Origin: Massilia sp. YIM B02763 | GTDB taxonomy: Bacteria; Pseudomonadota; Gammaproteobacteria; Burkholderiales; Burkholderiaceae_D | NCBI RefSeq assembly: GCF_030412015.1 | Contig: NZ_JASNRD010000015.1 | Location: forward strand, 1-64,000 | Reading direction: 5' to 3' | Length of the DNA: 64,000 nucleotides | Shown here: positions 1 to 64,000 of the stretch, piece by piece | How positions within the stretch are numbered: the first letter of the stretch is position 1 | Layout of the letters: each line of letters begins with the position of its first letter | Program-made: the position numbers and the translations under genes | Notes under the pieces: generated by a model | What the model was told of the DNA's origin: nothing | Database searches by the model: none | Seen by the model: only the letters and a program-made list of their open reading frames with translations

Positions 1-38
1 CCTGAACCATGCGCGTCTACCAATTCCGCCACGTGGGC
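1..38 (-). tRNA. tRNA-Leu(CAG), 5' part only, cut by window edge
   Basis: These 38 bases are identical to the 5' half (acceptor strand, D arm, start of the anticodon arm) of the complete tRNA-Leu at 83-167. The gene therefore continues outside the window. The two copies form a tandem pair with a spacer of about 44 nt, probably one transcript from the promoter at 335-362. Confidence 0.85.
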
Positions 39-82
39 AATACAAAACTGCTCGCTACCTGCAACGTTCGACAAGCCGGCGC

Positions 83-167
83 TGGTGCCCACGGAGGGAC
101 TCGAACCCCCACACCTCGCGGCACATGGACCTGAACCATGCGCGTCTACCAATTCCGCCACGTGGGC
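83..167 (-). tRNA. tRNA-Leu (anticodon CAG)
   Basis: On the minus strand the 7-bp acceptor arms GCCCACG and CGTGGGC pair, the T arm carries GGTTCGAGTCC, and a CCA end is encoded at 83-85. The anticodon loop reads TTCAGGT, giving CAG, which decodes CUG, the dominant leucine codon in a genome of this GC content. At 85 nt with a variable arm this is a class II tRNA, as expected for leucine. Confidence 0.95.
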
Positions 168-334
168 GCTGGACTTGCTTCTTGCTGCATTTGCTCGACG
201 TTGCCGTCGAATTCCGCTACGATATCAGGCTTTGCCGTTTTGCGCTAGACCAACTTTCGTTTGCCTCGCAGCGTGCGCCACCGAATATCGCGGCTTTCTT
301 CGTCTGCGGCTGGGCCGTATCCGAAGAGACCGAA

Positions 335-362
335 AGTATAGCGGATGAATGAAAAATGTCAA
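335..362 (-). promoter_or_regulatory. Sigma-70 promoter for the tRNA-Leu genes
   Basis: On the minus strand a perfect -35 box TTGACA (362-357) is followed after 16 nt by TATACT (340-335). The predicted start near 328 gives about 160 nt of leader before the tRNA at 167. The rest of 168-490 holds no gene I can support; short plus-strand frames there are the complement of the tRNA and its leader. Confidence 0.75.
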
Positions 363-490
363 AGGGGCACGCTACGCCACGAAGTTAGGCGAATCACCCG
401 GTACTCCGGTACACTACGCCCGTCACTGTGTCAATCCAACACTCTTGCGCTTAGTTAATTGAGCGCGAACACACCGAACAAGAAAACGAT

Positions 491-3157
491 TTGAAGCACC
501 CAACTCATACCATTCCAAGCCGCGAGGAAATCCTCGGCGTATTCCGCCAGGCCAAGGGACCGCTCGACAGCGGCGCCGTGGCCCGAGCCCTGCAAGTCAA
601 CCCGGAAGCGGAAGGCGTGCTGGCGCGCCGCTTGAATGCGATGGAGCGGGACGGACAGATCCGCTCCAATCCCGCCGGCCAGTTCGCCCTGACGGACCAT
701 TCCAGCTTCATCGCCGGCCGCGTCAGCGCGCACCGCGACGGCTTCGGCTTCGTGATCCCGGACGAGGGCGGCGACGACCTGTTCTTGAACGATAAGGAGA
801 TGCAGAAGGTGCTGCACGGCGACCGCGTGATGGCCCGCGTCGTCGGCACTGACCGCCGCGGCCGCGCCGAAGGCACGATCGTCGAAGTGGTCGAGCGCGC
901 CAATACGCACATCATCGGCCGCCTGCTGAACGAGAACGGCGTCTGGGTCGTCGCGCCGGAAGACAAGCGCATCGGCCAGGACATCCTCGTGGCCGGCTCC
1001 CCCGGCAAGGCCAAGAGCGGCCAGGTCGTCAGCGTCGAGCTGGTCGAGCAGCCCTCGCGCTTCCGCCAGCCGACCGGCAAGATCGTCGAAGTGCTGGGCG
1101 AGCTGGACGACCCGGGCATGGAGATCGAGATCGCCGTGCGCAAGTTCGGCGTGCCGCACATCTTCTCGCAAGCCGCCGTCAAGCAGGCGAACAAGCTGCC
1201 GAACGAGGTGCGCGACAGCGACCTGGGCGAGCGCGTCGACCTGCGCGACGTGCCGCTCGTGACGATCGACGGCGAGGACGCGCGCGACTTCGACGACGCC
1301 GTCTACTGCGAACCCGTCAAGATCGGCCGCGCCAAGGGCTACCGCCTGCTGGTGGCGATCGCCGACGTCAGCCACTACGTCAAGCCGGGCGACCCGCTCG
1401 ACGACGACGCGATCGAACGCTCGACCTCGGTGTACTTCCCGCGCCGCGTGATCCCGATGCTGCCGGAGAAGCTGTCCAACGGCCTGTGCTCGCTGAACCC
1501 GGCCGTCGACCGCCTCACGCTCGTGTGCGACATGGTGGTGAGCAGCGAAGGCGAAGTGAAGGCCTACCAGTTCTATCCGGCCGTGATGCACTCGGCCGCG
1601 CGCCTGACCTATAACGAAGTGGCCGCCATCCTCGGCAACACGAAAGGGCCGGAAGCGGCGCGCCGCCCGGCCATCGTGCCGCACCTGCTCAACCTGAACG
1701 AGGCGTTCCGCGCCTTGCTCAAGGCCCGCCAGCAGCGCGGCGCGATCGACTTCGAGACCACCGAGACCTATATCGTCTGCAATGCGATGGGCAAGATCGA
1801 GAAGATCATCCCGCGCACCCGCAACGACGCGCACCGCCTCATCGAGGAATGCATGCTGGCCGCGAACGTCTGCGCGGCCGACTTCCTGATCCGCCACAAC
1901 CAGCCGAGCACCTTCCGCATCCACGCGGTGCCGACCGAGGAAAAACTGAACCAGCTGCGCCAGTTCCTCAAGCTGGCCGGCCTGAACCTGGGCGGCGGCA
2001 CGACTCCGCAGGCGCGCGACTACGCCGACCTGATGCAGAAGATCAAGGAGCGCCCGGACGCGACGCTGCTGCAGACCATGCTGCTGCGCTCGATGCAGCA
2101 GGCCGTCTACAGCCCGGACAACGTGGGCCACTTCGGCCTGGCCTACGAGCACTACGCCCATTTCACCAGCCCGATCCGCCGCTACCCGGACCTGCTGACG
2201 CACCGCGCCATCAAGGCCGTCCTGAAGGGCAAGAAGTACGAGCCGACCGACATCGACCTGTCCAAGCTGAACACGACGATCTCGAACGCCGCGCGCAAGC
2301 AGGCCGCCAAGGACCGCGCCAACGGCAAGCAGAAGGATCCGAAGGACCTGACGATCTGGGACGCGCTGGGCGTGCACTGCTCGGCCAACGAGCGCCGCGC
2401 CGACGAAGCCTCGCGCGACGTCGAGAACTGGCTCAAGTGCTTCTACATGAAGGACCGCCTGGGCGAATCGTTCACCGGCGTGATCTCGGGCGTGACCCCG
2501 TTCGGCATCTTCGTCCAGCTCGACGAGCTGTACGTCGAGGGCCTGGTGCACGTCACCGGCCTGGGCCAGGATTACTTCCAGTACGACGAGACCCGCCACG
2601 AACTGCGCGGCGAGCGCACGGGCCAGGTGTATGCCCTGACGGGCCGCGTCACCGTGCAGGTGGCGCGCGTCGACCTCGAGTCGCGCAAGATCGACCTCGT
2701 GCTGGCGGAAGAGAAGGCGGCCGAACCGGCGCCGCTCGAGCGCGCCCGCCAGGCCGCGCTGGAAGCGCTGGAACCGAAACCGCCGCGCCGCCGCAAGGCC
2801 AAGGGTAAGAATGGCAATGGCAACGGCAATGGTGGCGTGCCGGCTAGCGCCCAGGAAGCGCATGTGACCCCGGCCGAGCCGGCAGCCGTGCTGCCGGAAC
2901 TGCATGCCGGCGACGAGAGCGAGGACGACGTCGTGTTCGTGCCGCCGACCTCGCGCAAGCGCCGCGGCAAGGCCGCCGCCGCGCCGGCGCCGGCAGCGGC
3001 TCCCGTTGCCGCCCCTGTAGCAGAGAAACCCGTGGCGAAGAAAGCGGTGGCGAAGAAAGCCGCGGCGAAGAAACCCTCGGCCCCCCAGGCCGCAGACACA
3101 ACGAGCGCTTCCGCAAAAGCGCCGAAAGCAGCATCCAAAACCAGGAAAAAGAAGTAA
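491..3157 (+). CDS. rnr: Ribonuclease R (3'-5' exoribonuclease)
   Basis: RNase R degrades structured RNA processively from the 3' end in the cytoplasm. The 888-residue product shows an N-terminal winged-helix-like region, cold-shock/OB domains, a catalytic RNB domain from about residue 250 with the metal-binding acidic signature GEDARDFDD (D260-D269 region), the SPIRRYPDL motif near 558, and an S1 domain (GVISGVTPFGIFVQL) near 660. Residues after about 740 form a Lys/Ala/Pro-rich basic tail with KKAVAKK-type repeats, as in other beta-proteobacterial RNase R. The start is TTG; an in-frame stop at 452-454 limits extension, and no ATG lies between. rlmB follows after 3 nt, so the two are probably cotranscribed. 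Confidence 0.95.
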   Translation: MKHPTHTIPSREEILGVFRQAKGPLDSGAVARALQVNPEAEGVLARRLNAMERDGQIRSNPAGQFALTDHSSFIAGRVSAHRDGFGFVIPDEGGDDLFLNDKEMQKVLHGDRVMARVVGTDRRGRAEGTIVEVVERANTHIIGRLLNENGVWVVAPEDKRIGQDILVAGSPGKAKSGQVVSVELVEQPSRFRQPTGKIVEVLGELDDPGMEIEIAVRKFGVPHIFSQAAVKQANKLPNEVRDSDLGERVDLRDVPLVTIDGEDARDFDDAVYCEPVKIGRAKGYRLLVAIADVSHYVKPGDPLDDDAIERSTSVYFPRRVIPMLPEKLSNGLCSLNPAVDRLTLVCDMVVSSEGEVKAYQFYPAVMHSAARLTYNEVAAILGNTKGPEAARRPAIVPHLLNLNEAFRALLKARQQRGAIDFETTETYIVCNAMGKIEKIIPRTRNDAHRLIEECMLAANVCAADFLIRHNQPSTFRIHAVPTEEKLNQLRQFLKLAGLNLGGGTTPQARDYADLMQKIKERPDATLLQTMLLRSMQQAVYSPDNVGHFGLAYEHYAHFTSPIRRYPDLLTHRAIKAVLKGKKYEPTDIDLSKLNTTISNAARKQAAKDRANGKQKDPKDLTIWDALGVHCSANERRADEASRDVENWLKCFYMKDRLGESFTGVISGVTPFGIFVQLDELYVEGLVHVTGLGQDYFQYDETRHELRGERTGQVYALTGRVTVQVARVDLESRKIDLVLAEEKAAEPAPLERARQAALEALEPKPPRRRKAKGKNGNGNGNGGVPASAQEAHVTPAEPAAVLPELHAGDESEDDVVFVPPTSRKRRGKAAAAPAPAAAPVAAPVAEKPVAKKAVAKKAAAKKPSAPQAADTTSASAKAPKAASKTRKKK

Positions 3158-3160
3158 TCG

Positions 3161-3907
3161 ATGAAAAATAAAATGATTTTCGGCTTCCACGCCGTGACCT
3201 CGCGCTTGCGCCACGAGGCCCAGTCCGTGGAAGAGATCTTCGTCGACGCGACGCGCCAGGACCGCCGCATGCAGGACCTGATCGCGAACGCGAAATCGGC
3301 CGGCGTGCGTGTGATGCCGGTCGACGCCGAGCGCCTCGACAAGATCGTCGGCACCCGCCGCCACCAGGGCGTGATCGCGTTCGCCAGCCAGCTGACGCTG
3401 GCGCGCAACCTGGACGAGCTGCTCGACGCCGTCGACGGCCCGCCGCTGCTGCTGATCCTGGACGGCATCACCGATCCGCACAACCTGGGCGCCTGCCTGC
3501 GCGTGGCCGACGGCGTCGGCGCGCATGCCGTGATCGCTCCGAAGGACCGCTCGGTCGGCCTGAACGCGACGGCCGCCAAGGTCGCCAGCGGCGCCGCCGA
3601 GACCGTCCCGTACATCACCGTCACGAACCTGGCGCGCACCATGCGCGACCTGAAGGAGCGCGGCATCTGGCTGATCGGCACGTCCGACGACGCCGACAAG
3701 GGCCTGTACCAGGGCGACTTCACGGGCCCCACGGCACTCGTGATGGGTTCGGAAGGCGAGGGCATGCGCCGCCTGACCCGCGAGACCTGCGACATGCTGG
3801 TCTCCATTCCCATGTTCGGCTCGGTCGAGAGCCTGAACGTCTCGGTCGCGTCGGGCGTCTGCCTGTACGAGGCGCGCCGCCAGCGCCTGGCCAACGACCC
3901 GCAATAA
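3161..3907 (+). CDS. rlmB: 23S rRNA (guanosine-2251-2'-O)-methyltransferase RlmB
   Basis: RlmB methylates the ribose of G2251 in the peptidyl-transferase P loop of 23S rRNA using SAM. The 248-residue protein has the SpoU/TrmH knotted-methyltransferase motifs: motif 1 [18 protein letters not shown] near residue 100, motif 2 [12 protein letters not shown] near 196, and motif 3 [17 protein letters not shown] near 220. The N-terminal 75 residues form the substrate-binding L30e-like domain ([10 protein letters not shown]). Only 3 nt separate it from rnr, the usual rnr-rlmB pairing. Confidence 0.96.
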
Positions 3908-3920
3908 TCGACGTGCGGCC

Positions 3921-4079
3921 GCCGCGGCCGCACGTCGTCCCTGCGAAGGCAGGGACCCAATGTACACATGAGCCGCGCCGCGGCCGCACGTCGTCCCTGC
4001 GGAGGCAGGGACCCAATTTCGCACGAGTCGCGTCAGCGCACGCAGAAATTGGGCCCCCGTCTTCGCGGGGGCGACGGGC
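3921..4079. repeat. REP-like palindromic repeats, two direct copies and one inverted
   Basis: A 40-bp unit (3921-3960) recurs at 3977-4016 with one mismatch. Each unit contains CGTCGTCCCTGCG and ends GGCAGGGACCCAA, so CCCTGC/GCAGGG can form a stem. A third, divergent and inverted copy lies at 4049-4077 (TTGGGCCCCCG ... CGGGGGCGACG). A further copy occurs at 8809-8836. The spacing between rlmB and cysE suggests REP-type extragenic repeats; the last copy could also act as a weak terminator. Confidence 0.7.
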
Positions 4080-4153
4080 ATGTTTTATTTCCCTCATAAG
4101 CAAATGCGCCGCGGATCGGCTACCATCTGCCTGTCCCGCTTTCGTTCCTACCC

Positions 4154-4891
4154 ATGTTTTCCAAGCTGCGCGAAGATATCCAGAGCATCATCCAACGCGA
4201 CCCCGCCGCGCGCAACGGCTGGGAGGTGCTCACCTGCTACCCCGGCCTGCATGCGGTCGTCATGCACCGCTGGGCGCACGCGTGCTGGCGCGCCGGCTTC
4301 AAGTGGCCGGGGCGCTTCATTTCCTACCTGGCCCGCATCGTCACGGGCATCGAGATCCATCCGGGCGCGACCATCGGCCGGCGCGTCTTCATCGACCACG
4401 GCTTCGGCGTCGTGATCGGCGAGACGGCCGTGGTCGGCGACGACTGCACGATCTACCAGGGCGTCACGCTGGGCGGCACCACGCTGGTGGCCGGCACCAA
4501 GCGCCATCCGACGCTCGAGCGCGGGGTGATCGTCGGCGCCGGCGCCCAGGTGCTGGGCGCGTTCACGGTGGGAGAATATGCCAAGATCGGCTCCAACGCC
4601 GTCGTCGTCAAGCCGGTGCCGGCGGGCGCCACGGCGGTCGGCAACCCGGCCCATATCGTGCGCAAGGAAGAGCAGTCGCGCAGCGCCCAGATGTTCGCCG
4701 CCTACGGCGTCACGCCCAACGGCGACGACCCGCTGTCGAAGGCGCTGCGCAACCTGATCAACCACGTCGCCCAGCAGGACGAGCAGATCGAGCGCCTGTG
4801 CGCCACGCTGAAGGGGGCCGGCATTTCCTGCCAGGGCATCGACGAGAATGATAAACTCGACCAGGCCCAGCTCAACCGCCTGGTGGAATGA
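4154..4891 (+). CDS. cysE: Serine O-acetyltransferase
   Basis: CysE transfers acetyl from acetyl-CoA to L-serine, the first step of cysteine synthesis. The 245-residue protein has an N-terminal helical region followed by left-handed beta-helix hexapeptide repeats (IHPGATIGRRVFIDHG, VVIGETAVVGDDCTIYQGVTLGG) from about residue 65 to 175. The catalytic histidine of DHGFGVVIGE (about residue 81) and the KRHPTLE histidine are present. The C-terminal tail after residue 180 is longer than in enteric CysE and predicted helical. Promoter not identified; it is preceded by REP-like repeats. Confidence 0.93.
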   Translation: MFSKLREDIQSIIQRDPAARNGWEVLTCYPGLHAVVMHRWAHACWRAGFKWPGRFISYLARIVTGIEIHPGATIGRRVFIDHGFGVVIGETAVVGDDCTIYQGVTLGGTTLVAGTKRHPTLERGVIVGAGAQVLGAFTVGEYAKIGSNAVVVKPVPAGATAVGNPAHIVRKEEQSRSAQMFAAYGVTPNGDDPLSKALRNLINHVAQQDEQIERLCATLKGAGISCQGIDENDKLDQAQLNRLVE

Positions 4892-4908
4892 CCCCTTAGA
4901 GGACCGCA

Positions 4909-5598
4909 ATGCAAGACAATATCCCGGGCAGCTTCGACCCGGCCTCCGACCTCGACCCCTTCGAAATCCGCGTGCTCGGCGTGCTCGCCGAAAAAGAGGC
5001 GCTCACGCCCGACAATTATCCGCTGTCGCTGAACGCGATCATGAACGGCTGCAACCAGCTGTCCAGCCGCGACCCCGTGATGCAGCTGTCCGAAGACGTC
5101 GTGCACGACACGCTGCAGCGCCTCATGCAGCGCAAGCTCGTCAACGGCATGTCGCAGGCCGGCGCCCGCGTCGTCAAGTACGAGCACCGCATGCGCATCA
5201 AGTGGACGCTCGAGCAGGACAAGGTCGCCGTGCTGACGGTGCTGATGCTGCGCGGCCTGCAGACGGCCGGCGAGATCCGCGCCCGCACCGGTCGCCTGCA
5301 CGAATTCAAGTCGGTGGCCGACGTCGAGGCCGCGCTGCAGTTCCTGGTCGACAAATACCCGCCGCTCGTGGCGCGCCTGGAACGCGCGCCCGGCACCAAG
5401 GAGCCGCGCTACGGCCAGCTGCTGGGCGGCGAGATCGACGTGGCGCGGGCCGACTCCGCCTTCGGCGCGGCCAGCGCGCCGGTAGCGCCTTCCTCCGGCA
5501 GCCGCACGGCCCAGCTGGAACAGGAATTGGCCGCGCTGCGCAGCGAAGTCGACGAGCTCAAGGCGCAGTTCGCGGCGTTCCGCCAGCAGTTCGAGTAA
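4909..5598 (+). CDS. YceH family protein (DUF480)
   Basis: This 229-residue cytoplasmic protein matches the YceH/DUF480 family: it opens with the typical RVLGVLAEKEALTPDNYPLSLN segment and has two winged-helix repeats (about 15-95 and 105-180) followed by a coiled-coil-like C terminus (QLEQELAALRSEVDELKAQ). The family has no firmly assigned biochemical role. A good ribosome site (AGAGGA) precedes the ATG, 17 nt after cysE, so the genes are probably cotranscribed. Confidence 0.88.
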   Translation: MQDNIPGSFDPASDLDPFEIRVLGVLAEKEALTPDNYPLSLNAIMNGCNQLSSRDPVMQLSEDVVHDTLQRLMQRKLVNGMSQAGARVVKYEHRMRIKWTLEQDKVAVLTVLMLRGLQTAGEIRARTGRLHEFKSVADVEAALQFLVDKYPPLVARLERAPGTKEPRYGQLLGGEIDVARADSAFGAASAPVAPSSGSRTAQLEQELAALRSEVDELKAQFAAFRQQFE

Positions 5599-5603
5599 AC
5601 GGT

Positions 5604-6413
5604 TTATTCCGACGCGGGGGCAGCGGCCACAACCGTCGGAACCTCCGGCGGCGCGTATTCCAGCTCGACGATCGCATCGTTGCTCCAGCTGGTGTCGCCG
5701 ATCGGCGCGCTGAACGATTTGCCGCGCACTTTCAGTGCCAGGCTGCGTTCCCCGTCGCGCAGCGTGGCCGCGACCAGCGCGGCGTCCGCCTGGTTCGGCC
5801 AGCTGCGATCGCCACCTTTCGGCGTAAAGCCCTTGAACCACGAGCACCAGTCCGTGGTGAGCAGGACGCCGTTCACCAGCCCGACCGCCCAGAACGGTGC
5901 CTCTTCCTTGGCGATGGCGACCGTCACCTTGCAATCGAGACGGATGTCGCCGAGCCGGCGCTGGTTGTCGGGCAGGCCCGGCGTGCGTACCCAGGGCATG
6001 ACCCGGGCATCGCGCTTCTTGCGGTTCAGCAGCAGTTCCGCCTTCGCGTCATAGGCGGCCTGGCTGCGCGCCACGGCAAAGCGGCGCTCGCCGTCCAGCG
6101 CGAGCGGAATCGAGAAGTCGTCGGCGGCGATGCGGGCCAAAGGCGCTTCTCCGCTCCAGGCCTTGTCGCCGCGCGCATCGACCTTGAACAGCAGCTGCGG
6201 CACGTCCGGCGCCAGGGCATGCTGCGCGTCGAACATGTCGAGCCCCGCGGCGATGGCGCGGTAGGTCCAGCGCTCCGGATTCTTGATGGCGTTGATGTGG
6301 ACGGTGCCCCCTTCCTTGTTTGCTTCTTCCGCGTCCTGGGCAGCCGCGGCGCCGCACCAGCAGGCCAGGCCCAGTACGGCGGCCGCGATCGGGCGATTCA
6401 TCGCGGTCCCCAT
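5604..6413 (-). CDS. Secreted protein of unknown function, last gene of the GntR-ABC operon
   Basis: A 269-residue protein with a Sec signal peptide (MNRPIAAAVLGLACWCGAAAA, cleavage before QDAEE) and no recognised domain. Its start lies 2 nt beyond the permease stop, so it is translated from the same mRNA. A second ATG at 6401, preceded by GGGGA, would place the signal peptide exactly at the N terminus and is equally plausible. Two Trp-rich patches (TTDWCSWFKGF, RSWPNQ) stand out. Its link to the ABC transporter suggests an envelope role, but this is inference. Confidence 0.75.
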   Translation of the reverse strand: MGTAMNRPIAAAVLGLACWCGAAAAQDAEEANKEGGTVHINAIKNPERWTYRAIAAGLDMFDAQHALAPDVPQLLFKVDARGDKAWSGEAPLARIAADDFSIPLALDGERRFAVARSQAAYDAKAELLLNRKKRDARVMPWVRTPGLPDNQRRLGDIRLDCKVTVAIAKEEAPFWAVGLVNGVLLTTDWCSWFKGFTPKGGDRSWPNQADAALVAATLRDGERSLALKVRGKSFSAPIGDTSWSNDAIVELEYAPPEVPTVVAAAPASE

Positions 6414-6414
6414 C

Positions 6415-7404
6415 TCAACCCTCGTCGCGCCAGCGGCGCAGGCGGATCGCGCCGAACAGCATGAGGATGCCGGCCGCCGCGCCGATCCAGGCGTCGATGC
6501 CGGCCAGCGAGGCGTAGGCGCTGGTCACGATGCTGTTGCCGTCGACGCCGAACTGGGTCGGCTGCAGCGGCTGCGGCATGCCGGGATAGGTGTACCAGAT
6601 GCCCGGGACGACGCCGCTCAGCAGGCGCGCCACGACGTCCTGCGCGACCGGCATGAGGGACAGTTCCTGGCCCGAGAAGTTGAGCAGGGCGGTGCTGATC
6701 CACTTCATGAGGATCAGGCCGACGACGGGAATGCCCACGGCCCACAGGAAGGGCTTGGTGCGCGCCCAGCTCGACACCAGCAGCAGCCAGCCCACGGTCG
6801 GCAGCGCCCACACGACGTACACGGGCAGCAGGGCGACGAGGCGCAGGGGGCCCAGGTACAGGTCGGGCGAGGCCAGCACGGGCCCGAACATGTTCATGCC
6901 CTGCAGGCCGACCGCGGCGCAGACGATGAACAGCAGCGCCAGCGAGGCCACGGTGGCGATGGCGATGGCGATCAGCGGCGCGACGATCATCGCGGTGGCG
7001 GCCTTCGACAGCACCGTCATCGGGTCCGAGACGGGCAGCGACTTCCAGAACAGGATGCTGCGGTCGCGCCGTTCGTCGTACAGCGCGCCCAGGCAGTAGA
7101 AGAACACCACGGCCGACAGCACGAGCAGCAGCGGGGTGGCCGTGGCCAGGTAGGAGCTGCTGGCGATGCGCGCGATCATGGTCCTCAGGTCCGCCGAGAG
7201 GAGCACGTGCATGCTGTCGCCGCCGAAGGTGCGTCCGTTGACGGTCACGTGCCCCGGCATGCCGTAGTTGGCGACGCCGTAGCCGATGGTCCCGCCCACC
7301 AGCACCACCAGCAGCGCGCCGACGATCGCGGGGGCCCAGAACATCGCGCCCTTGTGTTCCCAGAACTCGCGCTGCAGCAGCCATTTCATCGTGGTCGTGT
7401 TCAT
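6415..7404 (-). CDS. ABC transporter permease (ABC-2 like)
   Basis: This 329-residue inner-membrane protein has about six hydrophobic segments (for example WAPAIVGALLVVLVGG near 24-40, PLLLVLSAVVFFYCLGALY, APLIAIAIATVASLALLFIV, WIGAAAGILMLFGAIRL) and the motif YDERRDRSILFWKSLPVSD typical of ABC-2 type permeases. Its ATG overlaps the TGA of the ATPase gene by ATGA, indicating coupled translation. Together with the ATPase it forms an exporter of unknown substrate; YtrA-regulated systems often respond to cell-wall or antibiotic stress. Confidence 0.85.
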   Translation of the reverse strand: MNTTTMKWLLQREFWEHKGAMFWAPAIVGALLVVLVGGTIGYGVANYGMPGHVTVNGRTFGGDSMHVLLSADLRTMIARIASSSYLATATPLLLVLSAVVFFYCLGALYDERRDRSILFWKSLPVSDPMTVLSKAATAMIVAPLIAIAIATVASLALLFIVCAAVGLQGMNMFGPVLASPDLYLGPLRLVALLPVYVVWALPTVGWLLLVSSWARTKPFLWAVGIPVVGLILMKWISTALLNFSGQELSLMPVAQDVVARLLSGVVPGIWYTYPGMPQPLQPTQFGVDGNSIVTSAYASLAGIDAWIGAAAGILMLFGAIRLRRWRDEG

Positions 7405-8282
7405 GCGTAGCTTCCTTTCATGGTCGCGACGAACAGGTCGGCGACGCTGGGATTGCGGGTTTCGCCGAGGGCTGCCAGCTGCTGGCGCAGCCCCGCGCCG
7501 GCGCCATCGGCACTGCCGGCGTCGAACAGCATGACGGCCTTGCCGAACACGGTGCGGCGGTCGATCGGCTGCAGGGCGTTGGCGGCGCTGATCTTGTCGT
7601 GCGAGACCATCACCTCGATGTAGCGCTCGCCGATCTCTTCCATCGACGCGGCCAGCACGATGCGGCCGTCGCGGATGAACATCAGGTCGGTGAGGATGTG
7701 CTCCACTTCCTCGACCTGGTGGGTCGTGATGACGATGGTCTTGTGCTCGTCAAAATAGTCTTCCAGCAGGTTCTGGTAGAACTGCTTGCGGTAGATGATG
7801 TCCAGGCCCAGCGTCGGTTCGTCCAGCACGAGCAGCTTGGCGTCGATGGCCATCACGAGCGCCAGGTGCAGCTGGACGATCATTCCCTTCGACATTTCCT
7901 TGACCTTCATCGACGGCTGCAGCTTCGTGTTGGCGATGTAGCGCTCGGCCTTGGCGCGGTCGAAGCGCGGGTGCACGCCGGCCACGAAGTCGATCGCGTC
8001 CTTCACGCGCAGCCAGCGCGGCAGGATGGCGACGTCGGCGATGAAGCAGACGTCCTGCATCAGGTCGTCGCGCTGGGTGCGCGGGTCGAAGCCCAGCACG
8101 GACAATTCGCCCTCGAACGGGATCAGGCCCAGCGCCGCCTTCAGCGTGGTGGTCTTGCCCGAGCCGTTGGGGCCGATCAGGCCGACGATGCGGCCGGCGG
8201 GGATGGTGAAGTCGATGCCGTCGACGGCGGTGCGCTTGCCGTAGCGCTTGGTGAGACCCTTGGCGGAAAGGACGGTGTTCAT
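7401..8282 (-). CDS. ABC transporter ATP-binding protein
   Basis: A 293-residue ATPase with Walker A GPNGSGKTT near residue 38, Walker B KLLVLDEPTLGLD near 150 and a switch histidine (VITTHQVEEVE). The ABC signature is degenerate (KEMSKGMIVQLHLA in place of LSGGQ), as in many YtrB-like proteins. I chose the ATG at 8282 because it overlaps the gntR stop by ATGA and begins directly with the ABC fold (LSAKGLTKRYG); an upstream start at 8363 would add residues encoded inside gntR. Confidence 0.9.
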   Translation of the reverse strand: MNTVLSAKGLTKRYGKRTAVDGIDFTIPAGRIVGLIGPNGSGKTTTLKAALGLIPFEGELSVLGFDPRTQRDDLMQDVCFIADVAILPRWLRVKDAIDFVAGVHPRFDRAKAERYIANTKLQPSMKVKEMSKGMIVQLHLALVMAIDAKLLVLDEPTLGLDIIYRKQFYQNLLEDYFDEHKTIVITTHQVEEVEHILTDLMFIRDGRIVLAASMEEIGERYIEVMVSHDKISAANALQPIDRRTVFGKAVMLFDAGSADGAGAGLRQQLAALGETRNPSVADLFVATMKGSYA

Positions 8283-8644
8283 GACTGGCTCCCATGCTGG
8301 TCGCGCAGCAGCACGTCGACGTTCAGGCCGAGCTGGCGGATGCGCTCCAGCATGGCCGGCCATTCCTCGCGCAGGAAGCGCTCGCGTTCGCTGGCGAGCA
8401 GTTTTTCGCTCGCTCCTTCCGTGACGTACATGCCGATCCCCCTTCGTTTTTCCACTAAGTTGTCGTCGACCAGTTCCTGGTAGGCCTTGGAGACCGTGAT
8501 CGGGTTGAGCTGGTACTCCGCGGCGATCTGGCGCACGGAGGGCAGGGCGTCGCCGGCCTTGAGCGCGCCGTCGAGCATCATGCCGATCACCTTGTCCTTC
8601 AGCTGCCGGTAGATGGGTGTATTGTCATTCCAGCCGGTGGTCAT
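8279..8644 (-). CDS. GntR family transcriptional regulator (YtrA type)
   Basis: The 121-residue protein has a full GntR winged helix (PIYRQLKDKVIGMMLDGALKAGDALPS..., recognition helix NPITVSKAYQELV) and only a short C-terminal helical tail, which defines the YtrA subfamily that lacks a ligand-binding domain. It heads a four-gene operon with ABC ATPase, permease and a secreted protein. A perfect palindrome overlaps its promoter (8707-8742), so autorepression is likely. Confidence 0.92.
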   Translation of the reverse strand: MTTGWNDNTPIYRQLKDKVIGMMLDGALKAGDALPSVRQIAAEYQLNPITVSKAYQELVDDNLVEKRRGIGMYVTEGASEKLLASERERFLREEWPAMLERIRQLGLNVDVLLRDQHGSQS

Positions 8645-8706
8645 CGATGGCCTCCTGTCCTGGTGCTGCCTGTCGTGTCATGCCTGCCTCCACGGTGGTG
8701 ATGTAA

Positions 8707-8753
8707 TGAGGTGGTGTGGTAGTAAGGTATAACACCACCTCACTGGCGGTCAA
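8707..8753 (-). promoter_or_regulatory. Promoter and palindromic operator of the GntR-ABC operon
   Basis: TGAGGTGGTGT (8707-8717) and ACACCACCTCA (8732-8742) are a perfect 11-bp inverted repeat with a 14-nt centre. On the minus strand a promoter TTGACC (8753-8748), 16-nt spacer, TATACC (8731-8726) sits over it: one arm fills the spacer and the centre holds the -10 box. Binding of a GntR dimer here would block RNA polymerase. Arms of this kind and spacing fit published YtrA-type operators (general family knowledge). Confidence 0.8.
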
Positions 8754-8808
8754 TACGGGAACGATATGGCTAGCAGAACTGATAGGTAGCACTGGCGATG
8801 GCATACGC

Positions 8809-8836
8809 CGTCGTCCCCGCGCAGGCGGGGACCCAA
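8809..8836. repeat. REP-like repeat, further copy
   Basis: CGTCGTCCCCGCG...GGCGGGGACCCAA matches the repeat units at 3921-4016 apart from a few bases in the stem, where changes are compensated (CCCCGC/GCGGGG). It lies in the noncoding stretch downstream of lpxH. Confidence 0.65.
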
Positions 8837-8896
8837 GTTCGACATGCAGCCGGAACGCCGGAAAGTAAGTGCCGCCGGCGCAGGGACGGCGTCGGA

Positions 8897-9676
8897 TCAG
8901 GACGGGATGACGTCCCCGTCGACCCCGTGCCGCGTGATGACGCCGGCGCCGTCGATGGCGATCCAGCCGCCGCGCACGGGCTCCACGTCCAGCTCCCAGT
9001 CGGGCAGCACGTAGCGCCGGCGGCCGTTCGCATCGGCATGCAGGGCCGGGCGGTGCGTATGGCCATGGATGATGGTGTCGGCGCCGCTGCCGGCATGCAG
9101 GTCGGCGATGGCGGATGGGGTGACGTCCATGATCTCGTAGGACTTGTCGCCCTGGGCGGCGCGGCTGCCTTCGCGCAGGCCGGCGATGATCGCCTTGCGC
9201 TGCGCCAGTGGCATCGCGAGGAACTGGCTTTGCCAGGCCGGGTCGCGCACCTGGGCGCGGAAGGCCATGTACTTGCTATCGTCGGTGCACTGGGCGTCGC
9301 CGTGCACGAGCACGACGCGCGTGCCGCCGAAGTCCTCCACGTGCGGCTCGTCCAGCAGCGTCAGGCCGGCCGCGTCGGCGAAGCCGGTGTCGACGAGGAA
9401 GTCGCGGTTGCCGTCCATCCAGTAGACGCGCGTGCCGGCATCGGCCACGCGCCGGATGGCATCGGCGATGGAGCGGTTGAACGGGTCGGCGAGGTCGTCG
9501 TCGCCGGCCCAGTATTCGAAGATGTCGCCGAGCAGGTAGAGCCGCTCGGCGTGGACCGCGCGCTCGGCCAGGAACGCGAGAAAAGCGTCGGCCGTGCGCG
9601 GGTGGGCCGCCTGCAGGTGCAGGTCGGAGATGAAGAGCGCAAGCGTGCGCGCGGCCGGAGCCGTCGATACGGTCAT
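8897..9676 (-). CDS. lpxH: UDP-2,3-diacylglucosamine diphosphatase
   Basis: LpxH hydrolyses UDP-2,3-diacylglucosamine to lipid X and UMP in lipid A synthesis at the inner membrane. The 259-residue protein has the metallophosphoesterase motifs ISDLHL (residues 15-20), GDIFEYWAGDD (about 50-60), GNRDFL (about 100), HGD and HGHTHRP near 218. Length fits the family (about 240-260). It sits downstream of two cyclophilin genes on the same strand, an order typical of beta-proteobacteria. Confidence 0.95.
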   Translation of the reverse strand: MTVSTAPAARTLALFISDLHLQAAHPRTADAFLAFLAERAVHAERLYLLGDIFEYWAGDDDLADPFNRSIADAIRRVADAGTRVYWMDGNRDFLVDTGFADAAGLTLLDEPHVEDFGGTRVVLVHGDAQCTDDSKYMAFRAQVRDPAWQSQFLAMPLAQRKAIIAGLREGSRAAQGDKSYEIMDVTPSAIADLHAGSGADTIIHGHTHRPALHADANGRRRYVLPDWELDVEPVRGGWIAIDGAGVITRHGVDGDVIPS

Positions 9677-9735
9677 CGTGTTTCCAGGATGGCCGCAGGG
9701 ACGTCGAGCCCCTGCGTCACGCCTGCCATCGTTGA

Positions 9736-10230
9736 TTACTGGACGACTTCGACTTTCTCGATGACGACTGCCTCGGTCGGCACGTCCGAGTGCATGCCCG
9801 AGCGGCCGGTCTTGACGGTGTTGATCTGGTCGACGATGTCCTGGCCTTCGACGACCTTGCCGAACACGGCATAGCCCCAGCCGTCCTGGCCCGGGTAGTT
9901 CAGGAAGTCGTTGTTCTTGGTGTTGATGAAGAACTGGGCCGAGGCCGAGTGCGGGGCCATGGTGCGGGCCATCGCGATGGTGTACTTGTCGTTCTTCAGG
10001 CCGTTCTTGGCTTCGTTCTCGACGGTCTGCTCGGTCGGCTTCTGCGACATGTCCGGCGCGAAGCCGCCACCCTGGATCATGAAGTCCTTGATGACGCGGT
10101 GGAAGATGGTGTTCGAGAAGTGACCCTTGTTCACGTAGTCCAGGAAGTTGGCAACGGTCTTCGGCGCTTTGTCGGCGTCCAGTTCGATCTTGATGTTGCC
10201 CTTGTTGGTGGTCATCAGCAGCGTGGTCAT
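9736..10230 (-). CDS. ppiB: Peptidyl-prolyl cis-trans isomerase, cytoplasmic cyclophilin
   Basis: A 164-residue cyclophilin without signal peptide, catalysing proline isomerisation in the cytoplasm. The catalytic core [13 protein letters not shown] (residues about 45-57), the SAQFFIN segment and [11 protein letters not shown] are intact. I set the start at 10230, where AGGA precedes the ATG by 9 nt; an upstream in-frame ATG at 10329 would add 33 residues with no family similarity. MTTNKGN at 10215 is an alternative start. Confidence 0.93.
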
Positions 10231-10342
10231 CTGTATTGTCCTGTTCTGTTGGTTGATGGAAGCCCGCAAAACCGTCGCGAGCATCGCAGGCCGAACCTGC
10301 AATGCGCAGCAGGTTTGGCGCGCTTCCAAGGTTGTCGGACCG

Positions 10343-10960
10343 TTATTTTACCCGCTTGTCGGCTTTCACGACGGTCGCGGACTGGATCACGATCGGCGTC
10401 ACCGGCACGTTTTCCATGCCGCGCACGTCGTCGACCACGACGCCCTTGATCTTGTCGACCACGTCCTCGCCCTTCACGACCTTGCCGAACACGGTATAGC
10501 CGCCGTTCATCTCCGGATAGTCGAGGCCGGGGTTGTCGACCACGTTGATGAAGAACTGCGAGGTGGCCGTGTCCGGGTTCGCCTCGCGCGCCATCGCAAC
10601 GCTGTACTTCACGTTCGACAGGCCGTTGTTCGCCTCGCTCTTGATCGGCTTCCTGGTGGCGCGGCCGGCCAGCTTGGCATCCATGCCGCCGGCCTGGATC
10701 ATGAAGCCGTCGATCACGCGGTGGAAGATGGTGCCCTTGTAGAACCCCGATTTCACGTACTGCAGGAAGTTGGACACGGTGACGGGCGCCTTTTCCTGGT
10801 TCAGCTCCAGCACGATCTCGCCCATCGACGTCTTCAGCGAGACCTGCGGATCGTCGGCCGCGAAGGCGGCGGCGGACAAGGTCAGGGCGGCGACGGTGGT
10901 AGCAAAGACCGCTGCGCAGCGGGTGGCCAGGCGCGTGCCCGGGGATTTCATCGTGAACAT
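10343..10960 (-). CDS. ppiA: Peptidyl-prolyl cis-trans isomerase, periplasmic cyclophilin
   Basis: A 205-residue PpiA-like cyclophilin with a signal peptide (hydrophobic core [19 protein letters not shown], cleavage before ADDPQ), so it folds proteins in the periplasm. The active-site segment [14 protein letters not shown] and [12 protein letters not shown] are present. The ATG at 10960 is preceded by GAGGAGAA at good spacing; a second ATG lies at 10951. It is tandem with ppiB, the pair probably arising by duplication. Confidence 0.9.
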
Positions 10961-11228
10961 TCGTGGGTTCTCCTCTGTGGACAGAGCGCAAAGCGGTGTC
11001 AAGGGTTTTGTCGAAAAATAAAGCTGGGGCATATGCGGCCAGCCGGGATTTTATCAATGCTATACTTTGCGACGGACTGCCGATTCTATCAAAAGCGAAA
11101 AACCGGCAGGCTCGTACGCGTTGAAGCGCGCCACGGGCCTGGCGGCGGCAATCCCGACGTCCCGTCGCCCGCCCCCGTCTCCGGCAACGCGCTCGCACGT
11201 CGTGCTCCAACCCTCTAGCAAACATCCG

Positions 11229-12626
11229 ATGAGCCAACTTAAGATCTACAACACGCTCGCGCGTGACAAGCAGTCATTCGTTCCCCTCCAACCCGGCAAG
11301 GTCAATATGTACGTGTGCGGGATGACGGTCTACGATTACTGCCATGTGGGTCACGCCCGGATGATGATGGCCTTCGACGTCATCTACCGTTGGTTCAAGG
11401 CGTCGGGCTACGAGGTCAAGTACGTCCGCAACATCACCGACATCGACGACAAGATCATCAAGCGCGCCGTGGACAACGGCGAGACCATGTCGGCGCTGAC
11501 CACGCGCTTCATCAAGGCCATGGACGAGGACACGTCCGCGCTGGGCATCCTGGCGCCGGACTTCCAGCCGCGCGCCACCGACTACGTGCCGCAGATGCTG
11601 TCCATCATCGATCGCCTGGAAACGAAGGAACTCGCGTACCAGGGCGAGGATGGCGACGTCAACTACGCCGTGCGCAACTTCCCCGGCTACGGCAAGCTGT
11701 CCGGCAAGTCGCTGGACGACTTGCGCGCGGGCGAGCGCGTCGATGTCAATACGGGCAAGCGCGACCCGCTGGACTTCGTGCTGTGGAAGGCCGCCAAGGA
11801 ATCCGAACCGGCGGAAGCGAAATGGGACTCGAAGTGGGGCATCGGCCGTCCGGGCTGGCACATCGAGTGCTCGGCCATGTCCTGCGCCATGCTAGGCGAA
11901 CACTTCGACATCCATGGCGGCGGCGCCGACCTGCAGTTCCCGCACCACGAGAACGAGATCGCCCAATCGGAAGGCGCGTTCGGCGCGCCCATGGCCAACT
12001 ACTGGATCCACAACGGTTTCGTGCGCGTCGACAACGAAAAGATGTCCAAGTCCCTGGGCAATTTCTTCACGATCCGCGACGTGCTCAAGAAGTACGATGC
12101 CGAAGTCATCCGCTTCTTCATCCTGCGCGCCCATTACCGCAGCCCGCTGAACTATTCGGACGTCCATATCGACGATGCGAAGGGCGGCCTGACGCGACTG
12201 TACACGGCGCTGAACGGCATCGACCTCGGCAGCGACCCCGTGGCCGTCGACTGGAACGAAGCCCATGCCCGGCGCTTCCGCGACGCGATGGACGACGACT
12301 TCAACACGCCGCTGGCCGTGGCGGAGCTGTTCGACCTGGCATCGGAAGTGAACCGCAGCAAGTCGCTGGGCGACGCGCGCCAGCTGAAAGCGCTGGCCGG
12401 CGTGCTGGGCCTGCTCGAACGCAGCCCGCAAGCCTTCCTGCAGGCCGGCAATCCGGGTGAGGGCGCCCTCGACGAAGCGGCCATCCTGGACGCCATCGCG
12501 CGCCGCGCCGCCGCCAAGAAGGCGCGCAGCTTCGCCGAAGCCGACGCCATCCGCGCCGAGCTGACGGCGGCCGGGGTCGTGCTGGAAGACAAGCCGGACG
12601 GCAGCACCAACTGGCGCCGCGCCTGA
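11229..12626 (+). CDS. cysS: Cysteinyl-tRNA synthetase
   Basis: The 465-residue class I synthetase charges tRNA-Cys. It has the zinc-ligand cysteine and HIGH-like sequence [16 protein letters not shown] near residue 28, the second zinc site GWHIECSAM ... [15 protein letters not shown] near 210-240, and KMSKSLGN near 270. The C-terminal DALR/anticodon domain is complete. Start at 11229 matches the conserved N terminus ([15 protein letters not shown]). Divergent from the cyclophilin genes. Confidence 0.97.
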
Positions 12627-12653
12627 TCCTCGCTTTCCGGACGACAGCAGAGC

Positions 12654-13322
12654 ATGGCACTTTCCAAGGACCTCGCGGGCGCCGAGCAGGCGCCGCCCGA
12701 CGCGCCGCCCTACGTTCCGGCGTACTGGGCGGAGGCGAAGGCCGAGCTCATGGGCCGCGACCGCATCATGAACAAGCTGATCCCCCAGTTCGGGGACCTG
12801 CAGCTGCGCGGCCATCCGGACCCGTTCACCACGCTGGCCCGTTCCATCGTCGGCCAGCAGGTGACGGTGAAGGTGGCGGAAGCAGCCTGGACGCGCCTGC
12901 GCACGCTGAGCCCGAAGATGACGCCGGCCCAGATCCTGAAGGTCGGCGCCGCCGAGCTGGCCGCCTGCGGCCTGTCGAAGCGCAAGACCGAATACATCCT
13001 CGACCTGGCCGACCACTTCAAGGCGAAGCGCGTGCATGCCGACCAGTGGTCGCAGATGGAAGACGAGGCCGTGATCGCGGAACTGGTCCAGATCCGCGGC
13101 ATCACGCGCTGGACAGCAGAGATGTTTTTGATATTTAATCTGCTCAGGCCAAACGTGCTGCCGCTGGACGACCCTGGCCTGATCCAGGGCATCAGCCAGA
13201 ATTATTTTTCCGGCGAGCCCGTCTCGCGCAGCGATGCGCGCGAGGTGGCGGCGAACTGGGAGCCATGGCGGACCGTTGCCACATGGTATTTATGGCGTAG
13301 CCTGGACCCGGTTCCGGTATAA
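12654..13322 (+). CDS. DNA-3-methyladenine glycosylase II-like protein (HhH-GPD)
   Basis: A 222-residue AlkA-type base-excision glycosylase that removes alkylated purines. The helix-hairpin-helix ([18 protein letters not shown], about residues 140-160) and the catalytic aspartate of LPLDDPGL (about residue 171) are present. It lacks the N-terminal Ada-type and beta-sheet domains of enteric AlkA and is close in size to short AlkA2/MAG forms. It lies between cysS and accA, conserved context in related genomes. Confidence 0.88.
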
Positions 13323-13344
13323 AATATGCGCCTTTTGCGGGAAC

Positions 13345-13383
13345 CTTGAAAAACTTACCAATATTACACGTTGGTTTTTCAAG
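13345..13383. promoter_or_regulatory. Inverted repeat in the accA leader
   Basis: CTTGAAAAAC (13345-13354) and GTTTTTCAAG (13374-13383) are a perfect 10-bp inverted repeat separated by 19 nt of AT-rich sequence. It begins 22 nt after the glycosylase stop and ends 57 nt before the accA ATG. It could be an operator or an RNA stem-loop; no T-run follows, so it is not a plain terminator. Confidence 0.55.
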
Positions 13384-13440
13384 ACTCCCTTGCCGCCGCG
13401 TGGACGATCTTCCGCGGCCAGAAACAACCCCGGAGGTACA

Positions 13441-14418
13441 ATGACTAAAACCACTTTCCTCAGTTTTGAACAGCCGATCGCCGAGCTCGATTCCAAAATT
13501 GAAGAGCTTCGTTTCGTGCAGGACGATTCGGCCGTCGACATCTCGGAAGAGATCGACCGCCTGGCCAAGAAAAGCCAGCAGCTGACGAAAGACATCTATG
13601 CCAAGCTGACCCCGTGGCAGGTCTCGCAGATCGCGCGCCACCCGCAGCGTCCGTACACGATGGATTACGTGAACGCGATCTTCACCGACTTTCACGAACT
13701 GCACGGCGACCGCACCTTCGCCGACGACCAGTCGATCATCGGCGGCCTGGCGCGCTTCAACGGCCAGTCCTGCATGGTCATCGGCCACCAGAAGGGCCGC
13801 GACACGAAGGAGCGCGCGATGCGCAACTTCGGCATGCCCCGTCCGGAAGGCTACCGCAAGGCCATGCGCCTGATGAAGCTGGCCGAGAAATTCAACCTGC
13901 CGATCTTCACCTTCGTCGACACCCCGGGCGCGTTCCCCGGTATCGACGCCGAAGAGCGCGGCCAGTCCGAAGCCATCGGCCACAACCTGTACGTGATGGC
14001 CGAACTGAAGGTGCCCCTGATCGCCACCATCATCGGCGAGGGCGGCTCGGGCGGCGCGCTGGCGATCGCCGTGGGCGACGCCGTGCTGATGCTGCAGTAC
14101 TCCACGTACTCCGTCATCTCGCCGGAAGGCTGCGCCTCGATCCTGTGGAAGACCTCGGAGCGCGCCGCCGAAGCGGCCGACGCGCTGGGCCTGACCGCGC
14201 ACCGCCTGAAGGCCATCGGCCTGATCGACAAGATCGTCAACGAACCGCTGGGCGGCGCCCACCGCGATCCGAAGGCGATGGCCCAGCTTCTCAAGCGCGC
14301 GCTGGCCGATACGCTGCGCCAGTTCCAGGGCATGAAGACCAAGGACCTGCTGGACGCCCGCCACGCCAAGCTGATGGCCTACGGGAAGTTCAAGGAAACG
14401 CTGCCGCGCGAAGAGTGA
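13441..14418 (+). CDS. accA: Acetyl-CoA carboxylase carboxyltransferase subunit alpha
   Basis: AccA with AccD transfers CO2 from carboxybiotin to acetyl-CoA to make malonyl-CoA for fatty acid synthesis. The 325-residue protein begins with the typical [18 protein letters not shown] coiled N terminus and has the crotonase-like motifs [31 protein letters not shown] and [15 protein letters not shown] precedes the ATG. tilS overlaps its stop codon by 4 nt. Confidence 0.97.
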
Positions 14419-15827
14419 GTTCCCATCCAGCTGCAAGTGTCGCGCAGGCTTTCAATAGCCTGCGCGAACAGTACTTCCCCGACGCCTCTCCACGCATCGC
14501 CGTCGCCCTCAGCGGCGGCCTCGATTCGATGGTCCTGCTGGACCTCGCCGCCGCCCAGGTGCGCACGCACGGCGGCACGCTGTTCGCCTTCCACGTCCAC
14601 CACGGCCTGAGCCGCAACGCCGACGCCTGGCGCGACCATTGCGCGTCCAGCGCGGCCGCCCTCGGCGTCCCGTTCGACGCGCGCGCCGTCGCCGTCGACA
14701 AGGGCAGGAGCGGCATCGAAGCGGCCGCGCGCAAGGCGCGCTACGCGGCACTGGGCGCCATGTGCCGCGCGCACGGCGTGGACCTGCTGCTCACAGCCCA
14801 CCACCAGGACGACCAGGCCGAGACCGTGCTGCTGCAGCTGCTGCGCGGCTCTGGCGCGTCGGGCCTGTCCGGCATGGACAGCGCCAACCGCGCGCCGGCC
14901 TTGCTGGGCGACGAGCGCCTCGTCATGGCGCGTCCGCTGCTGGCGCATGCGCGCGCCGAGCTCGAAGCCCATGCGCGGGAGCGCGGCATCGCCTGGGTCG
15001 AGGACGAATCGAACACCGACCCGCGCTACACCCGCAATGCGCTGCGCCACCAGGTGATGCCCGTGCTGGACCAGCTGTTCCCCGGCTTCCAGCAGCGCAT
15101 CGCCAGGTCCAGCCTGCACGTGCAGTCGGCCCGCCGCTTGCTGGATGAACTGGCGGCGCAGGACCTGGCCGCCTGCCTCGACGGTGACGGCCTGCATCTC
15201 GCCGGGCTGCGGTCGCTGAGCATCGACCGCATCAACAACCTGCTGCGCCACTGGTTCGCCGTGCGCCGCCTGGCGATGCCGTCGACGGCCTTGCTGGCGC
15301 AGATGGTCGCGCAGACGATGTCGGCGCGCGAGGATGCGCAGCTGCTGGTGGCGCATCCCGAGTGCGAAGTGCGGCGCCACCGCGACCGCCTGTACCTGGT
15401 GCCCAAGCTGCCCGACCTGGCCGGCATGCGCGACCCGGACGACGCCGGCATCATCGAACGGTATGCCCAGGCGTTCCGCTGGGAAGGGCAGGGCAGCATC
15501 GCCTTCCCGGACTACGGCGGCGTGCTGCATTTCGATGCGGTGCAGCACGGGCACGAGCGGGGGTTCGACGCGGCCTGGCTGCGCGCCCAGCCGCTCGAGA
15601 TCGACTTCCGCAAGGGCGGCGAGAAACTCAAGCTCGCGCCGAACCGCCCCACGCGCAGCCTCAAGCAATTGTTCCAGGCGACAGGCGTTCCGGCCTGGGA
15701 ACGCACCCGCCTGCCCATCGTGGGCAATGGCATCGACCTGCTGTTCGCGGCCGGGCTCGGCATGGATTGCCGCCACCTGGGCGCGGGCCTGGGCCGCATC
15801 GCCCTGCGCTGGGAATCGGCTGCATGA
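14415..15827 (+). CDS. tilS: tRNA(Ile)-lysidine synthase
   Basis: TilS converts C34 of the CAU-anticodon tRNA-Ile to lysidine using ATP and lysine. The 470-residue protein has the PP-loop SGGLDSMVL near residue 33, the [11 protein letters not shown] and [21 protein letters not shown] motifs, then TilS substrate-binding and C-terminal domains ([22 protein letters not shown]). The start is GTG at 14415, overlapping the accA stop (GTGA), so translation is coupled. Confidence 0.93.
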
Positions 15828-15828
15828 C

Positions 15829-15906
15829 CGTAGGGTGGGCACCACGTGCCCACCGCAGCGCCACTATCCCGCAAACGTCCGGTGGCCAGATGGTGCCCAC
15901 CCTACG
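15829..15906. repeat. MITE/REP-like inverted repeat
   Basis: CGTAGGGTGGGCACCA (15829-15844) and TGGTGCCCACCCTACG (15891-15906) are perfect 16-bp inverted repeats enclosing 46 nt. The left arm is followed by an overlapping inner repeat (GTGCCCACCG). The GTAGGGTGGGCAC motif is a common dispersed extragenic palindrome in proteobacteria (general knowledge). It begins 1 nt after the tilS stop and may fold as a stem-loop at the 3' end of that mRNA. Confidence 0.7.
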
Positions 15907-16076
15907 CCTGTCTATACATCAAAGACGTTCCGGGTCGTGCGCGGCGCCTCATGACCTTGCCGAATTACCATATTCCGATTCCGTATAGGTTTCCGCCCTC
16001 GACTGCTTGTTATTCTGCATAGCAGCATGTAGAGTAAAAGGCTCTTTTGATTTTTTACAAGCGGAAATCCCCCAGC

Positions 16077-17324
16077 ATGGCCTTTATAGTCCACAAATAT
16101 GGCGGTACGTCGATGGGCTCGACGGACCGCATCAAGAACGTCGCAGCCCGCGTCGCAAAATGGCATGATGCCGGCCACCGGATCGTCGTCGTCCCGTCGG
16201 CAATGTCGGGCGAAACCAACCGCCTGATCGCGCTGGCCAAGGAAATCATGCCGCAGCCGGACCCGCGTGAACTGGACATGATCGCCTCGACCGGCGAACA
16301 AGTGTCGGTGGGCCTGCTGTCGATGGCGCTGCAGGCGCGCGGCAAGGACGCGGTGTCGTACACGGGCTGGCAAGTGGGGATCAAGACCGACTCGGCATTC
16401 ACCAAGGCGCGCATCCAGTCGATCGACGACAAGCGCGTGCAGGCCGACCTGGACGCCGGCAAGATCGTGATCATCACGGGCTTCCAGGGCATCGACGACC
16501 ACGGCAACATCACCACGCTGGGCCGCGGCGGCTCGGACACGTCGGCGGTGGCCATCGCGGCCGCGCTGAAGGCCGACGAATGCCTGATCTACACGGACGT
16601 CGACGGCATCTACACGACCGACCCGCGCGTCGTGGACGAGGCGCGCCGCCTGTCCAAGATCACGTTCGAGGAAATGCTGGAACTGGCCTCGCTGGGCTCG
16701 AAGGTCCTGCAGACCCGTTCCGTCGAATTCGCCGGCAACTACCGCGTGCCGACGCGCGTGCTGTCGTCGCTGACCGACCCCCTGATGCCGCTCGACGAGG
16801 AAGCCAAGTCGGGCACCCTGATTTCGTTTGAGGAAGAAAGTAATATGGAACAAGCCGTCATCTCGGGCATCGCCTTCCAGCGCGATGAAGCCAAAATCAC
16901 CGTGCTGGGCGTGCCGGACAAGCCGGGCGTCGCCTTCCACATCCTGGGCCCGATCGCCGATGCCAACATCGAGGTCGACATGATCATACAGAACGTGTCG
17001 GTCGACGGTAAAACCGACTTCACGTTCACCGTGTCGCGCAACGAGTACCAGCGCGCGGTGGCCGTGCTGGAAGCGAACAAGGAAGCGCTGGGCTTCTCGC
17101 GCCTGGTCGGCGACGGCAAGGTCTCCAAGGTCTCGGCCGTGGGCGTGGGCATGCGCAGCCACGTCGGCGTCGCGTCGCAGATGTTCCGCACGCTGTCGGA
17201 AGAGGGCATCAACATCATGATGATCTCGACCTCGGAGATCAAGATCTCGGTGCTGATCGACGAGAAATACATGGAGCTGGCCGTACGCGCCCTGCATAAA
17301 GCGTTTGCGCTGGAGCAAGCTTAA
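16077..17324 (+). CDS. lysC: Aspartate kinase
   Basis: LysC phosphorylates aspartate, the first step of lysine, threonine and methionine synthesis. The 415-residue protein has KYGGTSMGS (residues 7-15), the amino-acid-kinase core (GFQGID ... TTLGRGGSDTSAVAIA ... YTDVDGIYTTDPR) and two C-terminal ACT domains from about residue 265, which bind inhibitory lysine/threonine. A SNMEQAV segment near residue 260 may give an internal start for a beta subunit, as in other alpha2beta2 aspartokinases (ATG at 16845). The 250 bp upstream holds the 15829 repeat and an AT-rich leader. Confidence 0.96.
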   Translation: MAFIVHKYGGTSMGSTDRIKNVAARVAKWHDAGHRIVVVPSAMSGETNRLIALAKEIMPQPDPRELDMIASTGEQVSVGLLSMALQARGKDAVSYTGWQVGIKTDSAFTKARIQSIDDKRVQADLDAGKIVIITGFQGIDDHGNITTLGRGGSDTSAVAIAAALKADECLIYTDVDGIYTTDPRVVDEARRLSKITFEEMLELASLGSKVLQTRSVEFAGNYRVPTRVLSSLTDPLMPLDEEAKSGTLISFEEESNMEQAVISGIAFQRDEAKITVLGVPDKPGVAFHILGPIADANIEVDMIIQNVSVDGKTDFTFTVSRNEYQRAVAVLEANKEALGFSRLVGDGKVSKVSAVGVGMRSHVGVASQMFRTLSEEGINIMMISTSEIKISVLIDEKYMELAVRALHKAFALEQA

Positions 17325-17423
17325 CGTTTTCGAAAAAAAATGGCCGTGCTTCCTTGACCAAATGAAGTGTGGCCATTAATATGCGTGCACTCAGCGACAA
17401 CGAGCAACACTGTGAAGCTGATT

Positions 17424-17517
17424 GGAGGCGTGGCCGAGTGGCCGAAGGCACTTCCCTGCTAAGGAAGCATACGGGCTTAAACCTGTATCGTGGGTTCGAA
17501 TCCCACCGCCTCCGCCA
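17424..17517 (+). tRNA. tRNA-Ser (anticodon GCU)
   Basis: Acceptor arms GGAGGCG and CGCCTCC pair, discriminator G and an encoded CCA follow. The anticodon loop CTGCTAA gives GCU, for AGC/AGU codons. A long variable arm (ATACGGGCTTAAACCTGTAT) marks a class II tRNA. A rho-independent terminator follows at 17532. Confidence 0.97.
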
Positions 17518-17531
17518 AGTTACAAAAGAAG

Positions 17532-17556
17532 AAGCCCCTGCAAAGGGGCTTTTTCT
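17532..17556 (+). terminator. Rho-independent terminator after tRNA-Ser
   Basis: AAGCCCCT (17532-17539), loop GCAA, AGGGGCTT (17544-17551), then TTTCTTTT. Stem and T-run are typical. Confidence 0.9.
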
Positions 17557-17605
17557 TTTCCCGCGGCAGAATAGGCGAGCAGAGCGCCTGCGCGCTCTGC
17601 GGGTG

Positions 17606-17677
17606 GGAGGCGAAGCTGCGCGCGTGCTCGCGCGCAGGCGGCCCGCACGATGTGGGCGAATCCCACCGCCTATGCCA
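17606..17677 (+). pseudogene. Relic tRNA-Ser-like sequence
   Basis: Seventy-two nucleotides start with GGAGGCG, the 5' acceptor strand of the tRNA-Ser just upstream, and end with GTGGGCGAATCCCACCGCCTATGCCA, i.e. a shortened T arm (5-nt loop), a nearly matching acceptor strand with one mismatch and an extra base, and GCCA. The central part (D and anticodon arms) is replaced by CGCG-rich sequence without a tRNA fold. It reads as a decayed second copy of the serine tRNA or a recombination by-product of it. Confidence 0.55.
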
Positions 17678-17711
17678 GAACATTGTCCAGGCAAGTCCGT
17701 GGGCGCCAAAG

Positions 17712-17746
17712 AACCCGCTGTTCTCATGGAGACGGCGGGTTTTTTT
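17712..17746 (+). terminator. Second rho-independent terminator
   Basis: AACCCGC (17712-17718) and GCGGGTT (17735-17741) form a stem with a 16-nt loop, followed by a run of T. It lies 35 nt beyond the relic tRNA, just as the first terminator follows the real tRNA, which supports the relic having been a tRNA unit. The stretch 17747-17949 holds nothing I can recognise. Confidence 0.8.
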
Positions 17747-17949
17747 CGTCCTACGATGTCTTGGTGCATCCTCGTATAGCCAGGATCTGTGGGCGCACGA
17801 TTGGGGCATGCATGTTTCCTGCCAACCCGGACGCCTCGGATTACCCGAGACAGTCGCACCGCTGACGTAGCTGCAGTAGCGGATCCAAGTCCAGGGAAAG
17901 GAATTACAGGCTTGGCGACGGCATGCAGGACTGTCCGGTGTCCTCGAAG

Positions 17950-18078
17950 TCATGGGCGGTAGCTGATCGGGGGCGAGCGCTTGATCCACTGAGCCATGCC
18001 GATCTCGGCCGGTGCTGTCGGCGCGAACCCGAACTGCGCGTACAACGCGTTGGCCCTGCCGTCGGCGATCAGGCTGAC
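17950..18078 (-). pseudogene. GNAT acetyltransferase, C-terminal remnant
   Basis: The minus strand encodes VSLIADGRANALYAQFGF and then APTAPAEIGMAQWIKR before a stop at 17950, matching the C-terminal strand-helix of GNAT N-acetyltransferases (the segment in which a side chain reads as a Tyr-x-x-x-Gly-Phe motif). An in-frame TAG lies directly upstream of the valine codon and no acetyl-CoA-binding motif (Q/RxxGxG/A) is found, so only the last ~42 codons remain. Confidence 0.6.
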
Positions 18079-18114
18079 CTAGGCTTCGGCGGGCGCCTGG
18101 CGCTGCCGTCGGCC

Positions 18115-18428
18115 TTATTTACGGATGAGGATGGTTTTGGGGTTGGTGAACAGCCGGCGGCCGTCGTCGCCGTGCTCGGTGCCCAAGCCCGACTCTTGTG
18201 GCGGCGCAGCTGGAGCCGCCGAGCCCGAACAGGCTGTCGTTGGTGCGCTTGACCACGTCGTCGACGTCGTCGTAGGCGATGATCGGCACGATCGGCGCGA
18301 AATGCTCGTCCTGCACGATCATCGATTCTTCCGGCGGATTGTCGACCACGGTCGCCGGGATGAAGTAGCCGGGGCGGTCCGGGTCGACTTCGCCGCCCAG
18401 CACGACCTTGTAGCGCTTGGCCCTGATC
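18115..18428 (-). pseudogene. Aldehyde dehydrogenase, C-terminal remnant
   Basis: The minus strand reads AKRYKVVLGGEVDPDRPGYF, then TVVDNPPEESMIVQDEHFAPIVPI and FGLGGS, the segment that follows the active-site cysteine in NAD-dependent aldehyde dehydrogenases. After GLGGS the frame is lost and the text between it and the C-terminal HK-SGLGTEHG...LFTNPKTILIRK is missing, so an internal deletion with frameshift has occurred. The N-terminal two thirds, with the catalytic Cys and Glu, are absent. The fragment abuts the ligK stop. Confidence 0.8.
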
Positions 18429-19127
18429 TCAGTCGATGTACTTCAGGCCTGCCTTGGCGAGCGGCTCGCGCATGTTGTACATGTCCAGTCCTAGTACGCC
18501 GGACGCCAGTTTGGCGCGCTTTTCGCCTTCCAGGGCCTCGCGTTGCTCGGCCACCTCGGCCACGCGCGCGGCGTCCGCCGCCGGGACGACGACCACGCCG
18601 TCATCGTCGGCCACGATCGCGTCGCCGGGGTTGACCAGGGCGCCGGCGCAGACTACCGGGATGTTGACCGAGCCCAGCGTCGCCTTGATGCAGCCCTTGG
18701 CGCTGATTGCCTTGCTCCACACCGGGAAGCCCATCTCCTTCAGCACGCGTACGTCGCGCACGCCGGCATCGATGACGAGGGCCTTGGCTCCGCGCGCCAT
18801 GAAGCTGGTGGCGAGCAGGTCGCCGAAGAAGCCGTCGGTGCACTCGGCGCTGAGCGCGGCCACGACCACGTCGCCCGGCTGGATCTGTTCGGCGGCCACG
18901 TGCAGCATCCAGTTGTCGCCGGGGTGCAGCAGCACGGTGACGGCGGTCCCGCCGACCTGCGCGCCCGGCCAGATCGGACGCATGTAAGGCTTCAGCAGGC
19001 CCACCCGGCCCATCGCCTCGTGCACGGTGGCGCTGCCGAGGCGGCCCAGCCGTTCGACGGCGGCGGCATCGGCGCGCTCGATGTTGCGCTTGACGATGCC
19101 GAGCTGGTTCATCAGGGGCGTGCTCAT
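18429..19127 (-). CDS. ligK: 4-carboxy-4-hydroxy-2-oxoadipate aldolase / oxaloacetate decarboxylase
   Basis: This enzyme cleaves 4-carboxy-4-hydroxy-2-oxoadipate to pyruvate and oxaloacetate, the last step of the protocatechuate 4,5-cleavage and gallate pathways. The 232-residue protein belongs to the RraA-like/HMG aldolase fold: [15 protein letters not shown] near residue 30, GDNWMLHVA, and the metal/substrate loop [24 protein letters not shown] near 110-130 are all present (conserved Asp and Arg). It is followed after 1 nt by ligJ upstream, i.e. ligJ-ligK are one operon. Confidence 0.9.
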
Positions 19128-19128
19128 C

Positions 19129-20166
19129 TCAAATTCCTTTCTGTTTCAGGGCGGTGTCCAGGCGCGCGAACACACGGCGCGCATTGCCTTCGAAAATCTG
19201 GAAGCGGTCTTCATCCGACAGCGCGGCGGCCTGGATGTAGCGCTTGGTGTCGTCGTAGTAATGCCCGGTTTCGGGATCGATGCCGCGCACGGCGCCGATC
19301 ATCTCCGAGGCGAACAGCACGTTCTTCGTCGGGATGACCTTGGTGAGCAGGTCGATGCCCGGCTGGTGGTAGACGCAGGTGTCGAAGAAGATGTTGTTCA
19401 GCAGGTGCTCTTCGAGCAATGGCTTCTTCATCTCCTGCGCCAGGCCGCGGAAGCGTCCCCAGTGGTAGGGTACGGCGCCGCCGCCGTGCGGGATCAGGAA
19501 CTTCAGCGTCGGGAAGTCCTTGAACAGGTCGCTGGTCAGGCACTGCATGAAGGCCGTCGTGTCCGCGTTCAGGTAGTGCGCGCCGGTGGTGTGGAAGCAG
19601 GGGTTGCAGCTGGTCGAGACGTGGATCATCGCCGGGATGTCGTACTCGACCATCTTCTCGTAGATCGGGTACCAGTGGCGGTCCGACAGCGGCGGCGCGG
19701 TCCAGTGCCCGCCCGACGGATCTGGATTGAGGTTGATGCCGACCATGCCGTACTCCTTGACGCAGCGTTCCAGCTCGGGAATGCAGGTGGCCGGGTCGAC
19801 GCCGGGCGACTGCGGCAGCATGGCGGCGCCGATGAAGTGGTCCGGGAACAGCTGCGACACGCGGTAGCATAGTTCGTTGCAGATCGCGGCCCAGGTGGCG
19901 CTGGTGTCGAAATGACCGATGTGGTGGGCCATGAAGCTCGCCCGCGGCGAAAAAATCGTCAGATCGGAGCCGCGTTCTTTCATCAGGCGCAGCTGGTTGC
20001 TCTCGATCGACTCGCGCAGTTCGTTGTCACTGATGTTGAGGTCCGACACGCGCGGGCCGAGGTCCGGCGTGTTCAGGTTGGCGATCTGCCTGTTGCGCCA
20101 TTCCTCCAGCGCCTTGGGGGCCGTCGTGTAGTGGCCATGGCAGTCGATGATCAGGGGCTTGCGCAT
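19129..20166 (-). CDS. ligJ: 4-oxalomesaconate hydratase (amidohydrolase fold)
   Basis: LigJ hydrates 4-oxalomesaconate to 4-carboxy-4-hydroxy-2-oxoadipate. The 345-residue protein starts with the metal-binding DCHGHY motif (residues 8-13, H-x-H), and has [13 protein letters not shown] near 215-230, [11 protein letters not shown] and [17 protein letters not shown] near 290, all typical of the LigJ branch of the amidohydrolase-2 family. Length fits the family (about 340). It sits 1 nt from ligK and 4 nt from the galD remnant. Confidence 0.9.
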
Positions 20167-20170
20167 GTGT

Positions 20171-21181
20171 TTATTCTCCTCTCCAGATGTCTTCCGATAT
20201 ATAGACTTCGCCGCGCATGATCGGGCGCGCGGTGCGCAGCAGGGCGGCGCGGACGACTTGTTGCGGGTTGTTCGGATCCAGGCCGAGTTCGACGCTGAAT
20301 TCGCCGGTCGGGTGCTCGACCGATACCGTGGTCGTCAGGCCGGGCGCCACCTGGGCGATACCCTGGGTGACGGAACCTTCCATCACGCAGGCAGTGGCGA
20401 CCGTAACGGCGGCCAGCACGCCGATCGCTTCATGGCAGACGTGCGGGATGAAACAGCGGGTGGCGATGGCGCCGCCATCTTGCGGGGGCGCGACCAGGCA
20501 CATCTTCGGATAGTTCCTGGTCGTTACGTCGCCCAGGCCCATCAACGGACCGGCCGTCAGGCGCAATCCTTCAAGCCTTGCCTTGAGGGCAGCGTTGGCA
20601 TTCAGTTCGGCCACGGACTCGTATCCGGTCGCGCCCAGGTCCGCGGCCCTTACCAGCACCATCGGCATGCCATTGTCGATCAGGGTCGCGTCGATCTCGA
20701 ACGGTCCGCCCGCAGCGGCATCGACCCGCACCCGCTCCAGTGCTCGGCCGGTGGGCAGCAGGGATGGGCAGACCGAGCCGGCGGTGTCAAGGAAGTCAAT
20801 GCTGATCGGCGCGGCGGTACCGGGGACGCCGTCGATCCGGGCATCGCCTGCGTACTTCAGGCGCGCAGACGGCGTCGGCACGGTGATATCGCATTGCATG
20901 CCTGTGTTGATAGTGAGTACCCTGGCCGTGGTGTGGCCGTCCTGGATGGGCAGCAGGCCACGCTCGAGCGCGAACGGCAGCACGGCGGCCAGCATATTGC
21001 CGCAGTTGGGCGTCACGTCCACCGTGTCCCGGTCGGGCTGCAGCTGGGCGAACAGGAAGTCGAGGTCGACGCCGGGCGTCGTGCTGCGCCTGACGATGCC
21101 GACCTTGCTGGTCAGCGGATGCGCGCCCCCAAGGCCGTCGATTTGACGGGGGTCGGGGGACCCCATTGCGGCGAGGAGCAC
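20171..21181 (-). CDS. galD: 4-oxalomesaconate tautomerase, 5'-truncated
   Basis: GalD/LigU-type tautomerases of the PrpF family isomerise 4-oxalomesaconate in the 4,5-cleavage pathway. The frame has the family segments MGSPDPRQIDGLGGAHPLTSK, DVTPNCGNMLAAVLPFAL (active-site Cys) and CHEAIGVLAAVTVATA. The family N terminus, with its RGGTSKG motif, is missing: recognisable reading extends upstream only to GPFFLESELPADSTLRDR (about 21235) and then runs into cytochrome DNA. The first available start is GTG at 21181, leaving 336 residues against about 360. Activity is doubtful because the RGGTSKG loop lines the active site. Confidence 0.75.
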   Translation of the reverse strand: MLLAAMGSPDPRQIDGLGGAHPLTSKVGIVRRSTTPGVDLDFLFAQLQPDRDTVDVTPNCGNMLAAVLPFALERGLLPIQDGHTTARVLTINTGMQCDITVPTPSARLKYAGDARIDGVPGTAAPISIDFLDTAGSVCPSLLPTGRALERVRVDAAAGGPFEIDATLIDNGMPMVLVRAADLGATGYESVAELNANAALKARLEGLRLTAGPLMGLGDVTTRNYPKMCLVAPPQDGGAIATRCFIPHVCHEAIGVLAAVTVATACVMEGSVTQGIAQVAPGLTTTVSVEHPTGEFSVELGLDPNNPQQVVRAALLRTARPIMRGEVYISEDIWRGE

Positions 21182-21249
21182 CCGGTCGCGCAGCGTCGAA
21201 TCCGCCGGAAGTTCGGACTCGAGAAAAAAGGGACCGGCGCGAAGCGGGC

Positions 21250-21891
21250 GCTCCTGAAGAACGCGACATTCCAGAAGCCCATCGCCCAGCGCTGGTTGAA
21301 GGGGAAGGCGAGGTCCGGCTCCGGCGTCGCCCGCGGCGTGGCGGGAAGGCCGAACAGGTAGGCCTTGATCGCCAGCGCATCGGCGCGGCTCAGCTGCGAG
21401 TACGAGGTGTACGGGAAGGCCGGATACAGTCGCTTGCCGCCCTTGCGGATGCCGTCGTGCATGGCGCGCACGAAGTCGTCGTCGCTCCAGGCGCCGATGC
21501 CGGTGTCGCGGTCGGGTGTGATGTTCGACGAGTACAGCGTCCCGAACGGCAGCTTGAACGCGAGTCCGCCGGCGAACGGCTTGCCGCCGGGGGCGGTATG
21601 GCAGGCGACGCAGTCGTCCGCGCGCGCCAGGTAGGCGCCGCGCGCCACCAGCGCCGCGGACGGCGGCGCCCCGTGCAGGACGGGCGCCGTCCCCGGCGAG
21701 GGATCGGAACGGTTGAGGAAGGCGTAGGCGGCGGCCGCGCAGGCGGCGTGTCCGATCGCGGCATTGGGTTCGTGAGCCAGGCCGGCCCGGGCGGCGCGGG
21801 CCACGCCGGCTTGCAGGGCAGCGGTTTGATCGACGCCCTGGTCCGGCGCTGCGAAGGGACGATCAGCCGCCGTACCGATGGCGGCGCCCAT
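21250..21891 (-). pseudogene. Cytochrome c subunit fragment (dehydrogenase-associated)
   Basis: A 214-codon open part encodes one haem site (DDCVACHTA, around 21598-21620) and the typical FAGGLAFKLPFGTLYSSNITPD, GIGAWSDDDFVRAMHDGI, YPAFPYTSYSQLS and FNQRWAMGFWNVAFFR segments of the membrane-anchored cytochrome subunits that serve periplasmic molybdenum or quinoprotein dehydrogenases. Those proteins have three haem domains; here the gene stops after the first, where it joins galD near 21236-21255. The N-terminal ~50 codons look unlike the family and may come from another gene. No dehydrogenase subunit is nearby. Confidence 0.7.
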
Positions 21892-21943
21892 GTCACCGTG
21901 CTGTGCCGGTTGCCCGCCCAGGCTTGAATCTGCCGCGCGGCAT

Positions 21944-23167
21944 TCAGACGATGCCCTTGTCCTTCAGCGCCGCGATCTCGGCCGCCGACAAGCCTGCCAG
22001 CGTGGCCAGGATGTCCTGCGTATGCTGCCCGAGCAGGGGCGGCGCGCTTGCGTAGGCGATGGGCGTCGCCGAGAACTTGATCGGGTTGGCCACCGAGGGA
22101 ACGGTGCCGGCCTGCGGATGCGGCAGGTCGACCCGCATCTTGCGGTGCTTGACCTGCGGGTGCTCGAAGGTCTGGGCGATATCGTTGATGGGGCCCGCGG
22201 GCACGCCGGCGGCTTCCAGCGGCGCGACCCAGTCGGCGGTGGTGCGCCCCAGCAGCACTTCTTCCAGCATCGGCACCAGGATCTCGCGGTTGCGCACCCG
22301 GTTGGCGTTGGTCGCGAAGCGCTCGTCCCCGGCCAGGTGCGCGCAGCCGGCGATGTCGCAGAATTTCGCGAACTGGCGGTCGTTGCCGACCGCGAGGACC
22401 ATATGGCCGTCGCGGGTGCGGAACACCTGGTAGGGGACGATGTTGGCGTGCGCATTGCCCTGGCGCTTTGGCACCTTGCCCGACACCAGGTAGTTCATGT
22501 TCATGTTGGCCACCGCGGCCACCTGCACGTCCAGCAGCGCCATGTCGATGTACTGTCCTTCGCCGGTCTTGTGGCGGTGTTCGATCGCCGCCAGGATGGC
22601 GACGCTCGCGTACATGCCCGTCATCAGGTCCGAGAAGGCGACGCCGAGTTTCTGCGGGCCGCCGCCGGGCAGGTCGTCGCGCTCGCCCGTGATGCTCATC
22701 AGGCCGCCCATGCCCTGGATCACGAAGTCGTAGCCGGCGAAGGAGGACATCGGGCCGTCCTGGCCGAAACCCGTCACCGAGCAATAGACCAGGCGTGGAT
22801 TGAGCGCCTTCAGGTCGTCGTAGGACAGGCCGTAGCGCGCCATGTCGCCGACCTTGTAGTTCTCGATGAAGACGTCGCTCTCCATCGCCAGCTTGCGCAC
22901 GATGGCCTGGCCCTCGGGCGTGGCGATGTCGAGGGTGACGGACTTCTTGCCGCGGTTGGTGGACAGGAAGTAGGCCGACTCGCGGGTGTCCCGGCCTTCC
23001 TCGTCCTTCAGGTAGGGCGGACCCCAGGCGCGGGTATCGTCGCCGCTGCCCGGCCGTTCGATCTTGATGACCTCGGCGCCGAGGTCGGCCAGCATCTGGC
23101 AGGCCCAGGGGCCGGCGAGGACGCGCGTCAGGTCGAGGACGCGGATGTGCGACAGTGCTCCGGACAT
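21944..23167 (-). CDS. CaiB/BaiF family CoA-transferase (class III)
   Basis: A 407-residue family III CoA-transferase that moves CoA between acyl-CoA and a free carboxylic acid in the cytoplasm. Motifs include RVLDLTRVLAGPWACQMLADLGAEVIKIE near residues 8-35, the active-site aspartate region (YIDMALLDVQVA, about residue 175), and GGGPQKLGVAFSDLMTGMYA. GGAGGA precedes the ATG. By position it would activate the substrate of the adjacent beta-oxidation-type genes, replacing the two-subunit DcaIJ transferase of the adipate pathway (inference). Confidence 0.88.
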   Translation of the reverse strand: MSGALSHIRVLDLTRVLAGPWACQMLADLGAEVIKIERPGSGDDTRAWGPPYLKDEEGRDTRESAYFLSTNRGKKSVTLDIATPEGQAIVRKLAMESDVFIENYKVGDMARYGLSYDDLKALNPRLVYCSVTGFGQDGPMSSFAGYDFVIQGMGGLMSITGERDDLPGGGPQKLGVAFSDLMTGMYASVAILAAIEHRHKTGEGQYIDMALLDVQVAAVANMNMNYLVSGKVPKRQGNAHANIVPYQVFRTRDGHMVLAVGNDRQFAKFCDIAGCAHLAGDERFATNANRVRNREILVPMLEEVLLGRTTADWVAPLEAAGVPAGPINDIAQTFEHPQVKHRKMRVDLPHPQAGTVPSVANPIKFSATPIAYASAPPLLGQHTQDILATLAGLSAAEIAALKDKGIV

Positions 23168-23180
23168 GCTGTTCCTCCGT

Positions 23181-23294
23181 TCAGGCGCGTTCGACGGCGG
23201 CGGCGGCCAGGTCGTCCGGACGGACCGGGGCGAGGGCGCCGGCGAGGCGGCCGAACGGGGTGCGCAGGCCGGAATGGATGTAAGCGTCGAGCAT
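23181..23294 (-). pseudogene. Thiolase (acetyl-CoA acyltransferase) N-terminal stub
   Basis: An ATG with GGAACACC upstream opens a 37-codon frame reading MLDAYIHSGLRTPFGRLAG then ALAPVRPDDLAA, the conserved N terminus of beta-ketoadipyl-CoA/acetyl-CoA thiolases, and then stops. The remaining ~360 residues with the catalytic Cys, His and second Cys are absent; the CoA-transferase starts 14 nt further on. It is an internal deletion that removed most of the gene but kept its translation start. Confidence 0.8.
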
Positions 23295-23322
23295 GGTGTT
23301 CCTTTGTTTCCAGGATAGGTCG

Positions 23323-24861
23323 TCAATTGTCCGGAGTGAGCAGCGACACGCCCAATAGCGCGCGCCGCCTGAGCCAGGGGCTGGGCCGGTAGCGCGGGTC
23401 GCGGTAGGTGTCGAACAGGCCGTCCAGGATGCGCATCACGGTCGCGGCGCCGAGCGCGTCGCCCAGCGCCAGCGGACCGCGCGGATAGCCGAGGCCCAGC
23501 GTGACGGCCTGGTCGATGTCGGCCGGGGTGGCGATGCCCTGCTGGGCGATGTCGGCGCCGATGTTGACGATCGTGGCGACGACGCGCTGGCATATCAGGC
23601 CGGCGCTGTCGCGCACCACGGACACCGGCGTGCCGTCCGCCGCGAACAGCGCGTGCGCGGCGTCGCGCACGGCCGGCGCGGTCAGCGGCGTCGTCATCAG
23701 CGTGCGCCGGCCCGCCAGGAACAGCGGGTCCAGCGCCACCGTGCGCGCCGGATCGAGCCCCGCGGCGACGGCGGCGCCGGTCGCGTCCTGCCCCACCGGC
23801 AGCACCAGGCACAGCGAGCCGGCGGCCGGACGGGCGCCGCGGTCGCGCGCGGCGCCGAGCGCGGCGAGCAGTGCGTCCAGCAGCGCGTCGACGGCGGGGA
23901 AGGCGGCGGCATCGGCCGCATCGAGCCAGACCGCGACGTCGGCGCGCGCCGGCACCGGCACCGGCGGGCCGGGAATGTCCTGCTTCTTTCCATCTTCGTA
24001 GGCATAGAAGCCGCGGCCGCTCTTGCGGCCCAGCAGTCCGGCCGCCAGCCGCTGGCGCGCCAGCGGGGACGGGCGGAAGCGCGGTTCCTGGTAATACTGG
24101 TCGTAGATCGATTCCATCACGGGCTGCGACACGTCCAGCCCCGTCAGGTCCAGCAGCTCGAACGGTCCCATGCGAAAGCCCGCGGCGTCGCGCAGGATGC
24201 GGTCCAACTCGGCATGCGCGGCGACGTTCTCGCCCAGCAGGCGCAGCGACTCGGTGAGGTAGCCGCGGCCGGCGTGGTTGACGATGAAGCCCGGCGTGTC
24301 GCTCGCGCGCACCGGCGCGTGGCCCATGCGGCGGGCGATGTCCACCAGGCGGTCGGCCACGGAGGCGTCGGTGAGCGGGCCGGCGATCACCTCGACGATC
24401 TTCATCAGCGGCACGGGGCTGAAGAAGTGGAAGCCGGCCACGCGCCCCGGCGCCCGGCACGCGGCGGCGATCGCCGTCACCGACAGCGACGAGGTATTGG
24501 TGGCCAGGATGCAGTCCGCGCCGACCACGGCTTCCAGTTCGCGAAACAGCGACTGCTTGGCGTCCAGGCGCTCGACGATGGCCTCGACCACCGTGCCGCA
24601 GGGCGCGAGGTCGGCCAGCGTGGCGGCGACGGCCAGGCGCGCGACCGCATCGGACACGTCCTGCGCGGCCAGCTTGCCCTTCGCGGCCAGCTTGTCCAGG
24701 GTGGCGGCGATGGCCTCGCGCGCTTCCTCGGCGGCGCCGGGACGGCTGTCGTGCAGGATCACGGGAATGCCGCCCTGGACGGCGATCTGGGCGATGCCGC
24801 GGCCCATCAGGCCGCAGCCGACGACGCCGAGCCGGCCCTGGTTGTCGAAATCGGATGTCAT
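23323..24861 (-). CDS. 3-hydroxyacyl-CoA dehydrogenase (PaaH/DcaH type)
   Basis: The enzyme oxidises 3-hydroxyacyl-CoA (or 3-hydroxyadipyl-CoA) with NAD. The 512-residue protein has the Rossmann motif GVVGCGLMGRGIAQIAVQGG near 11-30, NTSSLSVTAIA, GFHFFSPVPLMKIVEVI (catalytic His, about residue 142), and DTPGFIVNHAGRGYLTESLRLL. It carries two C-terminal 3HCDH domains (the second ending NIGADIAQQGIATPADID), the long form seen in phenylacetate and dicarboxylate catabolism. It shares its operon with the enoyl-CoA hydratase upstream and the thiolase stub downstream. Confidence 0.9.
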   Translation of the reverse strand: MTSDFDNQGRLGVVGCGLMGRGIAQIAVQGGIPVILHDSRPGAAEEAREAIAATLDKLAAKGKLAAQDVSDAVARLAVAATLADLAPCGTVVEAIVERLDAKQSLFRELEAVVGADCILATNTSSLSVTAIAAACRAPGRVAGFHFFSPVPLMKIVEVIAGPLTDASVADRLVDIARRMGHAPVRASDTPGFIVNHAGRGYLTESLRLLGENVAAHAELDRILRDAAGFRMGPFELLDLTGLDVSQPVMESIYDQYYQEPRFRPSPLARQRLAAGLLGRKSGRGFYAYEDGKKQDIPGPPVPVPARADVAVWLDAADAAAFPAVDALLDALLAALGAARDRGARPAAGSLCLVLPVGQDATGAAVAAGLDPARTVALDPLFLAGRRTLMTTPLTAPAVRDAAHALFAADGTPVSVVRDSAGLICQRVVATIVNIGADIAQQGIATPADIDQAVTLGLGYPRGPLALGDALGAATVMRILDGLFDTYRDPRYRPSPWLRRRALLGVSLLTPDN

Positions 24862-24871
24862 CCCGTGCTCC

Positions 24872-25642
24872 TCATTCCCCGGTGTAGTCGGGCTTGCGTT
24901 TCTCGAAGAAGGCGCGCATGCCTTCCTTCTGGTCGCGGCTGGCGAACAGCAGATGGAAGGCCTTGCGTTCCAGCATGAGCGCCGCGTCGAGCGACGCGTC
25001 CTGGCCGGCCAGCACGACTTCCTTGATCTGGGCCGCGGCCAGCGGCGGCATGGCGGCGATCGTCCGGGCCAGTTCCAGCGCGCGCTCCTGCACCTTGCCG
25101 TCCTCGACCACCTCGCTGGCGAGGCCCGCGGCGAACGCTTCGCGGCCGTTCAGCGGCTGGCCGGTCAGCAGCATCTTCATCGCCTGGAACTTGCCGATGG
25201 CCCGCGTCAGCCTTTGCGTTCCCCCGGCCCCCGGCATGATGCCGACCTTGATTTCCGGCTGCGCGAACGAGGCATTCTCGCCCGCGACGATGATGTCCGC
25301 GTGCATGGCGAGTTCGCAGCCTCCGCCCCAGGCATAGCCGTTGACGGCCGCGATCACGGGCTTCGGACAGCCGGCGATCGCCTGCCACAGCCGCTGTACC
25401 TGGCGCAGGTGCATCTCGATCGGCGTGGCTTCGGCGATGTCGCGCAGGTCGGCGCCGGCCGCGAACACCTGCTCGCCACCCGTCAGCACGATGCAGCGCA
25501 CGGCGGGATCCTGGCCCAGGACGGTGAACTGTTCTGCCAGCTGGCTGCGCACGCTGCGGTTCAGCGCATTGCGGACATCAGGGCGGTGAATGAGGAGGCG
25601 GGCGATGCCAGGTTCTGGATGGGAAAGAACGAGTTCGGTCAT
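24872..25642 (-). CDS. Enoyl-CoA hydratase/isomerase family protein
   Basis: A 256-residue crotonase-fold enzyme hydrating 2,3-dehydroacyl-CoA. It has FAAGADLRDIAE (oxyanion-hole strand, about 60-72), AVNGYAWGGGCELAMHADII near 100 and the second catalytic glutamate in EIKVGIMPGAGGTQRLTRAIG (about 130-150). I take the ATG at 25642 because the preceding in-frame sequence runs through the promoter and operator. It is the first gene of the operon that continues to 3HCDH, thiolase stub and CoA-transferase. Confidence 0.9.
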   Translation of the reverse strand: MTELVLSHPEPGIARLLIHRPDVRNALNRSVRSQLAEQFTVLGQDPAVRCIVLTGGEQVFAAGADLRDIAEATPIEMHLRQVQRLWQAIAGCPKPVIAAVNGYAWGGGCELAMHADIIVAGENASFAQPEIKVGIMPGAGGTQRLTRAIGKFQAMKMLLTGQPLNGREAFAAGLASEVVEDGKVQERALELARTIAAMPPLAAAQIKEVVLAGQDASLDAALMLERKAFHLLFASRDQKEGMRAFFEKRKPDYTGE

Positions 25643-25651
25643 GGATTTCCA

Positions 25652-25668
25652 GGTTCGCATAGCGGACC
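25652..25668. promoter_or_regulatory. IclR-type operator, copy 1
   Basis: GGTTCGCATAGCGGACC is an imperfect palindrome (GGTTCGC / GCGGACC, one mismatch) identical to copy 2. It lies 10-26 nt before the enoyl-CoA hydratase ATG, downstream of its promoter. GTTCGC/GCGAAC half-sites are usual for IclR family regulators, and such a gene is next door. Confidence 0.75.
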
Positions 25669-25696
25669 GATAGTTCGAAAAAAAGTCGATCGGTGC

Positions 25697-25725
25697 AGGA
25701 TAGGCAAAAAATTTGGCCATGTAAA
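25697..25725 (-). promoter_or_regulatory. Promoter of the enoyl-CoA hydratase operon
   Basis: On the minus strand TTTACA (25725-25720), 17-nt spacer, TATCCT (25702-25697). Predicted start near 25690 places operator copy 1 at about +22 to +38, where bound protein would hinder transcription, while copy 2 lies upstream at about -83 to -99. Confidence 0.6.
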
Positions 25726-25772
25726 GCCTGTTCTGACGCCATTTATCGGGTTTGTTTATAAATTTTATTAAC

Positions 25773-25789
25773 GGTTCGCATAGCGGACC
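25773..25789. promoter_or_regulatory. IclR-type operator, copy 2
   Basis: Identical 17 bp to copy 1, 121 bp away, 50 nt before the iclR start codon. It adjoins the AT-rich tract GTTTATAAATTTTATTAA that probably holds the plus-strand promoter of the regulator. The pair serves both divergent directions. Confidence 0.75.
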
Positions 25790-25838
25790 AGCGGTTTGAA
25801 AATGTTTGACATCACCCGAAATGATATGACAGGATGAA

Positions 25839-26711
25839 ATGAGGGCCGGCCGGGAGATGCCGGACGCGACGGAACAACGGGAGGAGCGCATGCGCAGCGC
25901 GGACGACGACAGCGACATCCAGCAATTCGACGACAGCGGGGAGGGCAAGGACCGGCAGTTCGTCACGGCACTGGCGCGCGGCCTCGAGCTGTTGCGCTGC
26001 TTCGGCGAACGCGAGCGCGAGCTCGGCCTGACCGAGCTGGCACGCCGCACCGGCATTCCAAAGCCGACCGTCGCGCGCCTGGCCGGCACGCTCGCGAAGC
26101 TGGGCTACCTCGACCACCTGGAGGCGGAAGGCCGCTACCGGCTGGGAGCGGGGGTGCTGGCACTGGGCTTCGGCATGCTGGCGCGGCTCGACGTCCGGGA
26201 GACGGCGCGTCCGTTGATGCGCGAACTGGCCGAGCGCACCCAGGCGTCGGTGTCGCTGGGCGTGCGCGATCGCCTGTCGATGGTGTACGTGGAATCGGTG
26301 CGCAGCAGCGCCTCGATCACGCTGCAGCGCGGCGTGGGGACGCGCCTGGCACTGGCGACGACGGCGCTGGGACGCGCCTACCTGGCGGGCATGCCCGCGC
26401 CCGAGCGTGCCGGCCTGCTCCAGCAGCTGCGCCAGCGCGACGCGGCCGACTGGCCGCGCCTGCAGGCCGGCGTCGACCAGGCCGTGCGCGACTACGCCGA
26501 GCGCGGCTTCTGCATCTCGATCGGAGAATGGGACAAGGACGTCTGCGGCGTCGGCGTCCCTTTCCGCGCGCCGGACGGCACCATGATGTCCTTCAACTGC
26601 GGCAAGCCCGCGTTCAAATGCAGCCGCGAGTACCTGGAACGGGAACTCGGTCCGGCCCTGGTCGAGCTGGTCCGCAAGGTCGGCGGCTCGATGGGACGCG
26701 GCAACGCCTGA
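25839..26711 (+). CDS. IclR family transcriptional regulator (PcaR/PobR-like)
   Basis: A 290-residue regulator with an N-terminal winged helix (FVTALARGLELLRCF, recognition region TELARRTGIPKPTVARLAGTL, about 48-80) and a C-terminal effector domain (VRDRLSMVYVESVRSS, RGFCISIGEW, GVGVPFRAPDGTMMSFNCGKPAF). The first ~35 residues are an acidic, low-complexity extension. It is divergent from the hydratase operon, leads the acyl-CoA dehydrogenase gene, and is flanked by two identical palindromes, so it likely controls both sides in response to a pathway acid or CoA ester. Confidence 0.9.
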   Translation: MRAGREMPDATEQREERMRSADDDSDIQQFDDSGEGKDRQFVTALARGLELLRCFGERERELGLTELARRTGIPKPTVARLAGTLAKLGYLDHLEAEGRYRLGAGVLALGFGMLARLDVRETARPLMRELAERTQASVSLGVRDRLSMVYVESVRSSASITLQRGVGTRLALATTALGRAYLAGMPAPERAGLLQQLRQRDAADWPRLQAGVDQAVRDYAERGFCISIGEWDKDVCGVGVPFRAPDGTMMSFNCGKPAFKCSREYLERELGPALVELVRKVGGSMGRGNA

Positions 26712-26733
26712 ACCACGACACAAAGGAAGAAAC

Positions 26734-27888
26734 ATGATACGCGACCAAGAAACCATGACCGTGCTGCTCGACACGCTGTCCCGCTTCGTGCGGGAGCGGC
26801 TGGTGCCGGCCGAAAACGACGTCGCCGAGACCGACGCCATCCCGGCGGACGTCGTCGCCGACATGCGCGAGCTGGGCCTGTTCGGCCTGTGCATCCCGGA
26901 GGAATACGGCGGCCTGGGCCTGACGATGGAGGAGGAAGTGCTGGTCGCTTTCGAGATCGCGAAGACCTCGCCGGCATTCCGCTCGCTGATCGGCACGAAC
27001 AACGGCATCGGCTCGCAGGGCCTCATCGTCGACGGCACCGAGCAGCAGAAGCGCGACTACCTGCCGCGCCTCGCGTCGGGCGAGCTGATCGCCTCGTTCG
27101 CGCTGACCGAACCGGGGGCCGGGTCGGACGCCGCGTCGCTGCGCACGTCGGCCCGGCGCGACGGCGACTTCTACGTGCTGAACGGCACCAAGCGCTTCAT
27201 CACGAACGCCCCGGAGGCCGGCATCTTCACCGTGATGGCGCGCACCGACCCCGAGGTAAAGGGTGCCGGCGGCATTTCCGCCTTCATCGTCGAGCAGGGC
27301 ACGCCCGGCCTGTCCATCGGCAAGCCGGACAAGAAGATGGGGCAGAAGGGGGCGCACACGGCCGACGTCATCTTCGAGAATTGCCGCGTGCCGGCCGCGA
27401 ACCTCATCGGCGGCAAGGAAGGCGTGGGCTTCAAGACGGCCATGAAAGTGCTCGACAAGGGCCGCCTGCACATCGCGGCGATCTGCGTGGGCGCCGCCGA
27501 GCGCATGCTCGACGACGCGCTGCGCTACGCGATCGAGCGCGAGCAGTTCGGTAAGCCGATCGCCGAGTTCCAGCTCGTGCAGGCCATGCTGGCCGACAGC
27601 AAGGCCGAGATCTACGCGGCGCGCTCGATGGTGCTCGATGCGGCGCGCCGGCGCGACGACAAGGAGGACATCTCGACGGAAGCGGCTTGCTGCAAGATGT
27701 TCGCGTCCGAGATGTGCGGCCGCGTGGCCGACCGCGCCGTGCAGGTGCACGGTGGCGCCGGCTACGTGTCGGAATACGCGATCGAACGCTTCTACCGCGA
27801 CGTGCGCCTGTTCCGCATTTACGAGGGCACGACCCAGGTGCAGCAACTGGTCATCGCCCGCAACATGATCCGCCGCGCGCAAGCATAA
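26734..27888 (+). CDS. Acyl-CoA dehydrogenase
   Basis: A 384-residue FAD enzyme forming the 2,3-double bond of an acyl-CoA. Family signatures ALTEPGAGSDAASLRTSA (about 125-142), FGKPIAEFQLVQAMLAD and QVHGGAGYVSEYAIERFYRDVRLFRIYEGTTQVQ near the C terminus are intact, with the catalytic glutamate in IYEGTTQ. GGAAG lies 6-7 nt before the ATG. In context with the MFS permease behind it and hydratase/dehydrogenase opposite, it resembles DcaA of dicarboxylate degradation (inference). Confidence 0.92.
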   Translation: MIRDQETMTVLLDTLSRFVRERLVPAENDVAETDAIPADVVADMRELGLFGLCIPEEYGGLGLTMEEEVLVAFEIAKTSPAFRSLIGTNNGIGSQGLIVDGTEQQKRDYLPRLASGELIASFALTEPGAGSDAASLRTSARRDGDFYVLNGTKRFITNAPEAGIFTVMARTDPEVKGAGGISAFIVEQGTPGLSIGKPDKKMGQKGAHTADVIFENCRVPAANLIGGKEGVGFKTAMKVLDKGRLHIAAICVGAAERMLDDALRYAIEREQFGKPIAEFQLVQAMLADSKAEIYAARSMVLDAARRRDDKEDISTEAACCKMFASEMCGRVADRAVQVHGGAGYVSEYAIERFYRDVRLFRIYEGTTQVQQLVIARNMIRRAQA

Positions 27889-27935
27889 GTCCCGCCAGAA
27901 GGACTGATCGCACGGTATAACGACAAGGAGGAGAT

Positions 27936-29201
27936 ATGGAAGTCGCAGCACGCCGCGCCGTCACGGCCGCGCAAGACAAGCAGACCTGGAAGGTGGTGTT
28001 CCTGTTCGCGTTCCTGGCGCTGATGATCGACGGAGCGGACCTGATGTTCCTGTCCTACAGCCTGGGCAGCCTGAGCGCGGACTTCGGCCTCACCAAGGTG
28101 CAGGCGGGCGCGCTGGGCACCGTGACGCTGGCCGGAATGGCCTTCGGCGGCATCTTCGGCGGCTGGGCGGCGGACCGCTTCGGCCGCGTGCGCACGGTAG
28201 TCTGGACGATCGCCCTGTTCTCGGTCGGCACCGCGGTGCTGGGCAGCACGCAGAACTTCGAGCAGTTCGCGTTGTTCCGCCTGATCGCCTCGATCGGCCT
28301 GGGCGCCGTCTATGTCGTGGCGAACACGCTGATGGCGGAATACGTGCCGACCGAACGCCGCACCACGATCCTCGGCAGCCTGCAGGCCGGCTGGTCGGTC
28401 GGCTACGTGGTCGCCACCCTGCTGGCCGGCTGGATCCTGCCGGCGTACGGCTGGCGCTGGCTGTTCTACATCGCCATCATTCCCGTCGTCCTCGCCGTGC
28501 TGATGCAGCGCCTGGTGCCCGAGCCGCAGGCGTGGATCGCCTCGCGCCAGAAGCTGCTGGCCGACCGCGCCGCCGGGGTGCGCAGGAGCGAGAAGCAGGT
28601 CAGCGCCATGAAGCTGATCTTCGCCAATCCCGTCCACCGGCGCATGTTCATCCTGTGGTCGCTGGCCGCGGGCTTCCTGCAGTTCGGCTACTACGGCGTC
28701 AACAACTGGATGCCGACCTATCTGGAAAAAGAGCTGCACATGAACTTCAAGGCCATGACCGGCTACATGGTCGGCACCTACGTGGCCATGATCCTCGGGA
28801 AGGTGGCGGCGGGCTGGCTGGCGGACCGCTTCGGCCGCCGCGCGATCTTCGCGCTGGGGGCGCTCGGCACGGCCGTGTTCCTGCCCGTGATCGTGATGTT
28901 CAACTCGCCCGACAACATCGTGTACCTGCTGATCGTGTTCGGCTTCCTGTACGGCATTCCGTATGGCGTGAACGCGACCTACATGACCGAGAGCTTCGAG
29001 ACCACGATCCGCGGCTCGGCCGTGGGCGGCGCCTACAACGTGGGCCGCGTCGGCGCCGCGATCGCGCCGGCCTGCATCGGCTACCTCGCCACCAGCGGCT
29101 CGATCGGGCTGGGTTTCCTGGTGATGGGCGCGGCCTACTTCCTGAGCGGGATCGTGCCGGCCCTGTTCATCAAGGAAAAGCTCTACGACCCCCAGCACTG
29201 A
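27936..29201 (+). CDS. MFS transporter, aromatic acid:H+ symporter (AAHS) family
   Basis: A 421-residue 12-TM permease. The first helix carries the AAHS signature DGADLMFLSYSLGSLSADFG (conserved aspartate for protonated aromatic or dicarboxylic acids), loop 2-3 has GGWAADRFGRVRT, and the cytoplasmic loop 8-9 repeats it (AGWLADRFGRRA). AAHS members include DcaK and PcaK. A strong AAGGAGGAG ribosome site precedes the ATG. It probably imports the pathway substrate across the inner membrane. Confidence 0.92.
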   Translation: MEVAARRAVTAAQDKQTWKVVFLFAFLALMIDGADLMFLSYSLGSLSADFGLTKVQAGALGTVTLAGMAFGGIFGGWAADRFGRVRTVVWTIALFSVGTAVLGSTQNFEQFALFRLIASIGLGAVYVVANTLMAEYVPTERRTTILGSLQAGWSVGYVVATLLAGWILPAYGWRWLFYIAIIPVVLAVLMQRLVPEPQAWIASRQKLLADRAAGVRRSEKQVSAMKLIFANPVHRRMFILWSLAAGFLQFGYYGVNNWMPTYLEKELHMNFKAMTGYMVGTYVAMILGKVAAGWLADRFGRRAIFALGALGTAVFLPVIVMFNSPDNIVYLLIVFGFLYGIPYGVNATYMTESFETTIRGSAVGGAYNVGRVGAAIAPACIGYLATSGSIGLGFLVMGAAYFLSGIVPALFIKEKLYDPQH

Positions 29202-29211
29202 GAGCAATCAC

Positions 29212-29865
29212 ATGACCATTTCGCTTTCCGCCGCCGACTTCCAGCCCACCGAGATGTATTTCCTGCTGCGCGACTCGGTCGTGCCGCGGCCGATCGCCTG
29301 GGTGTCGACGGTGTCGCCCGACGGCGTGTCGAACCTCGCGCCGTTCAGCTTCTTCAACGTCGTCTCGCCCAGTCCGCCCATGCTGGGCTTCAGCTGCGGC
29401 CCGCGCGGCGACGACCACGGCGGCGCCTGGATCCCGAAGGACACGTACGTGAACATCGCGGCCACGCGCGAGTTCGTCGTGAACATCGTGCCGGAACACC
29501 TGATGGACGAGATGGTCCGGACGGCGGCCGACCTGGCGCCGGGCGACAGCGAATTCCGGGATGCCGGACTGGAAGAAGCGCCGAGCACCGCCGTCAAGCC
29601 GCCGCGCGTGGCACGGGCGCCCATCGCCTACGAGTGCCGGCTGCACGACATCCTCGACGTCGGCGCCAACCGCTGGATCACGGGCAGCGTGGAGCACGTG
29701 CACATCGACGAATCCGTGTACATCGGCCGCAGGGGCGAACAGGACCACCGCATCGACCTGCTCGAACACGCCGGCAACCGCCCGCTGGGGCGCCTGGGGC
29801 GTGCCTACTATGTCCGCTTGCGCGAGATCGAGGCGCGCCTGCGGCGCGATGGGCCGAACGGCTGA
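29212..29865 (+). CDS. Flavin reductase-like domain protein
   Basis: A 217-residue FMN-binding split-barrel protein: VVPRPIAWVSTVSPDGVSNLAPFSFFNVVSPSPPM near residues 22-55 is the flavin-binding signature, followed by NIAATREFVVNIV and LHDILDVGANRWITGSVEHVHID. Such proteins reduce flavin for a monooxygenase or act as small oxidoreductases; no monooxygenase partner is adjacent. It follows the permease by 10 nt and is likely the last gene of the operon starting at iclR or the dehydrogenase. Confidence 0.85.
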   Translation: MTISLSAADFQPTEMYFLLRDSVVPRPIAWVSTVSPDGVSNLAPFSFFNVVSPSPPMLGFSCGPRGDDHGGAWIPKDTYVNIAATREFVVNIVPEHLMDEMVRTAADLAPGDSEFRDAGLEEAPSTAVKPPRVARAPIAYECRLHDILDVGANRWITGSVEHVHIDESVYIGRRGEQDHRIDLLEHAGNRPLGRLGRAYYVRLREIEARLRRDGPNG

Positions 29866-29962
29866 GCGCGCGGCCGACCATGCCGCACCGGCCTTCCTGG
29901 CGAATCGGCGATGTTGTGCGGTGCGGCGGTCGGGCGGACGGCGGCGCCGTGGGCCCGATCGT

Positions 29963-31840
29963 TCATGGGCCCTGGCCGGGGCAAGGAATCGCCAGCGCGG
30001 CCGCCGCCGCAGGCGGTGGGGCGTGGGCCGGCAGGGCATGGGCGGGCAGGGCGAGGGTGAAGGTGCTGCCTTGTCCTTCGCCCGGACTGGCGACGTCCAG
30101 CGTGCCGCCGTGAAGCTCGACCAGGCGCTTGGCCAGGGCCAAACCAATGCCGAGGCCGCCTGCGGACAGGTCCGTCTTGCGTGTTTCCTGGGTGAAGAGT
30201 TCGAATACGTGGTCCATGAGCTGGGGCGACATGCCGATGCCGTTGTCGCCGACGGTCAGCAGGACTTTCCCATCGGACGTCGTCTGGGTCACGACGATCC
30301 GCCCCCCGTCGGGCGTGAACTTCGCGGCGTTGTCGAGCAGGTTCGCGAGCACCTGCACCAGGCGCTTCCTGTCGCCGTCGACCACGGCGGGGCAGGGCGC
30401 GGGATGCGTGTCGAGGCGATGGCGCCGGGCGGCGAACTGCGGCGCAGTCTGCTCGATCGCGTCGGCGAGCACGTCGCGCATGTCGACCGGCTTCCGGTCC
30501 AGCTTGATCTTGCCGCGCGTGACCCGTGACACATCCAGCAGCTCGTCGATCAGGTCCGTCATGTGCCTTGTCTGCCGGACGATCATCTGCCCCAGCCGCA
30601 ACTGCTGCGCTTCGTCTGCCCTGCCGAGACGCAGCAGCTCGCCGGCCGTGGCGATCGGTGCCAGCGGATTCCTCAGCTCGTGGGCGAGCGTGGCCAGGAA
30701 TTCGTCCTTGCGCCGGTTCGCCTCCTTCAATGCGCTTTCATTCGCGCGCAGCTGGCTGATCAAGGATTGCAAGGTCGTGCGCAGGAAGACGATCTCGCGA
30801 TAGCCGGCCGGCGTGGGATCGATATGGTCGGACGCGAGCGTTTCGATCCGGCGGGCGGATTCGGCGAGGTGGATGATCGGCCTGGCGATCCACCGCGCCA
30901 GCCACCAGGCGACCAGCGCGAACACGAAGGCGATGGCGCTGCCCACCGCCACGATCTGGCCGCGCAGCCGGAACACCGGTGCATACGCGTGATCGATGTC
31001 CTGGCGCACCACGACCGTCCAGTCCAGACCGGGGGAGGCCGCATACCCCCGGGTCTTCGCGTAACCGATCAGGTAGGTCTTGCCGTCGGCGAAGCGTGCG
31101 GTCCTGTAGCCCTGGGAACCGCGCGCCGGATCCGCCGGCGGCGGCAGGGATAAGCGCGTCCCCACGAGGTGCTTCGGACCGATGATGACGGTCTGGTCCG
31201 TGGTGACGATGAAGGCTTCCACCTTGCGTTTCCTGAGCAGCGGCAGCATCACCGATTGCTCGATTTCCGCCGCCCAGGCGAGGCTCAGGTGCACGCCGAA
31301 GACGCCGGCAAGGCGGCCGTCCCGGTCCCTGTACGGAAAGGCGATGTCGATGAAACGCGGCGCTCCCTCGGCAGGGTCGGTCTCGAGCAGCTTGGCAAGC
31401 AGCGCGGCCGCATGCACGTCGGTCAAGTGGATGTCCTTGAGCGCATTCTGGAACCAGGGCCGGTGGGACACATCCACCCCCTCGAGCAGGCGGTTGGCCG
31501 ACATCAGCACCCGGCCCTGCCGGTCGGTAAGGCCCAGCCACGCGTAGTAGGGATAGGTCCGCTGCATGTCCTCGAACAGGCGGCGCTTGTCGTCCAGTTC
31601 TTCCGGGGCGCCGAGTTGCGGCCGGTTGGCCAGGATCTGGACTTCGCGGTAGCGTTCGAACAAGCCCCGGTCCAGCTTGTCCGCCACCTGCGCTGCGAGG
31701 TCGGAGAATTGCTGGCCGATCTCGACTTCTTCCCGGCGGGTGAACAAGGCGCCGAGGATGCCGGCGATCGCGAGCGTCATCGCGAGCACGAGTCCGGCGA
31801 GCAACAGCGTCAGCTGCGCCGAAATGCTGACATCCTTCAT
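29963..31840 (-). CDS. Sensor histidine kinase with extracytoplasmic Cache domain
   Basis: A roughly 625-residue membrane kinase: TM1 (LTLLLAGLVLAMTLAIAGILGALF, about 8-30), periplasmic double-Cache domain (QFSDLAAQVADKLDRGLFERY, YYAWLGLTDRQGRVLMSANRLL, WFQNALKDIHLTDVH), TM2 and HAMP (WWLARWIARPIIHLAES), then HisKA with FLATLAHELRNPLAPIATAG (phospho-His about residue 385) and a HATPase with NLLDNAAKF, VGDNGIGM and GLGIGLALAKRLVELHGG. The start at 31840 is the best-placed ATG before TM1, but its ribosome site is weak. No response regulator is next to it. Confidence 0.88.
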   Translation of the reverse strand: MKDVSISAQLTLLLAGLVLAMTLAIAGILGALFTRREEVEIGQQFSDLAAQVADKLDRGLFERYREVQILANRPQLGAPEELDDKRRLFEDMQRTYPYYAWLGLTDRQGRVLMSANRLLEGVDVSHRPWFQNALKDIHLTDVHAAALLAKLLETDPAEGAPRFIDIAFPYRDRDGRLAGVFGVHLSLAWAAEIEQSVMLPLLRKRKVEAFIVTTDQTVIIGPKHLVGTRLSLPPPADPARGSQGYRTARFADGKTYLIGYAKTRGYAASPGLDWTVVVRQDIDHAYAPVFRLRGQIVAVGSAIAFVFALVAWWLARWIARPIIHLAESARRIETLASDHIDPTPAGYREIVFLRTTLQSLISQLRANESALKEANRRKDEFLATLAHELRNPLAPIATAGELLRLGRADEAQQLRLGQMIVRQTRHMTDLIDELLDVSRVTRGKIKLDRKPVDMRDVLADAIEQTAPQFAARRHRLDTHPAPCPAVVDGDRKRLVQVLANLLDNAAKFTPDGGRIVVTQTTSDGKVLLTVGDNGIGMSPQLMDHVFELFTQETRKTDLSAGGLGIGLALAKRLVELHGGTLDVASPGEGQGSTFTLALPAHALPAHAPPPAAAAALAIPCPGQGP

Positions 31841-32024
31841 CGAACCCGGCACGTAGGTACGCACGAAATGTCTCCATGGCGGCGAAGCGCTCTCGCCTTT
31901 CTCATGACGCGATGTTACTCGCAATTCGGAAAAATCAGAATAGCGGGCGCGGGAGACGGACAGGACCATGCAGGTGAAGCGCGCGACGCCGCATGTCGCC
32001 GGCACCCGGCTGGTCGTGAATTGC

Positions 32025-33263
32025 TCATGACCGCCTCCCCCGGCCCGGTCCGGCGGCATCCGGCAGGTCGAGGTCCATCGTGGCGGTGTCGTCGTCGAGG
32101 GCAGTGGGGTGTCCGAACAGCTTGAGCCAGATGAAGCCGACGACGCCGGCGGTGAGCGAGGCAACCAGGATCGCCATCTTCGACGCGTTGACGAGGGCGG
32201 GACTGCCGGCAAACGCCAGGTTGGTGATGAAGATCGACATGGTGAAGCCGATGCCGCCCAGGATGCCCGCGCCGGACACGTGGCGCCAGCTCAGGTCCAG
32301 CGGCAGGCGGCACAGGCCGAGCAGGACGGCGGCCAGGCAGGCGAGCATGATGCCGATGGGCTTGCCGAGCACGAGGCCGGCGACGATGCCCATGCTGTTG
32401 GGCGACGCCAGCTCCTCCATCCATCCGGCGCCGATCACGATCCCCGTATTGGCGAGCGCAAAGATCGGCAGGATCAGGAACGCGACGGGGAAGTGCAGCA
32501 TGTGCTCCAGCCGGTGCGACGGCGAGGCGGCATCGTCCTCGGTGGCCGAATAGGGAATGGCGAACGCCAGCAGGACGCCCGCGATCGTCGCGTGCACGCC
32601 CGATTTGAGCATGAGGAACCACATCAGGGCGCCGCCGACCAGGTAGGGCGCCAGCGCGACGATGCGCAGCCGCTTGTTCATGAACAGCAGCACGGCGAAC
32701 ACGGCCAGCGCGCCGCCCAGGTAGGCCATGGACAGGCTGGCGGTATAGAAGAGGGCGATGACGACGATGGCGCCGAGATCGTCCATGACGGCGAGCGCGG
32801 TCAGGAACACCTTCAGCGAAGCCGGTACGCGTTTGCCCAGCAGGGCCAGCACGCCGAGGGCGAACGCGATGTCGGTCGCCATCGGAATCCCCATGCCGGG
32901 CTGGCTCGGCAAGCCCTGGTTCAGCATGAAGTGGATGAGCGCGGGCGCGGCGATGCCGCCGGCCGCGGCCAGGATCGGCAGCAGCGCGTTGCGCAGGTTC
33001 GACAGTTCGCCGCAGTACAGCTCGCGCTCGAGTTCCAGGCCGATGAGCAGGAAGAAGATCGCCATCAGCGCATCGTTGACCCAGAGTTCCACGCTCAAGC
33101 CGGCGACCTGCACATGCCAGAACTGCAGGTAGTCCGCACCGAACGGCGAATTCGCCAGCAGCAGCGATATGGCCGTGCAGGCGATCAGGACGATGCCTCC
33201 GGCTTTTTCGGATTCGAAGAAACGGTTGAATGTCTGCGATAGCGCGCGCTGGATGACTGTCAT
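32025..33263 (-). CDS. nhaA: Na+/H+ antiporter NhaA
   Basis: NhaA expels Na+ or Li+ for protons across the inner membrane and sets pH and sodium balance. The 412-residue, 12-TM protein has the conserved IFFLLIGLELERELYCGEL, the transport-site aspartates in PMATDIAFALGVLALLG and LTALAVMDDLGAIVVIALFY (equivalents of D133, D163, D164), and the C-terminal GIGFTMSIFITNLAF. It ends with a short acidic tail (DDDTATMDLDLPDAAGP). The ATG at 33263 follows GAGGA at good spacing. Confidence 0.95.
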   Translation of the reverse strand: MTVIQRALSQTFNRFFESEKAGGIVLIACTAISLLLANSPFGADYLQFWHVQVAGLSVELWVNDALMAIFFLLIGLELERELYCGELSNLRNALLPILAAAGGIAAPALIHFMLNQGLPSQPGMGIPMATDIAFALGVLALLGKRVPASLKVFLTALAVMDDLGAIVVIALFYTASLSMAYLGGALAVFAVLLFMNKRLRIVALAPYLVGGALMWFLMLKSGVHATIAGVLLAFAIPYSATEDDAASPSHRLEHMLHFPVAFLILPIFALANTGIVIGAGWMEELASPNSMGIVAGLVLGKPIGIMLACLAAVLLGLCRLPLDLSWRHVSGAGILGGIGFTMSIFITNLAFAGSPALVNASKMAILVASLTAGVVGFIWLKLFGHPTALDDDTATMDLDLPDAAGPGRGRRS

Positions 33264-33791
33264 GCGATGTCCTCGGGGATGGTGTGATGCGTTTGCCGTG
33301 CGGCCGGGGAAGGAATGGCGGGGCGTGCAGGCCGGCCGACGCGGGTCCGCGGGCCGGGATGAAGCGATACGGTGCACGCGCCGGATGCCGGCGGCGGGAA
33401 ATCGGGTACGGGGATGCCGTGCCTGGAGCGGATGTGTCCTTTGCCGGACACGACGTGAAATGGATGGCGGACCTTGTTCATGGGCGAGCGAATGACGCGC
33501 GGCGGCCCGACCTGACGCATCCCTGCCACACGACGATGTGTGCGCACCCGCTGCAAGTATAGTCGATTTGCCAAGGCAACGGGCTGTCCGGGACCCAGGC
33601 GTGCAATGCCGCACGCGACGGTGCCGCCGAGGACCGATGTTATAATAAACACACGTAAATTTGTCCAAATTATTGTTGGGCCGCGACGGTGCAACCATTC
33701 CTCCTGCGACGGTCCGCGCCGGCAAGCGCCGCACCGATGCGCGGCTGGGTTGTTCATGTGCCGTCCGCACGGTGCTCGAGAAAGGAACACG
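33264..33791. promoter_or_regulatory. nhaA-betT divergent regulatory region
   Basis: This 528-bp stretch has no gene I can support. An extended -10 promoter for betT (TGT then TATAAT, 33638-33646) is followed at its predicted start by the palindrome AATTTG-TC-CAAATT (33658-33671), placed like a repressor operator. On the minus strand TATACT (33561-33556) and TTGGAC (33668-33663) with TATAAC could serve nhaA, giving a leader of 290-370 nt that is GC-rich and unannotated. Confidence 0.5.
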
Positions 33792-35777
<1,986 letters not shown>

Positions 35778-35838
35778 TGCGCTCGATGCGGCGGTCGCGC
35801 GATGACAGGGCGGCAGCGGTTGCGCGGGGAGGCCCGGC

Positions 35839-36555
35839 ATGACGCTCGATCTGCTCGTGGTCGCGGCAAAAAGCTTCCTGTTCGTGTTGTTCACGATGCT
35901 GCCGATCCTGAATCCGGCCGCAACGGCACCGATCTTCCTCAGCATGACCGAAGGCGCGCTGCCCGCCACCCGCGTCATGCTCGCCCGCCGTATCGCGCGC
36001 AACATGTTCTGGTTGATGACGGGTTCGATGCTGGTGGGGTCCTACGTCCTCGACTTCTTCGGCATCTCGCTTCCCATCGTCCGCATCGGCGGCGGTTTGA
36101 TCCTGGCGTCCGTCGCGTGGCGCCTGCTGGGGGCGACGCCCGCCACGCAGGACAGCCGGGCGGCACTGGCCGAGGCGTTCACGTCCGACCATGCGCGCCG
36201 GCAAGCGTTCTATCCGCTGACGTTTCCGATCAGTTGCGGACCGGCCTCGATCTCGGTCGCCATCACGGTGGGCGTGACGCTGCATGACATCGAACTGGCG
36301 ATTTCCCTGGCGCGGATGGGCGCCGCGCTCGTGGCGCTGGGCGTCATCGGGGTGCTGCTGTACCTGGCGTTTCGCTACGGCGAGCACTTCCTGCGCCTGA
36401 TCGGCGAGGCGGGAACCGCCGTCTTCCTGCGCCTGACCGCATTCATTCTCCTGTGCCTGGGCGTGCAAATCGTGTGGGACGGCGTCCGCGAATTGATGAT
36501 GGAACTCATGTCCATGTCCACGCAGCCCATGCTCCACGCGGCCTTGCGGTCCTGA
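35839..36555 (+). CDS. MarC family integral membrane protein
   Basis: A 238-residue protein with about six TM helices and the MarC/UPF0056 features FTMLPILNPAATAPIFLSMTEG near residue 20, IVRIGGGLILASVAWRLL and PLTFPISCGPASISVAI near 130. Members resemble amino-acid exporters of the LysE fold, but no function is established. It lies 61 nt after betT on the same strand and may share its mRNA. Confidence 0.85.
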   Translation: MTLDLLVVAAKSFLFVLFTMLPILNPAATAPIFLSMTEGALPATRVMLARRIARNMFWLMTGSMLVGSYVLDFFGISLPIVRIGGGLILASVAWRLLGATPATQDSRAALAEAFTSDHARRQAFYPLTFPISCGPASISVAITVGVTLHDIELAISLARMGAALVALGVIGVLLYLAFRYGEHFLRLIGEAGTAVFLRLTAFILLCLGVQIVWDGVRELMMELMSMSTQPMLHAALRS

Positions 36556-36917
36556 TCGATGCGTCGCTCGTCTTGCGATCGGAACGCTCTCTACCTGCCT
36601 GAAGGAGCGCCGTTCATCCGAATTCAGCGGCGCGCCGGCTGCGCGACGAAGGGCATACACTGACAAATAGGTCATCCGGGTGAGCGGATCTCGTCAGCTT
36701 GATCATGGCATTATCCGCGTTCGGTCAGCGGTGTACCCCTGTCCGCCTGTCGCCGCCATTTCTCCATCGGCAAGCGGCATTACCTTTCCGATCCAGGCTG
36801 CCGCACACGGATCGCCTTCCTTCGTTCTTCCACCGATTGATCTGACCCTCGACCACGTTCTCGGGGCGAGCACTCCGGCATTTCTGTTACGCGCGTGAGA
36901 ATTCGATAGATTTCTCG
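36556..36917. other. Noncoding stretch between marC and the HTH gene
   Basis: Nothing gene-like seen. A 72-codon plus-strand frame at 36680-36898 has no ribosome site, no family resemblance and irregular codon use. The palindrome ACACTAGTGT (36930-36939), 13 nt beyond this stretch, overlaps a possible -10 box (TACACT) and may be a control element for the next gene, in which case that gene starts further down than its longest frame. Confidence 0.5.
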
Positions 36918-37667
36918 GTGGAATGTATTTACACTAGTGTGACAAAGTTGAAATCCGATTCTGTGGCGCCGTCACAGTCGATGCGCCTGAAGAAAGCAAA
37001 CAAAGAAATGATGTCGAAAACCGGTAAGGAAGATGATGTGCCGTACGCTGCCGGTGACGCGGAATTGTCCGATACGTGCACGACCAAGGAGGCAGCGGCT
37101 GCGCTTGGCGTGTCGCACCGGACGGTTCAACTGTGGGTCGAGGCGGGAAAGCTGAAAGCCTGGAAAACGGCGGGCGGCCATCGCCGCATCTCGCGCGTAT
37201 CCCTGCACGCCATGCTGGGGGAGCGCAATGCGAGGGCGCCGGACGCCAGCACGCCTACCGCCGGGACGCCGTCGCCGGCAAGCACGCCTGCAGCCTCGCA
37301 CCGGCCTCGGGTGGTGGTCGCGGAAGGGGACCAGACGCTCCTCGATCTGTGCACGCTCCAGATCAGGCTATGCAGCGCCAGGGCGGACGTCGTGGCGACC
37401 TCGAACGGATTCGAAGCCTTGCTCCGGATTGGCGAACGGGTGCCCGACCTGTTGATCTCTTCCTTGAACCTGCCCGGCCTGGACAGTTCCCGCATGATCC
37501 GGACGCTGCGCTCGACCGCGCCTTATACGGGGATGCGGATCGTGGTGCTCAGCGAACTCGACCACCATACGACCGCATCGATGGGCCTGCCGGACGACAT
37601 CCCGGTGCTGCACAAGCCGATTGCCTTGAGCAATCTGGAACGCGTCGTCACCAAAATGTTGTCTTGA
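36918..37667 (+). CDS. Helix-turn-helix protein with C-terminal pseudo-receiver domain
   Basis: The longest frame (GTG start) gives 249 residues; ATGs at 36981, 37008 and 37011 would give 219-229 residues and fit better with a promoter at 36930. Residues about 52-97 form a MerR/excisionase-type winged helix (TTKEAAAALGVSHRTVQLWV, KTAGGHRRISR). A Pro/Ala/Ser/Thr linker leads to a CheY-like domain (about 129-249) with VVVAEGDQTLLDLC, LLISSLNLPGLD, IVVLSEL and VLHKPI. The residue aligned with the phospho-acceptor Asp is Ser, and the acidic pocket is reduced to E..D, so it should not be phosphorylated in the usual way. Confidence 0.8.
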   Translation: MECIYTSVTKLKSDSVAPSQSMRLKKANKEMMSKTGKEDDVPYAAGDAELSDTCTTKEAAAALGVSHRTVQLWVEAGKLKAWKTAGGHRRISRVSLHAMLGERNARAPDASTPTAGTPSPASTPAASHRPRVVVAEGDQTLLDLCTLQIRLCSARADVVATSNGFEALLRIGERVPDLLISSLNLPGLDSSRMIRTLRSTAPYTGMRIVVLSELDHHTTASMGLPDDIPVLHKPIALSNLERVVTKMLS

Positions 37668-37716
37668 CGACAGCGTCGTCATTCGGCGACAAAACTCACA
37701 AAAAATCACATTCTCG

Positions 37717-37745
37717 CTGACAATATTTCTCAGGATAAATATAAT
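37717..37745 (+). promoter_or_regulatory. Promoter of the TonB-yfiR-c-di-GMP operon
   Basis: CTGACA (37717-37722), 17-nt spacer, TATAAT (37740-37745): five of six and six of six consensus bases. The predicted start near 37752 leaves a leader of about 120 nt before the receptor ATG. A small stem GACGAC/GTCGTC at 37667-37681 follows the previous gene. Confidence 0.75.
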
Positions 37746-37871
37746 TTGTCTTGTGGACAGCAATCGCTCGCCACGTTTCCTGCCGCGCTCCGAACCCCCG
37801 ATCGCTTCCATCGTCGTCCAGAATCTCCTGCCCCGCCGGGTGGCAGTGCTTTGTCATTCCTACGCTGAATC

Positions 37872-39881
37872 ATGCTCGATAACATCACGATTTCGCCGTT
37901 CGTCCTGGCGGTACTCGCACTGGCCGCCACGTGCGCCCGCGCGGGCGAGGACGGCACGCAGCGGACCGTGCTGGCCGACCTGCCGCTCGAGCAGCTGATG
38001 CAGGTGCAGACCGTCACGTCGGCGTCGCGCTTCGAGCAGTCGCTGCGCGACGCGCCGTCGGCCGTTTCCGTCCTGACGGCGCAGGACATCCGCGAATACG
38101 GCTGGCGCACGCTGGCCGACGCGCTCGCCTCGCTGCCCGGACTCTATGTGTCGAGCGACCGCAACTACACCTACCTCGGCGCGCGCGGCTTCCTGCGCCC
38201 GGGCGACTACGACAGCCGCTTCCTGCTGCTGATCGACGGCGTGCGCGCCAACGACAATGTGTACGACCAGGCCGCGATCGGCAACGACGGCATGCTCGAC
38301 ATGGACCTGGTCGAGCGCATCGAGTACGTGCCGGGGCCGGGAGCGGCCGTGTACGGATCGAACGCGGTGTTCGGCGTGATCAACGTGGTGACCAGGTCCG
38401 GCAGCGCGCTGGGCGGCGTGCAGGCCGCGCAGTCGTTCGGCAGCCTGGGCGAGCGCCGTTCGCGCGTCAGCTACGGCTGGCATGCGCAGGACGGCAGCGA
38501 TGCCGTGCTGTCGGCCAGCAGCTACCGGCGCCGCGGCGGCGACCTGTATTTCCCGGAGTTCGACGGCGAGGGCCGTGGAGCGGACGGCGTCGCGCATGGC
38601 CTGGACTGGGAACGCGCGACCAATCTGTTCGCCAAGCTGCACCGCGGCGACCTGACCTTCGGCGCCGGCTACGTCGACCGCAGCAAGGGCGTGCCGACGG
38701 CTTCCTTCGGCGCCGTGTTCGACACCCCCGACGCCACCCGCGACAGCAGGGCGTTCGCCAACCTGGACTACCAGGCGGCGCTGGCGCCCGCGCTGGACGT
38801 GGCGGCAAGCCTGTACTGGGGACGCTCGGACTACCTGGCCCACGGCCTGTACCCGAGCGAGGCGGGCGCCCCGCACGTCAACATCGACGGCGATCATGGC
38901 AGCTGGCACGGGATGCATGCCCATGCCAGTTATGCCGGCCTGGCCGGCCATCGCATCGTGGCGGGGATCGAGTGGAATCGCAACCGCCGGCGCGACCAGT
39001 TCAACTACGACATCGACCCGTATGCCGGCCTGCTGGACGACCGCCGCGGCGGCACGCGCAGGAGCGTCTTCGTCGAGGACGAGTGGCGCCTGGACGGCGC
39101 GACGATCGTCAACGCCGGCCTGCGCCACGACCGCGACAGCGAGGCGGGCATCCGTACCAGCCCGCGCATCGCCTTGATCCGCAACGTGACGCCCAGGGAT
39201 ACGGTGAAACTCATCTACGGCACGGCGTTCCGCGCGCCCAATGCCTACGAGCGCTATTACGCGCTCCCGGGTGCGGGCGGCCAGCAAGCCAACCCGGGCC
39301 TGCAGTCCGAAGACATCCATACGCGGGAACTGGTCTGGGAGCACAACCCGCACGCCCACGCCAAGTTGTCGGCGGTGCTGTTCAGCTACCGGATGCACGA
39401 CCTGATCACGCAGACGGAGGATCCGGCGACAGGGCTGCTGCAATTCACCAATACCGAGCGCGCCCGTGCGCACGGCGTCGAGCTGGCGGGCGAGAACACC
39501 GATGCGCGCGGCGTGCGCATGCGCGCGAGCTACAGCTGGCAGCGCACGGCGGACAGCCTCGGGCGCGGCCTCGTGAATTCGCCGCGCCAGCTGCTCAAGG
39601 CCGGCGCCAGCGTGCCCTGGGCGCCGCTGAACGCCCGCCTGGCGGGGGAATGGCAGTGCGCGGGGCAGCGCCTGACCGAACATGCGCGCGTGGGCGGCTA
39701 TTGCACCCTCAACGTCGTCCTGACGTCGATCGGCAGCCGCACGCAGGGCTGGAACTGGTCGGTCGGCGTCTACAACGCGGCCGATCGCGAGCATGCCGAC
39801 CCGGCTGGGCCGGCGTTCGTCCAGGAAGCCATCGCGCGCGACGGACGCGCCCTCGTCGGCAAGCTGGAATATGGCTTCTGA
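37872..39881 (+). CDS. TonB-dependent outer-membrane receptor
   Basis: A 669-residue receptor with signal peptide (VLAVLALAATCARA), plug domain (PSAVSVLTAQDIREYGWRTLADALASLPG, GARGFLRPGDYDSRFLLLIDG, IEYVPGPGAAVYGSNAVFGVINVVT, about 55-175) and a 22-strand beta-barrel ending in a C-terminal Phe (KLEYGF). It lacks an N-terminal signalling domain for sigma/anti-sigma control. The gene stop overlaps a possible upstream start (39871) of yfiR, so receptor, YfiR-like protein and GGDEF-EAL protein form one operon. The ligand is unknown. Confidence 0.92.
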   Translation: MLDNITISPFVLAVLALAATCARAGEDGTQRTVLADLPLEQLMQVQTVTSASRFEQSLRDAPSAVSVLTAQDIREYGWRTLADALASLPGLYVSSDRNYTYLGARGFLRPGDYDSRFLLLIDGVRANDNVYDQAAIGNDGMLDMDLVERIEYVPGPGAAVYGSNAVFGVINVVTRSGSALGGVQAAQSFGSLGERRSRVSYGWHAQDGSDAVLSASSYRRRGGDLYFPEFDGEGRGADGVAHGLDWERATNLFAKLHRGDLTFGAGYVDRSKGVPTASFGAVFDTPDATRDSRAFANLDYQAALAPALDVAASLYWGRSDYLAHGLYPSEAGAPHVNIDGDHGSWHGMHAHASYAGLAGHRIVAGIEWNRNRRRDQFNYDIDPYAGLLDDRRGGTRRSVFVEDEWRLDGATIVNAGLRHDRDSEAGIRTSPRIALIRNVTPRDTVKLIYGTAFRAPNAYERYYALPGAGGQQANPGLQSEDIHTRELVWEHNPHAHAKLSAVLFSYRMHDLITQTEDPATGLLQFTNTERARAHGVELAGENTDARGVRMRASYSWQRTADSLGRGLVNSPRQLLKAGASVPWAPLNARLAGEWQCAGQRLTEHARVGGYCTLNVVLTSIGSRTQGWNWSVGVYNAADREHADPAGPAFVQEAIARDGRALVGKLEYGF

Positions 39882-39891
39882 AGTTCCGCCG

Positions 39892-40392
39892 ATGCTTTCT
39901 TCCATGACCGCCGTGCTGCTGGCGCTGGGCATCGCCTGCTGTCCGCGCGCCGCGCTGGCCCAGAGCCAGGACGAGCAGCTCAAGGCCGCCTATATCGTCA
40001 ACATCGCGCTGTTCACGACCTGGCCGCTGCCTGCGGCACCGGCCGGCGCGCTCGCCGTGTGCGCCAGCCCGGCGCACGGGCTGTGGGACAGCCTGCGCCA
40101 GCTGGATGGCCGCAACGTCAACGGACGCCGCTGGGCCACCGTCGATGCCCGGGGCGCGAAAGCCTGCGACATCGCGGTCATGGCGGGCGCCCACGCGCCG
40201 CGCAACCCGCCCGCGGACCCCGGCCCCACGCTGTTCGTGGTGGACGGCGCCGTGCCGGGCAGCTACGCGGGCGCGGTCGCCCTGGTCGAGGAATCCCAGC
40301 ACGTCCGCTTCGACGTCGACACGCGCGAGGCGGCGCGTGCCGGCATCCGGTTCAGCTCGCGCCTGCTGCGGCTTGCGCGCAACGTCCGATGA
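39892..40392 (+). CDS. yfiR: YfiR family periplasmic protein (DUF4154)
   Basis: A 166-residue protein with signal peptide (MTAVLLALGIACCPRAALA) and the DUF4154/YfiR core QLKAAYIVNIALFTTWP, LAVCASPAHGLWDSL, ACDIAVMAGA, LFVVDGA and the closing IRFSSRLLRLARNVR. In Pseudomonas, YfiR is a redox-sensitive periplasmic repressor of the diguanylate cyclase YfiN. Two mature-part cysteines (AVCAS, KACDI) could form a disulfide. The next gene is a YfiN-like enzyme overlapping by ATGA, so YfiR most likely controls it. An alternative start is ATG 39871. Confidence 0.85.
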   Translation: MLSSMTAVLLALGIACCPRAALAQSQDEQLKAAYIVNIALFTTWPLPAAPAGALAVCASPAHGLWDSLRQLDGRNVNGRRWATVDARGAKACDIAVMAGAHAPRNPPADPGPTLFVVDGAVPGSYAGAVALVEESQHVRFDVDTREAARAGIRFSSRLLRLARNVR

Positions 40393-42269
40393 GTCGGGCA
40401 TCCATGCCAGCGCGCACGCCAGGACGGCGGCGCAGCGACCGCGCCACGATCTGGTCGACCGTGAGCACGGGCCAGGTCGTGGCCGTCGTCGTCGCCATGC
40501 TCGTCGCCGGCATCGTCGTCCTCGTCTACCAGTACGTACTGCTGCGCCAGGCCCAGCTCGACGAGGCGCGCGTGCAGGCCGGCATCATCGCCGACAACGT
40601 GACGGCCCCCCTGATGTTCTGCGACCGCGACGCCGCGGCCGAGATGCTGCGGCCGCTGCGCTACGCGGGCGACCTGGTCTCGGCGGCCGTGGACGACGCC
40701 GACGGCCGGCGCTTCGTCGGCTACGTGCCGCAGCGGGGGAGGGAGCCGGGGCCGCTCGCGGCGCTCCTGCCCGGCATGGCCGATGCCGTGCGCGTGAGCG
40801 CGCCCGTCGAGTATCGCGGTCGAAGGATCGGGAAGGTCGACCTGGTGGTCAGTACCGCCGGCGTGCGCGCCGCCATGCTGCACTACATGGCGTTCCTGGC
40901 GCTGACCGTCGCGGGCGCCGTCGCCCTCGTCATCCCGATCCTGCGCCGCACCCGCTCGCGCGTGGCGCAGGCCGAGCGCGAGCTCGACACGCTGGCCCAT
41001 ACGGACCCGGTCACCGGCTTGCCGAACCGCCGCGCCACCTACCTGCGCCTGGAGCGGGAAATGACGCGGCCGCACGGCGTCTTCGCGCTGCTGCTGATCG
41101 ACCTCGACAACTTCAAGACCGTCAACGACACGGCCGGCCACGCCGCCGGCGACGAGCTGCTGCGCGCCGTGGCGAAAACCATCGGCGACGTGGTCGGCGA
41201 CGGCGGCCTGGTGGGCCGCATCGGCGGCGACGAGTTCGCCGTCATCCTGGCGCCGGTCGCGCAGCGCCAGGCCGCCCTCGACGTGGCGCGCGCGATCGTC
41301 GGGGCGCTGTCCGTGCCCTTCGTGCTGGAGCATGGCGAAGTGCTGGCCACCGCCAGCATCGGCATGTGCGTGTATCCCGACGACGCCGCGAGCACGGCGG
41401 AACTGGTCAGCAGCGCGGACACGGCGCTCTACCGCGCCAAGCATGCCGGGCGCAACCAGGTCGTCGACTTCCGTCCGGAGATGACGCTGGCGGCCCAGCG
41501 GCGCGCCTGCATCGAGCGCGAACTGCGCAAGGCGATCGCCGCCGGGGCGCTGGAGGTGCACTACCAGCCGCAGTTCGAGAGCACCGGGCGGCGCGTCGTG
41601 GGCGTCGAGGCGCTGGTGCGCTGGAACCATCCCGACCTGGGCGCCGTGGCGCCGGCGGAGTTCATCCCCGTCGCCGAGGAAACCGGCATGATCGTCGCGC
41701 TGGGCACCTGGGTGCTGCGGCGCGCCTGCCGCGACGCGGCCGGGTGGCGGCGCGCCGGCCTGCCCGCGCTGAGCGTGGCCGTCAACGTGTCGGCCCGGCA
41801 GATGCGCGAGCCGGCGTTCGTCGCCGACGTACTGGAGGCACTGGCCGACAGCGGACTGCCGGCGGCGCATCTCGAACTGGAACTGACCGAAAGCATGCTG
41901 ATGGAGAAGGTGGAAACCGCCATCGCCTTCATGCAGCAGATCCGCGCCGCCGGCGTCCGGCTGTCGATCGACGACTTCGGCACCGGCTACTCGTCGCTGG
42001 CCTACCTGCAGGCGTTCCCGATCAACCAGCTCAAGATCGACCGCAGCTTCGTGCGCCTGCTGCCGCGCGGCGGGGAAGCGACCGCCCGCGCCATCATCGC
42101 GCTGGCACGCGGCTTCGGCCTGACCGTGCTGGCCGAGGGCGTCGAGGAGCGCGCCCAGCTCGACTGGCTGCACGACGCCGGCTGCGAGTACGTGCAGGGC
42201 TTCCTGCTGGGCCGGCCGATGCCGGCCGACGCCCTGGCCGCGCTGCTCGCGCAGCGGACGGCGGCCTGA
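40389..42269 (+). CDS. Membrane GGDEF-EAL protein (c-di-GMP cyclase/phosphodiesterase), YfiN-like
   Basis: A 626-residue inner-membrane protein: TM1 (VVAVVVAMLVAGIVVLVYQYVLL, about 28-50), a periplasmic CHASE8-like domain (IIADNVTAPLMFCDRDAAAEMLRPLRY), TM2 (about 160-180), GGDEF domain with intact RIGGDEF near residue 278, and EAL domain with intact VEALVRW (about 405), ELTESMLME and DDFGTGYSSLAYL (about 527). Both active sites look complete, so it could make or break c-di-GMP. It overlaps yfiR by 4 nt and follows a TonB receptor, giving a three-protein envelope-spanning module. Confidence 0.9.
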   Translation: MSRASMPARTPGRRRSDRATIWSTVSTGQVVAVVVAMLVAGIVVLVYQYVLLRQAQLDEARVQAGIIADNVTAPLMFCDRDAAAEMLRPLRYAGDLVSAAVDDADGRRFVGYVPQRGREPGPLAALLPGMADAVRVSAPVEYRGRRIGKVDLVVSTAGVRAAMLHYMAFLALTVAGAVALVIPILRRTRSRVAQAERELDTLAHTDPVTGLPNRRATYLRLEREMTRPHGVFALLLIDLDNFKTVNDTAGHAAGDELLRAVAKTIGDVVGDGGLVGRIGGDEFAVILAPVAQRQAALDVARAIVGALSVPFVLEHGEVLATASIGMCVYPDDAASTAELVSSADTALYRAKHAGRNQVVDFRPEMTLAAQRRACIERELRKAIAAGALEVHYQPQFESTGRRVVGVEALVRWNHPDLGAVAPAEFIPVAEETGMIVALGTWVLRRACRDAAGWRRAGLPALSVAVNVSARQMREPAFVADVLEALADSGLPAAHLELELTESMLMEKVETAIAFMQQIRAAGVRLSIDDFGTGYSSLAYLQAFPINQLKIDRSFVRLLPRGGEATARAIIALARGFGLTVLAEGVEERAQLDWLHDAGCEYVQGFLLGRPMPADALAALLAQRTAA

Positions 42270-42442
42270 GACGCATCCCGCCTGCGCCCGGTCAGGAAAC
42301 GGGCGACGCGCACGGCAGCGCCAGTGCATGGGCAACGCAGTGGCGCGCGCATCCTACAGGCTGGCGCTCCATCGTCCGATGTCCGGCGCCACGCACGGGT
42401 CTACCATCGCTACCGTCACCATTTCTTCCGACGGAGCATCCG

Positions 42443-42667
42443 ATGATCGACAAACACGAAGGTAGTAAGCGGCCTCATGGCGAAACGGGCGATACCGTGC
42501 AGCAGGCGGCCGAGGTATCCCGGCCCACGTCCACGGCCGGGCGCGCCATCGACAGCGACAAGGTACCCCAGGCACCGCCGGGCAACGACCAGCAGGACGC
42601 CCCGCGCGCGAATACGGCGGGGAGGGAATGCGAGCGCGGCGATGCCGCGTCCGGGCAGCGGCCGTAG
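42443..42667 (+). CDS. Small hydrophilic protein of unknown function
   Basis: A 74-residue frame starting with ATG after CGGAGCATCCG. The product is rich in Asp, Glu, Gln, Arg and Pro, lacks hydrophobic segments and is probably disordered (for example KRPHGETGDTVQQAAEVS). It lies 170 nt after the c-di-GMP gene with its own AT-containing upstream stretch. I do not recognise a family; stress-related hydrophilins look alike, but this is only a resemblance. It could be noncoding. Confidence 0.5.
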   Translation: MIDKHEGSKRPHGETGDTVQQAAEVSRPTSTAGRAIDSDKVPQAPPGNDQQDAPRANTAGRECERGDAASGQRP

Positions 42668-42881
42668 GGCCGCCGAGCCAGGGCGCGAGCGCACCGGCCG
42701 CGGATCGTCCCGCGCGGCAAGCGCATGCAGGATGTCGCGCAACAGTAACGCCCGCGATCGGCGTGCGTCAATATTGCGTCAGAGATGCGCAACCCCGACT
42801 TTCCCGCCATCGTCGACGGCATCCTGTACGGCACGGGCGCCGCCGGACATGCGGCGCCGCGCTTGCCTTGGGGCCGCGCCT

Positions 42882-44042
42882 TCAGGCGGAATAATCGGCC
42901 GCGGCGGCGCGCGCCGGCTGCTCCACGAAGGGCCGGCAGTCCACCGGCACGTCGATGAGGAAGGTCGTGCCGGTTTGCGGCGCGCTGTCCACGGACACGC
43001 TGCCGCCATGGCTGTCGGCCACGGCCTTCACGAAGGGCAGGCCGACGCCCCAGCCGTCGACGGCCGGCACGCCGGCCTCGCGGTGCAGGTAGTCGAAGAT
43101 CCGTTCCTGCCGGTCCGCGGGGATCGGATTGCCGTCGTTGTGCACGCTGAGCATCAGCCGCCCCCGGGTTTCGCGCGCGACGATCCGGATCGTGCCGCCG
43201 TTGCCGTACTTGACCGCATTGTTGACGAGGTTCTCGACCGACCGGCGCAGCGAATCGCGGCACCAGAACCCCGTCACCGAATCGCTGTCCGCCTCGAAGC
43301 GGACATGCCGATCCGCGCCCTGGCGGTACTGTTCGCACACGTCGCCGACGAGGTCGCGCACGTCGAAACGCGTCAGCCGGAGCGGCATCTTCGCGGCTCC
43401 CTGGAAGGTGAGGGCGTCGAGCAGGTCGCTCATCATGGCCCGGAGCCGCGCGGAATTCTCTTCGATCCTGGATGCCGTCCTGCGCGCCACGTCCAGGTCG
43501 GGCGCGAGCGAAATCACCTGGGCGCCGTAATCGATGACGGCCAGCGGCGTGCGCATGTCGTGCGACAGCGCCGCGGCCACCTTGCGGCGCAGGTCTTCGT
43601 GGATCCGCGTGAACGTGCGTATCGCCTCGCGCGTGGCGGCGTTGATGGACTTGTCGATGATGGCCCAGTGCGTTTCCTCCAGCGCGATGCGGCCCTTCGT
43701 CTCGGCGGCGATCGCCTCGCGCAGGATCTGGTATTCGTGGATCACCTGGTCCGGACCGAACGGGGTCATGCGCGCCCGCTCGTCGCCATGGGCGGACGGC
43801 GACGTCGTCCCGCTGGCGCCGTGCCGGCGCGGGTGGTCCGGACTCAGGGCTTCCGCGATATTGTCGAGGAAGGCCGGCAGCGTATTGGTCAGCACGGGAC
43901 GGAGCAAGTCGCCGGCGCCGTCCACGCGCGCGCGCACTTCGCGCTCCCAGCGGTCCATGACCGCGTCGCGTAGCGCAATGAACTGCAGGGCGACGGGGGA
44001 AAGCCCGCGGCCGTCGGATTGTTGGTCTGTTGCCAGGATCAT
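42882..44042 (-). CDS. Cytoplasmic sensor histidine kinase
   Basis: A 386-residue kinase without TM segments. The N-terminal 150 residues are helical (VALQFIALRDAVMDRWEREVRAR, LPAFLDNIAEALSP, VIHEYQILREAIAAE), like the RsbR-N/KinH sensor region. HisKA has AAALSHDMRTPLAVIDYGAQV (phospho-His about residue 162), HATPase has ENLVNNAVKYGNGG, VHNDGNPIP and GWGVGLPFVKAVADSHGG. The short C terminus ends RAAAADYSA. It is tandem with a second kinase on the same strand; no response regulator is adjacent. A TATAAT (44156-44151) upstream may be the -10 of its promoter. Confidence 0.9.
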   Translation of the reverse strand: MILATDQQSDGRGLSPVALQFIALRDAVMDRWEREVRARVDGAGDLLRPVLTNTLPAFLDNIAEALSPDHPRRHGASGTTSPSAHGDERARMTPFGPDQVIHEYQILREAIAAETKGRIALEETHWAIIDKSINAATREAIRTFTRIHEDLRRKVAAALSHDMRTPLAVIDYGAQVISLAPDLDVARRTASRIEENSARLRAMMSDLLDALTFQGAAKMPLRLTRFDVRDLVGDVCEQYRQGADRHVRFEADSDSVTGFWCRDSLRRSVENLVNNAVKYGNGGTIRIVARETRGRLMLSVHNDGNPIPADRQERIFDYLHREAGVPAVDGWGVGLPFVKAVADSHGGSVSVDSAPQTGTTFLIDVPVDCRPFVEQPARAAAADYSA

Positions 44043-44264
44043 GCCACACTCGAGGAAAAGCCGGCCGGCGTCGCGGCCCGCGATTGCGCCGACTGGCGCA
44101 CATGTCCGTCGCGATGGGGTGCGAACGGACGAGAAAACTTGCCGGTAAATATTATAGCTCTACCGTATTTGCATGGCCCGGCAAGCCGCCGACGGAACAG
44201 GGATGTTGAACAAGCTTGTGGTGCCGTCGCCACGCCGGCCGGGAACGCGCTGGCCGCGTGCCCG

Positions 44265-46517
44265 TCAGGCGACGCGCCACGACTTCAGCGCCGCCAGGAC
44301 GGTCAACAGTTCGGCCGGCTCGACCGGCTTGGCGACGTGCATCTGGAAGCCGCTCGTCAAAGCCCGCATCCGGTCCTGCACGCGCGCGTAGGCCGTCAGC
44401 GCCACCGCCGGGGTGGGCGCAAGTCCCAGCCGTGCCTCGCGCTGCCGTACCTCGGCGATGAACGCATACCCGTCCATGCCCGGCATCCCGATGTCGCTGA
44501 CGATCATGTCGGGCTGGATGCCCTCCCACAGCAGCAGCGCTTCCTCGGCATTGCTCGCCGTCTCGACGACCGCGTGGGCACTGCCCAGGACGGAGGTCAG
44601 CATGCCGCGGGCATCCTCGTCGTCCTCCACCAGCAGCACGACGAGGCCGGACAAGCCGAACTGCTCGGTGTCCTGCGGCAGCGCGTAGTGGCCGGCCGCC
44701 TCGCGCTGCGGCGGCAGGGCACCGCCGTAGGCGAGCGGGGCGATGGGCAGGCTCACGGTGAACGACGCGCCCTTGCCGACGCCGTCGCTGTGGGCGCTGA
44801 CGGTGCCGCCGTGCAGCTCGACGAGCTTCCTGACGATGGCCAGCCCGAGCCCGAGGCCGCCGTGCTTGCGGCTCGAGGACGAGTCGACCTGGGTAAAGCT
44901 GTCGAACACGCGCGGCAGGTAGTCGGGCGGGATGCCGGCGCCGTTGTCGGTGACGACGATCTGCACGTTCGAATGGTAACGCTGCAGCGCGAGATGGACG
45001 CGGCCGCCCTTGGGCGTGAACTTGACGGCGTTCGCCACCAGGTTCCAGACGATCTGTTGCAGCCGTTCCGGATCGCCCGAGATCGGCCCGGCCTTGGGAT
45101 CGACCACGACCTGCAGGTCGACCGACTTGGCCAGCGCCGCCGGCCGCATGGCTTCGATCGCGCCCTCGACGGCCAGGTGGGGCGAGAACAGCTGCACGTT
45201 CAGCCGCAACTTGCCGCTGACGATGCGCGAGATGTCGAGCAGGTCCTCGACGATCTGGGCCTGGGCCCGGGCGTTGCGCTCGATGGTGGCGATGGCGCGT
45301 TCGGCCATCGCCGGCTTCAGCTTCCCCGACGTGAGCATCTGGGCCCAGCCGAGGATCGACGTCAGCGGCGTGCGCAGTTCGTGCGACACGGTTGCCAGGA
45401 ACTGGTCCTTCGCCTCGCTGGCCTGCGCCGCTTCTTCGTACAGGCGCTGCTTTTCCACGGCATCCTGCTCGGCGCGGCGCCGGGCAAGCAGCGCCTCGCG
45501 ATACAGGGTCGCCTTGTTCATGCCGATCGCCGCCTGCGCCGCCAGGGTTTCCACCAGCTTCTCGTGTTCCGGCCGGAAGACGCCCGCGTTTTCGTGGCCG
45601 AAGAACAGCCCGCCGATCACCTCGCCGTTGCCAAGCTTGACCGGCACCGCGAGGTAGGAACGGACGGGGAGGTGGCCGGCCGGCATGCCGTAGTGGGGCG
45701 CCAATTTGCCGTAGCGCGGATCGCGGCGGATGTCGTCGCTGCGGATCGTGCCTTCCCCGCTGAACGTGGGGCCGAACAAATGCGTGTTGCGGGGCAGGGG
45801 GAACTGCGAGAAGTGCTCCTTGGGTACCCCGGCGATCGTGTACAGCGTGTACGACTCGCCCGCTTCGTCGCGCACGTTGTAGAAGAACGCGCCGAACTGC
45901 GCCCCGGTCAGGCGCGTGGCCGTATCGGTGACGGCCTGGACGATCTTCTCGTGGTCGAGCTCCTGCAGGATCAGCAGGCCGATCTCGTGCATGGCCTCGC
46001 GGATACTGTCCTGTTCGCGTTGCGGCCGGGCGTCCATCACTTCGATGACGGTGCCGACCACGCCGTCGTCGCGGTGGATCGGGCTGGCGGTGAACGTGAC
46101 AGGGTAGAGCGTTCCATCCTTGTGGACGAACACTTCCTTGCCGCGCTCCTGCATGTTCGTCGGCGCCGCCCGGTCGATCGGGCATTCGGCCAGCGGATAA
46201 TGGCTGCCGTCCGGCCGGGTATGGTGCACGAAGTCGTGCAGCGGCGCCCCCTGGACCTCCGCCAGCGTGTAGCCGGTAAGCCGCTCCGCCGCCGGGTTCA
46301 TGTACACGCAATGCTGGCGGTCGTCCATGATGAACAACGGCGCCGTCGCGTTATTGCAGAGATCTTGCAGATCAACAATCTTTCCTGGGACAAGGTGCAC
46401 CACGCAAATGACGAAAGTGCTGGATTTTACCTTTTCCTGAACGGGGACGTACGCGGCGCGTGCACGGCGGCCGGCAGCGAAACCCAGGTGCCATGCGGCT
46501 TCCAGCCCAGGGGGCAC
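44265..46517 (-). CDS. Hybrid sensor histidine kinase (PAS-GAF-HisKA-HATPase-REC)
   Basis: The frame encodes up to 750 residues: PAS (DLCNNATAPLFIMDDRQHCVYMNPAAERLTGY, about 53-170), GAF (EIVQAVTDTATRLTGAQFGAFFYNV, about 210-375), HisKA with FLATVSHELRTPLTSILGWAQML (phospho-His about 395), HATPase (VWNLVANAVKFTPKGG, VTDNGAGIP, GGLGLGLAIVRKLVELHGG) and a C-terminal receiver (VLLVEDDEDARGML, DMIVSDIGMPGMDGYAFI, with intact Asp and AKPVEP Lys). No TM segments, so it senses a cytoplasmic signal. The GTG at 46517 has no good ribosome site and the first ~45 residues are unlike the family; translation probably starts nearer 46400. Confidence 0.85.
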   Translation of the reverse strand: MPPGLEAAWHLGFAAGRRARAAYVPVQEKVKSSTFVICVVHLVPGKIVDLQDLCNNATAPLFIMDDRQHCVYMNPAAERLTGYTLAEVQGAPLHDFVHHTRPDGSHYPLAECPIDRAAPTNMQERGKEVFVHKDGTLYPVTFTASPIHRDDGVVGTVIEVMDARPQREQDSIREAMHEIGLLILQELDHEKIVQAVTDTATRLTGAQFGAFFYNVRDEAGESYTLYTIAGVPKEHFSQFPLPRNTHLFGPTFSGEGTIRSDDIRRDPRYGKLAPHYGMPAGHLPVRSYLAVPVKLGNGEVIGGLFFGHENAGVFRPEHEKLVETLAAQAAIGMNKATLYREALLARRRAEQDAVEKQRLYEEAAQASEAKDQFLATVSHELRTPLTSILGWAQMLTSGKLKPAMAERAIATIERNARAQAQIVEDLLDISRIVSGKLRLNVQLFSPHLAVEGAIEAMRPAALAKSVDLQVVVDPKAGPISGDPERLQQIVWNLVANAVKFTPKGGRVHLALQRYHSNVQIVVTDNGAGIPPDYLPRVFDSFTQVDSSSSRKHGGLGLGLAIVRKLVELHGGTVSAHSDGVGKGASFTVSLPIAPLAYGGALPPQREAAGHYALPQDTEQFGLSGLVVLLVEDDEDARGMLTSVLGSAHAVVETASNAEEALLLWEGIQPDMIVSDIGMPGMDGYAFIAEVRQREARLGLAPTPAVALTAYARVQDRMRALTSGFQMHVAKPVEPAELLTVLAALKSWRVA

Positions 46518-46559
46518 GGCAGTTCAGGACTGCGCCTGCCGCCGCGCCGTGGTGCCGCG

Positions 46560-47198
46560 TCAGGCCGGGCCGTGACGGAAAACGAACTGCAAGATCGCTT
46601 CGATACGCCGTTCCGTCTGTTCCGGTGTGATCTGTGCCTCGAGGCCCAGCGCCAGGTTGCGCTGGCGTTCGGCCGCCGCCATGATCAAGGCAAGGTCGGC
46701 CATCAGCGACGGATCGCCGGCGGCGATATATCCCTTCCTTTGCATGCGTTCCATCCAGGCCGCCAACTGCTGCTTGCCCTGTTCTTCGCGGGCGCGGTAG
46801 TAGGCGGCGCCGATGGCCGGGTAGCGGCTGCGCTCGCGGATCGCCATGACATAAATGCCGACGGCCTGGGGCCCGCTGGCGAAGGCGACCCACTCCCTCA
46901 GGAAGCACGCAAGGACGTCGCGGGCATCGGCGGCGTTCGCCACCGGCGCGTCGAGGCGCGTCGTGGCCACCTGGATGCCGCGCCGGATGAGATGGGTGAT
47001 CAGTTCCTCCTTGCTTTCGACGACCGTGTACACGGTGCGCTTCGATATCCGGGCGCGCTGCGCCAGCTCGCTGACGCTGAAGTCGGCATCGGCGGCCTGC
47101 TCTTCGAGGATGTCGATGGCCGCCTGGATCAAGCGATCCAGCAGTTCCTTCGGACAATTGGTGACCGGTCGCCCGGCCTTGGGTTGCTGTTCCGTCAT
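46560..47198 (-). CDS. TetR family transcriptional regulator
   Basis: A 212-residue repressor with an N-terminal TetR helix-turn-helix (LIQAAIDILEEQAADADFSVSELAQRARISKRTVYTVVESKEELITHLI, residues about 22-70) and a C-terminal ligand domain of TetR_C type (ARDVLACFLREWVAF, ERRIEAILQFVFRHG). I placed the start at 47198; upstream in-frame codons belong to the operator region. It is divergent from the PQQ-dehydrogenase gene and a 24-bp palindrome lies between them. Confidence 0.9.
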   Translation of the reverse strand: MTEQQPKAGRPVTNCPKELLDRLIQAAIDILEEQAADADFSVSELAQRARISKRTVYTVVESKEELITHLIRRGIQVATTRLDAPVANAADARDVLACFLREWVAFASGPQAVGIYVMAIRERSRYPAIGAAYYRAREEQGKQQLAAWMERMQRKGYIAAGDPSLMADLALIMAAAERQRNLALGLEAQITPEQTERRIEAILQFVFRHGPA

Positions 47199-47237
47199 CG
47201 TGATGCTCAGCCTTTCGAGGCGTATTGTTAAAATTGA

Positions 47238-47261
47238 TTTGGAAACCGTGCGGTTTACAAA
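47238..47261. promoter_or_regulatory. TetR operator between tetR and the PQQ dehydrogenase
   Basis: TTTGGAAACCG (47238-47248), TG, CGGTTTACAAA (47251-47261): 11-bp arms with one mismatch. For the dehydrogenase, TTGATT (47235-47240) and TACAAA (47256-47261) form a possible promoter with 15-16 nt spacing, so the operator fills the gap between -35 and -10. The position fits repression of both genes. Confidence 0.75.
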
Positions 47262-47311
47262 TTCGTCTCCCGTGGCTATCATACATGGCAATCAATTCAT
47301 GAAGGATCCAC

Positions 47312-49768
47312 GTGTCGAACTCTACTAGCTCAAGGGGACTGTTGACAGTCACTGGAGCGATTTTCATTCTTCTCGGCCTGGTATTGACAGGCGGAGGCGC
47401 CTACCTCGCGAGCCTCGGCGGCTCGCTCTACTACCTTGTCGCCGGCATCGGCCTGCTCGCCACGGGCGTGCTCGTGTTCCGGGGCCGCCGCGCGGCGCTG
47501 GGCCTCCTGTCCGCGATCCTCGTCGTGACCGTCGTCTGGTCCGTGATCGAAGTTAAATTTGACTGGTGGCAACTGTTGCCGCGTCTCGATATCTGGTTCG
47601 CCGCCGCCGTCTGGCTGCTGCTGCCCTTCGTCGATCGCCGTCTCGGTAAACAAGAGGGCGCCGCCGACGTCGGCCGCAAGGCGTTGTTCGGCGCGGTCGC
47701 CGTGACGCTGCTGGTTGGCGTGGTCGCGCTGTTCCAGGACTACCACGACATGCATGGCGAGGTGCCAGCCGAAAACATGGCGGCAACCGGCGAGGCCGAT
47801 GCCGCCGGCGTCGCCCCCAACGACTGGTCCGCCTACGGCCGTTCCGGCCATGGCGACCGCTATGCGCCGGCCGCGCAGATCACCCCGGCCAACGTGGGCC
47901 AGTTGAAGCAGGCGTGGAGCTTCCACACGGGCGACTTCAAGGGCGCGGGCGACCCGGGCGAAATCGCCAACGAAGTCACGCCGATCAAGGTGAACGGCAT
48001 GCTCTACATGTGCACGCCGCACAATATCGTCATCGCGCTGGACCCGGACACGGGCAAGGAAATCTGGCGCCACGATCCCAAGATCAACCGCGACGCCAAG
48101 CGCTACCAGCACATGATCTGCCGCGGCGTGTCGTACTGGGACGTGAATGCCCCGTCGCCGGGCGGTACGCCGAGCGCGCCGGCGGCCGATGCGGCCGCCA
48201 TGGAATGCCCGCGCCGCATCTTCGCGCCGACCATGGACGGCACCCTCATCGCCGTCGACGCCGATACGGGCGCGGCCTGCAAGTCGTTCGGCGACAACGG
48301 CGTCGTGGACCTGTACAAGGGCCACCCCGTCAAGACCCGCGGCATGCTGATGCCCACCTCGCCGCCGACCGTGTCGCAGCACATGCTGGTGATGGCGGCC
48401 AGCGTGACCGACAACGACTCGACCAACGAGCCGTCCGGCGTGATCCGCGGCTACGACCCCGTCACCGGCAAGCTGGTGTGGAACTGGGATCCGGCGCGCC
48501 CGGACGAAACCAATCCGCTGACCGAGGGCCAGACCTATGTCCGCAACTCGCCCAATTCCTGGGGCGTGTCGAGCGTCGACGAAAAACTGGGCATGGTCTA
48601 TATCCCGATGGGCAACGAGACCCCGGACACCTGGGGCGGCAAGCGCAACAAGAACGGCGAACGCTTCAACAGCGCCATCGTGGCGCTCGACGTGGCGACC
48701 GGCAAGCTGCGCTGGGTCTACCAGACCGTGCACCATGACATCTGGGACATGGACATCGGCGGGCAGCCGACCCTGGTCGACATCGATACCCCGCGCGGCA
48801 AGGTGCCGTCCGTCGTGGCCACCACCAAGACCGGCAACATCTTCGTGATCGACCGCCGCGACGGCTCGCTGGTGGTGCCGGCGCCGGAAAAACCGGTGCC
48901 GACCGACCACGTCGCCGCCGGCGACAAGCTGTCGCCGACCCAGCCGTTCTCGGCCCTGAGCTTCCTGCCGGACCGCCCGATCCAGGAGACCGACATGTGG
49001 GGCACCACGCCGTTCGACCAGCTGGCGTGCCGCATCATCTTCAAGAACCACCGCTACCAGGGACCGTTCACGCCGCAGACCGTGGGCGAGGAAGGCAAGG
49101 GAGCCATCATTTCCCCTGGCCCGCTGGGCATCTTCGAATGGGGCGGCGCTACCGTCGATCCGGTCCGCCAGCTGCTGATCGTCAACCCGGACTACATGGG
49201 GTTCCAGGAACGCCTGGTGCCGCGCGCCAAGGCCAACGCCGCCGGCGGCTCCGGTACCGAGATGGGCCTGCAGCCGCAGACCGGCATCCCGTTCGCCGTC
49301 GAGATCAGCCCCTTCCTGTCGCCGCTGGGCTTCCCGTGCCAGGCGCCGCCCTGGGGCTATGTGGCCGCGGTCGACCTCAAGACCATGAAGAAGGTGTGGA
49401 TGCACAAGAACGGCACCACGCGCGACAGCGCCCCGGTTCCGATCGCGCTGCCGCTGGGCGTGCCCAGCCTGGCGGGCATGATGACCACCGGCGGCGGCGT
49501 GACCTTCCTGAGCGGCACGCTCGACTACTACCTGCGCGGCTACGACGTCCGCAACGGCAAGGAGATCTGGAAAGCACGCCTGCCGGCAGGCGGCCAGGCC
49601 ACGCCGATGAGCTATGTGTCCGACAAGACGGGCAAGCAATACGTCGTGGTCATGGCCGGCGGTCACGGTTCGCTCGGCACCAAGATGGGCGACGAAATGG
49701 TGGCATTCGCCCTGCCGGACGGCGTCGCGCCCGCTGCCAGGACGGCCAGGGCGCACCAGGCGCAGTAG
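47312..49768 (+). CDS. gcd: Membrane-bound PQQ-dependent dehydrogenase (glucose or quinate type)
   Basis: An 818-residue periplasmic quinoprotein anchored by five N-terminal TM helices (residues about 8-145, LYYLVAGIGLLATGVLVFRGRRAAL), followed by an eight-bladed propeller from about 165 that binds PQQ and Ca2+. Typical motifs: DWSAYGRSGHGDRYAPAAQI, GEIANEVTPIKVNGMLYMCT, TSPPTVSQHMLVMAASVTDN, VHHDIWDMDIGGQP (catalytic Asp), AGGHGSLGTKMGD. Electrons go to ubiquinone. Similarity to E. coli Gcd is strong by eye; quinate/shikimate dehydrogenase QuiA has the same layout and also pairs with an OprB-like porin, so the substrate is open. Confidence 0.87.
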   Translation: MSNSTSSRGLLTVTGAIFILLGLVLTGGGAYLASLGGSLYYLVAGIGLLATGVLVFRGRRAALGLLSAILVVTVVWSVIEVKFDWWQLLPRLDIWFAAAVWLLLPFVDRRLGKQEGAADVGRKALFGAVAVTLLVGVVALFQDYHDMHGEVPAENMAATGEADAAGVAPNDWSAYGRSGHGDRYAPAAQITPANVGQLKQAWSFHTGDFKGAGDPGEIANEVTPIKVNGMLYMCTPHNIVIALDPDTGKEIWRHDPKINRDAKRYQHMICRGVSYWDVNAPSPGGTPSAPAADAAAMECPRRIFAPTMDGTLIAVDADTGAACKSFGDNGVVDLYKGHPVKTRGMLMPTSPPTVSQHMLVMAASVTDNDSTNEPSGVIRGYDPVTGKLVWNWDPARPDETNPLTEGQTYVRNSPNSWGVSSVDEKLGMVYIPMGNETPDTWGGKRNKNGERFNSAIVALDVATGKLRWVYQTVHHDIWDMDIGGQPTLVDIDTPRGKVPSVVATTKTGNIFVIDRRDGSLVVPAPEKPVPTDHVAAGDKLSPTQPFSALSFLPDRPIQETDMWGTTPFDQLACRIIFKNHRYQGPFTPQTVGEEGKGAIISPGPLGIFEWGGATVDPVRQLLIVNPDYMGFQERLVPRAKANAAGGSGTEMGLQPQTGIPFAVEISPFLSPLGFPCQAPPWGYVAAVDLKTMKKVWMHKNGTTRDSAPVPIALPLGVPSLAGMMTTGGGVTFLSGTLDYYLRGYDVRNGKEIWKARLPAGGQATPMSYVSDKTGKQYVVVMAGGHGSLGTKMGDEMVAFALPDGVAPAARTARAHQAQ

Positions 49769-49801
49769 GCGTCCAGCGCGACGGACCGGTTCCGCGCGCA
49801 G

Positions 49802-49832
49802 TGCCGGGCAGGCCTCACGGGCCTGCCCGGCA
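49802..49832. other. Strong hairpin between dehydrogenase and porin genes
   Basis: TGCCGGGCAGGCC (49802-49814), loop TCACG, GGCCTGCCCGGCA (49820-49832): a perfect 13-bp GC-rich stem with no following T-run. Likely a processing or attenuation stem setting separate mRNA levels for the two genes; a terminator is less likely. Confidence 0.65.
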
Positions 49833-49920
49833 ACCCGATGCGCCCGAGCAGATCGACTACCCAGGATCATTGCGGCCGCGCCGCTGTGCGCGGACCGCTA
49901 CATTATTGAAAGAAAACATT

Positions 49921-51240
49921 ATGAATATCATTCCAAGCAAGACCGTGATCGCCGCGGCGATCGCTACCGCCGCCTTCGGCATGCTGGCCACGCAGGCCGC
50001 CTCCGCCACCGACCTGAACACCAGCCCCTACCTGCTGGGCGACTGGAACGGCCAGCGTACCCGCCTGGCCGAACAAGGCGTCAAGTTCGACCTCGGCTAC
50101 GTCTCCGAAATCGCCAGCAATACCACGGGCGGCACCGACCACAAGACGCGCAACAGCGACCAATGGCGTTTCGGGACCACGCTCGACCTGGACAAGCTGC
50201 TGGGCTGGCATGGCGGCACCTTCTATATCGACATCACCGACCGCAACGGCCATAACCTGGATACCGACGCCGGCCTGGGCAACTTCCAGCAGGTGCAGGA
50301 AGTCTACGGCCGCGGCCAGACCTGGCGCCTGACCAATTTCTACCTGCAGCAGTCCTTGCTGAACGACCGGCTGCGGCTGAAGTTCGGCCGCATGACCATC
50401 GGCACCGACTTCGCCAACTTCAGCTGCGACTTCCAGAACCTGACCTTCTGCGGCGCGCAGCCCGGCAACATCGTCGGCAGCTACTGGGCCAACTGGCCCG
50501 TCAGCGTGTGGGCCGCCGTCGCCAAGCTGAATACCTCGGCCACCACCTACCTGCAGGTGGGCGCGTACCAGGTCGATCCGACCTACCTGAATGACGAAGA
50601 CACCCGGCACCGCGGGCTGTACCCGAACAATCCGCATGGCACGACCGGCGCCCTGATCCCCGTCGAGTTCGGCTGGCTGCCCAGCGTGAACGGCCTGCCC
50701 GGCAGCTACAAGGTCGGCGCCTGGTACAACACGTCCGACAGCGCGGACCTGATGCTGGACCAGAACCGCCAGCCGCTCGGCAGCAGCGACGCGGTCGCGC
50801 TGCGGCGCGACGGCGCCTACGGCGGCTACGTCAGCATCCAGCAGCAAGTGACGGGCAGCGCCGGCGGCAAGGGCATGACCCTGTTCCTGAACGCCTCGCA
50901 GGCGGACAAGTTCACGGCCGCCACCGACAGCCAGGTGGCCGTCGGCATGCAATACAAGGGCCTGTTCGACCGTCCGCGCGACATGATCGGCGTGGCCGTC
51001 GGCGCGACCCACGGCAACGGCCGCTACGCCAACCACCAGCGCTTCGTCAACGGCCTGCACCCGGACGCGGCGACGGTCGTCAACGACGGCTACGAATACG
51101 CCACCGAGGTGTACTACGCCTGGTCGCCGATTCCGTCGCTGAGCATTCGTCCGAACGTCCAGTTCATCAAGCACCCCGGCGGCACGTCCGCGAATTCGGA
51201 CGTCGTGGTCCTCGGGCTGAAGAGCCTCGTGACGTTCTGA
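49921..51240 (+). CDS. OprB family carbohydrate-selective porin
   Basis: A 439-residue outer-membrane porin with signal peptide (TVIAAAIATAAFGMLATQAASA) and OprB features: YLLGDWNGQRTRLAEQGVKFDLGYVSE, FYLQQSLLNDRLRLKFGRMTIGTDF, RPRDMIGVAVGATHGN and a C-terminal Phe after aromatic-residue strands. Such 16-strand porins admit glucose and other polar solutes to the periplasm, or, as QuiX, quinate and shikimate. It follows the PQQ dehydrogenase and would supply its substrate. The 170 nt after it (51241-51413) hold no supported gene. Confidence 0.9.
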   Translation: MNIIPSKTVIAAAIATAAFGMLATQAASATDLNTSPYLLGDWNGQRTRLAEQGVKFDLGYVSEIASNTTGGTDHKTRNSDQWRFGTTLDLDKLLGWHGGTFYIDITDRNGHNLDTDAGLGNFQQVQEVYGRGQTWRLTNFYLQQSLLNDRLRLKFGRMTIGTDFANFSCDFQNLTFCGAQPGNIVGSYWANWPVSVWAAVAKLNTSATTYLQVGAYQVDPTYLNDEDTRHRGLYPNNPHGTTGALIPVEFGWLPSVNGLPGSYKVGAWYNTSDSADLMLDQNRQPLGSSDAVALRRDGAYGGYVSIQQQVTGSAGGKGMTLFLNASQADKFTAATDSQVAVGMQYKGLFDRPRDMIGVAVGATHGNGRYANHQRFVNGLHPDAATVVNDGYEYATEVYYAWSPIPSLSIRPNVQFIKHPGGTSANSDVVVLGLKSLVTF

Positions 51241-51413
51241 TCCCGGGCGGCCCCGGCATTGCCGACGTCGACCCGGTGCTGGGCCAGGGCAGGGTGGCCG
51301 GCCGGGCGATCCTGCAGGACGTCGGCAGGGACATGCCGCTGCGCAGCGATGCCGCCGGACGTCCCGCCGAGGACGCCGGCGACCGGGGCCCGGCCGGGTC
51401 CCGGTAATCCCGG

Positions 51414-52202
51414 CTAGGCCATGCCGCGCGCGGCGAGGGCGGCGTTGATTTCCTGCGCGGCCTGGCGCAGGAGCGGCAGGTTGTCGTTCAACATGTGTTC
51501 GCGCGAATTCGCCTGCACATGGCCGGCGACGTTCATCGCGGCGACGGTGCGCCCGTGGCGGTCGACGACCGGCACGGCGATCGCCGTCAATCCCAGCTCC
51601 AGTTCGCCGGCCGTGTAGGCGTAGCCGTTCGCCCGCACTTCCATGATCGTGGCCGCCAGGCGCGCATGGTCGGTACGCGTGGGGTGGGCATGTTCGGCCT
51701 GCGCGCAGCGCGCCAGGGCCGGACCCAGCTGGGCGTCGTCCAGGCCGGCCAGCAGCACCCGTCCCGTCGCCGTCGCCCAGGCCGGCAAGCGGGCGCCGAT
51801 GGCCAGGTTCACCGAAATGATCTTCCTGGTCGACGCGCGCGCCGTGTACACCACTTCCACGTCGTCCAGCACGCAGACCGAGCAGGACTCGTTGGTCTTT
51901 TCCGCCAGGTCGACCACATAGTGCTCGACGATTTCCGAAAACGACAGGCCCGACAGGTAGGCATAGCCGAGCTGCATCACCTTCGGGCTGAGGCGGTAGC
52001 CGCGCACGTCCGCCTGCACGTAGCCGAGGTGGACCAGGGTGCCGAGCAGGCGGCGCGCCGATGCCCGGCTGATGCCGACCGCCTCCGCCACTTCCGCCAG
52101 CGAACGTACCGGCTTGGCCGCGTCGAAGGCGCGGATGACGGCCAGGCCGCGCGCGAACGCGTCCACGTACAGCTCCGGGTCCGGGCGCTTCTCTTCCTTC
52201 AT
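51414..52202 (-). CDS. IclR family regulator (PcaR/PcaU-like)
   Basis: A 262-residue regulator: winged helix YVDAFARGLAVIRAF with recognition region LAEVAEAVGISRASARRLLGTLVHLGY (about 12-65), effector domain with SCSVCVLDDVEVVYTARAS, ARLPAWATATGRVLLAG and GELELGLTAIAVPV. This is the PcaR/PobR branch that senses beta-ketoadipate or protocatechuate. It is divergent from pcaD, with three half-sites between (52248-52272). Confidence 0.9.
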   Translation of the reverse strand: MKEEKRPDPELYVDAFARGLAVIRAFDAAKPVRSLAEVAEAVGISRASARRLLGTLVHLGYVQADVRGYRLSPKVMQLGYAYLSGLSFSEIVEHYVVDLAEKTNESCSVCVLDDVEVVYTARASTRKIISVNLAIGARLPAWATATGRVLLAGLDDAQLGPALARCAQAEHAHPTRTDHARLAATIMEVRANGYAYTAGELELGLTAIAVPVVDRHGRTVAAMNVAGHVQANSREHMLNDNLPLLRQAAQEINAALAARGMA

Positions 52203-52247
52203 GATCGTTGACCTTGCTCGATGTGGGGCCTAGAATGAATTCGTAAA

Positions 52248-52272
52248 GCGAACGCACGTTCGCTTAGCGAAC
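52248..52272. promoter_or_regulatory. IclR (PcaR-type) operator with three half-sites
   Basis: GCGAAC (52248-52253), GTTCGC (52258-52263) and GCGAAC (52267-52272). The last two form the perfect palindrome GTTCGCTTAGCGAAC, the first two form GCGAAC-GCAC-GTTCGC. Three alternating half-sites are the arrangement known for the PcaU operator. It lies 25-49 nt before the pcaD GTG. Confidence 0.8.
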
Positions 52273-52296
52273 AAAGATTATCAGAGGTGCCATACC

Positions 52297-53142
52297 GTGG
52301 TCAATCCCTACTTTTCCATGCTGCGCCAGCAGAGCGAATACGCCGGCGTGAGCCATGCGGCGGTCGGCGACCCCGGGGCGCCCGTGCTCGTCCTCGCGAA
52401 TTCCCTGGGCACCAACCGCCGCCTGTGGAGCGGACAGGTGGGCGACTGGGCGCGCGACCATCGCATCGTCTGTTTCGATTATCCCGGCCATGGCAGCCCG
52501 GTCTGGCGCGAAACGCCGTCGATCCGCGCCATCGCCGCGCGGCTCGCGCGGCTGCTCGACCACCTCGACGTGGAACGCTACGCGTTCTGCGGCTTGTCGA
52601 TGGGCGGCGCCGTGGGCATGGAGCTGGCGGCCCTGCATGGCGCCCGCCTGCAGCGGCTGGTGTTGAGCAATACCGCGGCCAGCTTCGGCGACCCCGCGTT
52701 CTGGACGGCGCGCGGCGCGACGGCGGTCGACGCCGGCGTGGCCGCGCTGGCCGACGCCACGCTCGCGCGCTGGTTCACGCCCGCCTTCGCCGCCGACAAC
52801 CCGTCCGTCGTCGCGTTCTACCGCGCGATGCTGTGCGCGACGGAGCCGTCCGGCTACCGCTGGTGCTGCAACGCGATCCGCGACTTCGATTTCCGCGACC
52901 GCCTGGCGGCCATCCGCCAGCCGACCCTCGTGATCGCCGGCGCCCACGACGCGGCCACGCCGCCGGCGCAGGGAAGGGAACTCGCCGCCGCCCTCGAGGG
53001 CGGCGACTACATCGAACTCGATGCCGCCCACCTCGGCAATGCCGGCGCCGCGCCGGCCTTCACGGCGGCGGTGCGCGCCTTCCTCGCCGACGCGGCGCAA
53101 CCACCCACCCTGGCAGGGAGCCACGACCTTGGGCAGCAATGA
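52297..53142 (+). CDS. pcaD: 3-oxoadipate enol-lactonase-like alpha/beta hydrolase
   Basis: PcaD hydrolyses beta-ketoadipate enol-lactone. The 281-residue protein has the alpha/beta-hydrolase layout: LVLANSLGTNRRLWSGQVGDW near 25, the nucleophile elbow CGLSMGGAVGMEL near 97, DAATPP with the acid residue near 215 and the catalytic-type histidine in DAAHLGNAGAAPAF (about 246). The start is GTG with GAGGTG 8 nt upstream. Its PcaR-like regulator is divergent. No other pca genes are in the window, so the exact lactone remains inferred. Confidence 0.8.
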   Translation: MVNPYFSMLRQQSEYAGVSHAAVGDPGAPVLVLANSLGTNRRLWSGQVGDWARDHRIVCFDYPGHGSPVWRETPSIRAIAARLARLLDHLDVERYAFCGLSMGGAVGMELAALHGARLQRLVLSNTAASFGDPAFWTARGATAVDAGVAALADATLARWFTPAFAADNPSVVAFYRAMLCATEPSGYRWCCNAIRDFDFRDRLAAIRQPTLVIAGAHDAATPPAQGRELAAALEGGDYIELDAAHLGNAGAAPAFTAAVRAFLADAAQPPTLAGSHDLGQQ

Positions 53143-53518
53143 CGACATCCGCGCAGCATGCATCGACGTACTCGACCGGTTCATGGAGGCGCTCAACCGC
53201 TACGATGCGGCGGGCATGGACGCGACCATGCACTTTCCCCACCTGCGCCTGGCGGACGGCAAGTTCACCGTGTACGAGGCGCCGGGCTGCAATCCGATGG
53301 ACCTGTTCGACCGCCTCCGGAAAGAGGACGACTGGAAGTACAGCCGCTGGGAACGGCGCGACCTGGTGCAGCACAACGGCGACAAGGCGCACGTCGCCCT
53401 CAGCTATACCCGCTACCGTGACGACGATTCCGTGATCGGAGTCTATGACTCGTTGTACATTATTACGCGCGTCGGCGGCCGCTGGGGCATCCAGGTCCGT
53501 TCCAGCTTCGGTCCCTGA
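53129..53518 (+). CDS. NTF2-like (SnoaL/DUF4440-type) protein
   Basis: A 129-residue protein of the NTF2-like fold: ACIDVLDRFMEALNRYDAAGMDATMHFPHLRLADGKF, WERRDLVQHNGDKAHVALSYTRYR and YIITRVGGRWGIQVRSSFG are typical strands and helix. The start is TTG with GGGAG upstream, overlapping pcaD by 14 nt, so the two are translated from one mRNA. Members are small enzymes or ligand carriers; no catalytic residues can be assigned here. Confidence 0.75.
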   Translation: MGSNDDIRAACIDVLDRFMEALNRYDAAGMDATMHFPHLRLADGKFTVYEAPGCNPMDLFDRLRKEDDWKYSRWERRDLVQHNGDKAHVALSYTRYRDDDSVIGVYDSLYIITRVGGRWGIQVRSSFGP

Positions 53519-53574
53519 GCCGCCCGCCGCTTTCCCCAAGCGCGGCGCATACGACAGCAAGGAGACGAACCACC

Positions 53575-54915
53575 ATGGACGACCACCGCATCGCCTCCCG
53601 CACGCTGCGCAAGATCGTGCTGCGCATCCTCCCGCTGCTCTTCGTCTGCTACGTCGTGGCGATGATCGACCGGCTCAACGTCGGCTTCGCCAAGCTGCAG
53701 TTCATCGGCGACCTCGGGATGACCGAAGCCACCTTCGGCGCCGCGGCCGGATTGCTGTATCTCGGCTACATCCTGTTCGAAGTGCCCAGCAACCTGATGC
53801 TGCATCGCGTGGGCGCCCGCAGGACGCTGCTGCGCATCATGGTACTGTGGGGCGTCTTCACCATCCTGCAGGCCTGGGCGTCGGGCAAGTACTCCTTCTA
53901 CGCGCTGCGCTTCCTGATCGGCGCGGCCGAGGCGGGGTTCTTCCCCGGCGTGCTGCTGTACCTGACCTACTGGTTTCCAGATCACCTGCGCGGCCGCATC
54001 ACCAGCCTGTTCGTGATGGCGCTGCCCGCCGCCGGCATCCTCGGGGGCCCGCTCGCGGCCTGGATCATGACGGGACTGGACGGCCATGCGGGGCTGCGCG
54101 GCTGGCAGTGGCTGTTCATCCTCGAAGGCATCCCGGCGATCGTCCTCGGCATGGTGTGCTACCTGTGGCTCGCCGACCGCCCCGAACAGGCGCGCTGGCT
54201 GGACCAGGACGAACAGCGCGGCGTGGCGCTTGCCGTGCAGGCCGGCGCCGCAAGAACGACCGGCACGACCGGCACGACCGGAACGACAGGCACCGCGCCG
54301 GCACAGCTGCACGACGTGCTGCGCGACCCTCTCCTGTACAAGCTCGCGTTCTGCTACTTCGCCTTCTATTGCGTGGAGAACGCGCTGCTCGTGTGGATCC
54401 CCACGCTGCTGAAGAACGTCGGCGTGGCGACCATCGCCGGCGTCGGCTGGGTGAGCAGCGGGATCGCGCTCGCCGCGACGGCCGTCATGCTGGCAGTCGG
54501 CTACAGCTCGGACAGGCGCGGCGAGCGGCGCTGGCACGTCATCGGCTGCGGCCTCGCCGCCGGCGCCACCTTCCTGCTGCTGCCGCTGGCGGCGCACAGC
54601 GTCGCCCTCACGGCGCTGATCCTGACGCTGTCGAGCGGCGCCGTGTTCGCCTTCCTGGCCGTGTTCTGGACGATTCCCAGCGCCCTGTTCAAGGGCCGCG
54701 CGGCGGCGGGCGGCCTGGCCCTGATCAGTTCCATCGGCGCCCTGGGCGGCACCTTCAGCCCCATCTTCATCGGCTGGATCAAGGAGGCGACGGGCAGCTA
54801 CCACTATTCGCTGGGGACGCTCGGCGCCGTCCTGATCCTGAGCCTGTTCCTGCTCAACACCTGCTTTCCCAGGCCGGACCGCGAAGGCGCGGCGAAGGCA
54901 TCGCGCGCGGCGTGA
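53575..54915 (+). CDS. MFS transporter, anion:cation symporter (ACS) family
   Basis: A 446-residue permease with 12 TM helices and the ACS signature in TM1-2 (VAMIDRLNVGFAKLQFI, LLYLGYILFEVPSNLMLHRVGAR) plus AEAGFFPGVLLYLTYWFPDHLRGRI. A low-complexity stretch of Thr-Gly repeats (about residues 222-243, GTTGTTGTT) lies in the central cytoplasmic loop and is probably a recent microsatellite expansion. It follows the NTF2-like gene and likely imports the acid metabolised by this cluster. Confidence 0.9.
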   Translation: MDDHRIASRTLRKIVLRILPLLFVCYVVAMIDRLNVGFAKLQFIGDLGMTEATFGAAAGLLYLGYILFEVPSNLMLHRVGARRTLLRIMVLWGVFTILQAWASGKYSFYALRFLIGAAEAGFFPGVLLYLTYWFPDHLRGRITSLFVMALPAAGILGGPLAAWIMTGLDGHAGLRGWQWLFILEGIPAIVLGMVCYLWLADRPEQARWLDQDEQRGVALAVQAGAARTTGTTGTTGTTGTAPAQLHDVLRDPLLYKLAFCYFAFYCVENALLVWIPTLLKNVGVATIAGVGWVSSGIALAATAVMLAVGYSSDRRGERRWHVIGCGLAAGATFLLLPLAAHSVALTALILTLSSGAVFAFLAVFWTIPSALFKGRAAAGGLALISSIGALGGTFSPIFIGWIKEATGSYHYSLGTLGAVLILSLFLLNTCFPRPDREGAAKASRAA

Positions 54916-54941
54916 ATGGCCCGCGGCGGGCGGGCATGCCT

Positions 54942-55856
54942 TCAGGCGTCCGCCGGGCGCTGCAGCGTCTCCACGAGGTGGTCGAGCACGGCCCGCGTCT
55001 TCGCCGTCATCCTGCGCCCCACCGGGATCAGGGCATGGACGGGCGCCGTGGCGACATCGGCATCGGGCAGCAGGTGCACCAGGCGGCCGTCGGCAACGTA
55101 GGGCGCCGCGAAACGGTCGATGATCTGCGCGACGCCCAGTCCCAGCGTCGCCGCTTCGACGAGCGTGCGGCCGTCGCCGACGACGAGCGCAGGTGCAGGC
55201 ATGCGTTCGCGGCGCTGGCCCTTGTCGTCCAGGACCCAGCCGCGCACCTGGCCGGTAATGCTGCGAAACAGGATGGCGTCGTGGGCGTCCAGGTCGGCGA
55301 GGGAGGCGACCGGCCCGCGTCGCCGCAGGTAGGACGGCGCGGCGTACAAGGCCAGCGTCAGGTCGCAGATTTTACGGACCGTCATGTCGCTGTCGGCGGG
55401 AAGGTGGCCGATGCGCACCACGATGTCCCAGCCGTCGGCCACCGGATCGGACATGCGGTCGCTCGCCGTCATCTCGACGCTCACCTTGGGGTAGCGCTCG
55501 CGCAGCGCCCCCAGCGTCGGCAGGACCAGGCTCGCGAAGCCGGCCGGCAGGTCGATGCGCACGCGGCCCGCCGGTTCGGCGCGGTTGGCGGCCAGCGCCT
55601 GTTCGGCCTCGCGCAGGCGGTCGATGGCGGCGCGTGCCGCGGCCAGGTAGATGGCGCCGTCTTCCGTCAGGTGCACGGCGCGCGTCGTGCGCTGGAACAG
55701 CCGGGTGCCGAGATGCTTCTCCAGCCTCTGCACGGCCTTGCCGACGCTGGACTTGTTGGTCCCGAGCCGTTCGGCCGCCCCGGTGAAGCTGCCGGCGTGC
55801 GCCACGGCGACGAATCCCTGGATGTCCTGCAGCGATGCGCCGCTCATGTCCTGCAT
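54942..55856 (-). CDS. LysR family transcriptional regulator
   Basis: A 304-residue regulator with the LysR winged helix (LQDIQGFVAVAHAGSFTGAAERLGTNKSSVGKAVQRLEKHLGTRLFQRT, residues about 8-57) and a periplasmic-binding-like effector domain (VRIDLPAGFASLVLPTLGAL, IDRFAAPYVADGRLVHLLPD). GGGGAG precedes the ATG. It is convergent with the MFS gene, and a MITE-like repeat and a hydrolase gene lie upstream; its target is probably one of them, but no operator is evident. Confidence 0.9.
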   Translation of the reverse strand: MQDMSGASLQDIQGFVAVAHAGSFTGAAERLGTNKSSVGKAVQRLEKHLGTRLFQRTTRAVHLTEDGAIYLAAARAAIDRLREAEQALAANRAEPAGRVRIDLPAGFASLVLPTLGALRERYPKVSVEMTASDRMSDPVADGWDIVVRIGHLPADSDMTVRKICDLTLALYAAPSYLRRRGPVASLADLDAHDAILFRSITGQVRGWVLDDKGQRRERMPAPALVVGDGRTLVEAATLGLGVAQIIDRFAAPYVADGRLVHLLPDADVATAPVHALIPVGRRMTAKTRAVLDHLVETLQRPADA

Positions 55857-55874
55857 TGTCTCCCCCTGAGAAAC

Positions 55875-55985
55875 GAGGCTGTCGCGAAAGGCACATGGCG
55901 GCGTTGCGGCGCCTCGCCGTGTACTCCCGTGCACTCGCACTGTCTTCGGCGCCGCGCCTTGCCCTGCACCTTTCGCGACAGCCTC
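55875..55985. mobile_element. MITE-like element with perfect 17-bp terminal inverted repeats
   Basis: GAGGCTGTCGCGAAAGG (55875-55891) and CCTTTCGCGACAGCCTC (55969-55985) are perfect inverted repeats enclosing 77 bp of noncoding sequence, 111 bp in all. Size and form fit a non-autonomous miniature element mobilised by a transposase encoded elsewhere. I see no clear target duplication (AAAC on the left, AAAG on the right). It lies upstream of the LysR gene. Confidence 0.6.
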
Positions 55986-56057
55986 AAAGAAGGGAGCCAG
56001 TCTAGCAGGTTCGGCGCCGCCGGGGATACTGGCCTGCCGCACGGCCGCACGGCCGCG

Positions 56058-56909
56058 TCAGTCGAGGAAGCCGGGCAGCTTGGGCAGCTTCTGGTTGTCG
56101 GCCGGTTCGTGCTGGATGACCAGCGTCGCGTGCGTGCTGGCGATGACCGCGTCGAGCTTCTTGCCGGAGCTGATGGTCTGGGCGTGGTCGTAGTTCCAGG
56201 TCGGCACCTGGTGGCGCTGGTAGTTCTCGGTGAAGTGCCACTGGTCGCCGGACAGCACGTAGGGGCCGGCGTGTTTCAGGTCGACCAGCAGGGCCATGCT
56301 GCCCGGCGTGTGGCCCGGGGTGGCGATGGTCTTGAGCGTGCCGTCGCCGAACAGGTCGACGTCGCCGTCCACCACCTTCACGCGCGTCAGCTGCTTGCCC
56401 GCGATGTGGGTGCTGAACAGGGCTGCGTCGATGTAATGCGCGGACGCCTTCTTCGTGTCCGCCATCGCGTCCAGGTCGGCGCGCTGCACGATCAGGGTCG
56501 CGTTGGGGAAGTCGTCGACCTGGCCGGCGTGGTCGAAGTGGGCGTGGGACACGGCCACGTACTTGATGTCGGCCGGGCGCAGGCCCAGGTCACCGATCTG
56601 GTCGACGATCGTCCGGTCGAGCTTGGTCGTGAAGCTGCCTTCGGTCAGCGGGCCGTTCAGGTATTTCTTCGGCAGGCCGGCGTCCCACAGCAGCCAGTCG
56701 TCGCCGTGCTTGATCAGGTAGCAGGACATCACGATGTCGTAGGACTGGCCCTTGTACAGGCCTTCGTCGGACATGACCGACTTGTCGCCGAGCGTCATGT
56801 GGCCGCAGTCGAGGCGGAACATCCTGACGTCGGGCGCGGCGGCGTACGACGGCGCCATCGCGGCGAACGAGAGGGTCGCTGCAGCCAGGCTGGAAAGAAT
56901 ACGTTTCAT
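56058..56909 (-). CDS. Periplasmic metallo-beta-lactamase-fold hydrolase (AHL-lactonase-like)
   Basis: A 283-residue protein with signal peptide (SLAAATLSFAAMAPSYAAA) and the metal-binding motif HAHFDHAGQ (H-x-H-x-D-H, about residue 125), later metal ligands in ATPGHTPGSMALLVD and the glycine-rich turns of the fold. The layout resembles N-acyl-homoserine-lactone lactonases of the AttM/AiiA type, but most of those are cytoplasmic; export would place it in the periplasm. GAGAATTGCC with AGGAG precedes the ATG. Substrate is not proven. Confidence 0.8.
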   Translation of the reverse strand: MKRILSSLAAATLSFAAMAPSYAAAPDVRMFRLDCGHMTLGDKSVMSDEGLYKGQSYDIVMSCYLIKHGDDWLLWDAGLPKKYLNGPLTEGSFTTKLDRTIVDQIGDLGLRPADIKYVAVSHAHFDHAGQVDDFPNATLIVQRADLDAMADTKKASAHYIDAALFSTHIAGKQLTRVKVVDGDVDLFGDGTLKTIATPGHTPGSMALLVDLKHAGPYVLSGDQWHFTENYQRHQVPTWNYDHAQTISSGKKLDAVIASTHATLVIQHEPADNQKLPKLPGFLD

Positions 56910-57148
56910 GGCAATTCTCCTGTATGTTGGATTGGTTCGTTCGGAGCGCCGAGCTTCTTTGCATTCGCCTTGGCAACCGATGGAGGCAGTATGACGCGCC
57001 ATTCGAAAGCGATAAACCTGCTAAAAGGCCATTCTTTGTGGCCCGTTGGGAGACAATCGCACCCGAGCCGGAACGCGCGCCGACGTCCGTGCCAGGTCGC
57101 CGCCCGCGGCTATACTGTGGGCCACCTCGACGCCAAGCCAGGCCCGCC

Positions 57149-57652
57149 ATGTATTCTCTCCCGCTCCACGTCCGTCCCGCCGCCGCTGCCGACGAACCGT
57201 TCCTCGCGGCCTTGTACCGCTCCACCCGTGACGACCTGCTGGGCATGGTCGCCGACCCGCGCTACGTCGACGCGCTGGCCGCCATGCAGCGGCAGATGCA
57301 GGTGGCCGACTACCGCGCGCGCTATCCGGATGCCTTGTACGAGGTGCTGGAACTGGATGGCGCGGCGGTCGGTCGGCTCGTCACGGCCGCGGTGGGGGAC
57401 ACGCTGCGGGTGGTCGACATCGCCGTCATCCCGTGGGCGCGCGGGCGCGGTGTGGCCGGCACGGCGCTGCGCAGGGTACAGGCACAGGGCGCGCGCCAAG
57501 GACGCGACGTGGCGCTGGCCGTGCGCAAGGACAATGGGCGCGCGCGCCGCTTGTATGCGGCGCTGGGTTTCGCGCCCGACGGGGAGGATGCCTTCAGCGT
57601 GCAGCTGCGCTGGCGGGTTCAGGCAGGCGTCGCGCCGGGCAGCACCGCCTAG
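57149..57652 (+). CDS. GNAT family N-acetyltransferase
   Basis: A 167-residue acetyltransferase with VRPAAAADEPFLAALYRSTR, VVDIAVIPWARGRGVAGTALRRVQAQG (acetyl-CoA-binding R-x-x-G-x-G/A near residue 98) and VRKDNGRARRLYAALGFAP near 125-140. Its stop overlaps the convergent gene by 4 nt. The substrate is unknown; no neighbour suggests a specific one. Confidence 0.85.
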   Translation: MYSLPLHVRPAAAADEPFLAALYRSTRDDLLGMVADPRYVDALAAMQRQMQVADYRARYPDALYEVLELDGAAVGRLVTAAVGDTLRVVDIAVIPWARGRGVAGTALRRVQAQGARQGRDVALAVRKDNGRARRLYAALGFAPDGEDAFSVQLRWRVQAGVAPGSTA

Positions 57653-57954
57653 TCGATGCCCGGGTCTGCGCCCAGCCTGAACGCCTTCATCGTGTCCCGG
57701 GTGTCCGGGGAACAGCACCCGCCCACGTCCTTGTCCAGGCGGTGCATCGTCCCGGAGACGAGGTACATGTCGTTGCGCACGTTGCCCACCGCCTCGGCGG
57801 GCACGTTCGCCATCGAACCGTATTCGCGTACCTGCGCGCCGCTCGAGCGCGGCACGCCGAGGAAATCGAAGCAGCCGGACCATACGACGGCGAGGGCGAC
57901 AGGCCGACCGACGAACGCAGCGAACAGCACGCCGACAAGCAGGGCGGTGCGCAA
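57649..57954 (-). CDS. Small exported protein of unknown function
   Basis: A 101-residue frame beginning with a hydrophobic segment (TALLVGVLFAAFVG) that may be a signal peptide, then a soluble part with SGTMHRLDKDVGGCCSPDTRD. The C-x-x-R-ending segment has two adjacent cysteines. Codon positions are GC-rich at the third base, as in real genes here. It overlaps gnat by 3 nt at its end and its start lies next to a decayed TonB gene, so it may be a remnant itself. Confidence 0.5.
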   Translation of the reverse strand: MRTALLVGVLFAAFVGRPVALAVVWSGCFDFLGVPRSSGAQVREYGSMANVPAEAVGNVRNDMYLVSGTMHRLDKDVGGCCSPDTRDTMKAFRLGADPGID

Positions 57955-57984
57955 GGCGGACGGCGGCAGCCGCGACCTCGACCG

Positions 57985-58311
57985 CGTGGTCGGGCAGCCG
58001 GACCAGACGCGTAACCTGACCGTCTTCTACGCGCGCAAGGGATTCGAGCTGCGCGCGGCCTACAACGACCAGGGCAAGGCATTGCGCTCCATCGTGCCGG
58101 ACATTCCGTGGCAGGACTTGTACTGGGCGCCGCGCTCCCAGCTGGACCTGCAGGCCGGCTACAATTCACGCCCACGCTTTCGCTGTTCGGCCAGGTGCAG
58201 AACCTGCATCGCAGCCGCATGACCAGCCTGACGGCCCCGGACAGAGCCTGCTGAAGGATACCTATTCGGCGCCGCTGGTCGGGTGGATCGGCTTGCGCTA
58301 TGCCCCGAAGT
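57985..58311 (+). pseudogene. TonB-dependent receptor, C-terminal remnant with frameshifts
   Basis: The plus strand reads QPDQTRNLTVFYARKGFE, AAYNDQGKALRSIVPD and SQLDLQAGYN in one frame, then TLSLFGQVQNLHRSRMTSLT in the next, and after TAPDRAC-stop, GQSLLKDTYSAPLVGWIGLRYAPKF in the third. These are successive C-terminal barrel strands of a TonB receptor joined by two frameshifts. The plug and most of the barrel are gone. Confidence 0.8.
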
Positions 58312-58317
58312 TCTCAA

Positions 58318-58649
58318 TGCCCGGAACTCGGCGACGAGCGCGTGCAGACGCTGGCCGAGATGCTGGAGGCCGCCGAGCGCCGCATCATGCTCGATCTGGA
58401 CATGAAGGACGAGCGCGACATCTACGCCGAGGTCGTCGCGCATGCCGGCCCCCATGGCATGGCGCGCCAGCTGGCGGCCAAGCGCAAGCAGGCAGGCGTC
58501 GAGCTGGTCTTCCTGCCGCAGGCGCAGTTCATGCCCGTGCGGCTGTGGGCCAACACCCTGACGGCCGTCGGCGTGATCAGCGTGATCGGCAAGGGCGGCG
58601 ACCTTGGCCGCTGCTGGATTTCCTCGAGCGCGAGGGCATCAAGCACTGA
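58318..58649 (+). pseudogene. Glycerophosphodiester phosphodiesterase remnant
   Basis: QTLAEMLEAAERRIMLDLDMKDERDIYAEVV, QFMPVRLWANTLTAVGVIS and GGDLGR read in one frame, then LLDFLEREGIKH in another before the stop at 58647-58649. This matches the C-terminal half of GDPD family (glycerophosphodiesterase-like) proteins, with a deletion/frameshift near the end. The N-terminal metal-binding half is missing; it abuts the TonB remnant, so both probably lost DNA in one event. Confidence 0.7.
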
Positions 58650-58723
58650 TGGACACGCGGCAGGGCCGTTGCTACCATGGTCGCCCTGTCGCGTTCCTTT
58701 GCCCTGCGCAGCCCGAATCCATC

Positions 58724-59485
58724 ATGCCGCAACCGCTTCCATCCCCGCCGGACCGCGCAGGCGCCGCCGCGCTTCCCTTGCTCAATCCGCGTCCGCACGT
58801 AAGCGTGGTGCCGATCGTCGACGACCGCCAGTGCATCGTCGTCGACGACTTCATGCTGGAGCCGGAAGAGCTGGTTGCGTACGCGGCGCGCAACCGCGCG
58901 CACTTCAAGGACGATCCGCGCAACTACTATCCGGGCCCGGAGCTGGCGCTGGGCGGCACCTTCGCGGCGGGCGTGCGCGACGCCTTCCTGCAGCATGCCC
59001 GCACGCCGCTCAAGGCCCGGCGCGTGCTCGGGATGGCGAGCCGCCTGTCGCTCGTGACCCGCCGTCCGGACCAGGTGCTGTCCGCCCAGCGACTGCCGCA
59101 CCGGGACTCGGACGGCCTGCCCGCGGGGGAGGGCATGGCGGCCATGGTGCTGTACCTGTTCAAGGACGAGCGCCTCGGCGGCACCAGCTTTTTCAAGCCG
59201 CGGGTGCCGATGTAGGAGATCGCGGCACTGCTGCAGGAATTGAAGCGCCAGGAGCTGGCCGGAGAAACGCCGTCGGCGGACGAGGCGGCGACCTTCGCCA
59301 TCGCGTCGAGCCGCCATTTCGAGAAGGTGCTGACGATCCCGCCGCGCTACAACCGGGCGATCTTCTACGACGGCGCCGTGTTCCACTCGGGCGACCTGCG
59401 CGCGCCCGAGCTGATGGTCGACGATCCGCTCGCCGGGCGCCTCACGGTGAATGCCTTCTTCCGCGTGCGCATGGCCGCGGCCTGA
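58724..59485 (+). pseudogene. DUF6445-like protein gene interrupted by an in-frame TAG
   Basis: One frame of 253 codons from ATG 58724 to a stop at 59483-59485 is broken only by TAG at codon 164 (59213-59215). The N part has LLNPRPHVSVVPIVDDRQCIVVDDFMLEPEELVAYA and PHRDSDGLPAGEGMAAMVLYLFKDERLGGTSFFKP, the C part has IPPRYNRAIFYDGAVFHSGDLRAPELM. Together they look like a Fe(II)/2-oxoglutarate-type fold with H-x-D near residue 126 and the second His near residue 219. Truncation at codon 163 would lose that histidine. No frameshift is seen in the remaining 89 codons. Confidence 0.65.
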
Positions 59486-59495
59486 ATCGGCCGGC

Positions 59496-62400
59496 TCAGT
59501 GCCGCCATCCGCCGGCCAGCAAGGCCCGCAGCCTGCGCCACGCCCCGGCGCCAGCGCCCGCAGCCGCGTAGGCGCGCGCGCCGGGTAGCCGCAGGACCAC
59601 TTCCGTACCCAGTTGCGGCCGGCTCCAGATCTCGACGGCGCCGCCAAGCGCCCGCGCGCGGTCGTGCATGCCGCGCACGCCCCAATGGCCCTCGCGGCCG
59701 CCGTCCTGCTGGACGCTTTCCTGTACGCCGGAGCCGTCGTCGCGCACCATCAAGCCGAAGGCCTCGCCGTAGACCAGCTCCAGCTCGACGTGCGTGGCCT
59801 GCGCGTGCTGGTAGGCGTTGAACACCGCTTCGCGCCCGATCCAGTAGATTTCTTCCCACGCAGCGGCGTCGATCGCGCGTGCATCCCCTTCGGCGACGAG
59901 CGTGAAGCGCGGACCGAACTGTTCCTGCAGCGAGGCGCCGAAGCGCGCGAGGACACCCGCGATATCGTCTCCCGCCTGCGGACGCGCGCGCAGGTTGAGC
60001 AGCTCGCTGCGGCCTTCTGCCATCACCTTGTCGGCCTGGTCCAGGATCGTCTCGACGCCGCGCTGCTGCTCGCTGCCCGCCGGCCAGCGCTTGGCCATGC
60101 CGTGGAAGCGCAGGATCAGTCCCTGCATGCTCTGCAGCAGCGTGTCGTGCAGGGCGCGCGCGATGCGTTCGCGTTCGGCCAGGCGCTCGTGCATCAATTC
60201 GCGGTAGCGCCGCCTGATGCGGTTGGTGCGCCAGCGGTACAGGGCGGCGAGCAAGGCCAGCAGGGCGGCGGCGCACAGCGTCTTGAACCAGACCGTCTGC
60301 GTCGGCCTGGGCGCGATGTCGAACGACGTCGACGCACCGCGCGTGTTCCAGACGCCATCGTTGTTCGATGCCAGCACCTCGAAGCGGTAGCGGCCGGGGC
60401 CGAGGTTCGTGTACGTCGCGGAACGCTGGCCCTCGCTGTCGCGCCAGTCGCGGTCCACGCCGGTGAGGCGGTAGCGGAACGCCATGCGCCCCGGCTCCTG
60501 GTAGGACAGGGCGGTGAAGTCGATCTGCAGCGTCTCGGTCCCGGCCGGAAGGCGCAGGCCATTGGCCGGCGCGAGCGTGGTGCCGCCCAGCCGCATGCCG
60601 GTGATCGCGACCGGCGGCACCAGGAGATTGCGCGCGAGGCCGGCCGGATTGAAGCTGTACACGCCGCCGGTGGTCGTGAACCACAGCGTGCCGTCGTCGC
60701 TGCGGGCGACCGACGGGACCGGGACGATCGCGCTCGTCGTGCCGACCAGGCCGTCGCGGTAGTCGAAGCGGGAAAAGCGCACCGGATAAGCGGGTTCGCG
60801 CAGCGCATGCGCCAGTTCGTCCGGCGCAATGCCGGAGATGCCGCCGCTGCCGTTGATCCACAGGGTGCCGTCGCGCGCGAAGGCCAGGCCCGTGATGCCG
60901 GCGAACGGCTCGCCGCGGACGCCGGCGACCGGCGCGAAGCGCTTGCCGTCGAAATGATGCAGCCCGTTCTCGCCGCCGATCCAGGCGCCGCCGCCGTCGG
61001 TCGGCAGGATCTGCACGACGGTGCCGACGGCCAGGCCGTCCGCGCGTCCGTAGCGCTCCACCGCGCCGGCGCGCATCACGAGCAGCTGGTTGTTCACCGA
61101 ACCGAGCCAGACGCCGCCCTGCGCATCGGTGGCCACGGTGGATGCCGCGAATGCCGCCAGCGCCGGCACGCCGCCGCCGGGCGACCAGCGGCCGTCGCGG
61201 AAGGTGTACAGCCCGTTGCGTCCCATGGTGACCCACAGGGCGCCGGTGCTGTCCTCCGCCAGCGCATAGATCGCACCCCGTCCCGGGACCCCGGGCGGCG
61301 CGCCGATGGTGCGCACGCGCCCGTGCTCGAGGACCTGCAGCGTGCTGTTGTAGCGGCCGATCCAGACGTGGCCGCCGGCGCCGCGGTGCAGCGCGGTGAT
61401 GAGGTCGTTGACGGAGCCGGACGGCATGAAGGCCTGGGGCGTCGCGCCGGGATCGGCAAGGTACAGGTTGTCGAGCCACGCGCTGCCGCCCGGCCCGCCC
61501 GCGACCGCCCGCGCGGATGCGCGCTGGTAGGGCGGCAGGGGCAGCGCGCTCAGGCGCGGATCCTTGAAACGGGCCAGCCCGTTTTCGCTGCCGATCCAGA
61601 TGTTCTGTTCGCGGTCCTCGAAGACGACGTTCGCGGTGCTGTCGCCGGCCCCGTGCGCGACCGGGTGGCGCCGGCGCGGGGCCGGGGCGCCCTGGGGGGC
61701 GATGCGCTCGAGACCGTCCGGACCGTCCGCCCAGGCGCGGCCCAGGTGGTCGAAGGCCAGTACCCCGGCGCGGATATCGCCGTCCCAGCGCAGCGGCGGG
61801 CCGCGATCCGGTCCTGCCAGCATGTGCATGCCGGGCGTGTCGATGTTCACGGCCCATACGCTGCCGTCCGGATGCTGGGCCAGCGCGCCGTAGCTGATGT
61901 CGGCCAGCGTCAGTGCCGGGACCACGCGGTCGGCCCCGCGCGCCAGCATGTAGACGTGGCGCTCTCCGCGCAGCCAGAACGCGCCGCGGCGGTCGAGCAG
62001 CAGCTTGTAGACGCGGCCCGGCGGTATGCCCAGTGCGGGGTCGGGGCGCCGCCAATGCCCATCCAGGTAATACAGGCCGCGGCTCGTGGCGAGCCAGGTA
62101 CGGCCGGACGCGTCCTGGGCGGCGTCGAACACGGTGCCCGCCGGGGTGGCGGGGTCGTCCAGGGTGAAGTGGCGCATGCGCCCGTCGCGCATCAGGCTCA
62201 CGCCGCCGTATTTGTAGCCGACCCACAGCGTGCCGTCGCGCAGGACGCCGATGGTCGAGATGCCGGTCGACAGCGGTGCCTGTTCTCCGTGCGCGCGCAG
62301 GAAGCGGATGCCGTCGAAACGGTACAGGCCCGACGCGCTGCCGATCCAGATCCAGCCGTCCGGCGTCTGGCCGATGCCGGTGATGCCGGTCGGGGCGCCT

Positions 62401-62555
62401 TCGCGGGCGGTCCAGCTCGTGTACAGGAGGCCGGCGTCCGGCTCGGCGCGTGCGCTTGCCGGCGCGCCGGCGGCCGCCTGCGCCTGCACGGGCGCGAGGA
62501 GCAATGCGAGGATGATCGCCAGCAGGGCCGGACGGGTTGCAGGTGGTGAGCGCAT
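59496..62555 (-). CDS. Two-component sensor histidine kinase with propeller sensor (Reg_prop, Y_Y_Y, HisKA_3)
   Basis: A 1019-residue kinase: signal peptide (LLAIILALLLAPVQAQA), about twelve propeller repeats with the W-I-G motif (GWIWIGSASGLYRFDG, TLWVGYKYGGVSLM, NIWIGSENGLARF, ALWVTMGRNGLYTF, about 45-640) forming two seven-bladed propellers, a Y_Y_Y domain (YRFEVLASNNDGVWN, about 700-770), one TM helix (TLCAAALLALLAAL), then HisKA_3 (RERIARALHDTLLQSMQGLILRFH, phospho-His about residue 823) and HATPase (EEIYWIGREAVFNAYQHAQA, GHWGVRGMHDRARALGG). It is complete but has no response regulator beside it. It ends only 10 nt from the DUF6445 gene. Confidence 0.92.
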   Translation of the reverse strand: MRSPPATRPALLAIILALLLAPVQAQAAAGAPASARAEPDAGLLYTSWTAREGAPTGITGIGQTPDGWIWIGSASGLYRFDGIRFLRAHGEQAPLSTGISTIGVLRDGTLWVGYKYGGVSLMRDGRMRHFTLDDPATPAGTVFDAAQDASGRTWLATSRGLYYLDGHWRRPDPALGIPPGRVYKLLLDRRGAFWLRGERHVYMLARGADRVVPALTLADISYGALAQHPDGSVWAVNIDTPGMHMLAGPDRGPPLRWDGDIRAGVLAFDHLGRAWADGPDGLERIAPQGAPAPRRRHPVAHGAGDSTANVVFEDREQNIWIGSENGLARFKDPRLSALPLPPYQRASARAVAGGPGGSAWLDNLYLADPGATPQAFMPSGSVNDLITALHRGAGGHVWIGRYNSTLQVLEHGRVRTIGAPPGVPGRGAIYALAEDSTGALWVTMGRNGLYTFRDGRWSPGGGVPALAAFAASTVATDAQGGVWLGSVNNQLLVMRAGAVERYGRADGLAVGTVVQILPTDGGGAWIGGENGLHHFDGKRFAPVAGVRGEPFAGITGLAFARDGTLWINGSGGISGIAPDELAHALREPAYPVRFSRFDYRDGLVGTTSAIVPVPSVARSDDGTLWFTTTGGVYSFNPAGLARNLLVPPVAITGMRLGGTTLAPANGLRLPAGTETLQIDFTALSYQEPGRMAFRYRLTGVDRDWRDSEGQRSATYTNLGPGRYRFEVLASNNDGVWNTRGASTSFDIAPRPTQTVWFKTLCAAALLALLAALYRWRTNRIRRRYRELMHERLAERERIARALHDTLLQSMQGLILRFHGMAKRWPAGSEQQRGVETILDQADKVMAEGRSELLNLRARPQAGDDIAGVLARFGASLQEQFGPRFTLVAEGDARAIDAAAWEEIYWIGREAVFNAYQHAQATHVELELVYGEAFGLMVRDDGSGVQESVQQDGGREGHWGVRGMHDRARALGGAVEIWSRPQLGTEVVLRLPGARAYAAAGAGAGAWRRLRALLAGGWRH

Positions 62556-62840
62556 GCAGCGGCGGGTTCGTTTCCGGTTGTTCGTGGTGACCGAAATGAA
62601 TCTTATATGAAGTCCGTCCGGCAGGGGTTGTGTCTGTTGGGCATTTTTTCAACTTCGCCCACCATCCTTCCCGTCCGCAGGCCGCGTGCACCACGCACGA
62701 GGCCGATTCATCCGGGCTCAGCAAGGCGACGGGAATGTGGTCATTCATGCTACGCTGCGACGACAATGCGGCCGGGGCAGCGCGCGAGAGTGCGGCCCCG
62801 CGGCCGCGGCATCGCCAACATTTCGATAGAAAGCAGCGTC

Positions 62841-63290
62841 ATGAAAACAGAACATCATCCGCCGCGCTTCAGCGTGGCGTCGGCGGTTTTCAATGTGCTC
62901 GATCCGATCCCTTTCGGCTTCTTCGTGGGCACGTTGATCTTCGACGTCATCTATGCAAAGACGGCCAACGTCCTGTGGCTGAAGAGCGCCGCCTGGCTCG
63001 TGAGCATCGGCCTCGTGTTCGCCATCATTCCCCAGCTGATCAATCTCTGGCGTGTCTGGTTCCAGAAGAACCGCGTCCGCACGACCGGCCATACCGTCAA
63101 TTTCTGGTTCAACGTGGCCGGCATCGTGGCTGCGCTCGTGAACGCCTTCGTGCATAGCCGGGACGCCTACGCGGTGATCCCCGACGCCGTGTGGCTGTCC
63201 GTCGCGACCGTGCTGGCGCTGGGCATCGGCAGGATCATCCTGGCTGGAACACATGTCACTTTCAAGGAATACGGCCATGGGCAAGCGTGA
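62841..63290 (+). CDS. DUF2231 family membrane protein
   Basis: A 149-residue inner-membrane protein with four TM helices and the DUF2231 features PIPFGFFVGTLIFDVIYA (about 20-37), SAAWLVSIGLVFAIIPQLINLW and TVNFWFNVAGIVAALVNAFVHSRDAY. The function of the family is not settled. Its stop lies inside the next gene (14-nt overlap), so the pair is cotranslated. The 285 bp before it, up to the kinase start, is the divergent promoter region; I see no clear operator there. Confidence 0.82.
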   Translation: MKTEHHPPRFSVASAVFNVLDPIPFGFFVGTLIFDVIYAKTANVLWLKSAAWLVSIGLVFAIIPQLINLWRVWFQKNRVRTTGHTVNFWFNVAGIVAALVNAFVHSRDAYAVIPDAVWLSVATVLALGIGRIILAGTHVTFKEYGHGQA

Positions 63291-64000
63291 ATACGGTTGG
63301 GGACGCGCGTTCGGGCTCGCCGCCGGTTTGTCGCTGGTGCTGGGCGCCTGCAGCGAAAAGGCGGGCATCGACCCGTCGCGGCAACTGGGCGCCAATCCGG
63401 AACTGCCCAAGGCGCAGGATTTCCTGGTGCCGCCGATGCAGGTGCCCGACGGCGTCGGCTGGAAAGGCGATGCCAAGCCGCAGGTCGTTGCCGGCCTGCG
63501 CATCGAGAAGATCGCATCCGGGCTGAAACACCCGCGCCAGCTTCTCGTGCTGCCGAACCAGGACGTGCTGGTCGTGGAAGCGAACGGACCGGGCGAGGAA
63601 GCGGTCACGACGCCCAAGCAGGTCATCGCCGGCATCGTCAAGAACCGTTCCGGCAAGGGCGGCAAGGGCGGCAACCGCGTTACCCTATTGCGCAAGAAAC
63701 CCGGCGCCGCCGGCGAATGGGAGCAGCACGTCTATATCGAGAAGCTGCATTCGCCCTTCGGCGTCCAGCTCGTCGGCGATACGCTGTATGTTGCGAACAC
63801 GGGCAACATCATGAAGTACCGCTACGTGCCCGGGGAAACGAAGATGTCCGATCCGGGCACGGAACTGGGCGACCTGCCCAGCACGGTCAATCACCATTGG
63901 ACCAAGGCGCTGCTCGCGAGCCCGGACGGCAAGAAGCTGTACGTCGGCAGCGGCTCGAACAGCAACATCACGGAAAACGGCCTGGACGTGGAATACCGGC
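63277..64000 (+). CDS. Sorbosone dehydrogenase-like lipoprotein (GSDH family), 3' end outside window
   Basis: A partial frame of 241 codons with lipoprotein signal (FGLAAGLSLVLGACSEKA, lipobox LGAC). The mature part has LKHPRQLLVLPNQDVLVVEANG, HSPFGVQLVGDTLYVANTG and ALLASPDGKKLYVGSGSNSN, propeller blades of the glucose/sorbosone dehydrogenase fold, which can bind PQQ. Overlap with DUF2231 shows operon structure. Substrate and catalytic residues cannot be judged from this part. Confidence 0.8.
   Translation, partial: MGKREYGWGRAFGLAAGLSLVLGACSEKAGIDPSRQLGANPELPKAQDFLVPPMQVPDGVGWKGDAKPQVVAGLRIEKIASGLKHPRQLLVLPNQDVLVVEANGPGEEAVTTPKQVIAGIVKNRSGKGGKGGNRVTLLRKKPGAAGEWEQHVYIEKLHSPFGVQLVGDTLYVANTGNIMKYRYVPGETKMSDPGTELGDLPSTVNHHWTKALLASPDGKKLYVGSGSNSNITENGLDVEYR

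Follow-up and report, generated by a model that had tools for sequence, protein, structure and literature searches.

YfiBNR/TpbB of Pseudomonas aeruginosa, DgcN of E. coli and HmsCDE of Yersinia each place a YfiR-fold protein beside a two-transmembrane cyclase of the CHASE8/PAS type, and an OmpA/Pal-type YfiB motif is the mark of the classic YfiRNB system. What activates YfiBNR was described as a central unanswered question as of 2012 (PMC3375315). The same paper reported modular YfiR-YfiN pairs that lack YfiB and carry GGDEF-EAL or kinase outputs (Malone et al. 2012). Here, we analysed a stretch of 64,000 nucleotides from Massilia sp. YIM B02763 (contig NZ_JASNRD010000015.1; hereafter the window), in which a YfiR-fold protein likewise stands beside a two-transmembrane CHASE8 enzyme, whereas a TonB-dependent receptor replaces the OmpA/Pal lipoprotein YfiB.

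Results

A tightly packed cassette of receptor, YfiR and enzyme

Positions 37872-42269 of the forward strand encode a TonB-dependent receptor, a YfiR/DUF4154 protein and a CHASE8-GGDEF-EAL enzyme, tightly packed and in that order (Table 1). The matches of all three genes exceed the Pfam cut-offs, which confirms the gene content proposed in the first-pass annotation. The overlapping starts described there are also present in the window sequence: the receptor stop at 39881, 10 bases 5' of the yfiR ATG at 39892, overlaps an alternative ATG at 39871 (a start at 39904 is possible as well), and the yfiR stop and the enzyme start share the ATGA at 40389. In 80 relatives, the distance from the receptor stop to the YfiR domain is 56-126 bases, and ATGA marks the end of yfiR in 57 of them. 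Among the 79 that have CHASE8, 67 show a 4-base overlap between the yfiR stop and the start codon closest to it. Because the genes are so tightly packed in both the window and its relatives, separate transcription of the receptor gene appears unlikely.

Table 1. Features of the cassette, in window coordinates
Feature	Position	Strand	Evidence or remark
Sigma-70-like promoter hexamers CTGACA-17-TATAAT	37717..37745	+	Gap before cassette; 11/12 consensus match
TonB-dependent receptor, 669 aa	37872..39881	+	Plug PF07715 72.9 bits, barrel PF00593 111.9 bits
Pre-plug segment LADLPLEQLMQV, receptor residues 34-45	37971..38006	+	Candidate YfiR-contact hook
YfiR/DUF4154 periplasmic protein, signal-peptide-like N-terminus, 166 aa	39892..40392	+	PF13689 76.8 bits
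Membrane CHASE8-GGDEF-EAL enzyme, 626 aa	40389..42269	+	CHASE8 63.9, GGDEF 149.4, EAL 245.7 bits
CHASE8 periplasmic domain, residues 52-152, with F77	40542..40844	+	Pfam match
GGDEF domain, active-site motif intact	40995..41459	+	Pfam match, alignment
EAL domain, EAL / DDFG / K / EGVE residues intact	41517..42218	+	Pfam match, alignment

A scan of 36500-43500 detected no terminator-like site between the three genes. It found two such sites against 3.2 expected, one preceding the cassette and the other a GC repeat within the receptor gene. The promoter-like hexamer pair of the first-pass annotation exists; it occurs once in 7 kb, whereas shuffled sequence gives 0.3 on average. However, it is not conserved: the best pairs in the relatives' 79 scorable upstream regions match 6-10 of 12 positions, no better than shuffles, so that the "one strong promoter" described there is a plausible reading solely for the window's own genome. 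An Rfam scan of 36500-43500 for a riboswitch or B12 element returned one match, far below threshold and inside the enzyme gene. A MerR-receiver gene lies upstream of the cassette, and the next Pfam-confirmed gene downstream is a kinase on the opposite strand.

A motif search of the same strand found no OmpA-like motif within 5 kb at the window cassette, and an OmpA/Pal-type motif at 1 of 160 loci. We rejected classic YfiBNR identity since no YfiB was found; the TonB receptor occupies the place of YfiB in the module, in agreement with the outer-membrane partner initially proposed.

The cassette is inherited as a unit

With the cassette receptors as query, the best 80 of 444 receptor relatives have yfiR directly downstream in every case (80/80) and CHASE8-GGDEF-EAL after yfiR in 78; 12 of these 80 loci are shared with a survey of the window's genus. 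In that survey, from which L171 was excluded for want of a YfiR match, a receptor lies upstream at 31/31 YfiR loci with GGDEF-EAL output and at 36 of the 82 kinase-type YfiR loci. Among the 31, L048 has its receptor and YfiR matches split over frames, and L062 has no detected CHASE8. The co-occurrence of receptor and yfiR is far beyond chance; the window genome itself holds 57 receptor plugs but only two DUF4154 genes. The cross-genome search for receptor-DUF4154-GGDEF/EAL neighbourhoods suggested in the first-pass annotation recovered the fixed order in relatives, and rare co-occurrence of the three genes, raised there as a possible refutation, is ruled out. In soil genera of Burkholderiales, the cassette is widespread. 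The YfiR protein as sole query against genome contigs gave no matches, whereas the receptor alignment did find relatives.

Judged from sequence and neighbourhood, the three genes form one fixed, widely inherited module. In a tree that omits L048, L063 and L091 (rows split, partial or in the wrong frame by eye), 93 cassette receptors form a single clade with support 0.986 against 56 other receptors of the window genome. Against a cassette-receptor model built without it (L063 and L091 included), the window receptor reaches 636.6 bits, and the runner-up 150.9. Moreover, receptor, YfiR and CHASE8 yield mutually consistent distance matrices (rho 0.80, 0.86 and 0.73; permutation maximum 0.14) over 86 cassettes, with species kinship uncontrolled; these are the loci with all three domains among 95 receptor-bearing loci, L048 being omitted and L063 and L091 kept.

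At 44 of the 82 kinase-type loci there is no same-strand upstream receptor (two more lie at contig edges), and the receptor-free loci have no divergent receptor within 1.2 kb either. Therefore, YfiR can work without a receptor. Additionally, receptor-YfiR pairs occur with no output domain detected, either in the usual order (L148, L160, L162, L167, L186) or reversed (L155, L188), and L192 is a single protein that fuses YfiR to a histidine kinase. Pairs with no CHASE8 gene detected downstream and the L192 fusion are both what one would expect of YfiR as an input module. The same pairs would also suit a YfiR that mainly serves the receptor, in its assembly or gating, with the enzyme as one of several clients, but a CHASE8 protein lies downstream at 113 of the 114 yfiR loci of the genus, many of them receptor-free, and we regard such a service role as highly improbable.

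The enzyme and YfiR retain their key residues

The first-pass annotation proposed an enzyme with both cyclase and phosphodiesterase sites, and at the level of alignment this prediction is borne out by intact catalytic motifs in 108 rows (77 named loci, 30 genus loci and the window; 12 of the named repeat genus loci, and one of 78 named GGDEF-EAL loci was omitted because it has no usable enzyme frame). The GGDEF motif, E407, N466, E498, D528, D529, K549, E583 and E586 are conserved in 108/108 enzymes, and D551 and D238 in 107/108; we take these GGDEF and EAL positions to be the catalytic residues of the two domains. The RxxD I-site is missing from the GGDEF domain of the window enzyme.

The YfiR model (pLDDT 90.3) has the YfiR fold, with YfiR chains accounting for all 15 PDB matches at E <= 0.001. 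The residues compared come from the YfiR-YfiN interface proposed for Pseudomonas (PMC3375315), and were matched through an alignment to P. aeruginosa YfiR or, for CHASE8, by eye. YfiR F140 is kept in 141 of 159 sequences and position 161 is hydrophobic in 99% of 157, while F stands at the position of CHASE8 F77 in every one of the 148 CHASE8 domains aligned from YfiR loci. The window proteins retain the residues homologous to this proposed interface. The F77 motif is also found in one (L223) of the two CHASE8 proteins of the window genome that have no adjacent yfiR, and is therefore not specific to YfiR partners. A comparison of the CHASE8 region with the sequences of solved structures revealed no relative.

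YfiR C57 and C92, which correspond in the alignment to P. aeruginosa YfiR residues Cys71 and Cys110, are invariant in 53 aligned YfiRs (51 of the GGDEF-EAL type plus L299 and L305). Within the genus, the pair is present at 29 of 30 GGDEF-EAL loci versus 0 of 82 kinase loci. This distribution, together with the redox control reported for YfiR/HmsC (PMC4887326, PMC5550408), would fit a YfiR that senses redox or envelope stress for the enzyme, the receptor gene being co-expressed only and providing no input. However, all 31 GGDEF-EAL cassettes of the genus include the receptor, which also accompanies yfiR at loci that lack a detected enzyme in the vicinity, and we find this explanation improbable.

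The receptor carries a distinctive pre-plug segment

The plug (match from residue 58) and beta-barrel identify the first protein as a TonB-dependent receptor; they are the only domains detected at E 0.01, with no STN signalling domain among the matches. Its model (pLDDT 86.6) shows a plug and a barrel, recognised from the overall shape, with BtuB as the nearest solved fold and further likeness to PqqU and ChuA. Family scores did not point to a ligand: BtuB, hemin and siderophore models all scored far below their cut-offs.

Pre-plug residues E40 and L42 are invariant in 32 aligned cassette receptors, and residues 39-42 are modelled as a short helix within an otherwise low-confidence N-terminus. 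Two patterns were drawn up after inspection of the cassette sequences. The stricter one matches 1 of the 57 plug proteins of the window genome, and the looser one is also found in receptors without adjacent yfiR (L335, L336, L375 and L376; L353 by eye). We rejected the motif as proof of YfiR contact, since some yfiR-free receptors have it.

A receptor with the plug and barrel of BtuB, PqqU and ChuA might only import its ligand into the periplasm, where YfiR or CHASE8 would then bind it, without any contact between receptor and YfiR. P. aeruginosa YfiR is reported to bind vitamin B6 and L-Trp (PMC4887326), and the window YfiR model faintly resembles 3lkv (E 0.037) and 3lft (E 0.32), which seem to be substrate-binding proteins. 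Nevertheless, the reported affinities of YfiR for its ligands lie in the ten-millimolar range, and the pre-plug segment, distinctive of though not exclusive to the cassette receptors, is unneeded for transport alone. We consider uptake followed by sensing rather unlikely.

Discussion

A proposed relay from the receptor to c-di-GMP

The reading that we favour, if by a modest degree of belief, is a receptor-to-YfiR-to-enzyme relay across the envelope, in which the state of the receptor sets c-di-GMP. The receptor would bind its ligand and engage TonB, and this engagement would alter the amount of free periplasmic YfiR, placing YfiR under receptor control. The most likely route would be that YfiR directly touches the periplasmic face of the receptor, a plausible contact whose foremost candidate site is the free pre-plug segment. 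The surface through which YfiB binds YfiR in P. aeruginosa is reported to partly overlap the proposed YfiN site (PMC4887326), and an outer-membrane partner can therefore compete for YfiR. By homology, free YfiR would bind CHASE8 at the surface proposed for Pseudomonas YfiR/YfiN and hold the GGDEF-EAL output in one state, which receptor engagement would shift, thus changing the c-di-GMP level. As both catalytic sites are intact, the sign of this change is not predictable. The cassette probably tells the cell what the receptor has found outside.

More tentatively, such receptors might make up a second, general class of signal-transducing TonB receptors, whose pre-plug captures or releases YfiR in a ligand- and TonB-dependent manner and thereby sets, at the inner membrane, c-di-GMP or, in sister cassettes, a histidine kinase. 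YfiB would then be a special case, and YfiR proteins would more generally have a TonB receptor as their partner in the outer membrane. If the relay exists, uptake would be tied directly to the choice between moving and settling, and if a receptor for a nutrient or chemical governs many YfiR proteins, the signal could be found through the ligand of that receptor.

Comparison with known systems

The window enzyme differs from YfiN, which has CHASE8/PAS, HAMP and GGDEF only, in having an added EAL domain and no HAMP domain reported at E 0.01. FecA and FpvA also use a TonB receptor as transducer, as we propose for the window receptor. However, no STN domain was found in the latter, for which reason FecA-like signalling was rejected, and the cassette and the scanned neighbours yielded neither an anti-sigma nor an ECF sigma gene. 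In a second class of transducers, the YfiR route would stand in for the classic chain that runs from an STN domain through an anti-sigma factor to a sigma factor. OmpS of Alcanivorax dieselolei, a TonB receptor reported as an alkane sensor (PMC6304351, PMC5174103) and 40.3% similar to TOL_0244 (PMC6304351), is reported to start a signalling cascade with chemotaxis as output, whereas the output at the window is GGDEF-EAL. Our relay, if true, would supply a periplasmic step for receptors of this kind.

A similar three-part neighbourhood is represented by the curated NCBIfam trio NF053590 (TOL_0244 receptor), NF053591 (TOL_0243 YfiR-like) and NF053592 (kinase near YfiR-like). L071, the sole kinase cassette of the genus scanned in full, passes all three cut-offs, whereas the window proteins, with their GGDEF-EAL output, fall far short of them (168.8/645, 49.1/125 and 65.3/194 bits). 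The first-pass annotation held that this arrangement had not been worked out. This is only partly right: we found no publication coupling a TonB receptor to YfiR, but the modular YfiR-YfiN pairs (PMC3375315), the NCBIfam trio and OmpS as a reported sensor were already known. The main text of Malone et al. 2012 on divergent Yfi systems contains no match for TonB (PMC3375315), and the fixed receptor partner is an addition to that account. Close kin of the cassette are thus already catalogued.

Results

The cassette and its surroundings

Domain matches and coordinates confirm the three-gene make-up proposed in the first-pass annotation (see table), with the genes either 10 bases apart or overlapping. 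The domain scan found no STN domain in the receptor and reported no HAMP in the enzyme. A strong promoter had also been claimed ahead of the receptor; its sigma-70-like pattern is real, but no counterpart stands out in 79 relatives. The genome (5.9 Mb, 68 contigs) encodes 2 DUF4154 genes, 57 plug domains and 4 CHASE8 domains.

Features of the cassette and its flanks in the window
Feature	Position	Strand	Description
MerR-type protein	36918-37664		HTH fused to receiver-like domain; immediately precedes the cassette
Promoter pattern	37717-37745		sigma-70-like
TonB receptor	37872-39881	+	plug and barrel
YfiR protein	39892-40392	+	signal-peptide-like N-terminus; DUF4154, 76.8 bits
Enzyme	40389-42269	+	CHASE8, GGDEF and EAL domains
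Two histidine kinases	42882-44042; 44265-46517	-	convergent with the cassette; one is a PAS-GAF-kinase-receiver hybrid
Further genes	46560-51240		TetR-type regulator with AefR-like domain, then PQQ-type dehydrogenase and OprB porin

A receptor is a fixed part of the GGDEF-EAL cassette

The survey covered 62 genomes of the window's genus, and 60 of them contain DUF4154. All 114 DUF4154 genes (115 matches, two being pieces of one gene) were surveyed with their flanks, and a receptor was scored as present if its domain was encoded on the same strand no more than about 640 bases upstream of the YfiR domain. A receptor preceded YfiR at all 31 loci with a GGDEF-EAL output, which are spread over 21 genomes; they include L062, with no CHASE8 detected, and L048, where receptor and YfiR matches are split over frames. 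Among the 82 kinase-output loci, 36 had a receptor, 44 had none and 2 met a contig edge; one further YfiR locus is cut short by its contig. No divergent receptor lay within 1.2 kb of the genus loci lacking an upstream one.

The search beyond the genus covered 150 genomes sampled from the phylum, the window's own included; 40 of them contained DUF4154. Of 55 matches outside the window's own genome, 47 were examined and YfiR was recognised by the model in 46. A receptor lay upstream in 27 of these 46, two further loci had the order YfiR-receptor, one (L166) had a divergent receptor, and several others carried a receptor elsewhere in the flank. The GGDEF-EAL output had a receptor in 1/1, a sample too small to weigh.

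The survey was also run from the receptor side, with an alignment of cassette receptors as the query. In the best 80 of 444 relatives, yfiR lies directly downstream in all 80, followed by CHASE8-GGDEF-EAL in 78, a kinase in 1 and no detected output in 1; 12 of the 80 are loci of the genus survey. These best 80 cover Massilia, Duganella, Pseudoduganella, Paraburkholderia, Caballeronia, Trinickia, Ralstonia, Noviherbaspirillum, Pigmentiphaga, Pollutimonas, Undibacterium and others; the closest named relative among them comes from the Herbaspirillum sp. SJZ107 genome (as filed; 70% identity), and receptors of Pseudoduganella, Duganella and Massilia follow. Because the query consisted of cassette receptors and the best 80 were kept, fixity is demonstrated within this receptor family, not across all receptors. 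The 31 genus loci and the 78 of the best 80 relatives thus bear out the co-occurrence of the three genes in related genomes. The cassette is real, fixed and widely distributed.

Cassette receptors form a subfamily with a pre-plug segment

A model of cassette receptors that excluded the window's own gave the window receptor 636.6 bits, while none of the other 56 receptors of the genome exceeded 150.9. A tree placed 93 cassette receptors in one clade (support 0.986) that contains none of those 56. Cassette receptors carry a pre-plug segment (LADLPLEQLM in the window), of which E40 and L42 are invariant in 32 aligned receptors; of the 57 plug proteins in the window's genome, the window's own receptor is the one that matches its pattern. 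A looser pattern, applied to another three genomes (17, 6 and the best 30 of 110 plugs), matched 9 of 9 receptors adjoining yfiR (one in the order YfiR-receptor, one divergent) and 6 of 44 not adjoining it. Two of these six are doubtful by eye; among the clear ones, L335 lies just upstream of another receptor that adjoins yfiR. The pattern missed a clear case, L353. Since the segment also occurs in receptors without an adjoining yfiR, it serves as a subfamily marker and candidate contact site, not as proof. In the receptor model, residues 1-44 have a pLDDT under 50, with helices drawn at 9-18 and 39-42.

L335 and L340 (G163:C1 3506458-3508907) are tandem receptors upstream of one yfiR. L375 and L376 (G018:C1 2483506 and 4444820) have the segment and do not adjoin yfiR; a different signalling partner might be encoded next to them.

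YfiR and the enzyme

The top 15 structure matches of the YfiR model (pLDDT 90.3) are all solved YfiR, with TM-scores by query length of 0.57-0.65 and 16-18% identity. The interface proposed for YfiR-YfiN involves YfiR Val160, Phe162 and Leu183 and the AAVVF motif of YfiN (PMC3375315). Their equivalents are YfiR V138, F140 and L161 (by alignment) and a CHASE8 motif ending in F77 (by eye). The F77 position is F in 148 of 148 CHASE8 domains, F140 is kept in 141 of 159 YfiRs, and 99% of 157 have a hydrophobic residue at position 161. The same F occurs in one of two CHASE8 proteins of the window's genome without adjacent yfiR (L223), which argues against specificity.

YfiR C57 and C92, present in all 53 rows of the YfiR alignment, align with the redox pair Cys71-Cys110. 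Within the genus, the pair occurs in 29 of 30 GGDEF-EAL loci versus 0 of 82 kinase loci; outside it, 23 of 33 kinase loci have the pair. Given this conservation, YfiRs of the GGDEF-EAL type may respond to redox as well, and the distribution hints that redox input is limited, within the genus, to the c-di-GMP version of the cassette.

Across 108 aligned enzyme rows (12 named loci repeat genus loci), GGDEF and the principal EAL residues are preserved. The RxxD I-site is kept in 82 of the 108 and is absent from the window enzyme. With both catalytic sites intact, selection appears to act on both activities, so the sequence does not reveal the sign of the output.

Co-inheritance and an apparent exchange of outputs

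Patristic distances were compared over the 86 cassettes in which all three domains are present; agreement was 0.80 for receptor-YfiR, 0.86 for YfiR-CHASE8 and 0.73 for receptor-CHASE8, against a maximum of 0.14 in permutations that do not control for species descent. The L062 receptor groups within the kinase-type receptors (33-member clade, support 0.999), and its YfiR is followed by an 850-aa GGDEF-EAL protein, an apparent output swap. At L051, L052 and L054, YfiR and a CHASE8-kinase precede an additional GGDEF-EAL protein (857-859 aa), so c-di-GMP may be the endpoint of some kinase cassettes as well.

At L148, L160, L162, L167, L186, L155 and L188, a receptor and YfiR are paired but the downstream sequence showed no CHASE8, GGDEF, EAL or kinase domain; the same holds for L159, although that locus stops at a contig edge. 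Four of these loci (L155, L160, L162, L167) belong to G163, a genome with 7 YfiR genes, and their outputs may therefore work in trans. G163 also encodes a single protein (L192:3045-5687) in which an N-terminal YfiR domain is fused to a hybrid histidine kinase (DUF4154, HisKA, HATPase, receiver).

Discussion

The data are most economically read as a relay in which the state of the receptor would be passed to YfiR and from YfiR to the CHASE8 enzyme. P. aeruginosa YfiB removes YfiR from YfiN through a surface described as partly overlapping the proposed YfiN site (PMC4887326); by analogy, a receptor whose periplasmic N-terminus is free could likewise draw YfiR away. The receptor-YfiR link may be such direct contact, or YfiR may sense a compound imported by the receptor. 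The cysteine pair may add redox sensing on top of the relay. The mechanism is directly testable.

Among the papers listed by full-text searches, with most subscription journals and all preprints outside their scope, none deals with a receptor-YfiR link. A classic operon of YfiR, YfiN (CHASE8-HAMP-GGDEF) and YfiB (OmpA) is found at L181 (G191), the sole locus of 160 with a Pal-type motif within 5 kb on the same strand in a motif search, not a family model, bounded by contig ends. L181 belongs to the same class as the window and is usable as an outgroup for receptor-type cassettes. YfiB should not be called rare in general, because a 2012 survey, with models built on Pseudomonas-type operons, reports 144 genomes carrying the yfiBNR operon in whole or in part, with 99 complete operons among them (PMC3375315).

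The kinase form is partly covered by NCBIfam, which has families for the receptor (NF053590), the YfiR-like protein (NF053591) and a kinase whose name refers to the YfiR-like protein next to it (NF053592). Among the proteins scanned, those of the genus kinase cassette L071 exceed all three cut-offs (865.9/645, 194.2/125 and 297.6/194, respectively). Outside the genus, the L147 and L168 receptors and the L147 and L152 YfiRs pass theirs, whereas the L152 kinase falls below (151.8/194). The receptor and YfiR of L060 (GGDEF-EAL type) also fall below, like those of the window. TOL_0244 of Thalassolituus, the namesake of NF053590, is reported to be up sevenfold on n-C28 alkane versus Tween 80 and to be 40.3% similar to OmpS of Alcanivorax dieselolei (PMC6304351), which citing papers describe as essential for alkane detection (PMC6304351, PMC5174103).

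YfiR-YfiN has already been termed a modular core, and away from Pseudomonas most systems are described as lacking yfiB and many as having GGDEF-EAL, HPT or kinase outputs (PMC3375315); the main text of that survey does not mention TonB. The cassette is a variant of a known system that is already partly catalogued; relative to that survey, it adds the fixed receptor partner.
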